DNA from: Rhodocytophaga aerolata
GTDB lineage: Bacteria; Bacteroidota; Bacteroidia; Cytophagales; 172606-1
Reading direction: 5' to 3'
DNA length: 64,000 nucleotides
NCBI RefSeq assembly: GCF_030503435.1
Contig: NZ_JAUKPO010000001.1
Location: forward strand, 1,004,766 to 1,068,765
A program made the translations under genes and the position numbers. This document shows positions 1-64,000 of the stretch, piece by piece; the stretch's first letter is position 1, and every line of letters starts with the position of its first letter. The notes beneath the pieces are model-generated. The model saw only the letters and a program-made list of their open reading frames with translations. It did not search any database and had not been told where the DNA came from.

Positions 1-2
1 TT

Positions 3-689
3 TTAAAAAATAAACTATTCTGGGTGATTAGCCTGGCAGGAATGGGCATACTTGCCCTGGATGGGGGCTTTTATTTTCAGCAGCCAATCGCAGAAAGTGT
101 ACCGTATGTTTTGCAAAATTATACGCTGAAAATTTTGAATAATGTATATAGCCTCTTTACCATTCTGCTTCCTCTGCTAATTATTTATTTAACAATAAGT
201 GACCGTTCTACCGGCTTTTATGGCATAACCAACCTTAAAACAGACTGGCGGCCCTATGTATACATGCTTTTGATTATGGCTCCCTTGATAGCAGCCGCCT
301 CCTTTGGCCCGGATTTCCAGGAAGATTACCCCTCCTACCCCGATACGTTAGCTCATAAGTATATAGGTGTACCAAAGTGGATAACCGTACTGCTGTTTGA
401 ACTGGTGTATGGGTGGGATTTTGTAGCCACGGAATGGATATTCCGGGGTTTCCTTGTGATAGGCATGGCTTCTGTAATGGGCCACCGGGCTGTGTTGCCT
501 ATGGTAGTTACCTATGCTTTTTTGCATTACGGCAAACCCCTAGGCGAAACTATCGGCTCTGTGTTTGGTGGTTATATTCTGGGAGTAATTGCTTTGCGGA
601 CAGGAAGTATATGGGGTGGTATTGCTATACATTTAGGAGTAGCCTGGCTCATGGAAATAGCCGCTTTCCTGCAGAAAATAGCTAAGTAA
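3..689 (+). CDS. CPBP family intramembrane protease (5' end outside the window)
   Basis: The reading frame is open to the left edge and the first possible start inside the window is a GTG at 24, so the true start probably lies upstream and the gene is partial. The protein is hydrophobic with about six membrane segments. CPBP (Rce1/Abi-like) proteins are membrane-embedded endopeptidases using an EExxxR motif and later F-H/H motifs. Here the first motif reads TEWIFRG, so the leading Glu is Thr while the second Glu and the Arg are kept. AFLHYG and IAIHLGVAW supply the histidines. The Thr substitution leaves activity open. A short hairpin 64 bp downstream may end transcription. The substrate is unknown; members are often involved in bacteriocin immunity or signal-peptide processing, but nothing here points to either. 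Confidence 0.75.
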   Translation, partial: LKNKLFWVISLAGMGILALDGGFYFQQPIAESVPYVLQNYTLKILNNVYSLFTILLPLLIIYLTISDRSTGFYGITNLKTDWRPYVYMLLIMAPLIAAASFGPDFQEDYPSYPDTLAHKYIGVPKWITVLLFELVYGWDFVATEWIFRGFLVIGMASVMGHRAVLPMVVTYAFLHYGKPLGETIGSVFGGYILGVIALRTGSIWGGIAIHLGVAWLMEIAAFLQKIAK

Positions 690-752
690 AATAGGTTAAG
701 TGGTTATTGTTATTATATAGATAAATCATAGAGGCTATTATAACTATATCAA

Positions 753-776
753 GGCTTGTTCCTACTATAACAAGCC
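753..776 (+). terminator. Possible terminator hairpin after the CPBP gene
   Basis: The arms GGCTTGTT and AACAAGCC are separated by 8 nt and lie 64 bp past the stop codon. There is no strong U-run, so termination is only possible. Confidence 0.35.
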
Positions 777-866
777 ATAAATTGTATTACCAAGGAATAG
801 AGCAACAAAGTAGATTAATCTGAAACAATGTTTAACGCTATAAGCTAGCTTTTATACAGCTTTTCC

Positions 867-1235
867 TTAGTTTGCTAATTTTTCTTTTACCCATGTCATG
901 GCTTGTTCACGTTCAGCAGGTTCAAAAAACTTAACTTCTGCGGTGGTAAAGTGCTGGGCTACATTGGTAACTACTTCTTCCCATTTCCTATCTCCGACAA
1001 TAGCTGCCCGGTTAATATCATTCAAATGCTTTAAGTCAAAAGTTAGTTCGTGCAAAATTCCTTGTAAATCCCACCCATCAACATCGACCATTTCCCAGTA
1101 AATATCTATTTTCCCATACCGGTTGATTTTGTTTTCCACTTCAAGAAGCAAACGAGTGTAATCGGCTTTTTCTAACAAGCCACTTACTATCACAGCCACC
1201 AGGTTGTCAGCATGTTCATCTACGTATTGAAACAT
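867..1235 (-). CDS. SpoIIAA-like (STAS/DUF3478) protein
   Basis: This is a 122-residue soluble protein beginning at ATG. The pattern is typical of the SpoIIAA-like family: a beta-rich start (NLVAVIVSGLLEKADY), a central KIDIYWEMVDVDGWD segment, and an end with RAAIVGDRKW followed by FFEPAEREQAMTWVKEKL. These single-domain STAS relatives are common in Bacteroidota and Proteobacteria. They bind lipids or hydrophobic ligands or act in unknown regulation; no reaction is established. It has no operon partner: the LysM gene on the same strand is upstream and separated from it by its own terminator. The family call is fairly secure, the role is not. Confidence 0.8.
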   Translation of the reverse strand: MFQYVDEHADNLVAVIVSGLLEKADYTRLLLEVENKINRYGKIDIYWEMVDVDGWDLQGILHELTFDLKHLNDINRAAIVGDRKWEEVVTNVAQHFTTAEVKFFEPAEREQAMTWVKEKLAN

Positions 1236-1303
1236 AGTAATGTATTTAAGTAATTCTTTCTTTACCTACGGGCGTTTACCTGCTCGGGTTAGGCATGGCA
1301 AAA

Positions 1304-1330
1304 CAAAAGCCCGCATTGAGCGGGCTTTTG
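1304..1330 (-). terminator. Rho-independent terminator of the LysM gene
   Basis: A perfect 11-bp stem (CAAAAGCCCGC / GCGGGCTTTTG) with a 5-nt loop lies 24 bp downstream of the minus-strand LysM stop codon. Read on the minus strand it ends in a U-rich stretch. It separates the LysM gene from the STAS-like gene that follows. Confidence 0.85.
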
Positions 1331-1354
1331 TGGGTGTTAATTAGTTAACAACCA

Positions 1355-1705
1355 TTAATCTAATGGTATTTTCAAAATTTGTCCTGGACGGATTTTATCA
1401 GGATCGCTGATCTGGTCGCGGTTGGCCTGGAAAATCCGGTCCCATTTGTGTACATCTCCATAATAACGGCCTGCTATTTTAGATAACCAGTCGCCTTCTT
1501 TCACGGTATACATTTCAAACTTAGCTGCGCTACCAGTCTGCTGATTAGGCGTAGGTGCGGAATTGGCTGTACTAGCCGGCTGCGCCTGTGCCTGTACAGT
1601 TGGCTTTGCTTGAGGTTGAACATTCGGTTTTATATTAGGCTGAGTTTTATTAGCCTGGGGGCTTGGTTTTTCATCGCCCTTCTTTAAGAAATCAAATAGT
1701 CCCAT
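1355..1705 (-). CDS. LysM domain protein
   Basis: The protein has 116 residues if it starts at the ATG at 1705 (MGLFDFLKKGDEK). An upstream in-frame start at 1786 would add 27 residues without family support. The N-terminus is short and charged, with no signal peptide. It is followed by a Pro/Gln/Ala/Thr-rich linker of about 45 residues, then one C-terminal LysM domain (MYTVKEGDWLSKIAGRYYGD ... IRPGQILKIP). The layout resembles the YgaU-type LysM proteins of Gram-negatives, in which LysM binds peptidoglycan or potassium. The DPDKIRPGQ segment is a classic LysM ending. Location is uncertain because no export signal is seen. It is transcribed alone and ends in the strong hairpin at 1304-1330. 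Confidence 0.85.
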   Translation of the reverse strand: MGLFDFLKKGDEKPSPQANKTQPNIKPNVQPQAKPTVQAQAQPASTANSAPTPNQQTGSAAKFEMYTVKEGDWLSKIAGRYYGDVHKWDRIFQANRDQISDPDKIRPGQILKIPLD

Positions 1706-2003
1706 AGCTGTAAAATATTTAATATTATCTATTAATCTTCCTGATAAGCCTGATATAGGCTCATGTATGAAAGCATTATACGGCAAACAAGCTAATTAGT
1801 TTATTTTTTCTAACATTCAGTACTAGTGGCTTGCTACTAGATTAAAAAGAAACAGGACTTGAATTCAACCTCGAAGAGTAACACTTATTCAACTGATTTT
1901 GAGCCATTGAGATAAACTATAGTATATTAAAAAAACTATTTAACAAGCTTTAAAGTATACTATCAAAAAAATCAACTATAAACTTTTTTAATCTACAAAA
2001 TAT

Positions 2004-2831
2004 ATGCGTTGGCAAGGAAGACAAGGCAGCGGTAATGTAGAAGATCGCAGAGGCAGGGGTGGGTTAGCAATAGGGGGCGGTATTGGCGGTGTTGTTCTAC
2101 TTATTTTAGGACTGCTATTTGGAGGCAATCCCTCCGAATTAATTAACGTAGGCAGCCAGAGTGGCGGCCAAGTAAACGATGTGGAATCGGATCAAAAAGC
2201 CCAGTTTGTATCGGTAGTGCTACAGGATACAGAAGATGTATGGAATAAGTTATTTGCAGAACAATTAAACCAGGACTACCAGGAACCCACATTGGTACTT
2301 TTTTCTGGTACTGACCAATCCGGATGCGGTACTGCTACATCAGCTACCGGGCCATTTTATTGCCCCTTAGACCAGAAAGTATACATAGACCTCAGTTTTT
2401 ACGATCAGTTGCAATCCCGCTTCAGCGCACCGGGAGATTTTGCTATGGCCTATGTAGTGGCTCATGAAGTAGGCCACCATGTACAGCAATTATTAGGCAT
2501 TACAGACCAGGTACGGCAAAATCAGCGAGGTATGAGTAAAGCACAGGCCAATGAATTATCCGTACGTCTGGAATTACAAGCAGATTTTCTTGCCGGTGTG
2601 TGGGCACATCATGCCGATGCCATGAAAAACATACTCGAAGGTGGCGATATAGAAGAAGCCCTGAATGCCGCCAATGCCATCGGCGACGACCGCCTGCAAA
2701 TGGAATCGCAAGGCTATGTGGTGCCAGATGCTTTTACACATGGAACATCTAAGCAGCGGATGTACTGGTTTAAAAAAGGCTACCAAACCGGCGACCTTAA
2801 CCAAGGCGATACTTTTAAAAATGCAGAGTAA
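2004..2831 (+). CDS. ypfJ: YpfJ-type neutral zinc metallopeptidase
   Basis: This is a 275-residue member of the KPN_02809/YpfJ family, whose usual length it matches. The start (MRWQGRQGSGNVEDRRG) is the family's conserved N-terminus and fixes the initiation codon. One membrane helix (about residues 22-41) anchors the protein, and the catalytic domain follows, presumably in the periplasm. The zinc motif HEVGHH supplies His154, Glu155 and His158. The downstream ELQADFLAGVWAHHAD segment carries the third metal ligand of this family. It is predicted to be a zinc peptidase acting on unknown substrates. It is convergent with pgk, with a hairpin between them. Confidence 0.9.
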   Translation: MRWQGRQGSGNVEDRRGRGGLAIGGGIGGVVLLILGLLFGGNPSELINVGSQSGGQVNDVESDQKAQFVSVVLQDTEDVWNKLFAEQLNQDYQEPTLVLFSGTDQSGCGTATSATGPFYCPLDQKVYIDLSFYDQLQSRFSAPGDFAMAYVVAHEVGHHVQQLLGITDQVRQNQRGMSKAQANELSVRLELQADFLAGVWAHHADAMKNILEGGDIEEALNAANAIGDDRLQMESQGYVVPDAFTHGTSKQRMYWFKKGYQTGDLNQGDTFKNAE

Positions 2832-2858
2832 TTCTCAGAAGAACCTATATAAAATAAC

Positions 2859-2899
2859 TAGAGGATTGAGGAGAATATTTTACTCTCTTCAATCCTCTA
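2859..2899. terminator. Bidirectional terminator between ypfJ and pgk
   Basis: The arms TAGAGGATTGA and TCAATCCTCTA are perfectly complementary, with further imperfect pairing inside and T/A runs on both sides. The hairpin lies between two convergent stop codons (2831 and 2921). Confidence 0.75.
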
Positions 2900-2920
2900 T
2901 AAAAATAAGTTTGCCTATTA

Positions 2921-4108
2921 TTATGCTTCCAGTGCTTTTACACCAGGAAGTTCTTTGCCCTCCATATATTCCAGTAGTGCTCCACCACCAGTAGAAACAT
3001 AGGATACTCTTTCGCCAAAGCCCAGATTATTTACGGCAGCGGCTGAGTCTCCCCCTCCTATCAGAGAAAATCCGCCTTTTTCTGTAGCTTTTACAACGGC
3101 TTCAGCAATGGCAATCGTGCCTTTAGCAAAAGTAGGCATTTCAAATACGCCCATCGGTCCGTTCCATAAAATGGTTTTAGAAGCTTCAATTACCTTTGAA
3201 AATTCTTCCCGTGCTTTCTGACCAATATCCAGGCCCATCCATCCATCAGGAATATTCATATTATCCGTCACTTTGTTCTGGGCATCGTTTTTAAACCCGT
3301 CGGCTATTACAGAGTCAGCAGGTAAGAGAAGATTTACTCCTTTTTGCTTGGCTTTTTCTATAAGTTCACGGGCCAGGTCTACTTTATCGGCTTCCAAGAG
3401 GGAGCTACCAATATTGCCTCCTTTTGCTTTGAAAAAGGTATAAGCCATACCACCGCCAATAATTAAGTTGTCTACCCGGTCGAGCAGCCGTTCAATAATC
3501 AGGATTTTATCGGAAATCTTTGCTCCTCCCATAATGGCTGTAAACGGTTTCTCAGCTTTCTCCAGCACCCGCTTAGCATTTTCTACTTCGGCCAGCATAA
3601 CATAGCCATATACTTTATCCTGGAAGAACTGGGCAATGACAGCCGTAGAAGCATGAGCCCGGTGGGCCGTACCAAAAGCATCGTTTACATATACATCGCC
3701 TAAGGCAGCTAGTTTTTTGGCAAACTCCGTGTCACCTTTCTCTTCCTCTTTGTAGAAACGAAGATTTTCTAGTAAGAGAATTTCACCTGGTTTCAGGTCT
3801 TTCGCTTTTTGCCTGGCTTGCTCACCTATACAATCATCGGCAAATTTTACTTGCGTCTGGAAAGTTTCAGATAAGTATTTTACCAGATGTTTCAGCGAAA
3901 ACTCTTGAGTAGGTCCACTTTTTGGCCTGCCCAGATGCGACATCAAAATTACCGAACCGCCATCTTTCAGTATTTTGCTGATCGTAGGCACGGTTGCCCG
4001 CAACCTAGTGTCGTCGGTGATCATAAAATTATTGTCGAGCGGCACGTTAAAGTCTACACGGATAAGCGCTTTTTTGCCCAAAAAATTATAATTATCCACT
4101 GTTTTCAT
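2921..4108 (-). CDS. pgk: Phosphoglycerate kinase
   Basis: The 395-residue length is standard for the enzyme, which interconverts 1,3-bisphosphoglycerate plus ADP with 3-phosphoglycerate plus ATP in the cytoplasmic phase of glycolysis. The signature [10 protein letters not shown] lies near residue 17 (substrate-binding Asp and Asn). HLGRPK follows near 59, with [16 protein letters not shown] and the ADP-side motifs [11 protein letters not shown] and WNGPMGVFE. The glycine-rich [10 protein letters not shown] near the C-terminus contacts the nucleotide phosphates. All expected motifs are present, so the protein should be active. It is monocistronic: the nearest upstream gene on this strand starts at 4883 and ends 74 bp away. 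The start ATG is unambiguous. Confidence 0.98.
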
Positions 4109-4181
4109 AATGTATGATTTAAGTTGGTTGTTTTATTGAATTCTTTTTATAATTAGTATCGTTTCAACTTGATAGCAAATT

Positions 4182-4883
4182 TTAATGCATTCTTTTGTTT
4201 CGTTGCAATACAAGGATTGACCCTAACAAAAATAGTTGCTTAAACTCTGTATGCGTTGTTACAAATTCATCAACTGCCCGCTTTACTCCATCCTGCTGAT
4301 ATAAATAATCGTGCATAGCCAGGTATCCGCCTTCTTCCAAAATAAATGCATAGTTGACTAAATCCCGTTTTACTGCCTCATACGAATGATCGGCATCAAC
4401 AAAAATCAACTGGATATTAGGAATTTTGCTCAACGATTCTGCATACTGATCGGTGGTACCTTTGAGGACTTCGATCTTATCAGCTACCTTATTTTCGGAA
4501 ATAAGCTTGTTACACAAATCATACTGGCTGATATTTTTAAATAAATGCTTTTCTCTGGATGACTCATCTCCTATTTCCCTGGTAAATGTGTCGATCGTAT
4601 ATACTTTTCTGGGGCTATTAGCCGGAAAGGCACTTGCCATAACAATTGCTGTTTTACCAATATACGTACCTAGCTCCAGTACATTACCGCTGGTGATCGC
4701 AGCCAATGTAAAAAGAGCTGTGTGTTCATATACATTAGTGGTATTAGTATCTACATCAAAAAAAAACCTGAATGCACTGTTTGGGCTCGCAAACTGTTTA
4801 AACCCTTCTTTCTGATTATCTTGTATACGCAGAAAGCGTTTTTTAAAAGGATGAGAAAATAAATTTATAAGTATTTTTTTCAT
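4182..4883 (-). CDS. Class I SAM-dependent methyltransferase
   Basis: This is a 233-residue protein of the Methyltransf_24/CmcI type. The SAM-binding loop is ALFTLAAITSGNVLELGTYI (motif I, residues about 57-76). It is followed by KVYTIDTFTREIGD (acidic end of strand 2), KIEVLKGTTDQYAESL and IQLIFVDADHSYEAVKRDL. The last segment is the FVDADH-SYE signature typical of O-methyltransferases that use a metal or act on sugars and macrolides. The substrate cannot be told. The basic N-terminus (KKILINLFSHPFKKRFLRI) resembles that of glycan- or lipid-linked methyltransferases. It lies upstream of pgk on the same strand with a 73-bp gap, so read-through is possible. Confidence 0.85.
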   Translation of the reverse strand: MKKILINLFSHPFKKRFLRIQDNQKEGFKQFASPNSAFRFFFDVDTNTTNVYEHTALFTLAAITSGNVLELGTYIGKTAIVMASAFPANSPRKVYTIDTFTREIGDESSREKHLFKNISQYDLCNKLISENKVADKIEVLKGTTDQYAESLSKIPNIQLIFVDADHSYEAVKRDLVNYAFILEEGGYLAMHDYLYQQDGVKRAVDEFVTTHTEFKQLFLLGSILVLQRNKRMH

Positions 4884-4982
4884 TCATGCAATGTCTTTAC
4901 AGCTATCTAGTAAGCTGCTTTTTAGCCTTGCCATTATATGGCGGCGTAAATTAATCAATAAAAGAACCAATAAACAAAAAAA

Positions 4983-5939
4983 TTACTTGGCTGCTGCCCG
5001 CCTGATCCGGTCGTTGATTGCCCGGCCCAGCTCTTTTTCCGGCATCAGTTCAGCAAAAATCACTTTTACCGGCAGCGCATCCAGCTTGCGTAAGCCAGCA
5101 AACAAACACCTGGCTGCTTCGGCCAGACTGCCTTCTTCTGAAAGTACTACATGATTTTTAGCCGGTATGCCAGGATACACCCGCTGGAAAGACAGTATGC
5201 CAATATCTTCTGCTTTGTACTGCTGCTGCAAACTTTCCAGCCCCTGCAGGAATACAGGTTTTCTGGGAGCATAATGACTCTTAAGCATACCCGGAGCCGC
5301 CGGATTGGAGGTAGAATGGGCCATTACTTCTACGCGTGTTCCCACGGCTTTTTCTATGGCCTCAATACTGATCCCTCCCAGGCGGTAGATAATTACCCCT
5401 TCCTCAAAACCTACTATGGTGGATTCTATACCTACGTTGCAGGTACCACCATCCAGAATATAGGGAATCTGGGTTCCTAATTGCGCCTGCACATGTGCAG
5501 CAGCAGTAGGGCTAATATAGCCAAAAGGATTGGCAGAAGGAGCTGCCAGGGGAAAATCCAGTATATCCAGTAACTGCAAGGTGAGGGGATGGTTGGGAAT
5601 ACGTACAGCTACATTTTCCAGACCGGAGGTGACTAAGTCAGGTATGTTATCTTTTCTGGGGAGCAGTAATGTAAGGGGGCCGGGCCAGAATTGCCTGGCT
5701 AGTTTCTGCGCCGTTTCCGGGAAATCACGAACGAAGTGTTGTATCTTCTCTAAGCTGTTGCTATGCACAATCAACGGATCGAATGCCGGCCGGTTTTTTA
5801 CTTCAAATATGGTGGTTACCACTTTTTCATTCAGCGCATTTCCGGCCAGTCCATATACAGTTTCTGTTGGGATAGCCACTACTTGGCCCTCTGTTAGTAA
5901 TTTTTTTGCCTCATAAATATCTTTGCCTATAGTTGCCAT
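4983..5939 (-). CDS. sua5: L-threonylcarbamoyladenylate synthase (Sua5 type)
   Basis: The enzyme makes threonylcarbamoyl-AMP from threonine, bicarbonate and ATP, the first step of the t6A modification of ANN-decoding tRNAs. The N-terminal YrdC domain (about 1-195) shows VAIPTETVYGLAGNA, NRPAFDPLIVHS, PSANPFGYISPT and the LDGGTCNVGIESTIVGF strand. The extra C-terminal Sua5 domain (about 215-318, from APGMLKSHYAPRKP) separates it from the single-domain TsaC form. The ATG at 5939 is preferred over an in-frame TTG two codons upstream. It is an essential-type housekeeping gene with no obvious operon partner. Confidence 0.95.
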   Translation of the reverse strand: MATIGKDIYEAKKLLTEGQVVAIPTETVYGLAGNALNEKVVTTIFEVKNRPAFDPLIVHSNSLEKIQHFVRDFPETAQKLARQFWPGPLTLLLPRKDNIPDLVTSGLENVAVRIPNHPLTLQLLDILDFPLAAPSANPFGYISPTAAAHVQAQLGTQIPYILDGGTCNVGIESTIVGFEEGVIIYRLGGISIEAIEKAVGTRVEVMAHSTSNPAAPGMLKSHYAPRKPVFLQGLESLQQQYKAEDIGILSFQRVYPGIPAKNHVVLSEEGSLAEAARCLFAGLRKLDALPVKVIFAELMPEKELGRAINDRIRRAAAK

Positions 5940-6124
5940 ATACAATTAATGTGCTAATATGCTGCTTCTGTTTTGTAGTTCAATTGGCCCGTAAGTTACT
6001 AATTTGCTGCACGGTGGGAAAACAAAAGTATTTTTCGTATTTTACCTGAAAAAAGATTTGCTACATTTAAACAAAGGACCGTGTTTTTTTGTAGAAGATA
6101 CTATCTACCAATAAAAATTTTCTT

Positions 6125-6262
6125 ATGGCTGATCCAGATGAATATACGACCAATGAGCTTCCTCCCTTTATTAAAACCTGGAGAGAGATGTATATACTGG
6201 TAATTGCAACGTTGTTTGTACAAATCTTGCTTTTTTACTGGATTACTCAGCTGTTTTCCTGA
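6125..6262 (+). CDS. 45-residue single-pass membrane peptide
   Basis: This short gene opens with ATG and encodes 45 residues: an acidic, polar start (MADPDEYTTNELPPFIKTWR) followed by one membrane helix (MYILVIATLFVQILLFYWI). No long frame competes with it. It is followed after 200 bp by a sodium:solute symporter on the same strand. Short single-helix proteins next to solute symporters, such as YjcH beside ActP, are known as possible accessory partners, though YjcH is longer and unrelated by sequence. The tidy N-in amphipathic layout and placement argue that it is real, but no family was recognised. A role as a symporter accessory is inference. Confidence 0.6.
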   Translation: MADPDEYTTNELPPFIKTWREMYILVIATLFVQILLFYWITQLFS

Positions 6263-6462
6263 ATACTTCTTTTTACGTAACCAAAGCCTGTTAGATTTAT
6301 ATACCGATTCTATAATGCTTGCCGTTATCTGAACAGGAAAGATTAAATCTGACGTACATTATTTCCTGTGATCATATAATCTATTATCCATTCATATAAA
6401 TAATTGTATATTTTCACGGAATTTTTATCAATTTCCGGTTTTGAAAATAAATTAATCTATTC

Positions 6463-8181
6463 ATGCTTGTATTAGACTGGATTGTCCTGGTTGCTACCTT
6501 GGTATTTATTGTTATATATGGTATCTGGAAAGGGAGAGGCAACAAGGATATGAAAGGTTATTTGCTTGCCAACAAGACGATGCCCTGGTACGCGGTAGGT
6601 TTATCTATCATTGCTACACAAGCCAGCGCTATTACCTTTCTGTCGGCCCCGGGACAAGCATTTTCTGATGGAATGCGCTTTGTCCAGTTTTATTTTGGAC
6701 TTCCCCTGGCTATGGTGGTTCTTTCAGTTACCGCCGTACCCATTTACCATAAGCTGAATGTATATACGGCTTACGAATACCTGGAAAACCGCTTCGATTT
6801 AAAGACCAGAGCCTTAGCTGCTTTTCTATTCCTGATTCAACGGGGAGTTTCTACCGGACTTACCATTTATGCGCCTGCTATTATTTTATCATCGCTGCTC
6901 GGCTGGAACACCAACCTAACGAGTGTTATTATTGGTGTATTGGTATTACTCTATACCGTGTTTGGTGGTACAAAAGCAGTGAGTTATACACAGCTGGGCC
7001 AGGTAACTATTATTCTCTGTGGCATGCTTACGGCTTTTTTCATGATTGTGTATTTGCTACCAAAGGATATCTCCTTTTTGGAGGCTGTGAAAGTAGCTGG
7101 TAAAACCGGCAAAATGAATGTAATAGACCTAAAATTTAACCCCAATAGCCAGTACAACATCTGGTCGGGGCTGATTGGTGGTTTTTTCCTGCAAATGTCG
7201 TATTTCGGTACCGACCAATCGCAGGTAGGCCGGTATCTGGCCGGCAGTTCTATCGGGCAGAGTCGGTTAGGGTTGCTGTTTAATGGAATCATTAAAGTCC
7301 CTATGCAATTCTGCATTTTATTTATCGGCATTGTGCTGTTTGTGTTTTACCAGTTTGTAATGCCGCCTATTATCTTTAACCGGGTTGAAACCAATAAAAT
7401 CCTTAGCAGCCCCTATGCCGGAGAATACAAAGCATTGGAAGAAAGGCAAAAGGCAGTTTTTGACCAAAAGCAGCTACACGTCCGGCAATTGGTAGATGCC
7501 ATGCGGCAAGAAGATGAAGGGCAAATTTCGGTAGCCCAGCAACAACTTCAGCAATCGCTGGCACAGGATACCGCTATCCGCAGTGCAGCCATCCGCATTA
7601 TGAAACAGAATGATGAGAAGGCTGAAGTAAATGATACAAATTATGTATTTCTTAACTTTGTAACTACCTATTTGCCAGCAGGTGTCGTAGGCTTGCTGAT
7701 TGCCGTGGTTTTCTCGGCTTCTATGGCTTCCTCGGCTTCTGCGTTTAACTCACTTACGTCCACCACCATAGTAGATGTCTATAAACGGCTCTTCCGTTCA
7801 AAAGAAAATGAGGCACATTACCTGCTTATGTCTAAATTAATAACCATTGGCTGGGGTATATTCTGCATCGTGGTAGCCTTGTATGCCGGCAAAATGGGCA
7901 ATTTGCTGGAAGCTGTAAATCGCCTAGGTTCTCTGTTTTATGGAGCCATTTTAGGGATATTTGTTTGTGCTTTTTACTTTAAAAACATTAAAGGAGCCGC
8001 TACTTTTTATGCCGCTTTGCTCACAGAAGCCATTATATTTGCCTTGTTTTACTTTACAGAGATCGCCTTTTTATGGTATAATGTAATAGGCTGTTTGCTG
8101 GTTATTGTGTTAGGCTTATTTTTTACAATGGTTTTACCCCGCCAGACACCTGCCCAGGCAATAGCTGGCAGTAAAAAATAA
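6463..8181 (+). CDS. Sodium:solute symporter (SSS family)
   Basis: This 572-residue membrane protein of the SLC5-like SSS family couples Na+ entry to import of a small solute such as a sugar, polyol or organic acid. The first helix is followed by KGRGNKDMKGYLLANKTMPW and the family's GLSIIATQASAITFLSAPGQAF. The sodium-site helix appears as VVFSASMASSASAFNSLTSTT. Unlike standard SSS proteins, it carries a hydrophilic, Gln/Glu-rich insertion of about 85 residues (roughly 305-390) between two membrane segments. This begins at NRVETNKIL and ends before VFLNFVTTYLP. The substrate cannot be assigned. The 45-residue peptide at 6125 precedes it and a TPR gene follows after 70 bp. Confidence 0.92.
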   Translation: MLVLDWIVLVATLVFIVIYGIWKGRGNKDMKGYLLANKTMPWYAVGLSIIATQASAITFLSAPGQAFSDGMRFVQFYFGLPLAMVVLSVTAVPIYHKLNVYTAYEYLENRFDLKTRALAAFLFLIQRGVSTGLTIYAPAIILSSLLGWNTNLTSVIIGVLVLLYTVFGGTKAVSYTQLGQVTIILCGMLTAFFMIVYLLPKDISFLEAVKVAGKTGKMNVIDLKFNPNSQYNIWSGLIGGFFLQMSYFGTDQSQVGRYLAGSSIGQSRLGLLFNGIIKVPMQFCILFIGIVLFVFYQFVMPPIIFNRVETNKILSSPYAGEYKALEERQKAVFDQKQLHVRQLVDAMRQEDEGQISVAQQQLQQSLAQDTAIRSAAIRIMKQNDEKAEVNDTNYVFLNFVTTYLPAGVVGLLIAVVFSASMASSASAFNSLTSTTIVDVYKRLFRSKENEAHYLLMSKLITIGWGIFCIVVALYAGKMGNLLEAVNRLGSLFYGAILGIFVCAFYFKNIKGAATFYAALLTEAIIFALFYFTEIAFLWYNVIGCLLVIVLGLFFTMVLPRQTPAQAIAGSKK

Positions 8182-8251
8182 TATTACCTGTTTACTATCG
8201 CCGCTCTTCCCGGATAGACTCTATACGATCTACCCCAAATTATATATATCT

Positions 8252-8740
8252 ATGAATTCACGTACTGAAGAGCTGTACCTGGAAGGTGAAAATGCCATAA
8301 AAAACGGCAACATACTGGAAGCTAAGCAGAATTATGAAACTATTCTGCTAGACGATCCGCAATGTTATTATGCCCATAACTCTCTGGGCTGGATCTATAA
8401 AACACAATTTGACGATTACAAGAAGGCTGAAAATCACTTCAAGGCAGCAATTAAATTTGGTTCTGCGTATCCGCATGCTTATTACAACCTGATTTATTTA
8501 CTTACCGAGCTGGAACGTTTTGAAGAGCTAAACCATTTCCTGAAAGGCTGCTTACAAATTCCGGTTTTGGATAAATCATTAATTTATAACAGGTTAGGCC
8601 TTCTGGAAGAAATGAAAGAAAACTTTACACAAGCCATTACCTATTACAAGCGGTCTATTAAACTCTGCCTGATAGATGATAAAATAGAAGACTTAAAGAA
8701 GCATATTACCCGTTGTGAATATAAAAATGAACTAGAGTAG
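8252..8740 (+). CDS. Tetratricopeptide repeat protein
   Basis: This is a 162-residue all-helical protein without signal peptide. At least three TPR-like units are visible: residues about 3-37 (YLEGENAIKNGNILEAKQNY), 38-72 (AHNSLGWIYKTQFDDYKKAE) and 106-145 (IYNRLGLLEEMKENFTQAIT). TPRs mediate protein-protein contacts; the partner is unknown. The gene starts 70 bp after the symporter and could be co-transcribed with it. Transcription then meets the strong hairpin at 8772-8800. Confidence 0.8.
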   Translation: MNSRTEELYLEGENAIKNGNILEAKQNYETILLDDPQCYYAHNSLGWIYKTQFDDYKKAENHFKAAIKFGSAYPHAYYNLIYLLTELERFEELNHFLKGCLQIPVLDKSLIYNRLGLLEEMKENFTQAITYYKRSIKLCLIDDKIEDLKKHITRCEYKNELE

Positions 8741-8771
8741 AGTACACACTCATTTCAATAAATCATTTTTG

Positions 8772-8800
8772 ATACATCCCTGGCCGCTCCAGGGATGTAT
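8772..8800 (+). terminator. Terminator after the TPR gene
   Basis: A perfect 12-bp stem (ATACATCCCTGG / CCAGGGATGTAT) with a 5-nt loop lies 31 bp after the TPR stop. It also argues against the long upstream start (8795) for the HAD gene, which would fall inside this stem. Confidence 0.75.
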
Positions 8801-8908
8801 TCGTTTATATACCCCTCATCTTTCGTCTATACCCCCTTACCGACTACAGAGCATTCACTAAACCTTCCTCCTCTTTTTTCAGTACACAGGCTAGCAACCC
8901 CACAGCTT

Positions 8909-9532
8909 ATGCCTGATAAAGAGATACCCATGGCCCTTTTCGATCTGAATGGCACCTTGTACAACAAAAAATCTAAAGATGAATTTTTCAAATTTATCTG
9001 CTCAAAAAAATTAAGCAAAATAGGCTATATTTTTCAGATGGCGTACTATCAGGTGCGGATGAAACTGCATACCATCAATCAGACAGAATTTAAGGAGAAC
9101 TTTTTTAATTACCTCGACAATATTCCGCCCAACCAGGTAGAGGCCTATGCCAGAGAATACTGGCAGAAAGAGTATCCAGCTGAGTTTAATAAAGAAATTA
9201 TGCAACGGCTCGACAATCTGCGAAAAAAAGGAGTACACATCTACTGCGCTACTGGCGGGCTGGAAATCTATGTAAAGCCCTTATTTGACCTGTACAAAGT
9301 AGAGGGTATGGTAGGTACACTGGTTGAATATGTGGATAATACCTACAAGGTGAAAGGAGAAGCCTGTAAAGAGGAAGAAAAGATAAAGCGGCTGGAGAAA
9401 TGCCTGCAGGGCAAACCTTATAAGATCGTAGAAGCCTACTCAGACAGCAAAGAATATATACTTGATGTAGCTGAAAAAGCCTTTTTAGTAGAAGAAGGAA
9501 AAATCCTTCCATACAATAAGCAAAAGAAATAG
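8909..9532 (+). CDS. HAD-IB-like hydrolase with altered motif I
   Basis: The ATG at 8909 gives 207 residues that begin just before motif I, as in this family. A longer frame back to 8795 runs into the upstream terminator and adds a low-complexity stretch. HAD phosphatases use DxDx(T/V) in motif I, where the second Asp is the acid/base. Here it reads FDLNGTLYN, so the nucleophile Asp is kept but the second Asp is Asn. Motif II is YCATGG, the motif III Lys lies in the KEEEKIKRLEK region, and motif IV is AYSDSKEYILD. Its C1 cap resembles SerB/CicA-type proteins (HAD-IB). With Asn it may be slow, specialised or non-catalytic. The neighbour on the right is convergent. Confidence 0.75.
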   Translation: MPDKEIPMALFDLNGTLYNKKSKDEFFKFICSKKLSKIGYIFQMAYYQVRMKLHTINQTEFKENFFNYLDNIPPNQVEAYAREYWQKEYPAEFNKEIMQRLDNLRKKGVHIYCATGGLEIYVKPLFDLYKVEGMVGTLVEYVDNTYKVKGEACKEEEKIKRLEKCLQGKPYKIVEAYSDSKEYILDVAEKAFLVEEGKILPYNKQKK

Positions 9533-9618
9533 CCTTAAATTAATTTCTTCGGACACACAGGTAAGCTTTATTCCAGGCTGTATTCCATCAATTCAAGCAT
9601 AGCCAGGCTATGTATTGC

Positions 9619-10902
9619 TTATTTTTTGGATGTTAATAATTTACTTACCGCTTCATCTCCTTTTACTGCGTAGGTAGGTCTGGGATGCTGTGTATTGAAC
9701 ACCCGTAGGGTAGATTCATCTTCTACTTTTACAAAACTCTCATCCATTTCTCCCTGTGCATTTTGTATGGCTGGTAAAGATAAGTTTAGGTGCTTAGCCA
9801 GAAACTGATAGGCTCCTTTTCTTTTACTTATTCCATAATCGTGGCCTTCCAGCGGCAAATGTAGATTTTCCACTAAGTTTTCTTTGCCATACAATTTATA
9901 GATGTTTCGGATATACAGATATTCTACATCCGGGGTGTTCTTTGTCCAGTCTTTACCGTCTGAGATTAGCAACATGGGTTTAGGAGCCGCCAGAGCCGCT
10001 ATTTCTACATTACTCGTCTGGTGATTCTGGCTTTTATGAATGGGCATGCCACTTTCGCAGGAGCAACCGCCAAAGAAATGGGCAGAAACCATTACCACTG
10101 GTACAGATACTTTTACTCTGTCATCCAGGGCAGCCAATATAAATGTCTGGGTGCCTCCGCCCGATTCACCAGTTACCCCTACCCGGTTGGGATCTACCTT
10201 GGGAAGAGAAAGCAGGAAATCCAGTGCCCGCATGCTGTTGTGCGTTTGTAAGGTTAAGGCCTGTGGTATTTTGTGGTCACACTGGTCAGACTCCCCATAA
10301 CCGATCATATCATAGCTGAGTACCACGGCTCCCATCTTGGCTAGTGCAGCACAGCGTTTTTGCAAATTCTCTCCGAACCGGGGATTATTTCCATGCCCAT
10401 GTGGCGATAAAATAGCAGCATACGAAGCTTGTTCCTTTAACGGCCTGTATAAATTTCCTGTCACAAAAAATCCTGGTAAACTTTCAAAGGCTACGTTCTC
10501 TACGGTATATCCGTCGTAAGTTCTTTTGCTATGAATAATAGGCTTCAGTGGTGTATTCTTAGGAACAGCCGCCAGTTGCGAACCATCCAATATCCCTTGT
10601 TTAATGCGTTGTGCTCTTTTTTCCCAACCTTGCAGGTCTTTGTAGGTAGATGCAAACTGGGCAAGAGCGGCCTTCCCTTCTGCTTCTGTATAATAAGCTC
10701 CCCGGCAAAGCATAGTAGTATCTATCGTCTGTGCCTGCAAATCAGTGCTTACTGTAGTTATTACCATATAATAAATACATGCGATAAGTAAAAATGCAGG
10801 TGAGTTAGCTCCTTCTACTAGCTTTCTAAAATGTGCAGCATACCGCTGTTTGTTTGTAAGATTGAATAACTTCTTTTGATTAAACACAGCTATTAGTTTC
10901 AT
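9619..10902 (-). CDS. Exported acetyl-xylan-esterase-like alpha/beta hydrolase
   Basis: The protein has 427 residues. A hydrophobic segment at about 35-56 ends in DLQAQ, suggesting a signal peptide with an unusually long basic n-region, or a later true start. The core is a dienelactone-hydrolase/AXE1-like fold: LSPHGHGNNP gives the oxyanion region and GVTGESGGGTQ the nucleophile elbow (Ser247). The acid is near SDGKDW (about 314-319) and the catalytic His is in LEGHDYG (about 354). Such enzymes deacetylate sugars or plant polymers in Bacteroidota. It stands alone, 282 bp from the divergent kinase/GH109 pair. The ester bond class is likely; the precise substrate is not known. Confidence 0.8.
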   Translation of the reverse strand: MKLIAVFNQKKLFNLTNKQRYAAHFRKLVEGANSPAFLLIACIYYMVITTVSTDLQAQTIDTTMLCRGAYYTEAEGKAALAQFASTYKDLQGWEKRAQRIKQGILDGSQLAAVPKNTPLKPIIHSKRTYDGYTVENVAFESLPGFFVTGNLYRPLKEQASYAAILSPHGHGNNPRFGENLQKRCAALAKMGAVVLSYDMIGYGESDQCDHKIPQALTLQTHNSMRALDFLLSLPKVDPNRVGVTGESGGGTQTFILAALDDRVKVSVPVVMVSAHFFGGCSCESGMPIHKSQNHQTSNVEIAALAAPKPMLLISDGKDWTKNTPDVEYLYIRNIYKLYGKENLVENLHLPLEGHDYGISKRKGAYQFLAKHLNLSLPAIQNAQGEMDESFVKVEDESTLRVFNTQHPRPTYAVKGDEAVSKLLTSKK

Positions 10903-11045
10903 CGGATAGGTAGTTTGTAAAGCTAATATAGCTATACAGATGACAGGCTGCTATGCCGGAAGCAGTTTTTTTCAACAGCTTTTGTAGGTAAGCAAAGTTT
11001 TTCTTCGAAGGCGTACTTCATCAAACTTTTGGATCTATTTTTTGC

Positions 11046-11057
11046 GTGTTCGTACAC
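11046..11057. promoter_or_regulatory. Candidate LacI-family operator upstream of the kinase/GH109 pair
   Basis: GTGTTCGTACAC is an 11/12 match to the perfect palindrome GTGTACGTACAC found upstream of the lacI-type gene at 15011. The CG centre is typical of LacI/GalR operators. It lies about 130 bp before the kinase start codon. Confidence 0.6.
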
Positions 11058-11184
11058 ATTTTTTTAATATACGGTTGCTTTAGTATTATTTTTAGCTTAT
11101 TTTTAACAAACCATTGATCACAAAGAACATTCCAGGCACACTACACAACTTGATTATACCCTTTTGTGATCTTGTATAAAACAT

Positions 11185-12327
11185 ATGACACCTGTCAATT
11201 ATTCAGCAGCGCATATTCAATCTATCGTTTCACAGTTTATTATAGAAGGCAACGTAGCATCTGTGAAAGCACACGGTACCGGACATATTCATGATACATT
11301 CCATGTAGTCAATAGCACCCCTCAGCAGCCGGATTACTTATTGCAGCGGATCAATCATCATGTTTTTAAGAATATTGCCGGCCTCACGGAAAATATACAA
11401 CTGGTAACTACCCATCTGCGGAAAAAGCTGGAAAAGATACCTGGTGCAGCCCCCAGCCAGGAGGTATTAACCTTAATTCCGACGAAAACCGGGCAAGGGT
11501 ATTACCAGGATGAAAGCGGCCATTACTGGCGAATATTTCTCTTTTTACCCGGTACCCGAAGCTACGATGTAGTAGAAAATGCTCAGCAAGCATATGAAGG
11601 CGGCAGAGGGTTTGGCAAATTTCTGGCCCTGCTTTCCGACCTGGATGCTACTCTGGTACACGAAACTATTCCTCACTTTCATGATGTAGAAAGCAGGCTT
11701 TCGTTATTTAACAAAGCCATTAGCCGCAACCCCAAGGACCGGGTAAAAGAAGTGGCTGCTGAAATAAGCTTTGTTCAGGAGCGGATTCAGAAAATGTGCA
11801 CTATTCTGCATATGGGCCAGCGGGGTGTACTTCCGCTACGCATCACTCATAATGATACCAAATTTAATAATGTGCTGCTGAATGCGAATGATCAGGCTCA
11901 GTGTGTAATTGACCTGGATACCGTAATGCCAGGCTATGCAGCGTACGACTTTGGCGACGCCATCCGTACAATTGTAAACACGGCCCCAGAAGACGAAGAA
12001 GACTTGAGCAAAATAGCCGTGAATATGTCTCTGTTTGAAGGCTTTACCAGAGGTTTTTTAAGTGAAACACGACCTATTTTAACGGCCAATGAAGTAGATT
12101 CCCTGGCAATGGGTGCTTTACTTTTGCCTTTTATTATGGGGTTACGCTTTCTCACAGATTACATTGACGGAGATACGTATTACAAAATTCACTATCCCGA
12201 ACATAATATTATCCGGGCAAGAGCTCAGTTCTCTCTGGTAGCAAAGCTGGAAGAGCAGTATCCGCTGATGCAGCAGCTCATACAAACTATTGCTTCTACA
12301 GAAACGCAACTCACCGCCGGTAAGTAA
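11185..12327 (+). CDS. Sugar kinase of the aminoglycoside-phosphotransferase fold (N-acetylhexosamine 1-kinase-like)
   Basis: This is a 380-residue cytoplasmic kinase of the APH/choline-kinase fold. The N-terminal nucleotide lobe contains AHGTGHIHDTFHV and YLLQRINHHVFKN. The catalytic loop is LRITHNDTKFNNVLL, with the Asp of HND as base. The metal-binding DxD-like segment is CVIDLDTVMPGYAAYDFGDAIR. The overall layout matches NahK-type anomeric kinases, which phosphorylate GlcNAc or GalNAc at C1 and are often annotated as phosphotransferase or mucin-desulfatase family. Its partner 78 bp downstream is a GH109-like alpha-N-acetylgalactosaminidase, which would supply free GalNAc. That pairing supports the hexosamine role, though sugar specificity is inferred. 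A candidate LacI operator lies upstream. Confidence 0.8.
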   Translation: MTPVNYSAAHIQSIVSQFIIEGNVASVKAHGTGHIHDTFHVVNSTPQQPDYLLQRINHHVFKNIAGLTENIQLVTTHLRKKLEKIPGAAPSQEVLTLIPTKTGQGYYQDESGHYWRIFLFLPGTRSYDVVENAQQAYEGGRGFGKFLALLSDLDATLVHETIPHFHDVESRLSLFNKAISRNPKDRVKEVAAEISFVQERIQKMCTILHMGQRGVLPLRITHNDTKFNNVLLNANDQAQCVIDLDTVMPGYAAYDFGDAIRTIVNTAPEDEEDLSKIAVNMSLFEGFTRGFLSETRPILTANEVDSLAMGALLLPFIMGLRFLTDYIDGDTYYKIHYPEHNIIRARAQFSLVAKLEEQYPLMQQLIQTIASTETQLTAGK

Positions 12328-12405
12328 TGCCCAGATAGTAGTTGTTCATACGCATCCATAACAGGCAAATATCTATAACCCAGTAATTTTTTAACAGATA
12401 AACCC

Positions 12406-13833
12406 ATGAGTACCAAACGCAGAGACTTTCTAAAACTGACCGGACTGGCTGGTATCAGCATGGCCGGCGCGGGTGTAATAACCAGCTGCTCCAATGCACA
12501 AACACAGCCGGAGAAAACCGAACAAGCAAAAGCAAGCGGAAAAAACCATACGCAGCAGTTTAATATGTGCGGCTATGCAGCTCCGAAACTGGAAACGGTA
12601 CGCATTGGTTTTATTGGACTGGGAAACAGAGGGCCAGGAGCCGTACAACGCATAAGCCATATTCAGGGGGTAGAAATAAAAGCCCTGTGCGACCTGAGAA
12701 CTGAAAAGGCGGAAGCGGCCAAAAAGCTGCTGGAAAATTCCTCCCATCAACCCACTCTATATTCTGGTAAAGCAGAAGCCTGGAAAGAGCTATGCGACAG
12801 AAAAGACATAGATTTAGTTTACATAGCTACGCCCTGGCACTTGCATACACCCATGGCCGTATATGCCATGGAACAAGGCAAGCACGTGGCCACAGAAGTG
12901 CCTGCCGCCAAAACACTGGACGAATGCTGGCAATTAGTAGAAACTTCTGAACGTACCCGCAAGCATTGCATGATGCTGGAGAACTGCTGTTACGATTTTT
13001 TTGAAATGCTTACCCTGAATATGGCCAGACAGGGCCTGTTTGGAGAAATTATTCATGGAGAAGGCGCTTATATTCACGACCTGCTGGATATGAATTTCAA
13101 TAAAGAAACATACCACGATATGTGGCGGCTGAAAGAGAACTTCAGAAACGGAAGTTTGTATCCTACGCATGGCCTGGGCCCTATCTGCCAGGTGATGAAT
13201 ATTAACCGCGGCGATCAGATGGATTACTTGGTTTCTGTATCCAGTAATGATTTTATGATGAAAGAGAAAGCGGTGCAACTGGCGGCAACCGATCCTTTTT
13301 ACAAAGACTATACTAACAAAAATTACCGGGGGAACATAAATACGACTACCATTCGCACCAAAAAAGGTAAAACAATCATGGTTCAGCACGATGTCACCTC
13401 CCCAAGACCTTACTCGCGAATCCATCTGGTAAGCGGAACCAAAGGAGTTGCCAGTAAATGGCCAAGCCCCGAAAGAATTGCTACCGGACACGAGAAATGG
13501 CTAACTGACGAAGAACTAGCCCCCCTGAGAGAACAATATGAACCCGAACTAATTAAAAAACTTGGCGAAATGGCCAAGAAAATTGGCGGCCATGGAGGTA
13601 TGGATTTTCTAATGGATTGGCGTTTGATAGACTGCCTGCGGAATGGCCTGCCACTGGATCAGGATGTGTACGATGCAGCTCTGTGGAGTGCAGTTGCCCC
13701 ACTCAGCGAATGGTCCGTAGCTAACCGGTCTAACTCCATAGATGTACCTGATTTTACAGCAGGTGCCTGGCAGAAGAACGCCCCAGTAGATATTACTCTG
13801 CGGGGTGGCGGCACTACCACAGTAAAAGTGTAA
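12406..13833 (+). CDS. GH109-like Gfo/Idh/MocA glycosidase (putative alpha-N-acetylgalactosaminidase)
   Basis: This 475-residue protein starts with a Tat signal (KRRDFLKLTG) that may end in a lipobox (VITSC, Cys near 29). The Rossmann dinucleotide motif is IGFIGLGNRG (about 66-75), followed by VYIATPWHLHTPMAVYAMEQ and the EVPAAKTLDECW substrate/nucleotide segment. Conserved GH109 features include LENCCYDFFEMLTLNM and the histidine-bearing YPTHGLGPI. GH109 enzymes remove terminal alpha-GalNAc by an NAD-dependent redox mechanism and are common in Bacteroidota. Other MocA proteins share the fold, so activity is probable rather than sure. It forms a two-gene unit with the upstream kinase and converges on the lacI-type gene. 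Confidence 0.85.
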   Translation: MSTKRRDFLKLTGLAGISMAGAGVITSCSNAQTQPEKTEQAKASGKNHTQQFNMCGYAAPKLETVRIGFIGLGNRGPGAVQRISHIQGVEIKALCDLRTEKAEAAKKLLENSSHQPTLYSGKAEAWKELCDRKDIDLVYIATPWHLHTPMAVYAMEQGKHVATEVPAAKTLDECWQLVETSERTRKHCMMLENCCYDFFEMLTLNMARQGLFGEIIHGEGAYIHDLLDMNFNKETYHDMWRLKENFRNGSLYPTHGLGPICQVMNINRGDQMDYLVSVSSNDFMMKEKAVQLAATDPFYKDYTNKNYRGNINTTTIRTKKGKTIMVQHDVTSPRPYSRIHLVSGTKGVASKWPSPERIATGHEKWLTDEELAPLREQYEPELIKKLGEMAKKIGGHGGMDFLMDWRLIDCLRNGLPLDQDVYDAALWSAVAPLSEWSVANRSNSIDVPDFTAGAWQKNAPVDITLRGGGTTTVKV

Positions 13834-13873
13834 GCTGTAATTTTACAGAGAGAAATGAATAGTAACTACCAGC

Positions 13874-14935
13874 TTACCCATAGTAATATTGCAGGTTTTC
13901 TTTGGTGATAATATCCAGGGGAAGATATTTTATGGCTTCAACTTTCTTCTTGAAAATCAGATGATCAGCCAGGCCATACATACTATGGTAGCCCTGCCCT
14001 TTTGGATTCTGATTAATCAGGAAATTGATAATACCTGCATTCAAAAAATGCAGGTTTTTTTCTACTAAATCATATCCTACTAAGTTAATTTTTCGATGAT
14101 TTCTGGCCTGCAGGTATTCAGCTACCATGTACGACTTAGAATTGGTTACAAAAATACCTGTAATTGAAGGATTATCTGCTAACAGATTGTCTAGCTGGGC
14201 AGTAAAGCCTTCTTTATCTGTACCTCGGCTTACCTGGGTATGTAGAATCTGGTAAGCATCCGCTGAAGTATTTTGCTGGAAATAATCCACAAACCCTTGT
14301 TCTTTTTTTATCAGATGGGAAGAATCCTGCATATTTTCATCGATATGCGCCACCAGAAAGGTGCCTGACTCCTGATGTCCGAAGTGAAAAATTTTTCCTG
14401 CCAGGTAGCCGCTTAAATAGGAATCCTGCCCGATGTACATCAGCGGTTCATAATCGGGAATGTGAGTATTGAACAAGACAAAAGGCACACCGCTTCTTTT
14501 CCATATGTTAAAATAGGTAATAGACTCCCGGTAAAAAATAGGCGCTACGAGTATGCCATCAAATTTAGTTTTAGTCAACCTATCGGCATTTTCACGGAAA
14601 GAACTTGCCTGAAAAGGGTTAAAAATAAACTGTTTTACCACCACCCCATATTGTTTCAGTTCTGCTTCTGCCTTCTCTATGCCTGTTTTAGGGGCCTGCC
14701 AGTAACTATCAGCTGCCGGATCTGGTAGTAAGGCTGCAATGGTATAGGTACGGTTGGTAACCAGGGCTCTGGCCAGTAGGTTAGGTTCATAATTTAGCTC
14801 CTTGGCAATTTTCAGCACCCGCTGCTGTACGTCTTCAGAGACCCGGCCCCGGTTATGCAGCACCCTATCTACAGTACCTGTTGAAACGCCAGCTTTTTGG
14901 GCAATATCTTTTATACGGGTTATCGTTTTTTCCAC
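13874..14935 (-). CDS. LacI-family transcriptional regulator
   Basis: This is a 353-residue repressor or activator starting with GTG, as no ATG fits the HTH start. The N-terminal helix-turn-helix (RIKDIAQKAGVSTGTVDRVL, about 6-25) is followed by a hinge helix and a periplasmic-binding-protein-like sensor domain (about 65-353). The sensor domain includes FDGILVAPIFYRESI, YIGQDSYLSGYLAGKIF and INLVGYDLVEKNLHFL, like the ribose/galactose-binding Peripla_BP_4 type. It is convergent with the GH109 gene (40-bp gap). The perfect palindrome at 15011, 76 bp upstream of its start, recurs almost unchanged in front of the kinase. This suggests autoregulation and control of that pair, with an amino sugar as effector by inference. 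Confidence 0.92.
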   Translation of the reverse strand: MEKTITRIKDIAQKAGVSTGTVDRVLHNRGRVSEDVQQRVLKIAKELNYEPNLLARALVTNRTYTIAALLPDPAADSYWQAPKTGIEKAEAELKQYGVVVKQFIFNPFQASSFRENADRLTKTKFDGILVAPIFYRESITYFNIWKRSGVPFVLFNTHIPDYEPLMYIGQDSYLSGYLAGKIFHFGHQESGTFLVAHIDENMQDSSHLIKKEQGFVDYFQQNTSADAYQILHTQVSRGTDKEGFTAQLDNLLADNPSITGIFVTNSKSYMVAEYLQARNHRKINLVGYDLVEKNLHFLNAGIINFLINQNPKGQGYHSMYGLADHLIFKKKVEAIKYLPLDIITKENLQYYYG

Positions 14936-15010
14936 AAGAAGTTTGAAAATTATAGCTACTAAACTTATCTATTTCTTTGGCAAGCTTACTCCATCATTTA
15001 TAATTGCTGC

Positions 15011-15022
15011 GTGTACGTACAC
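15011..15022. promoter_or_regulatory. Candidate autoregulatory LacI-family operator
   Basis: GTGTACGTACAC is a perfect 12-bp palindrome with CG at its centre, preceded by GC in both copies. It lies 76 bp upstream of the regulator's GTG start and matches the site at 11046. Confidence 0.65.
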
Positions 15023-15353
15023 AACATTCGCTATAAAAAAGTTGCCATCACAAAATAGTATTTTTTACTTAGGTATTAAACAACTTATGGAATCTGCTTC
15101 ATCTTTCTTAAACAATTACCAGGCAGCGAATTCTTTGAACCGCTAGATTATGGGGTACTGTTTATTTGCTATATAGGAAGGCGTATCAGGTCAACTTAAA
15201 AATGTACGGATCGAACAGCACAATTTTGCTTTGGAAAGTATGTAAAAAAAACGCAGGGGAAACAATCTGTATAATTAACTAATCAAAGCAATTCAACTAG
15301 TACAAAATAATTCTATTCGATAATTCGCAGCAGTATAGGTCAGTACTCATACA

Positions 15354-15394
15354 ATACCGGCCCTCTATATATGAACAGTATAGAAGGCCGGTAT
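15354..15394 (-). terminator. Terminator of the arylsulfotransferase-like gene
   Basis: The 16-nt arms ATACCGGCCCTCTATA and TATAGAAGGCCGGTAT pair with one mismatch around a 9-nt loop. The hairpin lies 25 bp beyond the minus-strand stop. Confidence 0.8.
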
Positions 15395-15418
15395 CTTCTC
15401 TGGTATAGCTGAGATTTT

Positions 15419-17005
15419 TTATTTTTGAGCCACGGGTAAAGGAGGCAATACAAAAGGTTTGGGCTGAGGATTAACTGGTGTTAGCTTCCGGTTTGCGAAA
15501 GCCGGATGATCTGACCCAATAAAAGTAGACCGGAACTGGAAATAGGTCATGGGTAATACAGGAGTAGGGTCTCCGTTGGGTTTGCGGACATCGCCCCGGT
15601 AAGGATTTAAATATTCCCAGACAATTTTTCCTTCTTTTGTCACTTCAAAAAATCGTCCTCTGGCACCTTCATTAATAAAGGTATTGCCATTTTTCATGCG
15701 GTGTGCCCCAGAAATAAAACTGCTGTAAAAGGAAACAGTATCCGGAGCTACATACGTCCATACTGGATTTTCCGGCCCATAAGGCTTTCCTTTTTCTGCT
15801 ACGTAATTTCCTTTTTGATCTTTTGGTGGGGTTATCTCATAGATGGCTGAATAATTTAGGTCTTTGCCTTTATTGTTATGGATATCATTGTTAAAGATCA
15901 GCAGGTTCCCTTCGCCGGGCATGCCTTTTTCTATCCAGCGGACATCATGCTGATGATATAGCTGGCGGGCAGTAGAATCTGCCTGGCGGTAGTTCTGCGG
16001 ATTGCCCCAGCGGTAAAGAAAATCGCCTCCTTTTCCCCATCTGCCTCCTTTGTGGCTGGCCGCTTCTTTGGTGGTAGTACTGTGGTCGATAATAAAGATC
16101 TCATTCAACTCAGGCGAGCTAAAAGCAATCTGATCGAGTTCTGCATTATACTTGATGGCGTTTACATGGTATACATCTGATCCTCTGTTATCAAGTGTTA
16201 CGTTGCGTCTGGCCCGTCCTTGTGCTTTTAGTATATTGAGGCTATCCTGGGAAATCAGCGGTGGTAAAGAATCGCCTACATTGATATCCAGTAATTCCGG
16301 ATGTTCTGCCGGCTTGCCAAAGTTGGCTTTCTTGCGGTCATAATCCTGAATCAAGTGGTCCCACATATGCCATTCCCAAACGATGTTGCCTCCATATTCA
16401 CCTTTGGGTTGAATCTCTACAATTTTATCTGGCCATAAGCCGGCTTTAGGGGTTAATACTGGTTTACGGCCTGCGGCCAGCACTTCCTCAGCCGTTTTTG
16501 CTTCCCAGGCGATGGCCAGAATATTGCCATTCGGCATAAGCGTGAAATCATGATGGGCATGATACTTCTCATTGGCATACTCAAAATCCCATAGCAGTTT
16601 ACTATCCCAGGAGATCTTCTGTATCCTTCCGGTTTCGCCGCCGCCGGCAAACACAGGAAAATCCGGATCTACTACGTTTTGTATGAGCGACCCATCCTCT
16701 GTTAAATAGGCTCCCATTACCGGATAATTGCTTTTCCATTCATGCACGACTTCCCCCTTGCGGTTTATCAGATAAACGGAAGCAGAGTTAGGAACAACAA
16801 ACATAATATAGCCATCTGTTAGCCCATCGGAGTAAATGGTTAGCCCGCGGGGAATTCTATGCCCGAACATATTCCTGTCTTTTGCAGGAGCTGCTTTTAC
16901 TACATTTGCCGTGTCTTTTGAAGCTGTTTGATTGGCTGCAACCTGACATAAAGCCATGGGTAGTATACCCACTAAGAAAACAAGAAGGAAGGGTAGCTTT
17001 TTCAT
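15419..17005 (-). CDS. Arylsulfotransferase (ASST)-like secreted protein
   Basis: This 528-residue protein carries a signal peptide (KLPFLLVFLVGILPMALCQ). The body is a beta-propeller of the arylsulfotransferase family, recognised by GLTIYSDGLTDGYIMFVVPN, YLINRKGEVVHEW, HHDFTLMPNGNILAIAWE and SFISGAHRMKNGNTFINEGA. Classical ASSTs move a sulfo group from an aryl sulfate to a phenol through a transient sulfohistidine. His-rich positions HAHHDF and HQHDVRWIEKG are candidates, but the active His was not aligned here. Many environmental members have unknown acceptors. It is divergent from a P-loop sulfotransferase and separated from it by a large inverted repeat. Confidence 0.82.
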   Translation of the reverse strand: MKKLPFLLVFLVGILPMALCQVAANQTASKDTANVVKAAPAKDRNMFGHRIPRGLTIYSDGLTDGYIMFVVPNSASVYLINRKGEVVHEWKSNYPVMGAYLTEDGSLIQNVVDPDFPVFAGGGETGRIQKISWDSKLLWDFEYANEKYHAHHDFTLMPNGNILAIAWEAKTAEEVLAAGRKPVLTPKAGLWPDKIVEIQPKGEYGGNIVWEWHMWDHLIQDYDRKKANFGKPAEHPELLDINVGDSLPPLISQDSLNILKAQGRARRNVTLDNRGSDVYHVNAIKYNAELDQIAFSSPELNEIFIIDHSTTTKEAASHKGGRWGKGGDFLYRWGNPQNYRQADSTARQLYHQHDVRWIEKGMPGEGNLLIFNNDIHNNKGKDLNYSAIYEITPPKDQKGNYVAEKGKPYGPENPVWTYVAPDTVSFYSSFISGAHRMKNGNTFINEGARGRFFEVTKEGKIVWEYLNPYRGDVRKPNGDPTPVLPMTYFQFRSTFIGSDHPAFANRKLTPVNPQPKPFVLPPLPVAQK

Positions 17006-17077
17006 TGGGAATGAATGGTTTGGTGGGAATATTCTTGACTAAAAATAGCTGGTGAAGCAACTAGTGGAGTAATAATA

Positions 17078-17121
17078 AATGTAGCATTTTGTTTTCAAAA
17101 TTGAAAATAAAATGCTACATT
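17078..17121. repeat. 21-bp inverted repeat between divergent genes
   Basis: The left arm at 17078-17098 begins AATGTAGCATTTT. The right arm at 17101-17121 ends AAAATGCTACATT. They match at 20 of 21 positions with a 2-nt spacer. The element sits 73 bp from one start codon and 106 bp from the other, so it is more likely an operator, promoter-region structure or small mobile remnant than a terminator. Confidence 0.7.
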
Positions 17122-17226
17122 AAAATACTATAAATTTTTCAATAATTTACTACGCCAGCGCCTGTCATTTAAGTAGTTACATTCTTTTTTGCTTAAATAA
17201 AATTCTCCTCTTTAACACTCTTCAAA

Positions 17227-17907
17227 ATGGCAATTAAAATTATTGGAGCAGGTTTACCTCGAACCGGCACAAACACCCTCAAAGAGTCTTTGGAAAGACT
17301 TGGTTATCGGAAAACCTACCATATGAAGGAACTTCTGGTACGTCCGGAAAATCTTCATTATTGGTTAACACTGAAAGAAACTGGAAAAACTAACTGGGAT
17401 GAGCTTTATAAGGGCTATGAAGCAACCGTAGATTTTCCAGGATATCCCTGGTATAAAGAACATCTGGAACAATACCCGGATGCAAAAGTTATTCTTACGG
17501 TAAGGCCTTTTGAGAAATGGTACATCAGCATGCACAGCACAATTTGGCAGGCAGGCCCTCAAACAGTTCCTCAAAAATTAGCGATGATGGCCAAATTGCT
17601 TGTTAATCCACGTCTACGGAAGGTGATTAAATGCGTAAAATTTGCTAAAGGCACCATCTTTGGAGAGCATCTGCAAGGCAGATTTGGAGATAAAGCCTTC
17701 GCCGAGGAAGTTTTTAATCAGCACATTGAAAACGTGAAAGCCCATGTACCGGCCGATAAGTTACTTATTTACGATGTTACCGAAGGTTGGGAACCACTGT
17801 GTAAATTTTTGAATGCACCAGTACCCAATGAGCCTTTACCACACTTAAATAAGAAAGAGAATTTTAAAGGAATGCTAACAGAGCTGATGAAGGGGAATAT
17901 GGTATAA
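17227..17907 (+). CDS. P-loop sulfotransferase family protein
   Basis: This is a 226-residue cytoplasmic protein. The 5'-PSB loop is IIGAGLPRTGTNTLKESLER at the extreme N-terminus, where PAPS-binding sulfotransferases carry PxSGTT-like sequence. The 3'-phosphate segment is VILTVRPFEKWYISMHSTIW (about 77-96), with the conserved Arg and Ser. The shape is that of the short Sulfotransfer_4 (DUF6094/NAD-dependent-epimerase-linked) family often found in environmental bacteria and animals. The predicted reaction is transfer of a sulfuryl group from PAPS to an unknown hydroxyl. No PAPS-making genes are nearby. It is divergent from the ASST-like gene, so a shared control region is possible. Confidence 0.8.
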   Translation: MAIKIIGAGLPRTGTNTLKESLERLGYRKTYHMKELLVRPENLHYWLTLKETGKTNWDELYKGYEATVDFPGYPWYKEHLEQYPDAKVILTVRPFEKWYISMHSTIWQAGPQTVPQKLAMMAKLLVNPRLRKVIKCVKFAKGTIFGEHLQGRFGDKAFAEEVFNQHIENVKAHVPADKLLIYDVTEGWEPLCKFLNAPVPNEPLPHLNKKENFKGMLTELMKGNMV

Positions 17908-18188
17908 CATACGTATACAGCCCCGATAAAGCCAATTCTCCTTACACTTGTTGTTCGTTTTACTGTCCAAGAAGTTCTCTTATCATCTCTTTATGTATTA
18001 TTATTTGCTTACTGTAAGCCGTTAACAGTTGCTAAAATCAGCGGGGTGGAGGGGCAAGCTATTTTTACAAAAAAGAAATAACCTATCAAGCCTGAAACTA
18101 ACTAAATAGCTGGCTGCTTTCAAACGTGATAGGACATCTGTTAGTTTAGCTGTTTTCTACTCTCATCTTAGGCCCCCTATCCTTCCAT

Positions 18189-19373
18189 ATGAAAGTTAAA
18201 TCTATTGAAAGCAACAAATGGGAGTTGAAGCTTACCCTTCTCCTGGTTAGTAGCCTGACAATTATGTCAGTAATTACCATTTCTCCGGCACTGCCCCAGA
18301 TGGCCCAAGTGTTTTCATCCGTAGAGAACGCAGAGTTTCTGGTTAAGTTAGTATTAACCCTGCCTGCGCTACTAATTGCCCTGTTCTCCCCTATTACTGG
18401 CCGTTTGATCGACCGGCATGGCAGGCTACGTATTTTGTGGATGGCCCTTGTACTCTATGCCCTATCAGGATCAGCCGGATACTTCCTGAATAATCTGTAT
18501 CATATTCTTATCTCCAGAGCTTTGCTTGGTATGTCGGTAGGGATGTCTATGACGATTGTTATTACCCTGATAGCCGATTATTTTGAGGGAATAGAGCGGC
18601 AGCAGTTTGTAGGCCTCCAGATAGCATTTATGTCATTAGGAGGCATCCTGTTTATTGGCTTGGGTGGTATACTGGCAGACGCCGGATGGCAGTATCCTTT
18701 CCTCATCTATTTATTCTCTCTGGTAGTACTACCGCTTAGCATCAGGTATTTGTACGAACCATCAACCACCCAGAACAGTGCTTCGGGAAATGCGCAGGCA
18801 AAGGCTCCCTCCATTATCTGGCTGTTATTTTTCAATACCATGCTTATGTGGGTCATTTTCTTTTTAATCCCTGTTCAGATACCCTTTCACCTCAAAGCCA
18901 TAGGCATTGAAAAGAATTCGTTGATAGGTGCCGCTATTGCCATGAGTACGGCTTTTTCTGCCTTATCCTCTTTTTCCTATGCTAAACTAAAAAGCCGCTT
19001 TAGTTTTCTAGCTGTCTTTTCTATAGGATATCTGCTGATGGCCGCAGGATACATTTGCGTTGCCCTCTCTAACACGTATATGGTAGTTCTTGTGGGGATG
19101 ATGTTATCCGGACTAGGCATGGGGATGATGATCCCTAATACAAATATGTGGGTAATGACAATTGTTCCGCCCCAGATCAGAGGAAAAGAAATGGGTAAGC
19201 TTACCACCTTCTGGTTTCTGGGCCAGTTCTTGTCGCCGGTTATTATCTTTCCAGTTCTACAAATAGTATCTATTTCCTCTACCTTTATGCTGGCTTCTGG
19301 ATTTCTCTTCCTGATTTCGGTTGGCTTCTTTGTTTTAAGTATAAGCAAAACTGGAAAAGCGCTTACTCCCTGA
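18189..19373 (+). CDS. MFS transporter
   Basis: The 394-residue protein has about 12 membrane helices and no signal peptide. The MFS motif A between helices 2 and 3 is SPITGRLIDRHGRLRILWMA. The mirrored helix 8-9 loop carries YAKLKSRFSFLAVF. MVVLVGMMLSGLGMGMMIPN is the helix-10/11 stretch typical of drug:H+ antiporter-like members. It probably exports or imports a small molecule by proton exchange; the substrate is unknown. It stands alone, with 281 bp upstream and a 470-bp gap downstream containing two hairpin structures. Confidence 0.88.
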   Translation: MKVKSIESNKWELKLTLLLVSSLTIMSVITISPALPQMAQVFSSVENAEFLVKLVLTLPALLIALFSPITGRLIDRHGRLRILWMALVLYALSGSAGYFLNNLYHILISRALLGMSVGMSMTIVITLIADYFEGIERQQFVGLQIAFMSLGGILFIGLGGILADAGWQYPFLIYLFSLVVLPLSIRYLYEPSTTQNSASGNAQAKAPSIIWLLFFNTMLMWVIFFLIPVQIPFHLKAIGIEKNSLIGAAIAMSTAFSALSSFSYAKLKSRFSFLAVFSIGYLLMAAGYICVALSNTYMVVLVGMMLSGLGMGMMIPNTNMWVMTIVPPQIRGKEMGKLTTFWFLGQFLSPVIIFPVLQIVSISSTFMLASGFLFLISVGFFVLSISKTGKALTP

Positions 19374-19572
19374 CGAATCTATTCTTGCTCATCCATAACC
19401 TATCCGGATACTTGCCTGAAAAATTAATCTTACTGATTTTTTCTGCGATCGATAGATACTATCCTATTAAATTTCCAGCTGTTCTTTCCGGCATCCAGTC
19501 ACTACCATACTAATGGCAAAAAGTGTTTTAGCTGTTTACTATACCTTTTACAGTAGAGGATTACCCAAGTAG

Positions 19573-19605
19573 AAACCTGTTAGATTTTGAAAACTTAACA
19601 GGGTT
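19573..19605. repeat. CCTGTTAG palindrome, copy 1
   Basis: AAACCTGTTAGATTTT is followed by GAAAACTTAACAGGGTT, an imperfect member of the family whose best copies are at 33919 and 43455. It is intergenic. Confidence 0.7.
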
Positions 19606-19670
19606 GAGCATAAATCCTCAGAAATTATTTGCTAAAAGAACTATAGCTGAAAAAATAGCCATTCCAGCCT

Positions 19671-19711
19671 TACCAACAGCGGCGCATCTACGTAAAGCGC
19701 CGCTGTTGGTA
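19671..19711. terminator. GC-rich 15-bp hairpin, possible terminator
   Basis: The arms TACCAACAGCGGCGC and GCGCCGCTGTTGGTA are perfectly complementary around an 11-nt loop. No U-run follows on the plus strand and the MFS gene ended 300 bp earlier, so a structural RNA or protein-binding role is equally possible. Confidence 0.45.
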
Positions 19712-19843
19712 GATCAAAATAACTACTTAAATGTACATAGTGCATAGCTATTCTCAATCTGGAAGATTATTCTTATATTTCTTTTTTGTAATATAGATGT
19801 TGCATAACATGCACAAAACCGGAAGCAGCGGATAACGATATTA

Positions 19844-21103
19844 ATGGCAAGTGATTTTTCAGAAAAACACCTATACTATATGCAAACGCTTACAGCCTCT
19901 CCTGATTCAGCACCTATCATCAGCTCGGCTCCTCTTGTCCGTAGAATCACTTCTGTAGACGTATATAGGGGATTTGTCATGTTGCTGATGATGGCAGAAG
20001 TATTGAATTTCCGCCGGGTATCGGAAGCCTTGCCCGAAAGTAGCTTCTGGCGGTTTTTGTACTTCCATCAGGACCATGTGCCCTGGGTTGGTTGTTCGTT
20101 GCACGATCTTATTCAGCCCTCCTTCTCTTTTCTGGTGGGCGTAGCCTTGCCTTTTTCCATTGCCAGCCGGGTAGCTAAAGGAGCCACCTTTGCAAACCTG
20201 CTCAAGCATGCCGTTATCCGTTCTCTCATTTTAATTTTGCTGGGTATATTCCTGCGCTCGATGCACAGCACCCAAACCTATTTTACCTTTGAAGACACCT
20301 TAACCCAGATTGGCTTAGGATATACCTTTCTTTTTATACTGGGCTTTGCTTCGCAGCGGGTTCAACTGGCGGCATTGCTGGTAATTCTTACCGGTTATTG
20401 GCTGGCTTTTGCTTTATATCCCTTACCCGGGCCTGCGTTCGATTATGTGGCAGCTGGCGTAACACCTGACTGGGAACATAACCTAAAAGGCTTTGCAGCT
20501 CATTGGAATAAAAACACCAACCTGGCCTGGGCTTTCGACCAATGGTTTCTGAATCTGTTTCCCAGAGAAAATCCTTTTACTAACAATGGTGGCGGCTATG
20601 CGACGCTGAGTTTTATCCCTACGCTTGGCACCATGATTCTGGGTTTATTTGCCGGCAAAGCTCTAAAAGATACTACAGAAGCGAAAGCAAAAATCAGGTT
20701 CTTCCTCATTACCGGTGTTGCTTTACTTGTACTAGGTGTTATTCTGCATGTTAGCGGCGTAAATCCTATTGTAAAACGCATCTGGACACCTGCCTGGACG
20801 ATATTTAGCGGAGGTTGGTGCTTTTTGCTACTGGCTTTTTTCTATGGAATAATTGATGTCGCCAATTATAAGAAATGGTCATTTCCATTAATGGTAATCG
20901 GCATGAATTCAATTGCCGCCTATGTAATAGCTGATGGCTTAGGTGGATTTATTTCCAGTTCCTTGTACATTCACCTGGGCCAGAATTTTGATAAAGTGTT
21001 TGGAATACCGTATGCGACCCTGGTTAAAGGCAGCTTAGTTCTGCTAATAGAATTCTGGATTCTTTACTGGATGTATAAACGCAAGCTATTTATTAAGATT
21101 TAA
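19844..21103 (+). CDS. HGSNAT-like membrane acyltransferase (DUF5009)
   Basis: This 419-residue protein has about ten membrane helices and no signal peptide. The hallmark start (RRITSVDVYRGFVMLLMMAE) and the HxxW-like first loop (HQDHVPWVGCSLHDLIQPSF) place it with bacterial relatives of heparan-alpha-glucosaminide N-acetyltransferase. In that enzyme a membrane His carries acetyl groups from cytosolic acetyl-CoA to an amino sugar on the other side. FLVGVALPFSIASRVAKG and GGGYATLSFIPTLGTMILG are further family marks. Bacteroidota often place such genes in glycan-use loci, and here a CBM9-like gene follows after 51 bp. Start choice between ATG at 19844 and 19880 is uncertain. Substrate is inferred to be a glycan or glycoside. 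Confidence 0.8.
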   Translation: MASDFSEKHLYYMQTLTASPDSAPIISSAPLVRRITSVDVYRGFVMLLMMAEVLNFRRVSEALPESSFWRFLYFHQDHVPWVGCSLHDLIQPSFSFLVGVALPFSIASRVAKGATFANLLKHAVIRSLILILLGIFLRSMHSTQTYFTFEDTLTQIGLGYTFLFILGFASQRVQLAALLVILTGYWLAFALYPLPGPAFDYVAAGVTPDWEHNLKGFAAHWNKNTNLAWAFDQWFLNLFPRENPFTNNGGGYATLSFIPTLGTMILGLFAGKALKDTTEAKAKIRFFLITGVALLVLGVILHVSGVNPIVKRIWTPAWTIFSGGWCFLLLAFFYGIIDVANYKKWSFPLMVIGMNSIAAYVIADGLGGFISSSLYIHLGQNFDKVFGIPYATLVKGSLVLLIEFWILYWMYKRKLFIKI

Positions 21104-21154
21104 AAATCCGGTTACGTAAGCAGGATACCATTATTTTAACCATTTAATCCATCT

Positions 21155-21826
21155 ATGAACCTTCAAGTGAATACATCCGATACAGCAAACCCTTTAGAGA
21201 TTAGTTACCTGCCAAATAAAAATGCAGCGCTACAAGAAATTAACGACATGCTAAATGAACTTCCCCGGTACAAGATTGGAATAGCTTCCTGGCCGGAGTT
21301 TTCCTATCAACCAGAGGTACATTTCAGCGCTGCACACGACAACAAACATATTTTGCTAAAGTATTATGTACAGGAACAGTACCTGCAGGCTTTTTATAGG
21401 CAGACAAATGAATCGGTGTATAAAGATAGCTGTGTGGAATGTTTTATCAGCTGGGATGATACAGGCTATTACAATTTTGAATTTAATTGCCTGGGTACCT
21501 GTCTGGCCGCCTTTGGCCCCAATCGGGGTAACCGTAAAAGCCTGGATGCGGCTACAATAGCCAAAATACAAAGGCTTTCAGCCATCCATTCGGTTTTTAC
21601 CGGCAACCCGGCTGAGCCTGTCCACTGGACAATGACTATCAAAATTCCTCTGGAGGTATTCTCATCACATGATTTGCAAACACTTTCGCAAAAGAAAGCT
21701 ACGGCTAATTTCTACAAATGTGGCGATGCGCATCCACAGCCTCATTATCTCTCCTGGCAAAAAATTAATACACCTGCACCTGACTTTCACCGCCCAGAAT
21801 TTTTCGGAGAGATCCGTTTTGTATAA
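21155..21826 (+). CDS. CBM9-like carbohydrate-binding protein
   Basis: The 223-residue protein has no signal peptide. It shows the family-9-like immunoglobulin/jelly-roll pattern of bacterial CBM9 relatives: SWPEFSYQPEVHFSAAHDNK, ILLKYYVQEQY, DSCVECFISWDDTGYYNFEF, NCLGTCLAAFGPNRGNRKSL, WTMTIKIPLEVF and the closing RPEFFGEIRF. CBM9 modules bind sugar chain ends; standalone cytoplasmic versions are common in Bacteroidota and their role is unknown. It follows the HGSNAT-like gene with a 51-bp gap, so the two may be co-transcribed. Confidence 0.78.
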   Translation: MNLQVNTSDTANPLEISYLPNKNAALQEINDMLNELPRYKIGIASWPEFSYQPEVHFSAAHDNKHILLKYYVQEQYLQAFYRQTNESVYKDSCVECFISWDDTGYYNFEFNCLGTCLAAFGPNRGNRKSLDAATIAKIQRLSAIHSVFTGNPAEPVHWTMTIKIPLEVFSSHDLQTLSQKKATANFYKCGDAHPQPHYLSWQKINTPAPDFHRPEFFGEIRFV

Positions 21827-22191
21827 AAATTAATAGATTGTGTTTTAGCAACCTGTTAAAGTCCGTATATACTATTTTTCACCTGAGAAACAAATAGCTT
21901 TCAGGTAAATAATTCTTTTCTCATCTACAAAAATCCGTTTTGCATATCTCTTATCCGGCATTCTTATTCTTATCTTGCAGCTATCAATCAGTTGTTACTT
22001 TTAAATTACTAGTACTCAACTAATAGTTTATTTTTTAATTCGAAGTAAATTAATAGTAGGAATATTAAGAAAATGCCTGACTTATAAGATAAGCTAAAAC
22101 AACGAAGAATTTTTTCTTAGCCAGGTGTCTTATGCTTGATAAGGACTTCAGATTTCTATTTGTTTTTTCATCAGCCTATTTAGAACAACCT
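21827..22191. other. 365-bp gap upstream of the FecA-like receptor
   Basis: AT-rich. A weak hairpin (ACCTGA / TCAGGT) near 21880-21906 may end the CBM9 transcript. The remainder should contain the receptor promoter, but no clear Fur-type box or promoter was seen. Confidence 0.4.
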
Positions 22192-24381
22192 ATGAAAAAA
22201 TTATTTACCTTTTTATCCTTGTGCCTGTGTTGTTTAGGTGGGTATGCTCAACAAGAAGAAGACTCAATACAGACCAAAGAGCTACAAGAAGTAATGGTAA
22301 AAGGCTACCGGCAGAAACTACAAAATATTAGCCAGCTGCCATCCGTGCATCAAACCTATATTATGGCTGGTAAGAAACATGAAGTCATCAGCCTGCAGGA
22401 TTTGCCGGGTAATATTGCTGAAAAAACCGGAAGGCAGATTTTTGCCAAGATTCCCGGTGCTTTTGTCTATGATATGGATGGTTCGGGCAATCAACTGAAT
22501 ATTGCTACCCGGGGCCTGGACCCACACCGCAGCTGGGAGTATAATGTGCGGCAAAATGGCGTAATGACCAACTCAGATATTTATGGTTATCCTGCGAGCC
22601 ATTATAGCCCACCTATGGAAGCAGTGGAAAGCATAGAACTGGTGCGGGGAACGGCTTCCTTGCAATATGGTTCCCAGTTTGGTGGCATGATTAATTACGT
22701 ACTAAAGAAGCCAGATACAACAGGGGCCATCAGTTTTGAAAGTTTAAACTCAGTGGGTTCCTATGGCTTATTCAGTTCTTATAATGCCATCGGCGGAAAG
22801 GTGGGTAAATGGAGGTATTACACCTATTACCAAAAGCGGGTATCGGATGGTTACCGCCGGAATGCCAGCTCTGATAGTGATGCCCAATTCATAAATCTTA
22901 CCTATCAGGCAAATAAGAACCTGAGTATACGTGCTGAGGTAGGCCGGTCCACCTATTTGCACCGTATTGCCGGAGCCTTAACTGATAGCATGTTTTATGC
23001 CGATCCCAGGCAATCTACTCGTAGCCGCAATTATTTTAAACCCGAAATTTATGTTCCTTCCCTTTCCCTCAACTGGCACATAAAGCCTGCTACCCAGCTG
23101 CAATGGACCACTTCTGCGGTATTGGGTACTAGAAGTAGCGTGCAATACATCGGTTTTGCCACTCAGCCAGATATAATTGATCCGGTTACCAATGCTTACA
23201 AAAACAGGCAGGTAGATATTGACCAGTTTAATAGTTATACCTCTGAGTTGCGGATTAGTCATCAATATCGCCTGGGGAGTTTAACTAATGTACTTGCCAC
23301 TGGTGTACGCTATATCAACAATCACCTGCACCGGCAACAAGTGGGTAAAGGTACAACTGGAACAGATTTTGACCTTAGCCTGGTAGAAGCAGGCTTTGGC
23401 CGGGATTTACATTTTAAAACTGGCAACATTGCTTTGTTTGCAGAGAATTTATTTTTTCTGACAAGTAAATTTACGCTTTCTGCTGGCTTGCGGTATGAAT
23501 ATGGCAACAGCCGCATGAGTGGAGTTATTAGGTATTTAACACCCGATAACATACCCAATCAGATTAAGCATCAGTTCCCCCTGGCAGGTGGAAGTTTTGG
23601 CTATCAGCTTTCACCCGCTGCTAAACTATATGGCGGGTTTTCTCAGGCCTTCCGTCCGGTTATTTTTGCAGATATTATTCCCCCAACAGCTTTGGATAGA
23701 ATTGATCCTGATTTGGAAGATGCACGAGGGCATAATGCAGAAGTAGGTTTACAAGGAAACTGGGCAGGTAAAATCCAGTATGATATCAGTTTATTCCAGA
23801 TAAACTACCGGAACCGGATTGGTACCCTGATAGAAAACGATGAGAACGGCAATCTGTATGTGTATAAAACCAATGTCGGCAATACACTTACGAATGGTAT
23901 GGAGGTATTTGTACAAGGTAATCTCTATACGACACGTACTATACAACTTGCTTTGTTTACAGCCAGCTCCTATTTTAATGCCTTCTACACACAGGGCAAT
24001 GTAGTAGTGAACAATGAAAACCGTAGTGTAAAAAACAACAAACTGGAAGGAATACCGGAATGGATCAGCCGCAATGGAGTACAATTTGCCTATAAAACCT
24101 TATCTGCCAGTATACAATATAGCTATGTTTCAAAAAATTATGCCGATGCCTTGAACATAGCAGCCCCAAATGCAAGTGGTACGGTTGGCCTGGTGCCTGC
24201 CAATGGTGTATGGGATGTAAATGTAGCTTACCGCTTCAAGGGAAACTACCTGTTGAAAGCAGGTATGAACAACTTTACCAATAAGCAATACTTTACTAAA
24301 AGACCATCTATGTATCCCGGCCCGGGTATATGGAGTTCAGATGGCAGAAGCCTGGTAGTTACTTTTGGTATCTCTATTTAG
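22192..24381 (+). CDS. TonB-dependent receptor (FecA/siderophore-like)
   Basis: The ATG at 22192 gives 729 residues with a clean signal peptide (KKLFTFLSLCLCCLGGYAQ). An in-frame start 60 bp upstream would place this signal internally. A short N-terminal region with ELQEVMVKGY is the TonB-box-like stretch. The plug domain (about 60-190) follows with IPGAFVYDMDGSGNQLNIAT and VESIELVRGTASLQYGSQFG. The 22-strand barrel then closes with GMNNFTNKQYFTKRPSMYP. It lacks the CarboxypepD_reg domain of SusC-type receptors and fits the ferric-citrate/siderophore class. No periplasmic or ABC import genes adjoin it. Iron-chelate uptake is likely; the ligand is unknown. Confidence 0.9.
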   Translation: MKKLFTFLSLCLCCLGGYAQQEEDSIQTKELQEVMVKGYRQKLQNISQLPSVHQTYIMAGKKHEVISLQDLPGNIAEKTGRQIFAKIPGAFVYDMDGSGNQLNIATRGLDPHRSWEYNVRQNGVMTNSDIYGYPASHYSPPMEAVESIELVRGTASLQYGSQFGGMINYVLKKPDTTGAISFESLNSVGSYGLFSSYNAIGGKVGKWRYYTYYQKRVSDGYRRNASSDSDAQFINLTYQANKNLSIRAEVGRSTYLHRIAGALTDSMFYADPRQSTRSRNYFKPEIYVPSLSLNWHIKPATQLQWTTSAVLGTRSSVQYIGFATQPDIIDPVTNAYKNRQVDIDQFNSYTSELRISHQYRLGSLTNVLATGVRYINNHLHRQQVGKGTTGTDFDLSLVEAGFGRDLHFKTGNIALFAENLFFLTSKFTLSAGLRYEYGNSRMSGVIRYLTPDNIPNQIKHQFPLAGGSFGYQLSPAAKLYGGFSQAFRPVIFADIIPPTALDRIDPDLEDARGHNAEVGLQGNWAGKIQYDISLFQINYRNRIGTLIENDENGNLYVYKTNVGNTLTNGMEVFVQGNLYTTRTIQLALFTASSYFNAFYTQGNVVVNNENRSVKNNKLEGIPEWISRNGVQFAYKTLSASIQYSYVSKNYADALNIAAPNASGTVGLVPANGVWDVNVAYRFKGNYLLKAGMNNFTNKQYFTKRPSMYPGPGIWSSDGRSLVVTFGISI

Positions 24382-24602
24382 CCTATTATGTTAAATGAAG
24401 TGATATGCAGCATTATCCATTACAATTCATCCAAATTAGGTTATATTTTCTTTTAGCTTTTTTCCTGTAGTAACTGTTTTAAAAGTAGCCTCATTCCGCA
24501 TAATAAGACGTTGAAATAATAGCCCGTAAATCTCCTGATGTCCTGTCTGTTAGTATTTATTACAGGAAGAAATCCGAACAAATACTTATCACCGTATAAA
24601 TA

Positions 24603-24893
24603 ATGCTGGGCAACTTTGAGGATGATACAGATAAGGGCATGAAAACAACTACAAATTTTTACGGATTAGCTAATACAAGCCTGTTGCACGAATTAGAACA
24701 GAAACTGGATCAGCAAGCAATTCTGAGAATGACAAAATTGCACCAACGGCTCAAATACAAAAAGAGAAGTGAACTTGTCCGCATTAAAAAACAAATCCTC
24801 AGAAAATACAAACAATACAGCTATGCCGATTACTTATACGAAGCAGTATTGCTGGAAATAGAAATTTGTTTACATAAACTCAGCTGCCGGTAG
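24603..24893 (+). CDS. Small basic helical protein, unknown
   Basis: I do not recognise this 96-residue protein (84 residues if it starts at the ATG at 24639). It is helix-rich, with heptad-like stretches (LLHELEQKLDQQAILRMTKL) and many Lys/Arg (RLKYKKRSELVRIKKQILRK). It has no signal peptide or membrane segment. The composition suits a nucleic-acid- or protein-binding coiled coil. It stands alone on the plus strand and a terminator-like hairpin follows at 25023. Whether it is a real gene rests on its composition and the lack of competitors. Confidence 0.5.
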   Translation: MLGNFEDDTDKGMKTTTNFYGLANTSLLHELEQKLDQQAILRMTKLHQRLKYKKRSELVRIKKQILRKYKQYSYADYLYEAVLLEIEICLHKLSCR

Positions 24894-25022
24894 TAAGTAA
24901 TTCCTCTTATTTAGTACTTATACATAATTGAAAAATTGCGTATATCTTCAGTATGCCTCTCTACGTGTATAAGGATATATTCCAGTTTGTCAGGCTACTG
25001 ACAGGCTAGTTTCAATAAATAG

Positions 25023-25062
25023 TACCCGCAACGCATAGGTTTAGGTTTGGTGTTGGCGGGTA
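25023..25062 (+). terminator. Terminator between convergent genes
   Basis: TACCCGCAAC pairs with GTTGGCGGGTA (one bulge), followed by a T-rich run (TTATTTTTT) on the plus strand. It serves the 24603 gene and may also act on the convergent CHAP gene. Confidence 0.65.
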
Positions 25063-25103
25063 TTATTTTTTATCGACAAAAAGGAAGCACACAAGCAGGT
25101 GTT

Positions 25104-25856
25104 TTACTTATATTCCAAAAAGCCTTTCTTAATGGAGTTGATCTTCCGGTTTAGTTCTACTACCCCAATGCCATTTCTGGAGCCGCTGGTGTTAGAATTA
25201 CCTTCTATCGTATGAATAGTACCTCCGTTTACGCTGGTTACAATTCCGGTATGTCCCAACCCTCCGCCGTGATCCATGATAAAAACATGGCCAGGTTTTA
25301 TTAAAAAAGGGTTATTTACAGCATCGGCTCCTTTAATTCTTTTAGCATTTGCTTCATTCCACTGCTTAATACAGCCGCCTGTCCGCACCATCGGATTCGG
25401 CCTATCTAATTGTTTGCTGGCTTCATTAAAGCACCAGTAAACAAACGCCATACACCAGAAGAACCCTGGCCCCAATCCGACACTTTGCAGATACCGATCT
25501 ACCTGTGGGCCACGGTTACTGCCCAGGGGATCTTCCATAATACCGATCTGGCCTTTGGCTACTTCCAGCGTTCTGCTCAGCAGGGTATTTGGCGTTTCAT
25601 GCACATGTGGGATAGTCTCTTCCCCAAACAATACTTGCCAGCTAATAGCACCCAGTTTGCCATCTACCACCAGCGGATTGCCTTGCTGATCGCGGTTGAG
25701 GGACTGGAATAATTTAATACATTGAACCGTTTTGGGGCCGAATACACCAGTGCCTTGTAAGGGGCCAAAGTTCCGTTCATTTAATTTCTGCTGAATAGCT
25801 TTTACAATTTGAGTATCGGCCTCGCCTTGTTTAATAACTCTTCCGGGGTATTTCAT
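25104..25856 (-). CDS. Peptidoglycan-binding/CHAP amidase-like protein
   Basis: The protein has 250 residues and two domains. Residues about 12-78 form a PG_binding_1 module (QIVKAIQQKLNERNFGPLQG, LVVDGKLGAISWQVLFG). Residues about 95-240 form a CHAP/NlpC-like amidase with Cys135 in FFWCMAFVYWCF, His202 in GGGLGHTGIVTS and a third polar residue in TIEGNSN. Such enzymes cut amide bonds of peptidoglycan stem peptides. No classical signal peptide is visible, so it may be released by lysis or act on imported or neighbouring cell wall. Similar stand-alone proteins occur in many Cytophagales. It is monocistronic. Confidence 0.85.
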   Translation of the reverse strand: MKYPGRVIKQGEADTQIVKAIQQKLNERNFGPLQGTGVFGPKTVQCIKLFQSLNRDQQGNPLVVDGKLGAISWQVLFGEETIPHVHETPNTLLSRTLEVAKGQIGIMEDPLGSNRGPQVDRYLQSVGLGPGFFWCMAFVYWCFNEASKQLDRPNPMVRTGGCIKQWNEANAKRIKGADAVNNPFLIKPGHVFIMDHGGGLGHTGIVTSVNGGTIHTIEGNSNTSGSRNGIGVVELNRKINSIKKGFLEYK

Positions 25857-26262
25857 GTGGATAGGTAGTTTAGTTTATTGGTAGATACAATGGAGGACTG
25901 GCTACGGCACTAAATTTTCAGCGGCTTATTTTGTAGGTTTTAGTTTGCTTTAGCACGCTACCATATATGGCAGCAAACGCACAAAGTAAACATCCTTTGA
26001 AATGTAATCTGGTATGAGAAGTGTATATGCAGGATTCCGCTAGCTGGTGAAATAGGTAGCAAATAAGAAGGAAAGATAGAAGATTTTACCAGAAAAGAAA
26101 CAGGTAGCTAAAGTATTTTTACCTGCCTATGCAACGTAAATTTCAGAAATACTGCCCTGTAAAAGTAGCTTGAATAAGTGCAGGATTGTGCCCGTTGCAT
26201 CACCTGCCAACCTGTTGAAAAATCAGACAGTATAAAGAGTTTAGCCGACACCGTTTGCTCTA
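25857..26262. other. 406-bp gap, nothing recognised
   Basis: The gap separates two minus-strand genes (CHAP amidase and sensor kinase). No coding frame, strong hairpin or repeat was seen; it should hold the promoter of the CHAP gene. Confidence 0.4.
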
Positions 26263-29200
26263 TTATTCGACAGGTGGCAAAGTAAAATCAGCTTTAAAAT
26301 ACACCCGGAAAGTAGTACCCTCGCCTTCTTTACTTTCTACTTCAATTTTACCGCCGCTATTTTCTACAATCCGTTTAACAATATACAGCCCAATGCCAGT
26401 ACCTTCTACATGTGTATGAAAGCGCTTGAACATACCAAAAAGCTTTTCTTTGCCCTTTTCAGAAATACCAAGCCCATTGTCTGCGACAGAAAGTATAATA
26501 TATTCCTCCTGTTCATAGGTCCGTATGTGTATCTGGCAAGGCCGGCCGGGCGATTGGTATTTAATGGCATTCGACAACAGGTTATAGAGTATACTTTTCA
26601 GGTTTTTCCGGATGAATGGGACAGCAGGTACTGCAAAAGCCGTTTGCAAGTCTACATCTTTGCTGCTAAGCAGAAAAGATAAATCCTGCCCGACATCTTC
26701 CAGAATTTCAGCAAATACAATCTGTTCAGAGCCACCATCCATATCTTTCTGCACCTTTACTATTTCTGCCAGATCTTTAATGGTTTGATTAAGTTTGGTT
26801 ACTGATTTGCCGACCAAATCCATCAGTTCTGCTTCGGATTGTGTTAGCTTGTCGCTTAATTTTTTAGATAACACCGCATGTAAGCCCTGCAAATTGGCAA
26901 TTGGCGAACGCAGGTCGTGTGAAGCGGTATAAACAAAATTATCCAGATCGGTATTTACCTGCTGAAGGGCTGCATTTTTCTGGTTCGTCTGGGCAACAGC
27001 CCTTTCCAGGGCCAGCTGTGCCTCTTTGTGCGCCGATATATCGGTAACCAATGCATAATAGCCTTGTACCTGCTGCGCTACTATATGCGGAATATAATTG
27101 ACAGACACATACCTGGTACCTGCTCCCTTATACGGAAGTTGTGCCTCAAAATAGAATTTCTCGCCATTTAATACCCGGCGGATAGATTCTTTTACTTTGT
27201 CATAGGCTTGCCACCCAATGATTTCCGGTACAGACTTTCCATATACGTCATGGCGGCTAATGCCAAACCAGTCTTCATAGGCTTTGTTGTTAAAGCGGTA
27301 GCGCAGGTCTTTATCTACATAGGTAATTAACACCGGAAGGGCATCTGTTATGAGGCGTAACTGTTCTTCACTCGCTTTTAGCGCCTCAGCTGCTTTATGC
27401 TGCAGCGTGACGTCTTCATATTGAATAACCGCATGGGTTACTTCTCCATCCGGATCTTTCACCGGAAAAATAGTCACGATGAGGTGAATACGCTCTTCCG
27501 CCGGAATATTCTTTTGCCTGTTGCCAGATAGGGTATAGGCTGTTTCTATTCTGCAGGTTTTGCCCTCTGTAAAAACGGCTTGTATCTGAGGAAAGTAAGG
27601 CTCGCTCATCAGTTGCGGATCTGTCAACAAGTTATATAATCCATCATCCTGCTTTTCATGCGCTAAACCAACTAATTCCATATAGGCCTTATTTGCCCGG
27701 ATACGCGTACCCTGCCTATCGGCAATCCAGGTGCTGAAAGGAGTTTGCTCAATAATACTCGACAGAAAATTTTCTCTGGACGCTAGTTCCTGGTTTAGCT
27801 CTACTGTGTTTTCCAGCATCCCTTTTAACTCTTCTTCACTGGCAGCAATTTCCTGATTTTTTCTGCTGAGCTCTTCGTTCATTTGTTTGAGCTGGTTGCG
27901 CGAGGCTACATGCTCGGTTACATCTACGCCATAAATAATTACTCCATCTATGTGTCCATTCAGGTCCAGGTAAGGCGCATAGGTGAAGCTTACATATACT
28001 AGTTCGAGTGTACTGTTGTTTTGGCGATTAATATAGAGGGGAGATTCCGATTGTACTACGATCTCACCCGTATGCATTACCTCTTCTATCAGCTCAAAAT
28101 AGCTTTGTCCGGCAAGTTCAGGCCAGGCCTCCCGCATAGGTTTCCCTACAATCTCTCTTCCTCCCCACCATTTACTGAATGTAGGATTAAACAGTTCTAC
28201 CCGGCCCTCCTTCCCCCTAAGAATACCAATAAGGGCGGGCACCTGCATAAACAAATTATGCAAAGCCGCCTTTTGCTCTTCCAGCAAGGCTGTACGTAAG
28301 GCTACCCGTTTTTCTAACTCTGCATTTGTTTCATGTAGTTCTTCATTGGTCTGGGTAAGTTCTTCTTGCGTAGCAGCTAATTCATGGTAAGCCTCAGACA
28401 GATTTTTGTGGGCCAGTTGCAATTCGTCTTCTGTCTTCTTCTTCTCGGTAATATCCTGCCAGATACCAATGGCTTCCAAAGGCTTACCTGCTGCATCACG
28501 TTTAAAAACGGTGTATTTACACCAGATCCAGTGCCACTGACCTTGGGCATCTTTTACCCGGTAGGTAATATCCCGGACCTCCTGGTTGCGTATGGTAGCA
28601 AATGCTTGAAAGAACTGAATCCGCATCTGGGTATCATCCGGATGAATGATATTCAGGCGGTCTTCGTCGGTCATCTGGTAGACTTGTTCCGGGGTGTACC
28701 CCAGAATGGTTTCCATCTGCTGATTGGCATACATTACTTTGAATTGTAGCAGGTCCAGTACGATAATCACATCAGGGGTGGCCTCGGCTATCTGCTGAAT
28801 AAACCGTTTATTTTCCAGAATTTCCTCTTCCGCTTTTTTCCGGTCGGTAATGTCTCTGGAGATGCCGATGATCTGAAGGACTTTCCCTTCTTCCGACTGC
28901 TTAAACACATTGTACCGGGCCAGCATCCAGCGGTATTTGCCTGCGGCATCCTTAACGCGGTATTCTATTTCTTTTACCGTATTTTCATTGGAAGCCCTAT
29001 AGTCTTGCAAAAATGAAAATGCTTTGGAAAGATCGTCCGGATGTATGAGGTCTGCCAGGCTTTTGCTCCCTGCATTACGTTGCTGGTGTACTTCCTGTTG
29101 CGTGTAGCCCAGCAGTTCAGCATAACTTTTATTTATATAAACATTTTTTCTTTCCTGCAGGTCGTATACCGAAATGATGTCTGGGGATGTATCAGTCAAC

Positions 29201-30450
29201 GTTTTTATAAAATGCTGCTCTTCCAGAATTTTTTGTTCGGCTTCTTTCTGGTCGGTAATATCAAAGCTGGCACCCAGGTAGCCGGCAAATTCGCCTTCCA
29301 GATTGTAGATAGGCTTTCCAAATTCCATTAGCCACCGGTAAACTCCATCGTGCCTTTGCAAGCGGTATTCTAGCCTAAAAGGGATTCTGTTCTCAAAGGC
29401 TTCTGTATATGTACGAAAATAGTACTCTTTATCTTGTGGATGAATACCATTTAGCCATCCGTTGTTGCGTTCCTGCTCCTGCGTTTTTCCGGTAAAATCT
29501 AGCCAGGTTTGGTTAAAATAATCGCGAGTAGCTTCCGCATCAGATCGCCAGATAAAAGCCGGAAAGTCTTCCAGGATTTTCAGGTGATACGTATAAGCTG
29601 CCTGCAATTTTTCTTCCCGCAATTTTTTTTCTGTTACATCTTTGGAGATAGACACACTGCCAATTACCGCTCCTTCGGCATTTTTCAGCGGCACCACATC
29701 CACATCGTAATATCCCTGGCGGGCTTTTATAGGAATGTTTTCCAGGTGTACTTTCTGGCCTTGCAAGGCCTGTGTTACCGCTTCATACTCTACGCCTTTT
29801 GCGTTTAAAGGAAACAGGTCCCATACATTTTTTCCCAGAACGAATTCTTTACTAATTCCGGTGCGGGTGGCTATTGCTTTGTTCCATACGGTTATCCGCA
29901 TTTGCTGGTCCACCACGGAAATGCCTTCTTCCGTGGAATCTAAGACGGTTTCTATAAAGGTCTTTTCCTGCCTAAGGGCTTTCTGCTCCAGGCTGATGTA
30001 GCTTTCAAATAATTTTTCCTGGTAAAAATCATAATACTCGTTCAGCTCTAAGATTATGGCAGCAAAGGTATGTACATCGGTGGTATAAGAAGGCAGGAGT
30101 TTAATAAAGCTATATTTGCGGATGTTGATAACCTCTATGAGGTCGTGCAGCCCAGGCATGTCGCAGGTAATAAAGGGAAATTTGTTATCTGCCCACAGGG
30201 CAATTGCTTGCAGCGCATGTTCGTGTGCGGTTCCGTCTACCATACTTTGCAACAGTTCTTTAAAATTGCCTCTCAGGTAGGTTAGTATCTGCTCGTCGGA
30301 CAAATGACTGAATGCTTGTAACAACCGCTGTTGCACTTCCCGGGCTCTGCCCAGATAAACAGCCGTAATGTCATCTAATGTATGCACCAGTACATATTCA
30401 GCAAATCTGGCTAATTCTTTCATGGAAGATGCAACTTGTAAAGTTGTCAT
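26263..30450 (-). CDS. Soluble multi-PAS sensor histidine kinase
   Basis: This 1,395-residue protein has no membrane segment and no receiver domain. Residues 1-160 form a helical N-terminal module of unknown type (LARFAEYVLVHTLDD). Seven PAS units follow at about 165-275, 288-402, 412-537, 548-670, 726-850, 895-1017 and 1024-1142; several end in the PAC-like DITDRKKAEEE or DVTEKK motif. A coiled coil lies at about 675-730. The kinase core has the phosphoacceptor His1178 (TASHDLRSP), the N box LLSNAIKYQ, G1 DNGLGIS and G2 GTGIGLYIVKR. It should autophosphorylate in response to cytoplasmic cues. No response regulator adjoins it, so it is an orphan whose partner is elsewhere. Confidence 0.95.
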   Translation of the reverse strand: MTTLQVASSMKELARFAEYVLVHTLDDITAVYLGRAREVQQRLLQAFSHLSDEQILTYLRGNFKELLQSMVDGTAHEHALQAIALWADNKFPFITCDMPGLHDLIEVINIRKYSFIKLLPSYTTDVHTFAAIILELNEYYDFYQEKLFESYISLEQKALRQEKTFIETVLDSTEEGISVVDQQMRITVWNKAIATRTGISKEFVLGKNVWDLFPLNAKGVEYEAVTQALQGQKVHLENIPIKARQGYYDVDVVPLKNAEGAVIGSVSISKDVTEKKLREEKLQAAYTYHLKILEDFPAFIWRSDAEATRDYFNQTWLDFTGKTQEQERNNGWLNGIHPQDKEYYFRTYTEAFENRIPFRLEYRLQRHDGVYRWLMEFGKPIYNLEGEFAGYLGASFDITDQKEAEQKILEEQHFIKTLTDTSPDIISVYDLQERKNVYINKSYAELLGYTQQEVHQQRNAGSKSLADLIHPDDLSKAFSFLQDYRASNENTVKEIEYRVKDAAGKYRWMLARYNVFKQSEEGKVLQIIGISRDITDRKKAEEEILENKRFIQQIAEATPDVIIVLDLLQFKVMYANQQMETILGYTPEQVYQMTDEDRLNIIHPDDTQMRIQFFQAFATIRNQEVRDITYRVKDAQGQWHWIWCKYTVFKRDAAGKPLEAIGIWQDITEKKKTEDELQLAHKNLSEAYHELAATQEELTQTNEELHETNAELEKRVALRTALLEEQKAALHNLFMQVPALIGILRGKEGRVELFNPTFSKWWGGREIVGKPMREAWPELAGQSYFELIEEVMHTGEIVVQSESPLYINRQNNSTLELVYVSFTYAPYLDLNGHIDGVIIYGVDVTEHVASRNQLKQMNEELSRKNQEIAASEEELKGMLENTVELNQELASRENFLSSIIEQTPFSTWIADRQGTRIRANKAYMELVGLAHEKQDDGLYNLLTDPQLMSEPYFPQIQAVFTEGKTCRIETAYTLSGNRQKNIPAEERIHLIVTIFPVKDPDGEVTHAVIQYEDVTLQHKAAEALKASEEQLRLITDALPVLITYVDKDLRYRFNNKAYEDWFGISRHDVYGKSVPEIIGWQAYDKVKESIRRVLNGEKFYFEAQLPYKGAGTRYVSVNYIPHIVAQQVQGYYALVTDISAHKEAQLALERAVAQTNQKNAALQQVNTDLDNFVYTASHDLRSPIANLQGLHAVLSKKLSDKLTQSEAELMDLVGKSVTKLNQTIKDLAEIVKVQKDMDGGSEQIVFAEILEDVGQDLSFLLSSKDVDLQTAFAVPAVPFIRKNLKSILYNLLSNAIKYQSPGRPCQIHIRTYEQEEYIILSVADNGLGISEKGKEKLFGMFKRFHTHVEGTGIGLYIVKRIVENSGGKIEVESKEGEGTTFRVYFKADFTLPPVE

Positions 30451-30811
30451 AAAGCAAAGGGCATATAGTCAATAACTGTTTGTGGCTTATATAGTTTTGC
30501 TGCACATACCAGCTAGTGGATGTACGCAACTTATTGGTATAACCGGTAATATAAGCTAGTAGCCAGGTAAGCAGATTCGATACAGGCACCTGCCTTCATT
30601 TGAACCCTGCTTAAGGCAGGTGGCAGGCTAAGTTAATTATACGAGTCAACAAGTATAGCTTGTAAATATTAAATTATTCTGGCTGGAATGCAAGCAGGTG
30701 TTTGTTAAATTGCTTTTTACAGGCGAACAGGCAGCGTTCTACTCAGCTACCTCACCATATAATTCAGGAAGGTAGTCTTTCCATTAAACTATCTCTTCTA
30801 GCTATATACAC
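30451..30811. other. 361-bp gap with a 10-bp inverted repeat
   Basis: It lies between the sensor kinase start and the stop of a SnoaL-like gene, both minus strand. It holds the kinase promoter region and, at 30587-30622, the perfect inverted repeat CACCTGCCTT / AAGGCAGGTG with a 16-nt loop, which may end or regulate transcription. No gene was seen. Confidence 0.45.
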
Positions 30812-31294
30812 TTACTTTTGCGAAGGGATATTTTTACAGCCGGTAGGTTCTATGGTATAGGCCAGTGAGGCAATTTTCCAGCCCTGGTTTGTTTTTAGTA
30901 AGGTGAATACATCTACCCCACAATGAGAATATTTTTTATTAACCCATAAATCATAGGGAGCCCATACCATGGCTAGTTGCTGATGTATCTGCACCTGTAC
31001 TTCCTTTTCCCGCATACGCTCTTCAATTACCCGCTCTTTATTAGCCAGGCTCCGGACAAACTGCTGATGCGTACGGCGGCCTATATACGTAGAGTCTGCT
31101 CTGGTTTGCACCGCGTAAAATTGTCCATCCAGCGTAAGTGTACGGTTGGCAGCCACAGTATCTTGTGCTGCCATGGCGTCAAACAGTTGCTGCACTACCT
31201 GAAGTACCGCTTTCTTTTCGCTTGCTGATTGTGCATATCCTGTAGCCGCCAGACAATACAGGCTTAAGAAACTAAACAAAATTCTCATACGCAT
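30812..31294 (-). CDS. Exported SnoaL/DUF4440-like protein
   Basis: The 160-residue protein has a signal peptide (RILFSFLSLYCLAATGYAQ). The mature part has the NTF2-like cone fold pattern of DUF4440/SnoaL_3 proteins. A first helix AVLQVVQQLFDAMAAQDTVA is followed by NRTLTLDGQFYAV, then strands AMVWAPYDLWVNKKYSHCGV and FTLLKTNQGWKIASLAYT. These domains bind small ligands or act as enzymes; many exported Bacteroidota copies have no known role. It is monocistronic and sits next to one copy of the dispersed repeat at 31391. Confidence 0.8.
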   Translation of the reverse strand: MRMRILFSFLSLYCLAATGYAQSASEKKAVLQVVQQLFDAMAAQDTVAANRTLTLDGQFYAVQTRADSTYIGRRTHQQFVRSLANKERVIEERMREKEVQVQIHQQLAMVWAPYDLWVNKKYSHCGVDVFTLLKTNQGWKIASLAYTIEPTGCKNIPSQK

Positions 31295-31390
31295 AGAGGA
31301 AGGAATCGCCTTTGATTATGAAACTATTTCAAATTCTATCATCCATTGATTTAGTTTATCCTAAACCGGATAGCTTGAACCGTATCTTCT

Positions 31391-31497
31391 TACTTTTTTG
31401 TCATTGCCACAAAAAAGTAACAAAAAAAGTATAGGAAAAACAATGCTTCTGCGCACAAGGCTTACGCTTGCCCCGCTGTTTTTCCGGGCTTACGCAC
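31391..31497 (-). repeat. Dispersed repeat family, copy 1 (inverted orientation)
   Basis: Read on the minus strand it runs from a GCCCGGAAAAACAGCGGGG segment through AGCATTGTTTTTCC to the hairpin TTACTTTTTTGT-GGCAATG-ACAAAAAAGTA. It aligns along its length with the copy at 49741 and partly with those at 46328 and 53513. It is intergenic. Confidence 0.75.
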
Positions 31498-31541
31498 TTT
31501 TTAACTTCATTTATCAAAACTTTAAACAGTTTCTAATAATG

Positions 31542-32273
31542 TTATTCTGCGGTTTCTTGCTGCAAGTGTTTTTTCCGGTTCCGGTCGTACACAATATAAA
31601 CAATTAATGCAAGCAGGCTACCTGCTGACACCCAGATTAACCCATTAATTAACCGGTCGTTGCTTTCACCGAGGTATGCAATAAGCAAAGCCAGGGGAAG
31701 TATTCCGATCAGGGTTGCTCCGATAAACTTCAGGTAGCCCATCCGCAGCAAGCCCCCTACAAAACTAATGGCATCATTGGACAAGAAAGGGGAAATTCTG
31801 GTAACAATTACTGCCCAGAATCCATATTGTTCTACATACGTTTCTATCTTTTTCTCCGTTTTGTCGCCGATCAGTTTATTTACGGTAACTGTTCCTAAAT
31901 ATGTTCCCAGCATATATCCCACGGAAGAAGCAGATACTATCCCTATCAGGGTAATGAGTGTTCCTCCTACGGGGCCATAGGCTATTACAGAAATCACCAT
32001 CAATAAAATTGTTGGAATTACCAGTAAGAACATCTGGGCAATCATGGCAACCACAATAATAACTGGCCCTATCCACCCAAACTGGTTTACCCATTCAGAA
32101 ATTCGTTGTTTATCGTCACTGGTAAGAACCTGATAGGCTTCCTTGATGAATTGCTGGAAAGAAGGCACCACAAAATAAGCCACTACCAGAGATAGCACCA
32201 GGGCTACAGAAATATATAACGGCCATCTGCTTTGTTTAACAGGCTGTGCAGCCGCATCCGATTGATTTTTCAT
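31542..32273 (-). CDS. TVP38/TMEM64 (DedA-like) membrane protein
   Basis: The 243-residue protein has five to six membrane segments. The conserved SNARE-associated/VTT core is visible as GTLITLIGIVSASSVGYMLG followed by the family motif ISPFLSNDAISFVGGLLRM, which contains the expected re-entrant F-x-x-x-(N/D) pattern. DedA/TVP38 proteins act in lipid scrambling and proton-dependent membrane homeostasis. A short basic tail (YDRNRKKHLQQETAE) ends the protein in the cytoplasm. It is the only gene on its transcript, and a dispersed-repeat hairpin lies just downstream. Confidence 0.9.
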   Translation of the reverse strand: MKNQSDAAAQPVKQSRWPLYISVALVLSLVVAYFVVPSFQQFIKEAYQVLTSDDKQRISEWVNQFGWIGPVIIVVAMIAQMFLLVIPTILLMVISVIAYGPVGGTLITLIGIVSASSVGYMLGTYLGTVTVNKLIGDKTEKKIETYVEQYGFWAVIVTRISPFLSNDAISFVGGLLRMGYLKFIGATLIGILPLALLIAYLGESNDRLINGLIWVSAGSLLALIVYIVYDRNRKKHLQQETAE

Positions 32274-32454
32274 TCGTTATTCGATTGTTTTATACTCACT
32301 CGAGTCTACTTACTGATTTTACCTGGCAGAAGGATACAAAAAGCAGCAGTTTTTTTGTGTGTAAGCTAGTAAGACCAGTATTATATCTTTGGTAACCATA
32401 CTATATATAGCTTAGAAGCGAATAGAGACAAGTACATTTGTTGCCATAGCTAAT

Positions 32455-32486
32455 AAAAAAGCCCTGTACGTGTACAAGGCTTTTTT
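32455..32486. terminator. Strong terminator after the NmrA-like gene
   Basis: AAAAAAGCC and GGCTTTTTT arms, extended inward by TGTAC/GTACA, form a near-perfect 15-bp stem with T-runs on both strands. It lies 54 bp after the minus-strand stop at 32540. Confidence 0.88.
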
Positions 32487-32539
32487 CAATGAACTGATAA
32501 TCAATTCTAGCGGCATGCTTCCATTAAAAATTGTTAGGC

Positions 32540-33424
32540 TTAGCCTTTGTAGGCAGCAGCAAACTCGTTGGCAAATTCTTCTAATTTTATTGGGCTCAGG
32601 GTGGGTTTGTGTTTTCGGAAATCTGCCTGCATAAAGTCGTTGCGCAAGGCATTGCCCATATTTGTATATTCCTTGGCAATGGCTTCTGGCAATCCGGCTC
32701 CTGTTAATCCCTGGTGTTGCTGCTCATCGGTAAACTCTACCCAGTTCAGGTCTTTGCCAATGGCTTTTCCCAGGGTGCTGGCTATTTCCTGTCCTTTTTT
32801 TTCATCTCCGGCAATATACCGTACCGACGACCCGGTGAAGTTCAGATTCAGCAATTCTTCCAGGGCGGCTGCAGCAATATCTTTCGGATGAACCAAAAAA
32901 ACAGTGCCGTTGCCACCAAAATTTCCCCCCATTATGCCGGCACCTTTAATCATGGGTATTTGCGCCAGTAAATTATGATAAAAATAACTTGGCCGCAGGT
33001 GTTTTATCTGGATACCCTGAAGCTTGTTCAGTTTCTGCTCAAAATCGTACAGGCCATCTACCGGGCCGCAGCCCTGGCCTACATCCGCGCCTACACTGCT
33101 CAGGTTTACTACATATTTTACCTGGCTGCCCTGCAAAGCCCCAATATAATTGTCGGCAATCCGGTCCATATCTTTCCGCCAGTCATTAGTTTGCCAGATG
33201 GGTGGAATCATGGTGTATACGACTTCTGCATCTTTAAATGCCTCTTTTACAAAAGCAGCGTCATTTACATCGCCTACCAGCGCTTTGGCACCTAATTTTT
33301 CGATCTCCTGTGTTTTATTGGCTTTGCTTGTGATTACCTTCACCTCTTTCCCTTGCTTTACCAGGCCTTCTACCAGGGGCCGGCTAATGTTTCCTAAGGA
33401 ACCTGTTATTACATATTTTTTCAT
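32540..33424 (-). CDS. NmrA-like NAD(P)-binding protein
   Basis: This is a 294-residue Rossmann protein of the atypical SDR class. The dinucleotide motif is KYVITGSLGNISRPLVEGLV with a GxxGxxx spacing. The second strand KEVKVITSKANK and GAKALVGDVNDAAFVKEAFK follow. It has the NmrA-like KHLRPSYFYHNLL region in place of a standard SDR Tyr-Lys site. Relatives (YtfG, NmrA) reduce quinones or act as redox sensors. It is divergent from an HxlR-family regulator 105 bp away, an arrangement typical of redox- or electrophile-responsive pairs. The control is therefore probably by that neighbour. It ends at the strong hairpin at 32455. Confidence 0.85.
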   Translation of the reverse strand: MKKYVITGSLGNISRPLVEGLVKQGKEVKVITSKANKTQEIEKLGAKALVGDVNDAAFVKEAFKDAEVVYTMIPPIWQTNDWRKDMDRIADNYIGALQGSQVKYVVNLSSVGADVGQGCGPVDGLYDFEQKLNKLQGIQIKHLRPSYFYHNLLAQIPMIKGAGIMGGNFGGNGTVFLVHPKDIAAAALEELLNLNFTGSSVRYIAGDEKKGQEIASTLGKAIGKDLNWVEFTDEQQHQGLTGAGLPEAIAKEYTNMGNALRNDFMQADFRKHKPTLSPIKLEEFANEFAAAYKG

Positions 33425-33465
33425 AGTCTTAGTATTTTTTTCTTCAAAGTTACAAATTAGTCTTA

Positions 33466-33506
33466 TTTTTGTAAGTAGTTATAAAAAACTGATATAGTTA
33501 CAAAAA
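33466..33506. promoter_or_regulatory. Candidate HxlR operator in the divergent promoter region
   Basis: TTTTTGTAA (33466-33474) and TTACAAAAA (33498-33506) form a perfect 9-bp inverted repeat with a 23-nt spacer between the NmrA-like and HxlR-type genes. A further AGTTACAAA at 33449-33457 repeats one arm. The position suits a regulator-binding site controlling both genes. Confidence 0.5.
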
Positions 33507-33529
33507 ACAGACTAATATTGATTATCAGC

Positions 33530-33889
33530 ATGGTAGAGAAAATAAGTTATGAGAATATAGAACGTTGTCCGGTAACCACAACGATGGAAATTATTGGCGG
33601 CAAATGGAAAATTTTAATTTTGTACCTGATTAGCAATAAGATTAACAGGTTTGGCAAAATGTCTATGATGCTTCGCAACATCAGTAAACAAATGCTTACC
33701 TCACAACTCCGGGAACTGGAAGAAGATGGCCTGATTGAGAGAAAAATCTATGCGGAAATTCCACCCAGAGTAGAATATTTTTTAACAGCCAAAGGTCATT
33801 CGTTGCTTCCGGTAATAGAAAGTATGAAAGAATGGGGCTTAAATCATTTTAAAGAACAGCAAACAGCCGTATTGGCAACGGAAGCTTAA
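33530..33889 (+). CDS. HxlR-family winged-helix regulator
   Basis: The ATG at 33530 gives 119 residues; a TTG 12 bp upstream is less likely. The HxlR pattern is complete: RCPVTTTMEIIGGKWKILIL with the conserved Cys, then RFGKMSMMLRNISKQMLTSQ for the recognition helix. LRELEEDGLIERKIYAEIPP forms the wing and VEYFLTAKGHSLLPVIESMK the dimer helix. The lone cysteine near residue 14 is the one that senses electrophiles or disulfide stress in members such as YodB and HypR. It lies divergent from an NmrA-like oxidoreductase, its probable target. Confidence 0.92.
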   Translation: MVEKISYENIERCPVTTTMEIIGGKWKILILYLISNKINRFGKMSMMLRNISKQMLTSQLRELEEDGLIERKIYAEIPPRVEYFLTAKGHSLLPVIESMKEWGLNHFKEQQTAVLATEA

Positions 33890-33918
33890 TGTAAGCAACA
33901 GGTGTAACCTGGCTTCCT

Positions 33919-33950
33919 AACCTGTTAGATTTCGAAAACCTAACAGGTTT
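33919..33950. repeat. CCTGTTAG palindrome, copy 2
   Basis: AACCTGTTAGATTTC is followed by GAAAACCTAACAGGTTT, a near-perfect palindrome 30 bp after the HxlR stop. It may double as a terminator, but T-runs are short. Confidence 0.75.
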
Positions 33951-34129
33951 ATATATAGCAAGCTGTGTAAGCATTACAAAACCGGTATTGCCATGTGATA
34001 AGCTAATCCAAAACCCATAGTCTGGTTCAGCTAAGCTTAACAGATTTGATATTTCAAAACCAAGTTTCTATCTTGTTCTTTCAGTAAGTTTAGCTCAGAT
34101 ATTACCAACCTACTTTTACCCGCTTTCTA

Positions 34130-35254
34130 ATGGTGGCAAAACTATTATTTTCTATTCTGTTTTTTACTGGCTTATTTTTCGTGCAGGGCAATCCGGCAGC
34201 TATGGCACAAACGCAAAGCTCAAAACCAGCCGCCATAGATTTTCCGATCAAGCGGGGAATTAACATTAGCCACTGGCTTTCGCAGAGCACAAAAAGAGGG
34301 ACCGAACGGAAAGAGTATTTTACTAAAAAGGATGTAGCTTACCTGGCCGGTTTAGGATTCGATCACCTGCGCATCCCGGTAGATGAAGAACAACTCTGGA
34401 CAGCAGATGGCAAGAAAGATCAGGAAGCTTTTGGTTTGTTGCACCAGGCGCTGGAATGGTGTCAGCAAAATAAGCTAAAAGCCATTGTAGATCTGCATAT
34501 TTTACGTTCCCATCATTTCAATGAAAAAGAAAAACCTTTGTGGACACAACCTGCTGCCCAGGAACGGTTTTTCCAGTGCTGGCGTGACTTGTCGGCTGAA
34601 CTAAAAAAATATCCGGCAACCAGCCTGGCCTACGAGCTGATGAACGAACCAGTAGCTGACGATCCGGAAGACTGGAACAAGCTGGTAGAAAAAGCCGTAG
34701 CGGTGGTACGGGCACAAGAACCGGAAAGAAAGATTGTTATTGGCTCTAACAGGTGGCAAAGCGCCGATACCTTTGACCAGCTACGCGTGCCTTCAAATGA
34801 CCCGAATATTATTCTCAGCTTCCATATGTATGAGCCTTTTTTGCTTACCCACCACCAGGCTTCCTGGACGGACATTAAAGCCTATAAAGGCCCGGTAAAT
34901 TATCCCGGTCAGATTGTGAAGAAAGAAGATATAAAAAACCTCCCGGAACCGGTTGCTAAAGCGGTATCCAGCAAAAAATTGTACTATACCAAAGAAGATA
35001 TAGAAGCCCATTTTCAAAAGCCCCTGGCTGTAGCCAAAAAGTATAACTTACCTCTGTACTGCGGGGAATGGGGATGTTTGGCTACCGTTCCTGAAAAAGC
35101 ACGGCTGCAATGGTATACAGACATGAAATCGGTGCTGGAAAAACACAATATAGCCTGGGCTACCTGGGATTACAAAGGCAGTTTTGGTATTGTTGACCAG
35201 AAGCAAACCGAGCAGAAAGAGATGATCCGGATATTAGTAGGCACTCAGAAATGA
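34130..35254 (+). CDS. Secreted GH5 glycoside hydrolase
   Basis: The 374-residue protein has a signal peptide (KLLFSILFFTGLFFVQGNPA) and a single cellulase-fold (GH5) domain. The opening KRGINISHWLSQS and LGFDHLRIPVDEEQL are standard. The acid/base is Glu173 in LAYELMNEP and the nucleophile Glu313 in YCGEWGC. A His in LSFHMYEPF and the aromatic ATWDYKGSFG line the subsites. GH5 covers endoglucanases, mannanases and many other beta-glycosidases; subfamily was not resolved. It stands alone, without a carbohydrate-binding module or a polysaccharide-use locus beside it. Confidence 0.92.
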   Translation: MVAKLLFSILFFTGLFFVQGNPAAMAQTQSSKPAAIDFPIKRGINISHWLSQSTKRGTERKEYFTKKDVAYLAGLGFDHLRIPVDEEQLWTADGKKDQEAFGLLHQALEWCQQNKLKAIVDLHILRSHHFNEKEKPLWTQPAAQERFFQCWRDLSAELKKYPATSLAYELMNEPVADDPEDWNKLVEKAVAVVRAQEPERKIVIGSNRWQSADTFDQLRVPSNDPNIILSFHMYEPFLLTHHQASWTDIKAYKGPVNYPGQIVKKEDIKNLPEPVAKAVSSKKLYYTKEDIEAHFQKPLAVAKKYNLPLYCGEWGCLATVPEKARLQWYTDMKSVLEKHNIAWATWDYKGSFGIVDQKQTEQKEMIRILVGTQK

Positions 35255-35504
35255 GTATAGCAAGCTAGCAGGTATGTTTATAGCCTGATAGAATCTAGGG
35301 GTTTACAGAAGCTACGTGCTAATTTTATTCATTTTTGATTCTATTGACAGTCAGGAATTTAGTAACTTATTGAAGCATTACTTAGGAGATAACATACAAT
35401 AATAGGATTTTTTCGCGTTAGCTTAGAGTGAAATCCCTATATGTCTGAATTCTTCAGGCTGTTATCATATACATAGATTAGTTTTTCTGGTAAACTCTTA
35501 ACTT

Positions 35505-36845
35505 ATGCGTAAACTTTGGGTTGGACTGGCATGTGGCCTGGTTTTGTCTGTATCCTTTTTTATCTTGTCTACTTTTGGTTATCTCTCCCCGGCTGAATCT
35601 ACAACCGTAACCGTACTATCTCCCGAACCCTATGTGATAGAACAGCAATTAGAAGAAGTTCCACAAATAAAAGAACCTACCCTCGTATTTGGCATTCCCA
35701 GCGATTCATTTCTGGTAATTAATGAAACTATTAAACCCGGGCAGAGTCTGTCGCATATTTTGCAGAAGCACAACATCAGCACTGCCCAGATGGATGAATT
35801 AAGGCAAAAATCTAAAAATGTTTTTAACCTGCGCCAGATCCGGGCAAACAGACCGTACACCTTGCTTGTTGAGAATGATTCTGCGCAAACCGCCCGTTAT
35901 TTTATTTATCAGCCAAGTGATACGGAGTATGTGGTAGTCAACCTGCACGATTCCCTACATATTTACACGGAAGAAAAAGAACTGGAAACCGTAGAGCGGA
36001 CATTGGCAGGTACCATTCAAAGCAGCCTTTATGTAGCTATGGCAGAAGCAGGCTGTTCTCCAGGCCTCATCAACCACTTTGCCGATATCTACTCATGGAA
36101 AATAAACTTTGGGGCTGTACAACCCGGCGACAAATTCAGATTAATTTATGAAGAGCAGCAACTGGAGGGTAAGCCTGTAGGATATGGAAGAGTAAAAGCC
36201 GCCGTATTTGAGCACAACGGGAAAGAAATGTATGCCATTTATCACGGGGAAGGCCAACAGGCCGGATACTTTGATGAGGAGGGAAAAAGCTTACAGAAAG
36301 CCTTTTTGAAAGAACCCTTAGAATATAGCCGCGTGAGCTCCCGTTTCTCCTTAAAGCGCTTTCATCCGGTGCAAAAACGTTTCAAGGCACATTTAGGTAC
36401 CGATTTCGCTGCTCCCAGGGGTACGCCTATCCGGAGTGTTGGCGAAGGCGTAGTAATAGAAGCCGGCTATAACCGGGGCAACGGCAACTATGTAAAAATT
36501 AAGCACGACAATACCTATACTACGCAGTATTTGCATATGTCTAAATTTGCCAAAGGCGTTAAACGAGGCGTTCGTGTTAAAATGGGGCAAACCATTGGTT
36601 TTGTTGGCAGCACTGGCCTGGCCACCGGACCGCACCTCTGCTACCGCTTCTGGAAAAACGGCAGGCAGGTAGATCCCTTAAGAGAAAAACTACCCCAGGC
36701 AAAGTCTATAGATAAAAATGAAAAAGAACAGTTCGCCCAACGTAGCCAGGAAATGCTGACCAAACTACAGGAAGTGGAAGAAGGCAAACCGGTGATAGCA
36801 GCCGGAGAAAATACCCAGGATAATCTGGATGATGCGGATATGTAA
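35505..36845 (+). CDS. M23-family peptidoglycan endopeptidase
   Basis: The 446-residue protein has an N-terminal signal or anchor (residues 6-28). An OapA/LysM-like module follows at about 70-125 (ETIKPGQSLSHILQKHNIST), then a middle domain (about 165-270) of the type seen in MepM/YebA-like proteins. The M23 LytM domain spans about 285-385. Its zinc ligands are His296 and Asp300 in FKAHLGTDFAAP and His377 in GPHLCYRF, with the catalytic His near 344 in TTQYLHMSK. All ligands are present, so it should cleave peptide cross-links during wall growth. The C-terminal tail of about 55 residues is acidic and probably disordered. It is monocistronic. Confidence 0.92.
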   Translation: MRKLWVGLACGLVLSVSFFILSTFGYLSPAESTTVTVLSPEPYVIEQQLEEVPQIKEPTLVFGIPSDSFLVINETIKPGQSLSHILQKHNISTAQMDELRQKSKNVFNLRQIRANRPYTLLVENDSAQTARYFIYQPSDTEYVVVNLHDSLHIYTEEKELETVERTLAGTIQSSLYVAMAEAGCSPGLINHFADIYSWKINFGAVQPGDKFRLIYEEQQLEGKPVGYGRVKAAVFEHNGKEMYAIYHGEGQQAGYFDEEGKSLQKAFLKEPLEYSRVSSRFSLKRFHPVQKRFKAHLGTDFAAPRGTPIRSVGEGVVIEAGYNRGNGNYVKIKHDNTYTTQYLHMSKFAKGVKRGVRVKMGQTIGFVGSTGLATGPHLCYRFWKNGRQVDPLREKLPQAKSIDKNEKEQFAQRSQEMLTKLQEVEEGKPVIAAGENTQDNLDDADM

Positions 36846-36961
36846 ACCTTATGGTAAGTTCATGGTCCGTTGAAAAGAAAACAATGCAACCAAAAACTGG
36901 CTTTAGCTAACCCTAAAACCGGTTTTTCTGTTTATGTTGTTTCCCAAAGTTCATCCAATGG

Positions 36962-37699
36962 TTAGTCCTTATTTAACATTTTGAAAGCTAGGGCAGGAAA
37001 AAATCTGGCAAATTTTTCCAAAGCCACAGATTGCCCGATCGTAATGGTTTCTTCACCTTTGGCAAGCATTTTAATAAGCCGGTTGGCAAACGTTTCAGGG
37101 GACATTTTAGGAATATCTAGTCCTTTATTAAAATCTGTATCCAGCGTTGGCGGCAATACTTCTATTACCTTTATTGGTGTATCTTTTAACTGATGACGCA
37201 AAGACATAGCGAAAAAGTGCATAGCTGCTTTGGCTGCACAGTATCCGGCAAACTTAGCAACCGGCATATACGCTAAACCTGACGTAAGGAATACAACGGT
37301 TGGTTGTCTGGATTTCTGAAGAAGATATAACGCTTTTTTGGTGAGTAAAACAGGTGCCATATAATTGGTTTCTATTTCCTGCCTAAGCACATGCTGTAAT
37401 TCTGTCTCTGGGCATTTGGCAAAATCCACAAAGCTGCCTTTTCCGGCGTTATGAATGAGCATATCTATTCTACCGAATTTTTGAGAAATTACCTCAAGCG
37501 AATGCGATACCTGTTCAGGATCTGTTATGTCGGCTTGTATGCTTGTTACCTGGCTAAGGTTTGCTGTAAGCCTGTTAATTTTTTGCACATTGCGATCCAG
37601 TGACACAATTGTATTAGCTTTTAGCAATTCCTGTATAATTGCATAGCCAATACCACTGGCCCCGCCAGTAATGACAATAACCTGGTTGTGTATGTTCAT
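36962..37699 (-). CDS. SDR family oxidoreductase (DltE-like)
   Basis: This is a 245-residue classical short-chain dehydrogenase. The cofactor motif is VIVITGGASGIGYAIIQELL, with a single Asp-like end of strand 2 (TIVSLDRNVQK) that favours NAD(H). NAG appears in LIHNAGKGSFVDF, the catalytic Ser in VVFLTSGLAY, and Tyr-x-x-x-Lys in YCAAKAAMHFF. The C-terminus (about 175-245) matches the DltE/SAM-like SDRs known from Gram-positives. The substrate is unknown. It lies 64 bp upstream of the stop-to-start gap from a Crp/Fnr gene on the same strand, which may control it. Confidence 0.88.
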   Translation of the reverse strand: MNIHNQVIVITGGASGIGYAIIQELLKANTIVSLDRNVQKINRLTANLSQVTSIQADITDPEQVSHSLEVISQKFGRIDMLIHNAGKGSFVDFAKCPETELQHVLRQEIETNYMAPVLLTKKALYLLQKSRQPTVVFLTSGLAYMPVAKFAGYCAAKAAMHFFAMSLRHQLKDTPIKVIEVLPPTLDTDFNKGLDIPKMSPETFANRLIKMLAKGEETITIGQSVALEKFARFFPALAFKMLNKD

Positions 37700-37763
37700 T
37701 TGTACGCCTTTTCTACAAAAGTAGAAAACCGCTTTCTGCCAGAAGTTGCCTTATGACAAGAAA

Positions 37764-38330
37764 TTAGAAGAGGCTTATTTTTCTCCTAAGCCTACTTAAG
37801 GAAGTAGGGGTTACACCTAAATAAGAAGCCAAATATTTTTGTGGAATCAGTTTAAGGTAATCTGGCTCTTTCATTAGCTCCAGGTACCGCTGGTCGGCCG
37901 TTTGAGACTGGAAAGAAATCAGCCGGTCTATCACATCTACTATACATTCTTCACAAAGCTTATTATAGAATAGGTTTAACAGGGGTTGCTGCTGGCAAGC
38001 CAATACAAAAGCTGCTTTTGATAGATACAGATATTCGGTATTTTGAATAGCCTGCACAGAAAATTTACAAGGCTTGCCACTAATATAGCTTTGAATTTCG
38101 GAACCAATAGTAAATGGAAAGCTAAACCATACACTAATTTCTGCTTCATGGGGCATGTAAAAGAAACGCAAACAGCCTTTATTCAAAAATATAAGTTCAT
38201 TACAGACATCGCCTTCCCTATAAAGGTAATGGTACTTTTTAATGGATTTCTTTTTAAACAGGGAGACAAAAGCATCTAGCTCTTTATCGGGTATTTCTAT
38301 ATAACGGCGGATAAATTGATGTAAAGACAT
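37764..38330 (-). CDS. Crp/Fnr-family transcriptional regulator
   Basis: The 188-residue protein has a cyclic-nucleotide-binding-like beta barrel (about 25-115: YHYLYREGDVCNELIFLNKG, EISVWFSFPFTIGSEIQSY). A C-terminal helix-turn-helix (about 150-188: YLASYLGVTPTSLSRLRRK) follows. It belongs to the short Bacteroidota type, often annotated Crp/Fnr, which lacks the Cys cluster of FNR and the cAMP-binding phosphate cassette of Crp. The effector is therefore unknown. It precedes the SDR gene on the same strand with a 64-bp gap, so the two may be one transcript. Confidence 0.88.
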   Translation of the reverse strand: MSLHQFIRRYIEIPDKELDAFVSLFKKKSIKKYHYLYREGDVCNELIFLNKGCLRFFYMPHEAEISVWFSFPFTIGSEIQSYISGKPCKFSVQAIQNTEYLYLSKAAFVLACQQQPLLNLFYNKLCEECIVDVIDRLISFQSQTADQRYLELMKEPDYLKLIPQKYLASYLGVTPTSLSRLRRKISLF

Positions 38331-38992
38331 GGGAAATTATATGGCAATAGTTACCATGGGGAGTTTGCTGATTCTGACAAGCCTGAATAACGTTTGTTCG
38401 TTAAATTAGAAATAACCTGTACGCAAAACAATAGTAAGTCAGGTTAACCCTTTTTATTGTGCTTACTTCGCTATTCAGCTTTCATTCAGCATTGCATCAG
38501 AAAAACAGGCACCGACGCCAGAGGTTAGGACATACTAGTGTCCATGGTAGACCTAACAATGCATACCTGGTAAATAAAACAGCCATTAACAAATCTTTAC
38601 TGTTGCTACATCCTGGAAACTGGCAGATTTTATATAGTGTTTCAACCACTCATCAAACAAGTGTGTACTCCCTCTATCCTGTTCCGTAATTTTAATCATG
38701 CGATTGTCCACTCCCGCACAAAAAGTGTACGATAACGGACAGTTGTTAAGATATAAGCAATCCATAAGAATAACAAAATAACTAACAATCAATACTTTAC
38801 AGATAAGGCAGATTTATTGAGAAATGGCAAGGCAACTTAAATAGAATTTCGACAGGCATACAGGCTAAAATACTTCTTTAGAGATACGTTTTTTTTGGAA
38901 AATACAACCTGTATGCGCTTTTAGAAACACAGTAAACCAATCACCTAGAATACCTTTTAATTCATCACATTAGTATTTTAACCTACGTATCC
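38331..38992. other. 662-bp gap, no gene recognised
   Basis: This is the longest gap in the window, between the Crp/Fnr start and the start of the outer-membrane receptor, which are divergent. Only short frames (at most 76 codons) with no family features are seen. It must hold two promoters; no strong hairpin or repeat was found. Confidence 0.4.
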
Positions 38993-41431
38993 ATGAAAAA
39001 TAGTTATCGAATTGTTTTCCTTTTTTTATGTATCCTATCGGCTGGAGCAGGGTTTAGTCAGGAGGCAGGAAAGCTTTCGGGAATCGTAATAGACGATAAA
39101 GGCGCAGCATTAAGTTATGCTACGGTTGCCATTCTGCAAGCCGCCGACGCCAAATTAGTTACCGGCGGTGTATCGGATGATGCCGGCAAATTTGAACTGA
39201 AAACACCTGCCTCCGGCAAGTATACACTCCGCGTAAGTGTAATTGGTTTTACCGAAGTAAACCTGCCTCTGGAAGTAGATAGCCCTGGTTTTTCTAAAGA
39301 CTTTGGCAAAATTACGTTGAAACAAGACACCAAAGTGCTCAATGAAGTAACCGTACAATCGTTGCGGCCTACGGTTGTCAGCCATGCCGATAAGCTGGTG
39401 GTAAGTGTGGAAGGTACAGCCTTAGCAGCCGGAAATACAGCCTATGAAGTATTAGCCAAATCGCCAGGTGTATTTATAGACCAGGATGGCAATATTCAGC
39501 TAAACGGCAAAGGAGGCATCCGCATTATGATAGACGGCAAGCTTACCTTTTTGTCTGGCAAAGAACTACAGACCTTTCTTCAGGGCATGTCTGCCGAAAA
39601 CCTGAAAGATATTGAGATCATTACCAATCCCTCGGCCAAATACGATGCAGAAGGCACAGCCGGTATTCTGAATATCAACTTAAAGAAAAACACCATGACT
39701 GGCTTAAATGGAAGCATTAATGTGAGCAGCCAGTACAATGGCATGGCGGGTTATTCTGGTGGTGCCACTATTAATTACAAAAAAGGAAAGTCGAGTTCAT
39801 TTGTTACAGTAGATCTTTCCCGTCGTCCTTTCTACCGCGATGCTGTATTTACCCGTGAGTTCAACGAGCCCGGAATTTCTACCCGCTTCCTGATGACTGG
39901 CCGGCAAGAAGATATGCGGGTAGCGCCCTCTATCCGCCTGGGTACCGATTTTGATATTACCGATAAACATAGCATAGGCGCTACAGCCAACCTGTATTAC
40001 CAGAGGTTTGACGGGGAATTTGCAAACGTTACATTCCAAAGTAACGGTAACCCGGCTCAAGATTCGCTGATTACGGCAACCAACCTCATGCAAGGCCCTT
40101 TTTCCAACCGCAGTTTTAATGTACATTATTTAGGGAAACTGGATACAGCCGGTACTACCCTTTCTGCCGATGTAGACTATGTGATGATCAGTGACCGGAC
40201 TGATTCCAGGTTTATTAATCAATATGAGCAAGTCAATGGTGATTTCCCCCCCAGACTGGACCTGTTAAGCAGCGATAATCCCAGTAATTATAACATTCTT
40301 TCTGTGAAAACCGATTTTACCAAACCCTTTACGAAAGATACCAAGCTGGAACTGGGTGCGAAAGCAAGCCATGTGATCTCGGACAACAACCTGATGTTCT
40401 TTACCGATACCGAAACTGCCCGTATCCCGGATATCAGCCGGACCAGCCATTTCATTTATGAGGAAAATATTTATGCAGCCTATGCCAACTTCAATACCAA
40501 GCTGAGCGAAAAATGGAGCTTGCAGAGTGGCTTACGGGCCGAAAAAACGGTAGGCAAAGGTAATTTAAAAACCACGAATACCACCTTTACCCGTAACTAC
40601 CTCAACCTGTTCCCGAGCGTGTTCCTGTTGCATAAAATCTCCAAAAACTACCAGATTTCCTATAACTACAGCCGCCGGATCAGCCGCCCGGATTACGAAA
40701 GCATGAACCCTTTTGTGTTCTACCTAGACCCTTATACCTATGCGCAAGGCAACCCCAATTTGCGGCCAGCCTATACCAACTCCTTTGAGGTAACCCAGAC
40801 GCTGAAATCCAGTTATATTCTGACAGTGGGTTATGCCCTCACTACCGATTTTATAGCCGAGATTCCGGAGCAGTTTATAGAAACCAAAAAAACCATTTTC
40901 CAGCAAAGCAATGTAGAAAAATTTAAAAACCTGAATGCCAACTTAGTCATGCCTTTTAAAATCACTAAGAACTGGGAAATGAATAACAACCTGACCGTGG
41001 CTTACCAGGATTTCAGTGTAGTACAACAGGGACAAACCCTGCGCAATGAGCAGCTTTTTTACTATGCTCAGTCTACCCAGAATATTAAACTGCCTAAAAA
41101 TGTATTGATGGAGATTAATGCCGGATACCAGGGCCCGGTAGCCTACGGCTTGTATAAGATTTCCCCCATGTGGTGGGTAGATGCCGGCGTAAAACGTTCT
41201 TATATGAAAGACAAAGTGGAGGTAGCCCTGAATGTGACCGATATCTTCAAAACCCGCAGAGTGATAGGCGCAGCTAATTACAATGGCAACATCAATGAGT
41301 TTAACCAGTATTTTGGTTCTCAGAGTGTACGGTTAAGCCTGCGGTACCGCTTCACCAAAGGAGCTTCTTTTGAGATGAAAAACCGCAATTCCAACCTGGA
41401 AGAACTAAACCGGGCCGGTGGCAATAATTAA
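38993..41431 (+). CDS. TonB-dependent receptor of the OMP_b-brl type
   Basis: The 812-residue protein starts with a signal peptide (IVFLFLCILSAGAGFSQ). A CarboxypepD_reg-like beta-sandwich follows at about 25-105 (GKLSGIVIDDKGAALSYATV). The plug domain (about 115-220) has VLNEVTVQSLRPTVV, KSPGVFIDQDGNIQLNGKGG and ILNINLKKNTMTGLNGSINV. The rest is an outer-membrane beta barrel of the OMP_b-brl_3 family, including YNYSRRISRPDYESMNPFVF. Unlike SusC it has no paired SusD. Such receptors are numerous in Bacteroidota and their ligands are mostly unknown. It ends at a strong terminator. Confidence 0.93.
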   Translation: MKNSYRIVFLFLCILSAGAGFSQEAGKLSGIVIDDKGAALSYATVAILQAADAKLVTGGVSDDAGKFELKTPASGKYTLRVSVIGFTEVNLPLEVDSPGFSKDFGKITLKQDTKVLNEVTVQSLRPTVVSHADKLVVSVEGTALAAGNTAYEVLAKSPGVFIDQDGNIQLNGKGGIRIMIDGKLTFLSGKELQTFLQGMSAENLKDIEIITNPSAKYDAEGTAGILNINLKKNTMTGLNGSINVSSQYNGMAGYSGGATINYKKGKSSSFVTVDLSRRPFYRDAVFTREFNEPGISTRFLMTGRQEDMRVAPSIRLGTDFDITDKHSIGATANLYYQRFDGEFANVTFQSNGNPAQDSLITATNLMQGPFSNRSFNVHYLGKLDTAGTTLSADVDYVMISDRTDSRFINQYEQVNGDFPPRLDLLSSDNPSNYNILSVKTDFTKPFTKDTKLELGAKASHVISDNNLMFFTDTETARIPDISRTSHFIYEENIYAAYANFNTKLSEKWSLQSGLRAEKTVGKGNLKTTNTTFTRNYLNLFPSVFLLHKISKNYQISYNYSRRISRPDYESMNPFVFYLDPYTYAQGNPNLRPAYTNSFEVTQTLKSSYILTVGYALTTDFIAEIPEQFIETKKTIFQQSNVEKFKNLNANLVMPFKITKNWEMNNNLTVAYQDFSVVQQGQTLRNEQLFYYAQSTQNIKLPKNVLMEINAGYQGPVAYGLYKISPMWWVDAGVKRSYMKDKVEVALNVTDIFKTRRVIGAANYNGNINEFNQYFGSQSVRLSLRYRFTKGASFEMKNRNSNLEELNRAGGNN

Positions 41432-41451
41432 CTTTCTACATACTTTATACC

Positions 41452-41482
41452 AAACAATCCCGGTTACCTGCCGGGATTGTTT
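41452..41482. terminator. Strong terminator after the receptor gene
   Basis: A perfect 12-bp stem (AAACAATCCCGG / CCGGGATTGTTT) with a 7-nt loop lies 21 bp after the receptor stop and 22 bp before the convergent DUF1801 stop, serving both. Confidence 0.88.
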
Positions 41483-41503
41483 GTTGTAGTAATTACCAAA
41501 ATG

Positions 41504-41905
41504 TTACCTGGCGGCTACTACCCAATCATTTATAAGTGTAGATAGTGCCTGTTTGCTTGCAAGAATTTGCTCCATGTTCTTAAAAGCAGCAATAGCCCGG
41601 TCATTGGTTTTCCATGTTAAGAGTCCGGAACGGTCATTAACTAACTTCTCGTTAGGTTGTTCCAGAACCTTAGCTCCCCGATGGAAAATAAGCTGAATTT
41701 GTTTGGGTGGCTGTATTCGCATGGTTATCCTATCTTCCCCATGGAAACAGTAATTCGGCCCATTCCACTTAATGTTCTCGGTTAGTCCGGTATTTGCATT
41801 CAAAATAGCTTGCCGGAGTTGCGTTATCTCCTTTTGTAATGGATGGTCAAGGCCATCTACAAACCGGGTCACTTCTTCATTTAAATTACTTGTTTGTTTC
41901 AGCAT
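41504..41905 (-). CDS. DUF1801 (YdhG-like) protein
   Basis: This 133-residue soluble protein of the YdhG-like/DUF1801 family shows the core pattern EEVTRFVDGLDHPLQKEITQ, LRQAILNANTGLTENIKWNG, PNYCFHGEDRITMRIQPPKQ and IQLIFHRGAK. The fold resembles that of iron-sulfur scaffold-like or PH-type domains, and its biochemical function is unknown. It carries no export signal. It shares a bidirectional terminator with the receptor gene and has no partners in its transcript. Confidence 0.88.
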   Translation of the reverse strand: MLKQTSNLNEEVTRFVDGLDHPLQKEITQLRQAILNANTGLTENIKWNGPNYCFHGEDRITMRIQPPKQIQLIFHRGAKVLEQPNEKLVNDRSGLLTWKTNDRAIAAFKNMEQILASKQALSTLINDWVVAAR

Positions 41906-42058
41906 AACCAGGATTAGTAATTGTTTGAAATAGTAAAATACTTATATAGGATCGTTCAGCAGCTATGAACGTGCCCCCACGCATATGTTTGCTTCAAGCT
42001 TGGGTTTGCTCTACTATTCCATAGTGTAGGATGTATTTGTTGTTACCTGCTGCTTTAC

Positions 42059-42823
42059 TCACCAAATTACATTTTTCCAATCCTTTTGCAGTTGAATCCG
42101 GAATCTTTCTACCCATTGATCGGAAAGTTCATCAGCAAGCCTTTCATAGTGAGGCTCTTTAATAGGATACTGTGTATCAGTAATGCCTAAGAAATCAATT
42201 ACACTCCGTATACTCTGTTGGTATTGCTTAACAAAATCCTCATATACTACTGTGAGAGGTACGATATTTCCTTCTTCTAAAAAGGCTTGAATTTTACTTT
42301 CCCGCAGGCTAATTTCTAACAGCAAATGCTTTATTGCTTCAAAATTATAGTGTTGGCTTATAACCTGGCTGTCTACTTTTCTCTCGCCTCCCTTTTCTAA
42401 ATGCCACTGCCCGGTAACAATAGCTTTCCACCACGAAACTGCCTGCCTGATTTTATTTCTACGAGTAAGAAAAATATGCTTGCCGTTTGGAAAGGCGTTT
42501 TCCCATACAGCATACGGGGTAGGAGCCGCTACCTTGAGACCGGATAGTTTGGCTAACTGGCCAATAATTGGATCACTTTCCTTTCTGGGCGCGTTGGCCT
42601 TCATGCCAAACACGCCATTTTCAGTCATTCTCTGCTGCCAAAGTTTAGCTTGTAGCGCTGCGTAATCATTAACCTGATAAAAGTCGAGCAATGAGGTAGC
42701 TGGCGGTAATTCCAACAGCTCTGCGGGTTTGCCTGCTATCCCGGTAGCTGTTAATCCCTCACAAAGAAGGGTACTTCTGTTACGTTGACTAAACCAAACC
42801 GTATAGCAAATCCTCGGTTTCAT
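42059..42823 (-). CDS. Stf0-type sulfotransferase
   Basis: The 254-residue protein resembles Stf0, the trehalose 2-sulfotransferase of mycobacteria. The PAPS-binding 5' loop is CYTVWFSQRNRSTLLCEGLT (about 6-25) and the product-side acid may be the Glu in GIAGKPAELLELPPATSLLD. The 3'-phosphate segment is KHIFLTRRNKIRQAVSWWKA (about 114-133). The middle GVFGMKANAPRKESDPI is the usual Stf0 "FGxK" region. The acceptor, probably a glycan or glycolipid sugar, is not known. No PAPS synthesis genes lie nearby. It is the third sulfuryl-transfer gene of the window and is not linked to the other two. Confidence 0.85.
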   Translation of the reverse strand: MKPRICYTVWFSQRNRSTLLCEGLTATGIAGKPAELLELPPATSLLDFYQVNDYAALQAKLWQQRMTENGVFGMKANAPRKESDPIIGQLAKLSGLKVAAPTPYAVWENAFPNGKHIFLTRRNKIRQAVSWWKAIVTGQWHLEKGGERKVDSQVISQHYNFEAIKHLLLEISLRESKIQAFLEEGNIVPLTVVYEDFVKQYQQSIRSVIDFLGITDTQYPIKEPHYERLADELSDQWVERFRIQLQKDWKNVIW

Positions 42824-42917
42824 CTTTGTGCTTGTTTATTATAGGTAATCTACTAAAGCCACCCGGCGGCGTGGCTCCATGCGTAGGCTCTGTGGTGGAG
42901 CAGGCTGTTGACCGGTC

Positions 42918-43381
42918 ATGTTTGATGTTGTGGGTTCGGGGTTTAATCGCCTATAAAATTACAACTAATTTCAATCTGTCCTTTTGTTTTTGATGTTGGC
43001 GTAAAGCTTATATAACAAATATCCGAATACCAATCGCTCTTATGTTTTATATCTACTCTTCCTGAATCTAATTTAATCGCCCTATATGCTGTAGAGTCAT
43101 TATATCCAATTGTTAATATGCCTGTTCCATGAATTTCTCCATCAGCCCATATCTCAATTCCTGTAATTGATCCTTTTGTCTCAAATTTTATACTCTTTTC
43201 TGATGCCAGATCATTCATATTGTCTAAATAGATTGTTTCAACTTTACAATCCAACGGTGTATTCCGAACTCTATATATGTTTAGCCCATATATCCCGAGT
43301 GTAATCAATGCTAATATTAAAAATATTGATCTCTTCTTGGTCATCATTTTATTTTATGGCTGACGCCCAACATCCAAACAT
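42918..43381. mobile_element. Cassette-like unit flanked by inverted repeats
   Basis: ATGTTTGATGTTGTGGG at 42918-42934 and its inexact reverse complement GCCCAACATCCAAACAT at 43365-43381 tightly enclose one gene (9 bp after the stop, 17 bp before the start). On the gene's strand the upstream copy ends in GTTGGGC, which fits the integron core consensus GTTRRRY. The other end does not match an attC site fully, and no integrase is in the window, so an orphan integron-type cassette is only a hypothesis. Confidence 0.4.
42943..43347 (-). CDS. Hypothetical single-pass or exported protein in a cassette-like setting
   Basis: I do not recognise this 134-residue protein. It has an N-terminal hydrophobic segment (SIFLILALITLGIYGLNIYR), either a signal anchor or signal peptide. 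A beta-rich domain follows: IKFETKGSITGIEIWADGEI, ILTIGYNDSTAYRAI and YSDICYISFTPTSKTKGQIE. Two ATGs in tandem (43347 and 43344) are possible starts. Codon use is more AT-rich (many ATA and AGA) than in neighbouring genes, consistent with recent arrival. Short inverted repeats enclose the gene closely. A function cannot be assigned. Confidence 0.65.
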   Translation of the reverse strand: MMTKKRSIFLILALITLGIYGLNIYRVRNTPLDCKVETIYLDNMNDLASEKSIKFETKGSITGIEIWADGEIHGTGILTIGYNDSTAYRAIKLDSGRVDIKHKSDWYSDICYISFTPTSKTKGQIEISCNFIGD

Positions 43382-43454
43382 ACACAACTACTCATTAAAG
43401 TAATTGCTTTAGTAATATAGAAAATCCCTGACTAGTGAGCAAAGCCTCCTTCGT

Positions 43455-43495
43455 CTCCAAACCTGTTAGGTTTTGAAAACCTAACAGGTTTGGAG
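43455..43495. repeat. CCTGTTAG palindrome, copy 3 (perfect)
   Basis: CTCCAAACCTGTTAGGTTTT and its exact reverse complement flank a single central base, a perfect 20-bp inverted repeat. It lies 32 bp downstream of the minus-strand Nudix regulator and could terminate it. Confidence 0.85.
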
Positions 43496-43526
43496 GTTCA
43501 TCAACCAACTTAATTTAAGGAAACTG

Positions 43527-44312
43527 TTATAGGAAGCTTTTTTCTGGCACAGCTACTTCTCTGCTTTGCCGGAAACGGTAGAGATAAGGGGCTTTGTGCG
43601 CACCACCAGTCCATTTTTTTTCCAGTCGTTCCAGAATATCCAGGCTTAGTATTTTGCGCTGAAAACTAGTCCGGTTCAGCTTTTCGCCCAATATGGTTTC
43701 ATACAAACTCTGTAAATCGCCCATAGTGAATGTTTCCGGCAACAAATTAAACCCGATCAGTTTCCGGTCCAGGTTAGCCCGGAGTGTTTCCAGGGCTTTT
43801 TCTATCATGGCCTGGTGGTCCAGCATGAGGGGGGGTAAATTGGCTAGGTCGTACCAGTCACAGCGTTCGGAGAGCAGGTCGGGACTGGGTACGGCTTTTG
43901 TAAAATCAACGAGTGCATAAAAGCCTACCGAAACAAATCTTTTGAGTAACCAGTGATCATCTCCCGGATTCATCCCTTTGCTCTTCAGAATCTTCCGGAG
44001 GGGCTCCGGGTCAAAACGGGAATAATCGCCAAATACATAATACTGCTCCAGGTAAATATTGTGCAGGCCGGTCCGGTGAGTCAACGCCCGTTTAGCTGCC
44101 TCATTTAAATTTTCTTTCTCCTTAATAAAGCCGGCCGGTAACCCAAGCAGATTCGTATTCTGGTATTCCAGCAATAATACCTTCAACTGCTTTTCATGAA
44201 AACCAAAAATAACCATATCAATGGCCAGGCCAGGTAGATAACCTGACCCATCGGGGTGATCCACCTGCAATTGATTATCGGGAGTGGTTTGTTTACGCAT
44301 CCTTTCCAACAT
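43527..44312 (-). CDS. Nudix-winged-helix regulator (NrtR/AraR-like), left copy
   Basis: The ATG at 44312 gives 261 residues; the frame extends four codons to a GTG. The N-terminal Nudix fold (about 25-160) holds MVIFGFHEKQLKVLLLEYQN and a Nudix box at 61-83. There the canonical REUxEExGU reads RALTHRTGL, so all three metal-binding Glu residues are lost and hydrolysis is unlikely. The C-terminal winged helix (about 185-255: LLPETFTMGDLQSLYETILG, KLNRTSFQRKILSLDILERL) binds DNA in this family. Bacteroidota members such as AraR sense sugars through the dead Nudix pocket. It is divergent from the first carboxylesterase of the ester island, and a paralogue stands at the island's other end. Confidence 0.9.
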   Translation of the reverse strand: MLERMRKQTTPDNQLQVDHPDGSGYLPGLAIDMVIFGFHEKQLKVLLLEYQNTNLLGLPAGFIKEKENLNEAAKRALTHRTGLHNIYLEQYYVFGDYSRFDPEPLRKILKSKGMNPGDDHWLLKRFVSVGFYALVDFTKAVPSPDLLSERCDWYDLANLPPLMLDHQAMIEKALETLRANLDRKLIGFNLLPETFTMGDLQSLYETILGEKLNRTSFQRKILSLDILERLEKKWTGGAHKAPYLYRFRQSREVAVPEKSFL

Positions 44313-44345
44313 TTGTAGCTGCACTTAGGGGTATATGAAATACTA

Positions 44346-44416
44346 TTGTCGCAAAATGCAACATTAAATTTGCTTATTCAAGAATTAATCGATATTATTG
44401 TTCCACTGTGCGACAA
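44346..44416. promoter_or_regulatory. Split inverted repeat in the regulator/esterase promoter region
   Basis: TTGTCGCA (44346-44353) and TGCGACAA (44409-44416) form a perfect 8-bp inverted repeat 55 bp apart between the divergent Nudix regulator and carboxylesterase. The spacing suggests two half-operators or a looping site. Confidence 0.4.
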
Positions 44417-44496
44417 TGACATTTTATTTTACTAAAATATAGTTGATTTATTAAATAATATACAAAGACTAGTATCCTAAACCTATTAATTACTTT

Positions 44497-46134
44497 ATGA
44501 AAACGCTTATTTTTCTGCTTTTTATGGCTACCTTACTTTCATCTACAGCAGAAGCTCAATCTAAAAACAATGCTGCCACAGGGATGAAGCAAGTAAAAAC
44601 AGCGAATGGAATGCTGGAAGGAACTGCTGAAAAAAGTGGCGTAGTTTCTTTTAAAGGCGTGCCTTTTGCCCAGCCTCCGGTAGGTGACTTACGCTGGAAA
44701 GAGCCGCAGCCAGCCAAGAATTGGCAAGGAGTACGCAAAGCCGATAAGTTTGGTCCCAGAGCCATGCAACGGGCTATCTTTGGTGATATGGGTTTCCGCT
44801 CTAATGGCATGAGTGAAGATTGCCTGTACCTGAATGTATGGACACCTGCCAGGTCGGCCAATGAGAAATTGCCAGTATTGGTCTATTTTTATGGCGGCGG
44901 ATTTGTAGCCGGCGATGGGTCTGAAAGCCGGTACGACGGGGAAAGCATGGCACAGAAAGGCATTGTAGCCCTTACCGTAAACTACCGCCTGGGCTTATTC
45001 GGATTTTTGGCCCACCCGGAACTCACCAAAGAATCAGGTAAGAATGCTTCTGGTAATTATGGGTTACTCGATCAGGCGGCTGCCTTAAAATGGGTGCAAC
45101 AGAACATTGCCGCCTTCGGTGGTGATCCGAAGAAAGTAACTATTGCCGGGGAATCTGCCGGTTCCATGAGTGTAAGCGCCCAGATGGCCTCTCCGCTGTC
45201 TAAAAATCTGATTGCCGGGGCCATTGGCGAAAGTGGTTCTATGATCTCTTTACAGCCTATGCCTTCCCTAAAGCAAGGCGAAGAAATGGGTGTAAACTTT
45301 GCTAAAGCGGTAGAAGCCAAGTCACTCGCCGATTTACGGGCAATGCCTGCCGAACAACTGCTGGAAGCTACAGCTAAGCCTGGTATTCCCTGGTTCTGGC
45401 CCATTGTAGATGGCTATTTCTTCCTGAAATCTCCTGCCGAAATTTTTGCAGCTGGCGAACAAGCAAAAGTACCCTTACTGGCCGGTTGGAACTCAGAGGA
45501 AATGGGAGCCCAGTCTATTTTAGGAAAAGAAGCACCCACGAAAGAGAATTATACCGCAGCAGTACAAGAATTATATGGTGATAAAGCGCAGGAAGTGTTA
45601 AAACTATACCCTGCCTCCACTGAAGAAGAAGTTATGCAAGCCGCTACGGATCTGGCTGGCGACCGGTTTATTGGTTACAGCACCTGGAAATGGGTAGATG
45701 TACACAGCAAAAACAGCAACAAACCAACATACCGCTATTATTATACCCGTCCCCGTCCGGCCATGACAGCCGAAATGGGTGATGCAGCTCCTGGACTGGC
45801 TGGCGGGGTAGTAAAAGGGTCTGATGCCAATGCTATTAAAATGCCTCCTGCCCGGGGTGCTGTACACTCAGCGGAAATTGAATATGCCATGGGAAATTTG
45901 CCCTACAACAAAGTATACGCCTGGACTCCAGAAGACTATAAAGTATCGGAAACCATGCAAGCCTACTTTGCTAACTTCATCAAAACTGGTAATCCGAATG
46001 GTTCTGGCCTGCCGCAATGGCCTGCTATTAAAGGAAATGAGGTACAGGTAATGCAGATTGATGTAACCAGCCAGGCTAAACCTGACCAGACCCGCGCCCG
46101 CTACCAGTTCCTCGAACAAACAGCCGGAAAATAG
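44497..46134 (+). CDS. Secreted type-B carboxylesterase 1
   Basis: The 545-residue protein has a signal peptide (KTLIFLLFMATLLSSTAEAQ). It is a full-length type-B carboxylesterase: FKGVPFAQPPVGDLRWKEPQ opens the fold and SEDCLYLNVWTP carries the family disulfide-side motif. The oxyanion loop is YFYGGGFVAGD. The nucleophile is Ser220 in IAGESAGSMSV, an acidic residue lies near WNSEEMG (about 334), and the catalytic His is about 457 in GAVHSAEIEYAMG. All triad members are present. Its closest relative in the window is the 51704 copy. It is divergent from the left Nudix regulator, a probable controller. Substrate is unknown: aryl or alkyl esters. Confidence 0.93.
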   Translation: MKTLIFLLFMATLLSSTAEAQSKNNAATGMKQVKTANGMLEGTAEKSGVVSFKGVPFAQPPVGDLRWKEPQPAKNWQGVRKADKFGPRAMQRAIFGDMGFRSNGMSEDCLYLNVWTPARSANEKLPVLVYFYGGGFVAGDGSESRYDGESMAQKGIVALTVNYRLGLFGFLAHPELTKESGKNASGNYGLLDQAAALKWVQQNIAAFGGDPKKVTIAGESAGSMSVSAQMASPLSKNLIAGAIGESGSMISLQPMPSLKQGEEMGVNFAKAVEAKSLADLRAMPAEQLLEATAKPGIPWFWPIVDGYFFLKSPAEIFAAGEQAKVPLLAGWNSEEMGAQSILGKEAPTKENYTAAVQELYGDKAQEVLKLYPASTEEEVMQAATDLAGDRFIGYSTWKWVDVHSKNSNKPTYRYYYTRPRPAMTAEMGDAAPGLAGGVVKGSDANAIKMPPARGAVHSAEIEYAMGNLPYNKVYAWTPEDYKVSETMQAYFANFIKTGNPNGSGLPQWPAIKGNEVQVMQIDVTSQAKPDQTRARYQFLEQTAGK

Positions 46135-46327
46135 GGAGCCATTGAATAATGAGTATTGACTAAGGAATACCTATTATTGAACGAGGAAGTCAGTAGAAGT
46201 AGGTTATACATCCTAGTAAAATCTGGCAGTTCGATGTTAAGAGAAATGATACGTTGGCACTATAAGAGTTACTTCTGTTGAACTAGTTAGCTCTACTTTG
46301 TCACTTTTGATAAAACAAATTATTCCA

Positions 46328-46531
46328 TGAGCGCAGGCTTGAAAAAACAGCGGGCTTTGTGTTGGGCGTGAGCGGGGAAGCATTGTTTTTTCTAGATGTT
46401 GATTTGCATGGCACAGGCTGGCTCAAAGCATGCGCTTTGCCCCTTTCTTTGCAGCAATGGCACATCGAAGATTCATTAACTCCTTTAAAAATAAAACACA
46501 TTGTTAATAAAGAAAGTAAGAGAAGCTATCA
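46328..46531 (+). repeat. Dispersed repeat family, copy 2 (diverged)
   Basis: The left part (GAAAAAACAGCGGGCTTTGT ... AGCGGGGAAGCATTGTTTTT) matches the common core. The right part (46451-46531: CAATGGCACATCGAAGATTC onward) matches only copy 4 at 53601. A stretch of about 55 bp between them has no counterpart and replaces the usual hairpin. Confidence 0.65.
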
Positions 46532-46680
46532 ATAAGGGCTAAGTTTAATCTTTTAGGCCTAATTTAAATGAAGAGACAATATAGAGTTAGGTCCATAGTC
46601 CGCTTTACATGCTCATGCACTACTCTTTTAAAAAAAATACAATTAGCTCTATAAACTGGTAAACACTTTTTTAACTGTGT

Positions 46681-46711
46681 AAACCTGCCCGGCTAGCTAC
46701 CTGGCAGGTTT
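46681..46711 (+). terminator. Hairpin in the leader of esterase 46748
   Basis: A perfect 9-bp stem (AAACCTGCC / GGCAGGTTT) with a 13-nt loop ends 36 bp before the start codon. It may be a leftover terminator or an attenuator. Confidence 0.4.
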
Positions 46712-46747
46712 ACCTTCATTCAATTCATTAATCCTATTAATTTCCCT

Positions 46748-47623
46748 ATGAAGTTCTTCTATACTGTTTTTCTAGTTACCTTGTTAAGCTCCACCATTTC
46801 TTCCTTTGCTGCCAGAGTAGATACCTTGAATATTCCCAGCACCGCCATGAAAAAGAATTACCGGGCGGCCATAGTACTGCCAGATTCCTATGCAAAAAGT
46901 AAAGGTACCTACCCTGTATTATACCTGTTGCATGGTGGAGGCGGACAGTTCAGCGACTGGCTTAAACAAACCCCGGACAAACAACTGCTACACAAACTGG
47001 CAGATCAATATAACCTCATTATTGTAACGCCAGAAGGAGAAAAACTGGGAGGCTATTTAGATAGCCCCTTTCAAAAAGATAACCTGTTTGAGACCTATAT
47101 TACGAAAGAGGTAATTACCAAAATTGATGATACCTACCGCACCATCCGCAGCCGCAATGGACGGGTAATTACCGGATTGAGTATGGGCGGGCATGGGGCT
47201 TTGTATCTGGCCACCCGCAACCCGGACCTTTTCTGCGCCGCTGGCAGCATGAGTGGCGCCCTGGATTTAAATCCGGCCAACTGGCGGATAGACCCAGAAT
47301 TCGCTGAACGAATCAAGCCAGGATTTGAGCGCATTTTAGGACCACAAGGTGGCAAGCCCGATCAGTATGCCGCTCACTCTGTAGTAAACATGGCCGATCA
47401 GATAAAAGCCAACGATGTGAAGCTGATTATTGATTGTGGGGTAGATGATTTTCTGATTGAGCCAAACCGGGAACTGCATCGTCGGCTGGTGTATAATAAA
47501 GTAACGCACGACTATACGGAACGTCCGGGTGGCCATACTTGGGATTACTGGGAAAACTCCCTGCCCTACCATGTGTTGTTTTTCAACAAAATCTTGAAAT
47601 CAAACAGCGTAGTTATTCCTTAA
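46748..47623 (+). CDS. Secreted CE1/esterase-D-like hydrolase A
   Basis: The 291-residue protein has a signal peptide (KFFYTVFLVTLLSSTISSFA). The core is of the esterase-D/feruloyl-esterase type: PVLYLLHGGGGQFSDWLKQT forms the oxyanion region and ITGLSMGGHGALYLATRNPD has the nucleophile Ser. The acid is in IIDCGVDDFLIEPNRELH and the final His in PGGHTWDYWENSLPY. It is a close paralogue of the gene at 48803, and the two sandwich a CE1-like enzyme 15 bp and 27 bp apart, clearly one operon. Relatives release acyl or feruloyl groups from sugars, or S-formyl groups from glutathione; export argues for the first. Confidence 0.9.
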   Translation: MKFFYTVFLVTLLSSTISSFAARVDTLNIPSTAMKKNYRAAIVLPDSYAKSKGTYPVLYLLHGGGGQFSDWLKQTPDKQLLHKLADQYNLIIVTPEGEKLGGYLDSPFQKDNLFETYITKEVITKIDDTYRTIRSRNGRVITGLSMGGHGALYLATRNPDLFCAAGSMSGALDLNPANWRIDPEFAERIKPGFERILGPQGGKPDQYAAHSVVNMADQIKANDVKLIIDCGVDDFLIEPNRELHRRLVYNKVTHDYTERPGGHTWDYWENSLPYHVLFFNKILKSNSVVIP

Positions 47624-47638
47624 TGTATAATAGAAATA

Positions 47639-48775
47639 ATGCTGAACAGATATCTCTTTGCTCTTTTAGCCACCTTGCTGTCCGGAAGTATAGCACAGGC
47701 ACAGCAATTTCCCGGACGTACACCTACACCAAATGACACCCTGGTTTCTCCGAGAATACTGCCGGATAACCGGCTAACTATCAGCATCTATGCACCCAAA
47801 GCCAGTGAAGTTACGCTTATGGGCGATCTGCTACCCACATATACACCAGTAAAACTGGTAAAGGATGAAAAAGGTGTATGGACGCATACCTTAGGCCCGC
47901 TAGCTCCTAATGTATATACCTACGACCTTAATGTGGATGGTGTAAAAACCTTTGACCCGAAAAATGCGAAGTTCAAAGAAAGTCAGAATGGCATATCCAA
48001 TATTGTGGAAGTGCCCGGCAAGGAAACAGCTTATCTGGCAGTTAAAAACGTACCGCATGGCAGGGTAGAATCGGTGTGGTATTACTCTTCTTCTTTAAGC
48101 GATACCCGCCGGATGCATATTTATACCCCTCCAGGGTATGACCAACTGAAAGAAGCTTTGCCAGTGCTGTATCTCTTACATGGCGGAGGGGATAACGATG
48201 CTTCCTGGACTACGGTAGGCAGGGCTAATTTTATTCTGGATAATTTACTGGCAGAAGGCAAAATGAAACCCATGATAGTAGTTATGCCTGCCGGACATGT
48301 GCCTGGCAAAGGACCTGCGATGGGTGCCGGACCAGATCAAGACCCTTTTGCCAAAGATTTTCTGTCTGATATTATTCCCTATGTAGAAAAGAACTACCGG
48401 GTATCTGCCAAGCGGGAGCACCGGGCACTGGCTGGTTTATCGATGGGTGGTATCCAAACAATGAATATTGCCTTGTTCAACCCAGATAAATTCAGTTATG
48501 TACTGCCTTTAAGTACTGGTTACTTTCCCCCGGTTTTAGAAGAACTGGAGAAAAAATACACCAGTGTGCTGAAAAATCCGAAAATAAATCAGTGGAAACT
48601 GTTCTGGATTGCTATGGGTGGCGAGAAGGACATAGCTTACCAGAACAACAAGAATACGATGGCCCTTTTCGATAAATATGGCATCAAATACAAATATATT
48701 GAGGTGCCTGGTGGTCATACATTCCTGGCCTGGCGGGACAACTTGTATACATTTGCTCCTTTGTTATTCCGGTAA
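47639..48775 (+). CDS. Secreted CE1-like esterase with N-terminal E-set domain
   Basis: The 378-residue protein has a signal peptide (RYLFALLATLLSGSIAQAQ). An immunoglobulin-like, CBM48-type domain follows (about 40-120: LTISIYAPKASEVTLMGDLL, VYTYDLNVDGVKTFDPKNAK). Then comes a CE1 esterase with LPVLYLLHGGGDNDASWTTV, nucleophile Ser in LAGLSMGGIQTMNIALFNPD, acid in GGEKD and His in VPGGHTFLAWRDNL. Two-domain enzymes of this shape are acetyl- or feruloyl-xylan esterases. It lies between paralogous esterases A and B, with gaps of 15 and 27 bp, consistent with one transcript. The substrate class is likely; the exact ester is not known. Confidence 0.92.
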   Translation: MLNRYLFALLATLLSGSIAQAQQFPGRTPTPNDTLVSPRILPDNRLTISIYAPKASEVTLMGDLLPTYTPVKLVKDEKGVWTHTLGPLAPNVYTYDLNVDGVKTFDPKNAKFKESQNGISNIVEVPGKETAYLAVKNVPHGRVESVWYYSSSLSDTRRMHIYTPPGYDQLKEALPVLYLLHGGGDNDASWTTVGRANFILDNLLAEGKMKPMIVVMPAGHVPGKGPAMGAGPDQDPFAKDFLSDIIPYVEKNYRVSAKREHRALAGLSMGGIQTMNIALFNPDKFSYVLPLSTGYFPPVLEELEKKYTSVLKNPKINQWKLFWIAMGGEKDIAYQNNKNTMALFDKYGIKYKYIEVPGGHTFLAWRDNLYTFAPLLFR

Positions 48776-48802
48776 GCCTTTTTAACTATTTTACATTCTG
48801 CT

Positions 48803-49684
48803 ATGAACCTGTTCCCTAAACTTATTTTTTTCGCCTTTCTTAGCCTGACTACAAACCTTTGTTCGCTTGCTGCCAAAGTAGATACCCTGGATATAGCCAG
48901 TACCGCTATGCAGAAAAACATCCGGGCAGCGGTAATTATACCAGATAGCTATAAGAAAGCAAAAAAGCCTTTTCCGGTATTATATCTGCTGCATGGGGGC
49001 ACCGGCAGTTACCGCGACTGGCTTAGCAAAACTCCCGACAAACAATTACTACACCGGCTGGCAGATCAATACAACATCCTGATTGTAACGCCAGATGGCG
49101 GGCCTACCAGTTATTATTTTGATAGTCCACTGGATAAAACGAGCCAGTACGAAACCTTTATTTCCAAAGAACTGATAGAGAAAATAGAGGCTACTTATAA
49201 GACCATTAAAGAGCGTAACGGACGGGTAATTGCCGGCTTATCCATGGGTGGCCACGGGGCGATGTATATCTCTACCCGCCATCCGGAACTGTACTGTGCT
49301 GCCGGAAGCATGAGTGGCGTCATGAACATTAACACGGCCACCTGGAAAGTACCGGCCGATTTTGCAAAGTTACGTGCTGAAAACTTTGCCAAATTATTAG
49401 GGCCTCCACAAGATGCCACTAACCCTTATCCGGAATACACCGCCGTTGGCCGGGTAAACGAATTTAAAACGAGTGGCTTGAAGCTAATTTTTGATTGTGG
49501 CGTAGACGACTTTCTGATTGATACGAACCGGGACCTGCATCAAAAACTAGTAGCCAGCCAGGTACCGCATGATTACATTGAACGGCCGGGAGCGCATACC
49601 TGGGAATACTGGGAAAATGCCCTCCCCTACCAGGTCCTGTTCTTTCACAAAATACTAAAGGCAAATGGAGTAGCTATTCAATAG
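48803..49684 (+). CDS. Secreted CE1/esterase-D-like hydrolase B
   Basis: The 293-residue protein is a tandem-duplicate-like paralogue of the 46748 enzyme. It has a signal peptide (PKLIFFAFLSLTTNLCSLA). Shared blocks include FPVLYLLHGGTGSYRDWLSK, VIAGLSMGGHGAMYISTRHP (nucleophile Ser), FDCGVDDFLIDTNRDLHQKL and PGAHTWEYWENALPYQVLFF (His). Differences concentrate around the 85-100 loop and the insertion near 190, as expected if the two differ in ester preference. It ends the three-gene operon; the next 57 bp lead to repeat copy 3. Confidence 0.9.
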   Translation: MNLFPKLIFFAFLSLTTNLCSLAAKVDTLDIASTAMQKNIRAAVIIPDSYKKAKKPFPVLYLLHGGTGSYRDWLSKTPDKQLLHRLADQYNILIVTPDGGPTSYYFDSPLDKTSQYETFISKELIEKIEATYKTIKERNGRVIAGLSMGGHGAMYISTRHPELYCAAGSMSGVMNINTATWKVPADFAKLRAENFAKLLGPPQDATNPYPEYTAVGRVNEFKTSGLKLIFDCGVDDFLIDTNRDLHQKLVASQVPHDYIERPGAHTWEYWENALPYQVLFFHKILKANGVAIQ

Positions 49685-49740
49685 CCTGAGTAATTCTCAC
49701 ATGTGCTTTTCACTAAACTGTCAAATTAAAAAAATCCTTG

Positions 49741-49847
49741 AGCGTGGACCCGAAAAAATAGCGGGGTAAGCGTGGGCACTGTGCGTGGAAGCATTATTTT
49801 TTCTAGACCTTTTTTGTTACTTTTTTGTGGCAATGACAAAAAAGTAA
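49741..49847 (+). repeat. Dispersed repeat family, copy 3
   Basis: Collinear with the reverse complement of copy 1 along about 107 bp: GAAAAAATAGCGGGGTAAGC, then GGAAGCATTATTTTTTCTAG, then the hairpin GTTACTTTTTTGT / ACAAAAAAGTAA around GGCAATG. It lies in the 292-bp gap between esterases. Confidence 0.75.
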
Positions 49848-49976
49848 AAGACAGTATCGATAAGAACAGAATTTAAATATTTGAATATCCATCAATTAAA
49901 TAGGAAAAAATTGCTTAACAGAACTAATACTATTCAAAGAGCCTAAATAACACTAAACCTTAACCCAAACCCATTT

Positions 49977-51623
49977 ATGACTCATAAACTGTCCCTTTTA
50001 TCTCTACTCCTGCTACTCCTGCCTGCACTGGTATGGAGCCAAAGCAAAACCCCATCTGCGGCTTCCACAACTCCTATTATGGCTGGTAAGGATATAGCCG
50101 TTGTCCAAACAAACTATGGTAAGGTACGCGGCTACATTCACAATGGTACGCATACCTTTAAAGGCATTCCTTATGGCAAAGCAGAGCGGTTTATGGCACC
50201 CTCCAAACCAGACACCTGGGAAGGCATCCGCAGTTCAATGACCTATGGCCCGGTCTCCCCAACAGACCCTACCACCACTGTATATGATGAAATAGAGTTT
50301 CCTTTTCAGCACAACTGGGGTTATACCAATGAAAATTGCCTGACCCTGAATGTATGGACACAAAAGGTGAATGATGGCAAAAAACGCCCCGTAATGGTAT
50401 GGTTCCATGGTGGTGGATTTACAGGAGGCTCCTCTGTGGAATTACCTTCCTATGATGGAGAAAATCTGGCAAAAAGAGGAGATGTAGTAATGGTTACAGT
50501 AAACCACCGCCTGAACATACTGGGTTTTCTGGATCTATCTGCTTATGGAGATAAATACAAATCGTCTGCCAATGCCGGTTTGATGGATCTGGTAGCCTCC
50601 CTGGAATGGGTAAAAGCAAATATTGCTAATTTTGGCGGAGACCCTGCGAATGTAACCATTTTCGGTCAGTCTGGGGGCGGCGGCAAAGTAACGTCGCTGA
50701 TGAATGCTCCATCTGCCAAAGGATTATTCCATAAAGCCATTGTGCAAAGCGGCAGTTATATTACTAACTTTACCGAAGCTTCTTTAGCCAAACAAGTAAG
50801 TGCCGCCTTGCTGGAAGAGTTGAAATTACAACCTTCTCAAATTGATTCCCTGCAAAACATATCTTATGAACGCCTAGCGGCTGCCGGCAAAAAAGCCATG
50901 CGGAAAGTGCAGGATGATTTAAAAGCACAAGGCAAACCAGTAGGAGGCTTTGGATTAAGCTGGGGACCTGTTCTGGATGGAAGTTTTCTGCCTTATCAGC
51001 CTACGGAACCTGCAGCAATAGAGCTTTCTAAAAACATACCGCTGCTGGTAGGTTCTACTAAAACAGAATTTGGTCCATTCAATCCGGCTGTACGGAATTT
51101 AGCTACCATGGATGCAGCCAAAACAGACCTGCAAAAAAGATATGGCAACAATACCGATGCGTATGTAGCAGCTGTAAAAAAGGCCTATCCGGAAACCACT
51201 GCTCCTACCGACTACGCCAATATTGATATCAACTTCCGGTCCCTAGCTATCAAGCAAGCCAATGAAAAGTCTGCTGTACCAGGGGCGGCGCCAGTGTATA
51301 TGTATTTGTTCACCTGGGCATCCCCGGTAATGGATGGTATGTACAAATCGATACACTGCATGGAACTTCCGTTTGTGTTTGACAACATTGCCCGTTGCGA
51401 AGAAATGACAGGAGGCGGAAAAGAAGCACATGCCCTGGCTGCCAACATGAGTATAGCCTGGATCAACTTTGCCAAAACCGGCGATCCGAATCATAAAGGC
51501 TTACCCGCATGGCCAAAGTATACGGCTCAGAATGGTGCCAACATGATATTCGATACCCAGTGCCAGGTGAAAAGTCACCACGATCAGGAGTTGCTGCAGG
51601 TAGCTTCCGGAAACAAATTATAG
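49977..51623 (+). CDS. Secreted type-B carboxylesterase 2
   Basis: The 548-residue protein starts with a signal peptide (KLSLLSLLLLLLPALVWSQ). It is a type-B carboxylesterase of a different subgroup from its two neighbours. The nucleophile elbow is IFGQSGGGGKV rather than GxSAGS, with GENCLTLNVW and VWFHGGGFTGGSS for the oxyanion side. An acid lies in TKTEFGPF and the His in MYKSIHCMELPFVFDNIARC. The central ATVYDEIEFPFQHNWGYTNE and the GGG elbow are typical of the pnbA-like lineage in Bacteroidota. It is followed after 80 bp by the next carboxylesterase, so they may be co-transcribed. Confidence 0.92.
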   Translation: MTHKLSLLSLLLLLLPALVWSQSKTPSAASTTPIMAGKDIAVVQTNYGKVRGYIHNGTHTFKGIPYGKAERFMAPSKPDTWEGIRSSMTYGPVSPTDPTTTVYDEIEFPFQHNWGYTNENCLTLNVWTQKVNDGKKRPVMVWFHGGGFTGGSSVELPSYDGENLAKRGDVVMVTVNHRLNILGFLDLSAYGDKYKSSANAGLMDLVASLEWVKANIANFGGDPANVTIFGQSGGGGKVTSLMNAPSAKGLFHKAIVQSGSYITNFTEASLAKQVSAALLEELKLQPSQIDSLQNISYERLAAAGKKAMRKVQDDLKAQGKPVGGFGLSWGPVLDGSFLPYQPTEPAAIELSKNIPLLVGSTKTEFGPFNPAVRNLATMDAAKTDLQKRYGNNTDAYVAAVKKAYPETTAPTDYANIDINFRSLAIKQANEKSAVPGAAPVYMYLFTWASPVMDGMYKSIHCMELPFVFDNIARCEEMTGGGKEAHALAANMSIAWINFAKTGDPNHKGLPAWPKYTAQNGANMIFDTQCQVKSHHDQELLQVASGNKL

Positions 51624-51703
51624 CATATTAACCAGTAAAAGAACTCATCAGTAGGCAACTAGAGGTGAGTTCATTTTACATTTTCTACCCAACTTACACT
51701 TCT

Positions 51704-53260
51704 ATGCAATTCTCTCTCCGGTTGTTCTTTATGGCTTTTGTAGCGGTGATGGGCTTTGTATCCTTTACGCCTACAACGGCCGATCTTGCAACGGTTAAAA
51801 CAGACGCCGGCCTGGTTTCCGGCACCAAAAATACAGATGGTACTATACAGATTTTCAGAGGTATCCCTTTTGCAGCCCCGCCAGTAGGAGATCTCCGCTG
51901 GAAAGCCCCACAACCAGTAAAACCCTGGACGGGTGTAAAAAAATGTGAGGCATTCAGCGCAAGCCCGATGCAAGCCAGTCCGGCTCCCTTCAGTATGTGG
52001 TCCGAAGAATTTCTTATTCCCAAAGAACCTATCAGCGAAGATTGTTTGTACCTGAACGTGTGGACTGGGGCCAAAACAGCAATAGAAAAACGGCCGGTGT
52101 TGGTATGGATTTATGGAGGTGGCTTTAATAGTGGCGGCAGTGCCGTACCAATTTACGACGGAGAAGCCTTGGCAAAAAAAGGAATTGTGTTTGTCAGCAT
52201 TAACTACCGGGTAGGGGTATTTGGTTTTCTGGCGCATCCGGAACTTACGAAAGAATCTGGGAAGAATGCTTCCGGAAATTATGGATTGATGGACCAGATT
52301 GCGGCTTTACAATGGGTACAGAAAAACATTGCCGCTTTCGGGGGAGATCCAAAGAATGTAACCATCGCCGGACAATCGGCCGGCTCCATGAGTGTAAATG
52401 CCCTGGTTGCCTCCCCATTAACCGCAGCTCTGTTTCAGAAAGCCATTGCCCAAAGTGGAGCTAATTTTTCCAGAGGTACAGTAAGCCTGCAACAAGCGGA
52501 GGAAAACGGAGTAAAATTCGCACAATCGGTCAATGCTTCTTCCATTAAAGAACTTCGCAGTATAACGGCCCAGGAACTGATGCAGAAATCCCAGGGTATG
52601 CGTGGAGTTATCGTGGATGGTTATGTGCTGCCAGATGCCATTGCTAACATCTTTGCCACAAACAAACAGAATAATGTAGCCCTATTGACCGGGTGGAATG
52701 AGAATGAGGGCTTGGTATTCGGACCCATCAAAAATGCAGATGAGTTCCGGAAAGAAGCAGAAACACAATACGGCACAGAAACCAGTACATTCCTGAAGCA
52801 TTACCCGGCCACCACTGATTCCGTAGCGGCTGTTTCTCAACTGAACCTGTCCAGAGATATGATTTTTGGCGTGCAGAATTATACCTGGGCCAATGTACAA
52901 AGCAAGCAGGGAAAATTGCCAGTATATGTGTACCGCTTTACCCGAAAAGTGCCGGCTACCGGAGAATATGTAAAATTCGGTGCCTTTCATACTGGAGAAG
53001 TACCGTATGCGTATGACAACCTAAAATTCGTAAACCGGCCCTGGCAACCCGTAGACCGTGAACTGGCTAACAGTATGTCTTCGTACTGGGTAAACTTTAT
53101 TAAGTCTGGCAATCCCAATGGTAAAGGTCTGCCTCAGTGGCCTGCCTATACCACCAAAGACAAACAGATCATGATACTAGGTGATAAACCGGGAGCCACT
53201 ACATTACCAGACGAGGCAGCCCTGGATTTTATTTCAGAGAAAATGAATAGGCAGCAATAG
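51704..53260 (+). CDS. Secreted type-B carboxylesterase 3
   Basis: The ATG at 51704 gives 518 residues with a proper signal peptide (FSLRLFFMAFVAVMGFVSF). A GTG 39 bp upstream would spoil it. The sequence is nearly repeated from esterase 1 in the core: AHPELTKESGKNASGNYGL and AAFGGDPKNVTIAGQSAGSM (nucleophile Ser in GQSAG where esterase 1 has GESAG). The acid is in GWNENEGLVFGP and the His in KFGAFHTGEVPYAYDNLKF. The triad is complete. It follows esterase 2 by 80 bp. Esterases 1 and 3 look like products of duplication separated by the inserted operon. Confidence 0.92.
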   Translation: MQFSLRLFFMAFVAVMGFVSFTPTTADLATVKTDAGLVSGTKNTDGTIQIFRGIPFAAPPVGDLRWKAPQPVKPWTGVKKCEAFSASPMQASPAPFSMWSEEFLIPKEPISEDCLYLNVWTGAKTAIEKRPVLVWIYGGGFNSGGSAVPIYDGEALAKKGIVFVSINYRVGVFGFLAHPELTKESGKNASGNYGLMDQIAALQWVQKNIAAFGGDPKNVTIAGQSAGSMSVNALVASPLTAALFQKAIAQSGANFSRGTVSLQQAEENGVKFAQSVNASSIKELRSITAQELMQKSQGMRGVIVDGYVLPDAIANIFATNKQNNVALLTGWNENEGLVFGPIKNADEFRKEAETQYGTETSTFLKHYPATTDSVAAVSQLNLSRDMIFGVQNYTWANVQSKQGKLPVYVYRFTRKVPATGEYVKFGAFHTGEVPYAYDNLKFVNRPWQPVDRELANSMSSYWVNFIKSGNPNGKGLPQWPAYTTKDKQIMILGDKPGATTLPDEAALDFISEKMNRQQ

Positions 53261-53348
53261 TCAGTGGTCATTGGTAAGTAGTCAGCAAAATCTATATGAT
53301 TAATCTTTATGCAACTATTGAGTAGTAAATTTTAGTAATCTTTGCCCT

Positions 53349-53447
53349 CGTGGCCGGGCAGGCCACGCCTTTGCAACACCGCTGTATAGAATCCGCACAA
53401 ACCTACTCCCAGTGCCAAAGATTCTATAAGGCGTCTTTTGCAAAGGC
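53349..53447. repeat. Structured element: hairpin plus nested stem
   Basis: CGTGGCC-GGGCA-GGCCACG (53349-53367) is followed at once by a long stem. Its outer arms are GCCTTTGCAA (53367-53376) and TTGCAAAGGC (53438-53447); its inner arms are TATAGAATC (53385-53393) and GATTCTATA (53420-53428). All arms pair perfectly. It could be a structured RNA, a recombination site or a MITE-like remnant. Confidence 0.6.
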
Positions 53448-53512
53448 TGTTGTCGGTTTATTAGCATTAATTTTTGATGAATGCTAGATTTCAATAAAAC
53501 ATAAAGTCTTTA

Positions 53513-53680
53513 TGTGTTGGCCTGGAAAAACTGCAGGCCATGTGTAGGCCAAGAGCGGGGAAGCGTTGTTTTTCCTAGACCTTTTTTGTTACTTTTTTGT
53601 GGCAATGACACATGCGAAGCATTCATGAACACCTTTGAAAATTATTTGATTGTGAATAAAAAAGTAAGAAGACACGGTCA
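53513..53680 (+). repeat. Dispersed repeat family, copy 4
   Basis: The core GAAGCGTTGTTTTTCCTAGA and CTTTTTTGTTACTTTTTTGT with GGCAATGACA matches copies 1 and 3. Instead of closing the hairpin it continues (53601-53680) into the tail shared only with copy 2. Confidence 0.7.
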
Positions 53681-53730
53681 AAACTATCTAGTTTAGTCAA
53701 CATTTTCTTCAAAAAACTCTTTACAACCCC

Positions 53731-55338
53731 ATGACCCTAACCCGTAGAGATTTCCTCAAACAGCTAAGTGCAGGAACAGCCGTAGTGGGCCTAACTGCAT
53801 GGCTCCCCTCCGCTTATGCCAGTGACCTAAAAAGAACCAGTGGCCTGGCCCGCAGCATTCCAGAACTACAAGGATTATCCTCCAAACATATCCTGGCTTT
53901 TATAGAGGCAGTGGAGAAAGCTAATCTGGGTTTGCATAGCCTGATGATTGTACGGCATGGCAAAGTGATAGCCGAAGGATGGTGGGACCCCTATAAAGCC
54001 GATTTGAAACACACCCTTTTCTCTCTAAGCAAAAGTTTTACCTCTACGGCCATTGGCTTTGCCGTAGCCGAAGGGCGGTTAACCGTAGAAGACAAAGTAA
54101 TCTCCTTTTTTCCGGAGGAGAAACCAGCCGCGGTAAGTCAGAACCTGGCAGCCATGCGCATCAAAGACCTGCTCACGATGACGACAGGGCATGAGAAAGA
54201 TACCATAGGGCCGCTGCTGGGAGAAACAGAATGCTGCTGGGTAAAACGTTTCTTGTCCCTGCCGGTAGAACGGGAACCGGGCACCCACTTCCTGTACAAT
54301 ACTGGAGCTACCTATATGCTGTCGGCCATTTTGAATAAAGTCACGCAAACGAGCTTACTAAACTACCTGACACCCCAGCTATTTAAACCGCTTGACATAA
54401 AAGGTGCCGATTGGGAAACAGATCCGGATGGCATAGATACCGGCGGTTTTGGGCTACGGCTTACTACAGAAGATATTGCCAAGTTTGGCCAGTTATATCT
54501 CCAAAAAGGAAGCTGGAATGGTAAACAACTCTTACCTGCCAAATGGATCGAAGAAGCGACTTCGTTCCAGGTACCCAATGCGCCCCTTACCGGCAAAACC
54601 ACCGAGCACGAGTGGAACCAGGGCTATGGCTACCAGTTCTGGCGGTGCCGGCACAATGCCTACCGGGGAGATGGAGCGATGGGCCAATATTGCCTGGTGA
54701 TGCCAGACCAGGATGCAGTGATTGCTATCACCAGCGAAACGCACGACATGCAAGCCATCATGACACAAGTATGGGAAATTTTGCTGCCTAACATGACTAA
54801 AGGACCACTGTCCCAGGATGCGAAAAGCCATACAATGCTGAAACAGAAACTAGCTACCCTTACCTTGCTTCCACCAGTAGCTGCGCCTGCTTCTTCCCTT
54901 GCGTCTACCTTGTCAGGCAAAACGTATAAGCTAAAAGAAAATACACTTAACCTGGAAAAAGCCTCTTTCACTTTCCGCAAGAACAGCTGCACCTTTACAG
55001 TAAAAGATACCAAAGGCGAACATACCATTGTTTGTGGCTTCAACCACTGGGAAAAAGGCGAAACCCAGATGCCCGGTGATCCGCCCAAGTTTGTACCCTT
55101 GAAAAATACAATGGATACCGCTAAAGTAAAAGTGGCCGCTGTAGGCACCTGGAAAGACCCGGATACATTCGTGATGACCTGGAATTTCTATGAAACGCCT
55201 CATTCTGATATAGTCACTTGCCACTTTGAAAAAGACACCGTACGGATGGAATTTATGAATAGTGTAGATACCAAAGCCAGAAACAGCAAAGAACCCAGAT
55301 TGATTCTGGAAGGGAAACTGGAAGAAATGAAAGGCTGA
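53731..55338 (+). CDS. Tat-exported serine hydrolase (beta-lactamase/esterase VIII fold)
   Basis: The 535-residue protein starts with a Tat signal (TRRDFLKQLSAGTAVVGLTA). Residues about 40-370 form a class-C beta-lactamase-like domain. The SxxK motif is Ser98-Lys101 in LFSLSKSFTST. A YxN motif lies in HFLYNTGATYML and the third motif is near the GYGYQFWRCRHNAYRGDGAM region. Residues about 390-535 form a beta-rich C-terminal domain with repeated TFRKNSCTFTVKDTKGE-like strands. Family VIII esterases of this fold cleave esters or amides; beta-lactam resistance is not implied. Its place after six esterases favours an esterase role. Confidence 0.88.
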   Translation: MTLTRRDFLKQLSAGTAVVGLTAWLPSAYASDLKRTSGLARSIPELQGLSSKHILAFIEAVEKANLGLHSLMIVRHGKVIAEGWWDPYKADLKHTLFSLSKSFTSTAIGFAVAEGRLTVEDKVISFFPEEKPAAVSQNLAAMRIKDLLTMTTGHEKDTIGPLLGETECCWVKRFLSLPVEREPGTHFLYNTGATYMLSAILNKVTQTSLLNYLTPQLFKPLDIKGADWETDPDGIDTGGFGLRLTTEDIAKFGQLYLQKGSWNGKQLLPAKWIEEATSFQVPNAPLTGKTTEHEWNQGYGYQFWRCRHNAYRGDGAMGQYCLVMPDQDAVIAITSETHDMQAIMTQVWEILLPNMTKGPLSQDAKSHTMLKQKLATLTLLPPVAAPASSLASTLSGKTYKLKENTLNLEKASFTFRKNSCTFTVKDTKGEHTIVCGFNHWEKGETQMPGDPPKFVPLKNTMDTAKVKVAAVGTWKDPDTFVMTWNFYETPHSDIVTCHFEKDTVRMEFMNSVDTKARNSKEPRLILEGKLEEMKG

Positions 55339-55492
55339 TAAAGTCAGTCATTCCTGACATTTGCTGACCTTTTTGCAAGATTAAACTCGCCTTTATGAGA
55401 GTTTAAGCAAATCAACAAAAGCAGTTTGTAGAAACAATGCTACAATGATGAGCAAAGTATAATTTTCAAATTTTCACATCTACAATTTACGT

Positions 55493-56788
55493 ATGCTGGC
55501 TTTTTTAGGGCTTCTAACGATTATACTTCTGTTGATTCTGGTCATGGGGAAAATGGTGTCACCAGTAGTGGCCCTCATTGTGGTACCTATTGTTACAGCC
55601 CTGATGGGAGGGTTTACTGCGGAGATACTTACTTTCATTACAGAGGGCATTAAAACTATTTCTACCACAGCCGTCATGTTCATCTTTGCTATTCTCTTCT
55701 TTGGTATACTGATGGATGCCGGCACCTTTGATCCCATTATTTCCCATTTGCTAAAAGCCGCTGGCAACGATCCACCCAGGATAACCGTAGTTACGGCCAT
55801 ACTCGCCATGATTGTACACCTGGATGGCTCCGGAGCTGTTACTTTTCTGGTAACTATTCCTGCTTTACTTCCCCTTTATGATGCGCTGAACATGCGAAGA
55901 ACCACCCTGGCTACTATTGTAGCACTATCGGCAGGCACCATGAATATATTGCCTTGGGGAGGCCCCACCATCCGGGCAGCTACTGCTTTAGAGGTGCAGG
56001 TTACGCAACTGTTCAATCCTTTACTTGTTCCAGCGCTGTGCGGGTTGCTTACGGTTTTAGGAATTGCTTACGTTTTGGGTATGAAAGAAAGACAATATGT
56101 ACGAATTCCAGAAGTAACGTCTATAGAAACGCAAACTCAGGCGGCTGCAAAAACAAATAGCCTAGCCAGGCCAAAGTTATTGTGGTTTAATATACTTTTA
56201 ATCATTATATCAATTATAGTCCTAATCTCTGCCTGGGCACCGCCGCATATTATCTTTATGATAGCTTTTGCGATTGCCATTAGTATAAATTACCCCAATC
56301 TGAAAGACCAACGGGAACGGATAGATGCCCACGCCAAAGCGGCGCTGCTAATGGCAAGTATTTTATTTGCTGCTGGTTGTTTTACCGGAATTTTGAAAGG
56401 CTCAGGCATGATAGAAGCCATGGCTTCCTCTGCCGTAAAGGTGATCCCTGCTTTTGTGGGCAATCACTTAGCGTTGGTTACCGGCCTGCTCTCCATGCCC
56501 GCTAGCTTACTGTTCGACCCGGATTCGTTTTACTTTGGGGTACTTCCTCTCTTAGGCACTACGGCTACGCATTTTGGAGGAGAAAGTATAGAAATAGGCC
56601 GGGCAGCTATCCTGGGCCAGATGACTACTGGTTTTCCTATAAGCCCCTTGACTGGTGCTACGTTCTTATTAATTGGCTTAACAGGGGTAGACTTAGGCGA
56701 ACATCAGCGGAAAACCATTCCTCTGGCTTTTCTGGTGACCATGGTAATGTTACTGTTTTCTCTCCTGTTAGGTGTTATTAGCTTATAA
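55493..56788 (+). CDS. CitMHS-family transporter
   Basis: The 431-residue protein has about 12 membrane helices and belongs to the CitMHS/ion-transporter superfamily, whose founding members import citrate as divalent-metal complexes. Typical stretches are MFIFAILFFGILMDAGTFDP, AMIVHLDGSGAVTFLVTIPA and GTMNILPWGGPTIRAATALE. The end has LLGTTATHFGGESIEIGRAA and GFPISPLTGATFLLIGLTG. The AtuA-like gene starts 9 bp after its stop, so the three genes form an operon. An organic acid with several carboxylates or a hydroxy acid is the likely cargo. Family assignment is solid; substrate is inferred. Confidence 0.9.
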   Translation: MLAFLGLLTIILLLILVMGKMVSPVVALIVVPIVTALMGGFTAEILTFITEGIKTISTTAVMFIFAILFFGILMDAGTFDPIISHLLKAAGNDPPRITVVTAILAMIVHLDGSGAVTFLVTIPALLPLYDALNMRRTTLATIVALSAGTMNILPWGGPTIRAATALEVQVTQLFNPLLVPALCGLLTVLGIAYVLGMKERQYVRIPEVTSIETQTQAAAKTNSLARPKLLWFNILLIIISIIVLISAWAPPHIIFMIAFAIAISINYPNLKDQRERIDAHAKAALLMASILFAAGCFTGILKGSGMIEAMASSAVKVIPAFVGNHLALVTGLLSMPASLLFDPDSFYFGVLPLLGTTATHFGGESIEIGRAAILGQMTTGFPISPLTGATFLLIGLTGVDLGEHQRKTIPLAFLVTMVMLLFSLLLGVISL

Positions 56789-56797
56789 ATACATTAG

Positions 56798-58120
56798 ATG
56801 AAAAATAAAATCAGAATTGGTTGTGGGGCCGGGTTCTCCGGAGATAGACTGGAAACAGCAGTGATTCTGGCAGAAAAAGGCGAACTGGACTACCTAGTAC
56901 TGGAATGCCTGGCAGAACGGACCATTGCCTTAGCCCAGAAACGGAAAATGCAGGATGCCAGCAAAGGCTATGATCCCTTGCTGGAACGCCGGATAGAATT
57001 GTTGCTGCCTATCTTAACACAGAAGAAAGTAAGGTTAATTACCAATATGGGAGCCGCCAACCCGATAGCAGCCGCCCAGGTTATTTGCCAGATTGCTACC
57101 CGGTTGAATATTTCAGTCATGGTAGCTGCTCTTACCGGAGACGATGTATTGTCACAGCTTACAGGCGAAGAAATGGCTTTGGAAACCGATAAACCTCTTA
57201 ATGCCTCCGGGCAGCCCATTTCAGCCAATGCCTATCTGGGCATTGAAGCCTTACTACCCGCTTTAGCTACCAGTGCAGATATCATTATCACAGGCCGGGT
57301 GGCAGATCCATCCCTGTTTGTAGCTCCACTGGTACATGAGTTTGGTTGGTCTACAGATGATTATGAGAAGCTCGGGCAAGGAACTGTAATCGGCCATCTG
57401 CTGGAATGTGCCGGACAACTAACCGGGGGTTATTTTGCAGATCCGGGTAAGAAAGACGTACCTGATTTTGCCCATTTAGGCCATCCCTTTGCCGATGTAT
57501 CACCGGATGGAACAGCCCTATTTTCTAAAGTAGAAGGAACTGGCGGGATATTGAGTCTGGCTACGGCCAAAGAACAATTGCTGTATGAAGTGATGGACCC
57601 CAGCCAGTACATTACCCCGGATGTAGTAGCTGATTTTACGGGTGTGTATTTACAGGAAGTGGAGAAAAACAAAATCAGAGCCTGGGGTGGACGAGGAACC
57701 GCAAAGCCTGCCACGCTAAAAGTGAGTGTAGGCTATGCAGCAGGGTTTGTAGGCGAAGGAGAAATATCCTATGCAGGGTCTAATGCCTTAGGCCGGGCAC
57801 AGCTCGCCGGACAGGTAATTAAACAACGGCTGGCATCTTCTTTTTCTGACTTGCGCATTGATTACATCGGCAGTACATCTGTTCACCGTAAAACATTCGG
57901 GCAGCACCCGGAACCGTATGAAGTTCGCTTGCGTGTGGCAGGAAAAGCGAAAACTGCTGCCCAGGCGGCAACTATTGGGGAGGAAGTAGAAGCGTTATAT
58001 ACCAATGGCCCTGCCGGAGGAGGAGGAGCCAGAAAATATGTACATGAGGTAGTAGGCATAGTGTCTACTTTGATACCCCGAAATAAAGTAAATTCTACCG
58101 TTACGCTGGTAAAATCATGA
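56798..58120 (+). CDS. AtuA-family (DUF1446) protein
   Basis: The 440-residue protein begins with the family's opening IRIGCGAGFSGDRLETAVIL and has LDYLVLECLAERTIALAQKR, MGAANPIAAAQVICQIATRL, IIITGRVADPSLFVAPLVHE and GGGGARKYVHEVVG. AtuA is needed for growth on citronellol and other acyclic terpenes in Pseudomonas, but its reaction is not established, and most DUF1446 proteins sit in organic-acid or acyl-CoA contexts. Here it stops after the AtuA domain. The C-terminal part usually attached is encoded by the next gene, whose ATG overlaps this stop by 4 bp. This split with overlap suggests a two-subunit protein. Confidence 0.9.
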   Translation: MKNKIRIGCGAGFSGDRLETAVILAEKGELDYLVLECLAERTIALAQKRKMQDASKGYDPLLERRIELLLPILTQKKVRLITNMGAANPIAAAQVICQIATRLNISVMVAALTGDDVLSQLTGEEMALETDKPLNASGQPISANAYLGIEALLPALATSADIIITGRVADPSLFVAPLVHEFGWSTDDYEKLGQGTVIGHLLECAGQLTGGYFADPGKKDVPDFAHLGHPFADVSPDGTALFSKVEGTGGILSLATAKEQLLYEVMDPSQYITPDVVADFTGVYLQEVEKNKIRAWGGRGTAKPATLKVSVGYAAGFVGEGEISYAGSNALGRAQLAGQVIKQRLASSFSDLRIDYIGSTSVHRKTFGQHPEPYEVRLRVAGKAKTAAQAATIGEEVEALYTNGPAGGGGARKYVHEVVGIVSTLIPRNKVNSTVTLVKS

Positions 58121-58428
58121 AAACCAAACTTTACGACATAGCTCACAGCCGGGCAGGCGATAAAGGCAATACCCTCACCCTATCTCTAATTCCTTACCTT
58201 GCAGAAGATTACCATCTGTTATGTGAACAAGTAACGGCTGAGGCAGTAAAGAAACAGTTACAAGGGATAGTAGCTGGAGAAGTTACCCGGTACGAATTAC
58301 CCAATCTGCCTGCCTTGAATTTTGTCTGCAAACAAGCCCTAATGGGTGGCGTTACTATCTCATTAACTATGGATACCCATGGAAAAAGCCTGAGTTATGC
58401 TTTGCTGGAGATGGAAATTGAGAAATAA
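58117..58428 (+). CDS. Detached AtuA C-terminal-like (ferredoxin-fold) protein
   Basis: The 103-residue protein overlaps the AtuA stop codon by 4 bp (ATGA). It shows the pattern of the domain found at the end of long AtuA proteins: YDIAHSRAGDKGNTLTLSLI, LCEQVTAEAVKKQLQGIVAG, EVTRYELPNLPALNFVCKQA and LMGGVTISLTMDTHGKSLSY. In long AtuA relatives this module is fused; here translation is coupled instead. It probably binds the AtuA partner as an obligate subunit. No catalytic motif is obvious. It completes the CitM-AtuA operon. Confidence 0.85.
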   Translation: MKTKLYDIAHSRAGDKGNTLTLSLIPYLAEDYHLLCEQVTAEAVKKQLQGIVAGEVTRYELPNLPALNFVCKQALMGGVTISLTMDTHGKSLSYALLEMEIEK

Positions 58429-58655
58429 TACATTTCTACATCAGGTGTAATAACTTTCTTGCGTAACTGCCTTTTTATTAGTACCTTACCTTTATCATTT
58501 CTGTCATAGGAACGTTTCTTCTGTGGAGCGTCGTCACAGGCATTTATCCTGCTTGCCTGGTTTTTATTTATTCTTTTTTGCTTTTACCAAACGTACCTGC
58601 TCAAACCTTCTAATTAGGTATTTTATAAAGCACTCTTCTCTTTAATCCTCATTTT

Positions 58656-59168
58656 ATGGAAACCCACACACCTATTGATGAACATCCTGGTGGCCCTGTA
58701 CTGGCGCACCATGGTAAAAATGTATTGCTCAGCACAGATGCTACCGATATGGCAAGTTTTTGCTTACGGGTTACGCTTGGCCTGGTTATGTTTCCGCATG
58801 GTATGCAGAAATTGTTTGGCTGGTTTGGCGGTGCAGGGCTACAAAATACCATCGGATATTATATTACCAACTACGGAGTACTTCCCATGATTACCCTGCT
58901 GGTGATTGTAGCTGAAGCAGCAGGTTCCATTGCCCTGATCATCGGATTCTGGAGCCGTTTGGTAGCTGCAGGTATCGGACTAATCATGATTGGAGCTATA
59001 TTCTCCGTGCATTTTCAGCATGGCTTTTTCATGAACTGGACCGGACAGCAAGCCGGGGAAGGATTTGAATTCCACTTACTAGTAATTGGTATGTGTATAG
59101 CCCTTATTATTCGGGGCAGTGGCAAATGGTCGGTAGACAGTTATCTGGATCACAGGCTAAACCCTTAA
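58656..59168 (+). CDS. DoxX-family membrane protein
   Basis: The 170-residue protein has four membrane segments after a polar N-terminus. The DoxX/YqjF pattern is evident: FCLRVTLGLVMFPHGMQKLF with the conserved Arg, GMQK and G(W)FGG, then TIGYYITNYGVLPMITLLVI and AEAAGSIALIIGFWSRLVAA. Family members are small quinone- or electron-linked membrane proteins. In mycobacteria a DoxX partner supports superoxide dismutase and thiosulfate metabolism. Here it follows the AtuA operon by 227 bp and ends at a bidirectional terminator. Its part in the ester island is not clear. Confidence 0.88.
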   Translation: METHTPIDEHPGGPVLAHHGKNVLLSTDATDMASFCLRVTLGLVMFPHGMQKLFGWFGGAGLQNTIGYYITNYGVLPMITLLVIVAEAAGSIALIIGFWSRLVAAGIGLIMIGAIFSVHFQHGFFMNWTGQQAGEGFEFHLLVIGMCIALIIRGSGKWSVDSYLDHRLNP

Positions 59169-59193
59169 CAATAATAGTTACCTTTGTTAAACA

Positions 59194-59228
59194 AAAAAGC
59201 TGCTGAAGGAGTACTTCAGCAGCTTTTT
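59194..59228. terminator. Bidirectional terminator between DoxX and the dehydrogenase
   Basis: A perfect 15-bp stem (AAAAAGCTGCTGAAG / CTTCAGCAGCTTTTT) with a 5-nt loop and T-runs on both strands lies between two convergent stops. Confidence 0.92.
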
Positions 59229-59247
59229 ATGTATTAACCTATTCTGA

Positions 59248-62200
59248 TTACTTTACAGAACCAACCGCTGCGCCAGCCTCACTGTTGCTTTCAAACAGCA
59301 TGTTTATGACAGAAAATATCATTTGTCCGCTGGCGGCTTTATCGTTTTTGAAAACAAAATGCAGATCATGTACGCCGGTGGCTCCTTTCAAACCAACTTT
59401 TACTTGCTGAGGTGGAACTGTATTCGCTGCTCCTTCGGCTGGTGTTATAAAGTCAGATTTGCCCACAAGTGGTCCGGTGGGTGAATCCAGATGTACTTCA
59501 ATTTCGCCACCCAAAAAGTTATAGGCTTTCGGAGCCGATGCTGTGAAGGTAATCTGATGGATACCTGTCAGGTCTATTTGTTTCAAGCCGATACCCGACT
59601 TAGCTCCGGAAGCAATTACCAAAGCTGGTCCGCCCGGAATCTGGAACTTCTGTACGCCATCAAAAATATCTACGGTACTGGCCGCTACACTGGGGTTACG
59701 CAACACAATAGATTGTTCGGCAGGAATACCCGCAATACCATTGGCTCCCTTATCCTGGTAAGCAGCCCGTAACATATATACGCCTACACCCTTATCGCCG
59801 TCTGGCAGGCTGGTTGTGAAGGTGCCTTTTGCCGGCATAGAAGTGCCATTTGCTTTTTCATCGGATAAGCTCAAGATATACTGCACCATTTCCGTAGCAT
59901 CCGTTACGGATAATTGCGGGTGTGCACTCATAGACACTTCTCCCCAAACGCCACTTCCGCCAGAAATCACTTTCTTCGCCAGGCGTTCGGTAGCACCTGC
60001 ATCTCCCTTGTATTTTTTGGCTACTTCTTTATAGGCCGGACCAATAGACTTTTTATCAGTGCTATGGCAGGCTTTGCAGTCGCTGCCTTCTACCAGCTGC
60101 AAACCTTTGGCAAACTGGGCAGACGCATCGGCGCTGCGGTGGCCCTGGGCAATACTTACTTTATCAAACCCTTCCGGCAGGTAATCTATATTAACAGCCA
60201 CTTGTGCCGGTGTGATCTTGCCACTAGCCAGGCTGCCATCTTCCTTATCAGATACTTTTACATCGTAGGCAATGGCTTTGCCAGGGAAGAAGAAGGTTTT
60301 GTTGCCTTTGGTAATATCAAAAGCTACTACCGGAGGTTCATTGCCTGCTTTAATATCCAGCGTCTGGCTGCTTTTCTCGCCCTTCGGATCAGTTACCGTA
60401 AGGGTAGCTTTGTATTCACCGGCTTTTGCCAGCGTAACGCTTGGGTTAGCTTCTTTAAAAGTTTGAGAAGCGCCAGCGGCAGAGGTAATTTTCCACTCAT
60501 AGGTCAGTTTATCCCCATCAAAGTCCTTGGTACCTTCAGATGAAAGCTTTACTTTGAGCGGCAAGGCTCCGGCTTTTTTATCTACACTGACAGCAGCGAT
60601 GGGTTTGCGGTTGCCACTGGTGTACTCAATGCGTACCAGGCGGGCATCGTCGTTGCCCTGGAACCAGCCGGTACCGTATTCCAGCATGTACAAGTCTCCG
60701 TCCGGACTGAATTCCATATCCATCGGGTTAGCGAATTTATAGCTTGGCATAAACCGCTCCATCGATAGATAGTTCCCATCTTTATCCATCGTTACGGCCA
60801 TTACCCAGCCCCGCATCCACTCATAAATAAACAGTTTGCCATTATAATAATCCGGGAAGGCACGTTTGGCTCCTTTAAACTGATCCTGGTAATATACCGG
60901 GCCGGCCATAGCTGAACGTCCGCCAGTACCTACCGCCGGAAACTCTTTGGATTCTGCGTAGGGATACCAGATAAAGGCCGGTTGGGCAGCAGGCAACTCT
61001 TTTAAACCAGTGTTGCTGGGCGAATTATTGATAGGCTTGGCTACATCATAGAGAGGTCCGGAGGTGCTATCGGTAAAGTTGAAATAATGATAGGGTTTGT
61101 TGTTGCCAATGAAATGAGGCCATCCGAAGTTACCAGCTTTGCGGGCCTGTCCTACTTCATCATGACCTTCCGGACCACGTTTTTCTCCGGGCTTGTTGGC
61201 ATCTGGCCCTACTTCGCCCCAGTATAAGAACCCGGTCTTTGGATCAACCGAGATACGGAACGGATTGCGATGGCCCATGGTATAAATTTCCGGGCGGGTT
61301 TTGGCAGTGCCTTTCGGGAATAAGTTGCCTTCCGGAATGGTATAGGTGCCATCTGGCTGGGGTTTAATGCGGATGATTTTTCCGCGCAGGTCGTTGGTAT
61401 TGCCGGAAGATTTCTGGGCATCCCAGGCTTCCCGGCCCGGGCGTTCGTCTATCGGGTTGTACCCATTAGAACCATGCGGATTAGTATTATCCCCAGTAGA
61501 TAAATATAAATTTCCTTGTGCATCAAAGGCCATAGAACCCCCTGTGTGGCAGCATTGCTCCCGCTGGGTAGCTACTTCTAACATTACTTTTTTGCTATCC
61601 ATCAGCAATTCATCGCCGCGCATCTGGTAGCGGGTAAGTATATTTTTAGATTCCCCTACTTCCGAATAATATAGGTATACAAATCCGTTTTGTGCAAAGT
61701 TAGGATCTTGTGCCAGGCCCAGTAACCCATCTTCTGCTTCGCTTACTTTACCTGTTTTATCAGTGTATTTGGTGCTTACCGGGATAGTTGCAATTACTTT
61801 GGTTTGTCCGGAAGTGGGGTTAAATAACTTTACCTTGCCTCTTCTTTCAATCAACAATACCTGTCCATCTTTCAGCACGGTTAGTTCCATGGGTTCTTCC
61901 AGCTTCTCTTGCAGCACTACTTTATTGAAACGGTTTTCTTCCGGTATTTTCGGTGTACGTACCTTGGCGTAATCTACTGGTTTAGGCGCCTCGCCCCCCA
62001 TTACATACTTTAAGCCTTCCCATAGATGCCGTACCATCAGCGGCTCTTCAAAAGATTTGTCGGTATGGCCCATACTGGAATAAAATGCCCGTCCACCGTC
62101 GTATTCCTGATACCAGCTCATGGGATGATAGTCGCCGTTGGTGCCGCCAGTGTAGGTTTTTTCGTCAATAGTCACCAGCACTTTTATTGCCGGACTAATC

Positions 62201-62745
62201 TGCTTATAGCTGTAAAATTCATCTTCCCGCTCAAAACGGTCGGGCAGGAAACTACTGGCCGGATGGTTTTTATCTACGGTTACAAACGTACCCTTCTTTA
62301 CATTGGGATTATTGGGGTGGCTTTCAAAATAAGCGCCTACCAGCTTACCATACCAGGGCCAGTCGTATTCTGTGTCGGCAGCGGCATGTATACCCAGATA
62401 GCCACCGCCTGCCTGGATAAACCGTTCAAACGCATTTTGTTGCTCGGCATTTAACACATCGCCGGTGGTGCTTAAGAAAATAACCGCGTTGTAGCGCTTT
62501 AAGTTTTCTTCCGTAAATTTGGACGCATCTTCGGTAGTATCTACCGCAAAGCCTTTCTCTTTGCCCATTTTAATCAGGGCTGCCTGTCCGGCAGGGATCG
62601 ACGTGTGACGAAAAACAGTTGTTTTGCTGAATACCAGAATTCTGGGTTGTTGCTGAAAGGTAGCAAAAGACCAGAGGCCAAAAAGGAGTACCAGCAATCC
62701 GGCAGCAAAAACCAGGGATTGAGGAAAACGTACGAAACGAAACAT
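59248..62745 (-). CDS. ThuA-glucose/sorbosone dehydrogenase-PKD-cytochrome c fusion
   Basis: This 1,165-residue exported protein has a signal or anchor (LVFAAGLLVLLFGLWSFATF). In order it shows a ThuA-like glutamine-amidotransferase-type domain (about 35-245: YLGIHAAADTEYDWPWYGKL), then a soluble PQQ-type glucose/sorbosone dehydrogenase propeller (about 270-710: GLLGLAQDPNFAQNGFVYLY, MGHRNPFRISVDPKTGFLYW). A PKD domain (about 715-800) and a class I cytochrome c with heme motif CKACH (890-894) and axial Met near 939 follow. The C-terminal module (about 970-1150) is CBM6-like. Such fusions are common in Bacteroidota and should oxidise sugars, passing electrons to the heme. It is divergent from the right Nudix regulator. 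Confidence 0.92.
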   Translation of the reverse strand: MFRFVRFPQSLVFAAGLLVLLFGLWSFATFQQQPRILVFSKTTVFRHTSIPAGQAALIKMGKEKGFAVDTTEDASKFTEENLKRYNAVIFLSTTGDVLNAEQQNAFERFIQAGGGYLGIHAAADTEYDWPWYGKLVGAYFESHPNNPNVKKGTFVTVDKNHPASSFLPDRFEREDEFYSYKQISPAIKVLVTIDEKTYTGGTNGDYHPMSWYQEYDGGRAFYSSMGHTDKSFEEPLMVRHLWEGLKYVMGGEAPKPVDYAKVRTPKIPEENRFNKVVLQEKLEEPMELTVLKDGQVLLIERRGKVKLFNPTSGQTKVIATIPVSTKYTDKTGKVSEAEDGLLGLAQDPNFAQNGFVYLYYSEVGESKNILTRYQMRGDELLMDSKKVMLEVATQREQCCHTGGSMAFDAQGNLYLSTGDNTNPHGSNGYNPIDERPGREAWDAQKSSGNTNDLRGKIIRIKPQPDGTYTIPEGNLFPKGTAKTRPEIYTMGHRNPFRISVDPKTGFLYWGEVGPDANKPGEKRGPEGHDEVGQARKAGNFGWPHFIGNNKPYHYFNFTDSTSGPLYDVAKPINNSPSNTGLKELPAAQPAFIWYPYAESKEFPAVGTGGRSAMAGPVYYQDQFKGAKRAFPDYYNGKLFIYEWMRGWVMAVTMDKDGNYLSMERFMPSYKFANPMDMEFSPDGDLYMLEYGTGWFQGNDDARLVRIEYTSGNRKPIAAVSVDKKAGALPLKVKLSSEGTKDFDGDKLTYEWKITSAAGASQTFKEANPSVTLAKAGEYKATLTVTDPKGEKSSQTLDIKAGNEPPVVAFDITKGNKTFFFPGKAIAYDVKVSDKEDGSLASGKITPAQVAVNIDYLPEGFDKVSIAQGHRSADASAQFAKGLQLVEGSDCKACHSTDKKSIGPAYKEVAKKYKGDAGATERLAKKVISGGSGVWGEVSMSAHPQLSVTDATEMVQYILSLSDEKANGTSMPAKGTFTTSLPDGDKGVGVYMLRAAYQDKGANGIAGIPAEQSIVLRNPSVAASTVDIFDGVQKFQIPGGPALVIASGAKSGIGLKQIDLTGIHQITFTASAPKAYNFLGGEIEVHLDSPTGPLVGKSDFITPAEGAANTVPPQQVKVGLKGATGVHDLHFVFKNDKAASGQMIFSVINMLFESNSEAGAAVGSVK

Positions 62746-62803
62746 ACAGGTTTAGGATTAGTAAAGGTCTTTAAAGAAATAAAAGATATAAGATTATATA
62801 CTA

Positions 62804-62826
62804 CATTGCGTTACACTAACACAATG
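62804..62826. promoter_or_regulatory. Candidate operator in the dehydrogenase/Nudix promoter region
   Basis: CATTGCGTTA and TAACACAATG form a 10-bp inverted repeat (one mismatch) with a 3-nt centre. It lies 58 bp from the dehydrogenase start and 67 bp from the regulator start, well placed for the Nudix regulator. Confidence 0.55.
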
Positions 62827-62893
62827 ATACTCATTATTTAGTAATTAACAAAAGATATATGATTCGTTATATTCCAAGCCAGTCGAAACTCTA

Positions 62894-63661
62894 ATGTCTG
62901 CATCTATGGAAAGTAGTATGTTCACCCCACACAAGTATTTTTTAGCACATATCTCCCTGGATTGTGTGGTTTTTGGTTTTCATGAAAATCAATTAAAAGT
63001 TTTATTAGCTAAACTGAAAGGCCGGGATGAATGGGGGTTACCAGGTGGATTTGTAGGAATCCAAGAAACAGCCGAATATGCAGCCAGCCGGGTGTTGAAA
63101 GAACGTACCGGATTGGATCAGGTATTTTTGCAGCAATTTTATGTATTCAGTGATCCAGACAGGGGTGAGCAGCTCAAAGAAGTAGAATCATTAAAAGCCA
63201 TTAGTGGATCGGCTATTGATATAGAATGGTTTAAGCAACGGTTTATTTCTATTGGCTTTTATGCACTGGTAGAATTCTCCCAGGTTGAACCAACACCTGA
63301 TGTTATTTCAGATGCCTGCCAGTGGTGGGATCTGGCAGAGGTAAGCAAACTGATGCTAGACCATAATCTGATCTTGCAGAAAGCCCTGGAAACCCTACGG
63401 CTGCAACTGAACTACCAACCTATTGGGTATAATTTATTACCCGCTACCTTCACGATGCCAGAACTTCAGCGGCTGTACGAAGCCATTCTGGGCAAACAAC
63501 TCGACCGCCGCAACTTTCACCGGAAAATTACCGGCTATGGCATTCTCAAAAAGCTGAATGAACGCCGCACCGGTGTAGCCCACAAAGCTCCTGACCTCTA
63601 CAGTTTCGATCTGGACAAATATCATCAGGCATTAAAGGAGGGGTTACAGGGCGGGTGGTAG
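62894..63661 (+). CDS. Nudix-winged-helix regulator (NrtR/AraR-like), right copy
   Basis: This 255-residue paralogue of the 43527 regulator shares VVFGFHENQLKVLLAKLKGR, GLPGGFVGIQE, SIGFYALVEFSQVEPTPDVI, IGYNLLPATFTMPELQRLYE and the winged-helix end LDRRNFHRKITGYGILKKLN. The Nudix box (52-74) ends RVLKERTGL. Only one of the three Glu of REUxEExGU remains (Glu70), so it is probably a sensor rather than a hydrolase. It is divergent from the dehydrogenase fusion and is likely to bind the palindrome at 62804. The effector is probably a sugar or sugar-acid by family analogy. Confidence 0.9.
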   Translation: MSASMESSMFTPHKYFLAHISLDCVVFGFHENQLKVLLAKLKGRDEWGLPGGFVGIQETAEYAASRVLKERTGLDQVFLQQFYVFSDPDRGEQLKEVESLKAISGSAIDIEWFKQRFISIGFYALVEFSQVEPTPDVISDACQWWDLAEVSKLMLDHNLILQKALETLRLQLNYQPIGYNLLPATFTMPELQRLYEAILGKQLDRRNFHRKITGYGILKKLNERRTGVAHKAPDLYSFDLDKYHQALKEGLQGGW

Positions 63662-63666
63662 ATTAA

Positions 63667-63849
63667 TTACTTCTTTGGCTTCTGAAGCAAATCAAATACT
63701 ACCGGGCTAAAAAAGGCAAGGTTTTCCAGGATACAGGTCATGTTGTAGAACTTATCTACCGGCACTTCCGGACTATCCGCCATCTGTTCAATCAGGGTAT
63801 CCAGGGTCTCCCGGAATTTATCAGTAAACTCTTCTTTGCTCATATTCAT
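63667..63849 (-). CDS. Small acidic hypothetical protein
   Basis: I do not recognise this 60-residue protein. It is helical and acidic (KFRETLDTLIEQMADSPEVP), with a hydrophobic second half (NMTCILENLAFFSPVVFDLL) and a basic end. Two ATGs (63849 and 63843) are possible starts. Its stop lies 6 bp from the stop of the convergent Nudix regulator. Composition and placement support a real gene; no function can be given. Confidence 0.55.
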   Translation of the reverse strand: MNMSKEEFTDKFRETLDTLIEQMADSPEVPVDKFYNMTCILENLAFFSPVVFDLLQKPKK

Positions 63850-64000
63850 TTTTACGCATACGCTAGCTTCTGTTTAACCATAATATCCGGAAGAAAATTT
63901 CATGCAGGAATGGGTATTTACCGGCTATTTTCCATATTCTTACAAAGGGTGACATACACTAAAGAAAGAAAAACGTATGAGAGCCTACCTCTTATAAAAG

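What the first reader, a model, noticed from the sequence alone, without database searches (positions are those of the whole stretch)
44497..55338. Seven exported ester hydrolases of three folds in one direction
Three type-B carboxylesterases, three CE1-like enzymes and one SxxK (family VIII-like) hydrolase follow one another, all with signal peptides and intact catalytic residues. Two pairs are clear paralogues (44497/51704 and 46748/48803). Nested duplication around a CE1-like core suggests selection for cleaving a multi-ester polymer or a family of related esters, such as acylated plant glycans, lignin-carbohydrate esters or polyesters. No polymer backbone enzyme lies inside the island.
Basis: partly seen in the sequence, partly recalled or inferred. 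Interest (0 to 1): 0.55.

Follow-up and report, generated by a model that had tools for sequence, protein, structure and literature searches.

The report
Conserved ester-eating gene cassette, NUDIX-regulated
A bacterium carries a row of exported ester-cutting enzymes that turns out to be one end of a conserved gene set, whose other end probably imports and breaks down a small citrate-like acid that the enzymes set free.

Summary
In detail: seven intact hydrolases of three folds lie in one direction at 44497-55338. The boundary and the duplication story need correction. The island runs on into a CitMHS citrate:H+ symporter (55493), AtuA (56798) and an AtuA ferredoxin-like subunit (58117), and a divergent NUDIX/NrtR regulator (43527) precedes it.

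The congener keeps this order without the CBM48-CE1 gene. AtuA alone was searched in 390 genomes of the order: at 54 of 54 loci read, CitM and the small subunit accompany it; 40 of 54 also carry type-B or CE1 hydrolases (4 on weak CE1 matches only), against 0 of 20 control stretches. Trees show old lineages, not local duplicates.

AtuA's predicted fold has one significant solved match, citramalate lyase. E1 and E3 match fumonisin esterase best; E2 does not. An 8-3-8 palindrome recurs beside the regulators: 15 sites in 11.1 kb against 1 in 755 kb.

Best reading: a regulated pathway that cuts esters outside, imports a citrate-like acid and cleaves it. No activity is shown and the substrate is unknown. 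The parts are known; my paper searches did not find the combination.

The parts
43527..44324 (-). NUDIX/NrtR-family regulator (NrtR_WHD), probable repressor of the cassette
   Evidence: PF21906 80.9 bits, AraR_C, NUDIX; nearest solved structure BtAraR 5bs6, E 7e-35; ortholog at the same place in G001 and G004 (78 and 74%) and in G005, G006 (76%)
44346..44364 (.). predicted operator 1, 8-3-8 semi-palindrome TTGTCGCA-AAA-TGCAACAT
   Evidence: the strict pattern with up to 1 mismatch gives the two island sites and one other place in the genome, the backward control pattern one; footprint in relatives
44398..44416 (.). predicted operator 2, TTGTTCCA-CTG-TGCGACAA
44497..46134 (+). E1, exported type-B carboxylesterase; nearest solved structure fumonisin B1 esterase 8s6d
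   Evidence: PF00135 404 bits; 8s6d 264 bits, next best 235
46748..47623 (+). F1, exported CE1-like esterase
   Evidence: PF00756 129 bits; F1/F3 profile's best solved hits 5vol, 7xrt
47639..48775 (+). F2, exported CBM48-CE1 esterase (feruloyl-esterase-like); absent from the congener's island
   Evidence: 179 bits to a xylanase/feruloyl esterase model, below its cut-off of 1200; no F2 in the G001 island
48803..49684 (+). F3, exported CE1-like esterase
   Evidence: PF00756 120 bits; S147, D235, D236, H265 invariant in 12 aligned sequences
49977..51623 (+). E2, exported type-B carboxylesterase, separate lineage
   Evidence: PF00135 332 bits; nearest solved 5a2g; tree
51704..53260 (+). E3, exported type-B carboxylesterase; nearest solved structure fumonisin B1 esterase 8s6d
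   Evidence: PF00135 382 bits; 8s6d 286 bits, next 269
53731..55338 (+). S, SxxK serine hydrolase or acyltransferase (beta-lactamase fold) with a Tat-type start; found only in this genus among the loci examined
   Evidence: PF00144 120 bits; 3-succinylated cholic acid synthase model 334 bits, below its cut-off of 800; present in G001, 0 of 78 and 0 of 54 relatives' loci
55493..56788 (+). CitM, CitMHS citrate:proton symporter family
   Evidence: TIGR00784 424 bits, cut-off 259.7; PF03600
56798..58120 (+). AtuA-family protein, citramalate-lyase-like large subunit
   Evidence: PF07287 493 bits; AlphaFold2 model pLDDT 85, Foldseek 9evf E 3e-26, TM 0.70; profile hit 9erq E 2.6e-6
58117..58428 (+). 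AtuA ferredoxin-like small subunit, overlaps AtuA by 4 bases
   Evidence: PF23544 123 bits; beside AtuA in 54 of 54 loci

Best explanation
The seven hydrolases are the exported half of a conserved, NUDIX-regulated catabolic cassette of Bacteroidota. Type-B carboxylesterases and CE1 enzymes (plus lineage-specific extras F2 and S) cut esters outside the inner membrane. One released product is a small di- or tricarboxylic hydroxy acid of the citrate/citramalate type. CitM imports it with protons, and AtuA with its ferredoxin-like partner cleaves it as citramalate lyase does, giving acetate or acetyl-CoA and an oxo acid for central metabolism. The divergent NrtR-type protein represses E1 through two 8-3-8 palindromes and lets go when it binds a pathway ligand, probably not L-arabinose. 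Shown here: gene identities, linkage across relatives, operator footprint, fold match of AtuA. Judged by eye: export signals. Inferred: repression, the acid, the reaction, the ester substrate.
For: G001 has reg-E1-F1-F3-E2-E3-S-CitM-AtuA-small at 75-90% identity per protein. AtuA-only search of 390 genomes of the order: 56 match at E<=1e-140, own included, in 21 of 129 genera. Of the 55 others, 54 loci were scanned together over up to 20 kb: CitM 54, small subunit 54, type-B or CE1 enzyme 40 (type-B 31, CE1 25, both 16), NrtR regulator 15; control stretches from 20 of these genomes 0 of 20 for each. The 55th is G001, positive. More distant AtuA homologues (33-41% identity, 143 of 395 phylum genomes) are another clade: of the 24 such loci looked at, in at most 4.4 kb, none showed CitM or these hydrolases, against CitM 5 of 5 and hydrolase 3 of 5 for the close clade; read over 16-20 kb all 5 close ones had hydrolases. 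AtuA model's only PDB match below E 0.001 is citramalate lyase with ADP and pyruvate. Best solved relative of E1 and of E3 is fumonisin esterase; FumD frees tricarballylic acid (PMC4810229, passages). Operator pattern with up to 1 mismatch: 15 sites in 11.1 kb around 37 NrtR gene starts against 1 in 755 kb of the rest of the loci; 10 of 14 regulators divergent from a type-B esterase have one.
Against: 14 of 54 CitM-AtuA loci have none of these hydrolases in the stretch read (one of them, L226, has an Abhydrolase_10 there), and 4 of the 40 positives (L247, L251, L252, L257) rest on CE1 matches of 29-32% identity alone. Conversely only 11 of 35 named loci with an F3-type gene show AtuA (contig ends and 10-kb flanks limit this), and G004 has reg-E1-F-E3 with no CitM-AtuA on its 10.3-kb contig nor an AtuA match at E<=1e-140 anywhere. 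So each half also occurs alone. In G002, G003, G005 and G006 the F relative stands alone. AtuA resembles citramalate lyase weakly in sequence (15% identity in the fold match; single-sequence E 0.0072). FumD being nearest may only reflect which enzymes have been crystallised; for E2 it is not among the 12 matches at E<=1e-50. Loci share descent; the named scan kept the best 80 of 301, and some named and unnamed loci are the same contigs. The pattern counted was written after seeing the window and some relatives; 4 of 14 esterase-divergent loci (L080, L125, L131, L134) show no site at that stringency, and 20 of the 23 other regulators show none.
Confidence: 0.6

Rival explanations
1. Debranching set for acylated plant cell-wall glycans: CE1 and type-B enzymes remove feruloyl, acetyl and similar groups from arabinoxylan or pectin; the CitM-AtuA genes are a neighbouring unit without a shared substrate.
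For: F2 resembles the CBM48-CE1 half of a xylanase/feruloyl esterase; the F1/F3 profile matches solved ferulic acid esterases; the regulator is related to AraR; GH106, GH78 and GH3 enzymes stand beside some relatives' esterases; a GH5-family protein lies at 34130-35254 in the window.
Against: No SusC/SusD pair or glycanase among the island proteins; the GH5 protein has no match in any of the 78 named loci; F2 is missing from the congener's island; CitM-AtuA linkage is far above control; Arg34, one of three residues that hydrogen-bond arabinose in BtAraR, is Tyr here.
Confidence: 0.22
2. A scavenging set of unrelated broad esterases gathered at a regulated promoter, with no single substrate.
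For: Three folds and variable content: F2 and S are lineage-specific; Abhydrolase_10 or BD-FAE enzymes stand among them in relatives.
Against: The same orthologous lineages recur in several families, with an operator footprint.
Confidence: 0.12
3. Polyester or mycotoxin-type degradation: the type-B enzymes act on man-made or fungal esters, fumonisin-like.
For: Best solved relative of E1 and E3 is fumonisin B1 esterase.
Against: Among the 20 window proteins scanned with Pfam I saw none of the other fumonisin-pathway enzymes (these are recalled); the spread of the cassette over 21 genera suggests a common natural ester.
Confidence: 0.06

Closest known systems
BtAraR (BT0354) of Bacteroides, NrtR-family sugar regulator
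   Same: NUDIX ligand domain plus NrtR winged helix; two semi-palindromic sites before the target operon; ligand residues Arg86 and His131 kept in 14 of 14 aligned regulators
   Different: Arg34 position is Tyr (Tyr or Trp in 13 of 14); DNA-contact residues Lys179, Arg180, Asn181, Lys184 read Arg, Thr, Ser, Arg, and Lys204, Arg205 read His, Lys, by my mapping on the HMMER alignment; targets are esterases and a lyase-like pair, no arabinose genes
Citramalate lyase subunit A, CmlA (PDB 9erq, 9evf)
   Same: AtuA family, whole-chain fold match
   Different: 15% identity; substrate not tested
Fumonisin esterase FumD (PDB 8s6d)
   Same: type-B carboxylesterase, nearest solved relative of E1 and E3; frees a tricarboxylate
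   Different: belongs to a mycotoxin pathway; here three type-B lineages stand beside CE1 enzymes, a citrate symporter and an AtuA protein
CE1 feruloyl esterases with CBM48
   Same: F2 architecture; F1 and F3 family and motifs
   Different: F1 and F3 have no CBM match; no xylanase in the island
Polysaccharide utilisation locus (PUL)
   Same: clustered exported enzymes with a regulator, in Bacteroidota
   Different: no SusC/SusD; a carboxylate symporter and a lyase-like pair in their place

Membership tests
Type-B carboxylesterase (PF00135) | family profile over cut-off, GxSxG serine with acid and His motifs | tested here: met
   404, 332, 382 bits; motifs (E1's His by eye)
CE1-like esterase (PF00756) | family profile over cut-off, GLSMGG serine, conserved Asp and His | tested here: met
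Family VIII esterase / SxxK hydrolase | PF00144 with SxxK and a Tyr motif; esterase activity | tested here: inconclusive
   fold family, SLSK and YNT met; activity not testable; an acyltransferase-like model also matches
3-succinylated cholic acid synthase (NF045925) | score over 800 bits | tested here: not met
   334 bits
AraR of the NrtR family | arabinose-holding residues Arg34, Arg86, His131 | tested here: not met
   Arg34 position is Tyr; Arg86 and His131 kept
NrtR-family regulator (wider) | NUDIX domain plus NrtR_WHD; semi-palindromic sites nearby | tested here: met
   binding itself not tested
Citrate:proton symporter CitMHS (TIGR00784) | score over 259.7 bits | tested here: met
   424 bits; the acid carried was not tested
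Citramalate lyase (CmlA type) | AtuA fold of the large subunit | tested here: met
Citramalate lyase (CmlA type) | cleavage of citramalate | not testable with these tools
   needs an enzyme assay; active-site residues were not compared
Polysaccharide utilisation locus | SusC/SusD pair in the locus | tested here: not met
   no such pair in 43527-58428; the TonB-type protein at 38993 is matched in 3 of 78 and 1 of 54 relatives' loci
Fumonisin esterase FumD | release of tricarballylate from fumonisin B1 | not testable with these tools
   sequence similarity only

The most novel reading that the evidence does not exclude
A dedicated pathway for eating polycarboxylate esters (for instance 3-hydroxy-3-methylglutarate, citrate or citramalate esters of plant glycosides): several exported esterases, a citrate-type symporter and an AtuA-type lyase under a NUDIX repressor, giving the AtuA family a role as an acid lyase at the end of ester breakdown.
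Probability: 0.35. Interest if true: 0.7.

Novelty: new variant of a known kind. Interest (0 to 1): 0.5.

Why it matters
It joins exported ester hydrolases of unknown target to a transporter and a lyase-like enzyme, so the substrate could be deduced from the acid that is imported. It gives the little-studied AtuA family a testable role, suggests a new ligand for a NUDIX-type regulator with a mapped operator, and names several esterase lineages worth assaying on polycarboxylate esters.

Tried and rejected
Recent local duplication as the origin: rejected by trees in which E1, E2 and E3 fall in separate groups that each hold the congener and other families, and F1 falls in a 100/99 clade apart from F3; the F3-type rows are not one supported clade (window F3 joins G001, G004 and a Pontibacter at 91/90). 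The program warned of long branches between the E2 and E1 groups, and the F bootstrap had not settled.

AraR membership and an arabinose effector: rejected, because Arg34 and the DNA-contact residues differ. Rfam match in the window at gathering score: none. NCBIfam name for AtuA: none. With 3 mismatches the strict operator pattern is not special in the window as a whole: 9 matches, 3.9 expected, reached by 4 of 100 shuffles, and it is not found at L034's regulator. The palindrome lists had no chance control; several loci (for instance L225, L127) show none.

Literature: no paper held at least three of 'citrate transporter', AtuA, carboxylesterase, Spirosoma; none held 8S6D, 9EVF or 9ERQ. One search was wasted on a Portuguese word that begins 'atua', on 3-hydroxy-3-methylglutaryl esters, gave only general papers in the listing. 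DUF1446 beside methylaspartate genes was seen in passages of PMC4682846. The small subunit had only chance-like PDB hits. Neighbours in 10 or 11 of 55 loci that look like methylmalonyl-CoA mutase subunits and DnaA (my reading of the letters, no profile run) were set aside as a shared chromosomal place. That 5a2g acts on polyesters is recalled and not used.
Full report
What was checked. All seven hydrolase ORFs are present as described, on one strand, without internal stops, and each falls in the stated fold family. E1, E2, E3 are type-B carboxylesterases, F1 and F3 plain CE1-like enzymes, F2 a CBM48 plus CE1 enzyme, S an SxxK enzyme with a Tat-type start. Catalytic motifs are intact. The genome has 11 PF00135 matches, five nearly full-length, three of those here; and 11 PF00756 matches, three here and five within about 6 kb on contig C125.

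Borders. Gaps from E1 to the small ORF at 58117 are 613, 15, 27, 292, 80, 470, 154, 9 and -4 bases, so the run does not end at 55338: CitM, AtuA and an AtuA ferredoxin-like subunit follow. E1 stands divergent to an NrtR-type NUDIX regulator with 172 bases between.

Relatives. The only other genome held of the genus, G001, has reg-E1-F1-F3-E2-E3-S-CitM-AtuA-small at 75-90% identity; F2 is absent and F3 is split over two frames. G004 of the same family has reg-E1-F-E3. In G002, G003, G005 and G006 the best F1 relative stands with no other island gene in the 20 kb read, but G005 and G006 have reg-E1-Abhydrolase_10-CitM-AtuA-small elsewhere. A named scan with the F1/F3 alignment found 301 relatives and kept the best 80, 78 distinct loci; one is G004's contig. 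Of these 78, 33 hold a type-B relative, 21 at least two CE1 enzymes, 20 a regulator of this kind and 9 the CitM-AtuA-small trio; of 35 loci with an F3-type gene 27 have a type-B enzyme and 11 AtuA; of the 43 without, 6 and 0.

Test without esterase bias. AtuA alone was searched in 390 genomes of the order: 56 matched at E<=1e-140, own included, from 21 of 129 genera. For 54 of the other 55 I read 12 to 20 kb: CitM 54 of 54, small subunit 54 of 54, type-B or CE1 hydrolase 40 of 54 (4 of the 40 on CE1 matches of 29-32% identity alone), NrtR-type regulator 15 of 54, S 0 of 54; of unrelated window neighbours the TonB-type protein 1, DoxX 0, sulphotransferase 0. Twenty stretches of 20 kb elsewhere in 20 of the 55 genomes had none of these. 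The remaining genome, G001, is positive. Of the 14 negatives, one (L226) has an Abhydrolase_10 directly before CitM; that family is in 7 of the 55 loci clustered (Pfam name from the L091 member).

Evolution. Trees put E1, E2 and E3 in separate groups that each hold the congener and other families, and F1 in a supported clade apart from F3. E1's nearest paralogue is on another contig, 74%. This is assembly and retention of old lineages, not nested local duplication.

Regulation. Two 8-3-8 palindromes lie at 44346 and 44398. With up to one mismatch the strict pattern occurs in the genome at these two sites and one more; the backward control pattern occurs once. A looser pattern, written after looking at the window and several relatives, gives 15 sites in 11.1 kb around 37 NrtR gene starts and 1 in 755 kb of the rest; 10 of 14 esterase-divergent regulators have a site, 3 of 23 others. 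Other loci show the same geometry with other letters, for instance TTACGTAC-TTT-TGACGTAA in five loci (no chance control). The AraR paper (PMC4666351; section 11 and passages read) describes tandem semi-palindromic sites for BtAraR. Residues that hold arabinose or touch DNA there are partly replaced here, so another ligand is likely.

Function. CitM scores over the citrate:proton symporter cut-off. AtuA's AlphaFold2 model (mean pLDDT 85) has one PDB match below E 0.001: citramalate lyase with ADP and pyruvate, E 3e-26, TM 0.70, 15% identity; a profile search finds the same protein at E 2.6e-6. E1 and E3 have fumonisin B1 esterase as best solved relative, an enzyme that removes tricarballylic acid (PMC4810229, passages); E2's nearest is another carboxylesterase and fumonisin esterase is not among its 12 matches at E<=1e-50. 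Together this suggests that one product of ester cleavage is a citrate-like acid. A GH106 cluster in 5, GH3 in 4 and GH78 in 1 of 45 locus records suggest glycoside esters as one source. That plants make 3-hydroxy-3-methylglutaryl esters of such glycosides is recalled.

Limits. No activity is shown. Loci share descent, and some named and unnamed loci are the same contigs by length (L087 and L080, L107 and L223, L127 and L225, L091 and L214). Each half also occurs without the other. Signal peptides were judged by eye. The acid is a guess among several.

Noticed in passing
46320-46427, 49731-49838, 53503-53610: Three same-direction copies (60-77% alike) of a ~108-base interspersed repeat fill three intergenic gaps and bracket the F1-F2-F3 and E2-E3 blocks; 21 matches, some partial, in the genome, one in the congener's E3-S gap in the other direction (nine G001 stretches searched), none in the 78 named loci.
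   Followed up: partly
62894-63661 (+): A second NrtR-type regulator in the window; in 18 of the 20 named loci with such a regulator it is the better match than 43527. It stands next to a ThuA/GSDH/cytochrome c protein. Five NrtR_WHD genes in the genome.
   Followed up: partly
L038 11045-17471 (G000:C125), L039, L195 4100-9650: Tandem array of five CE1-type (F2-like) domains, two of them in one 651-aa frame, repeated in the congener and, in L195, standing right beside a CitM-AtuA cassette.
   Followed up: no
L034 11983-16462: In the congener the closest F2 relative (65%) follows a GH3-like gene (judged by eye) divergent from another NrtR regulator with its own palindrome ATGCGTAA-TTT-TTACGCAT.
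   Followed up: partly
L102: A contig labelled Flavobacterium sp. SUN052 carries the cassette and groups with Spirosoma-type families in both trees: gene transfer or a wrong label.
   Followed up: no
L078 12399-13273: The F3 gene of the congener is split over two frames, by decay or sequencing error.
   Followed up: no
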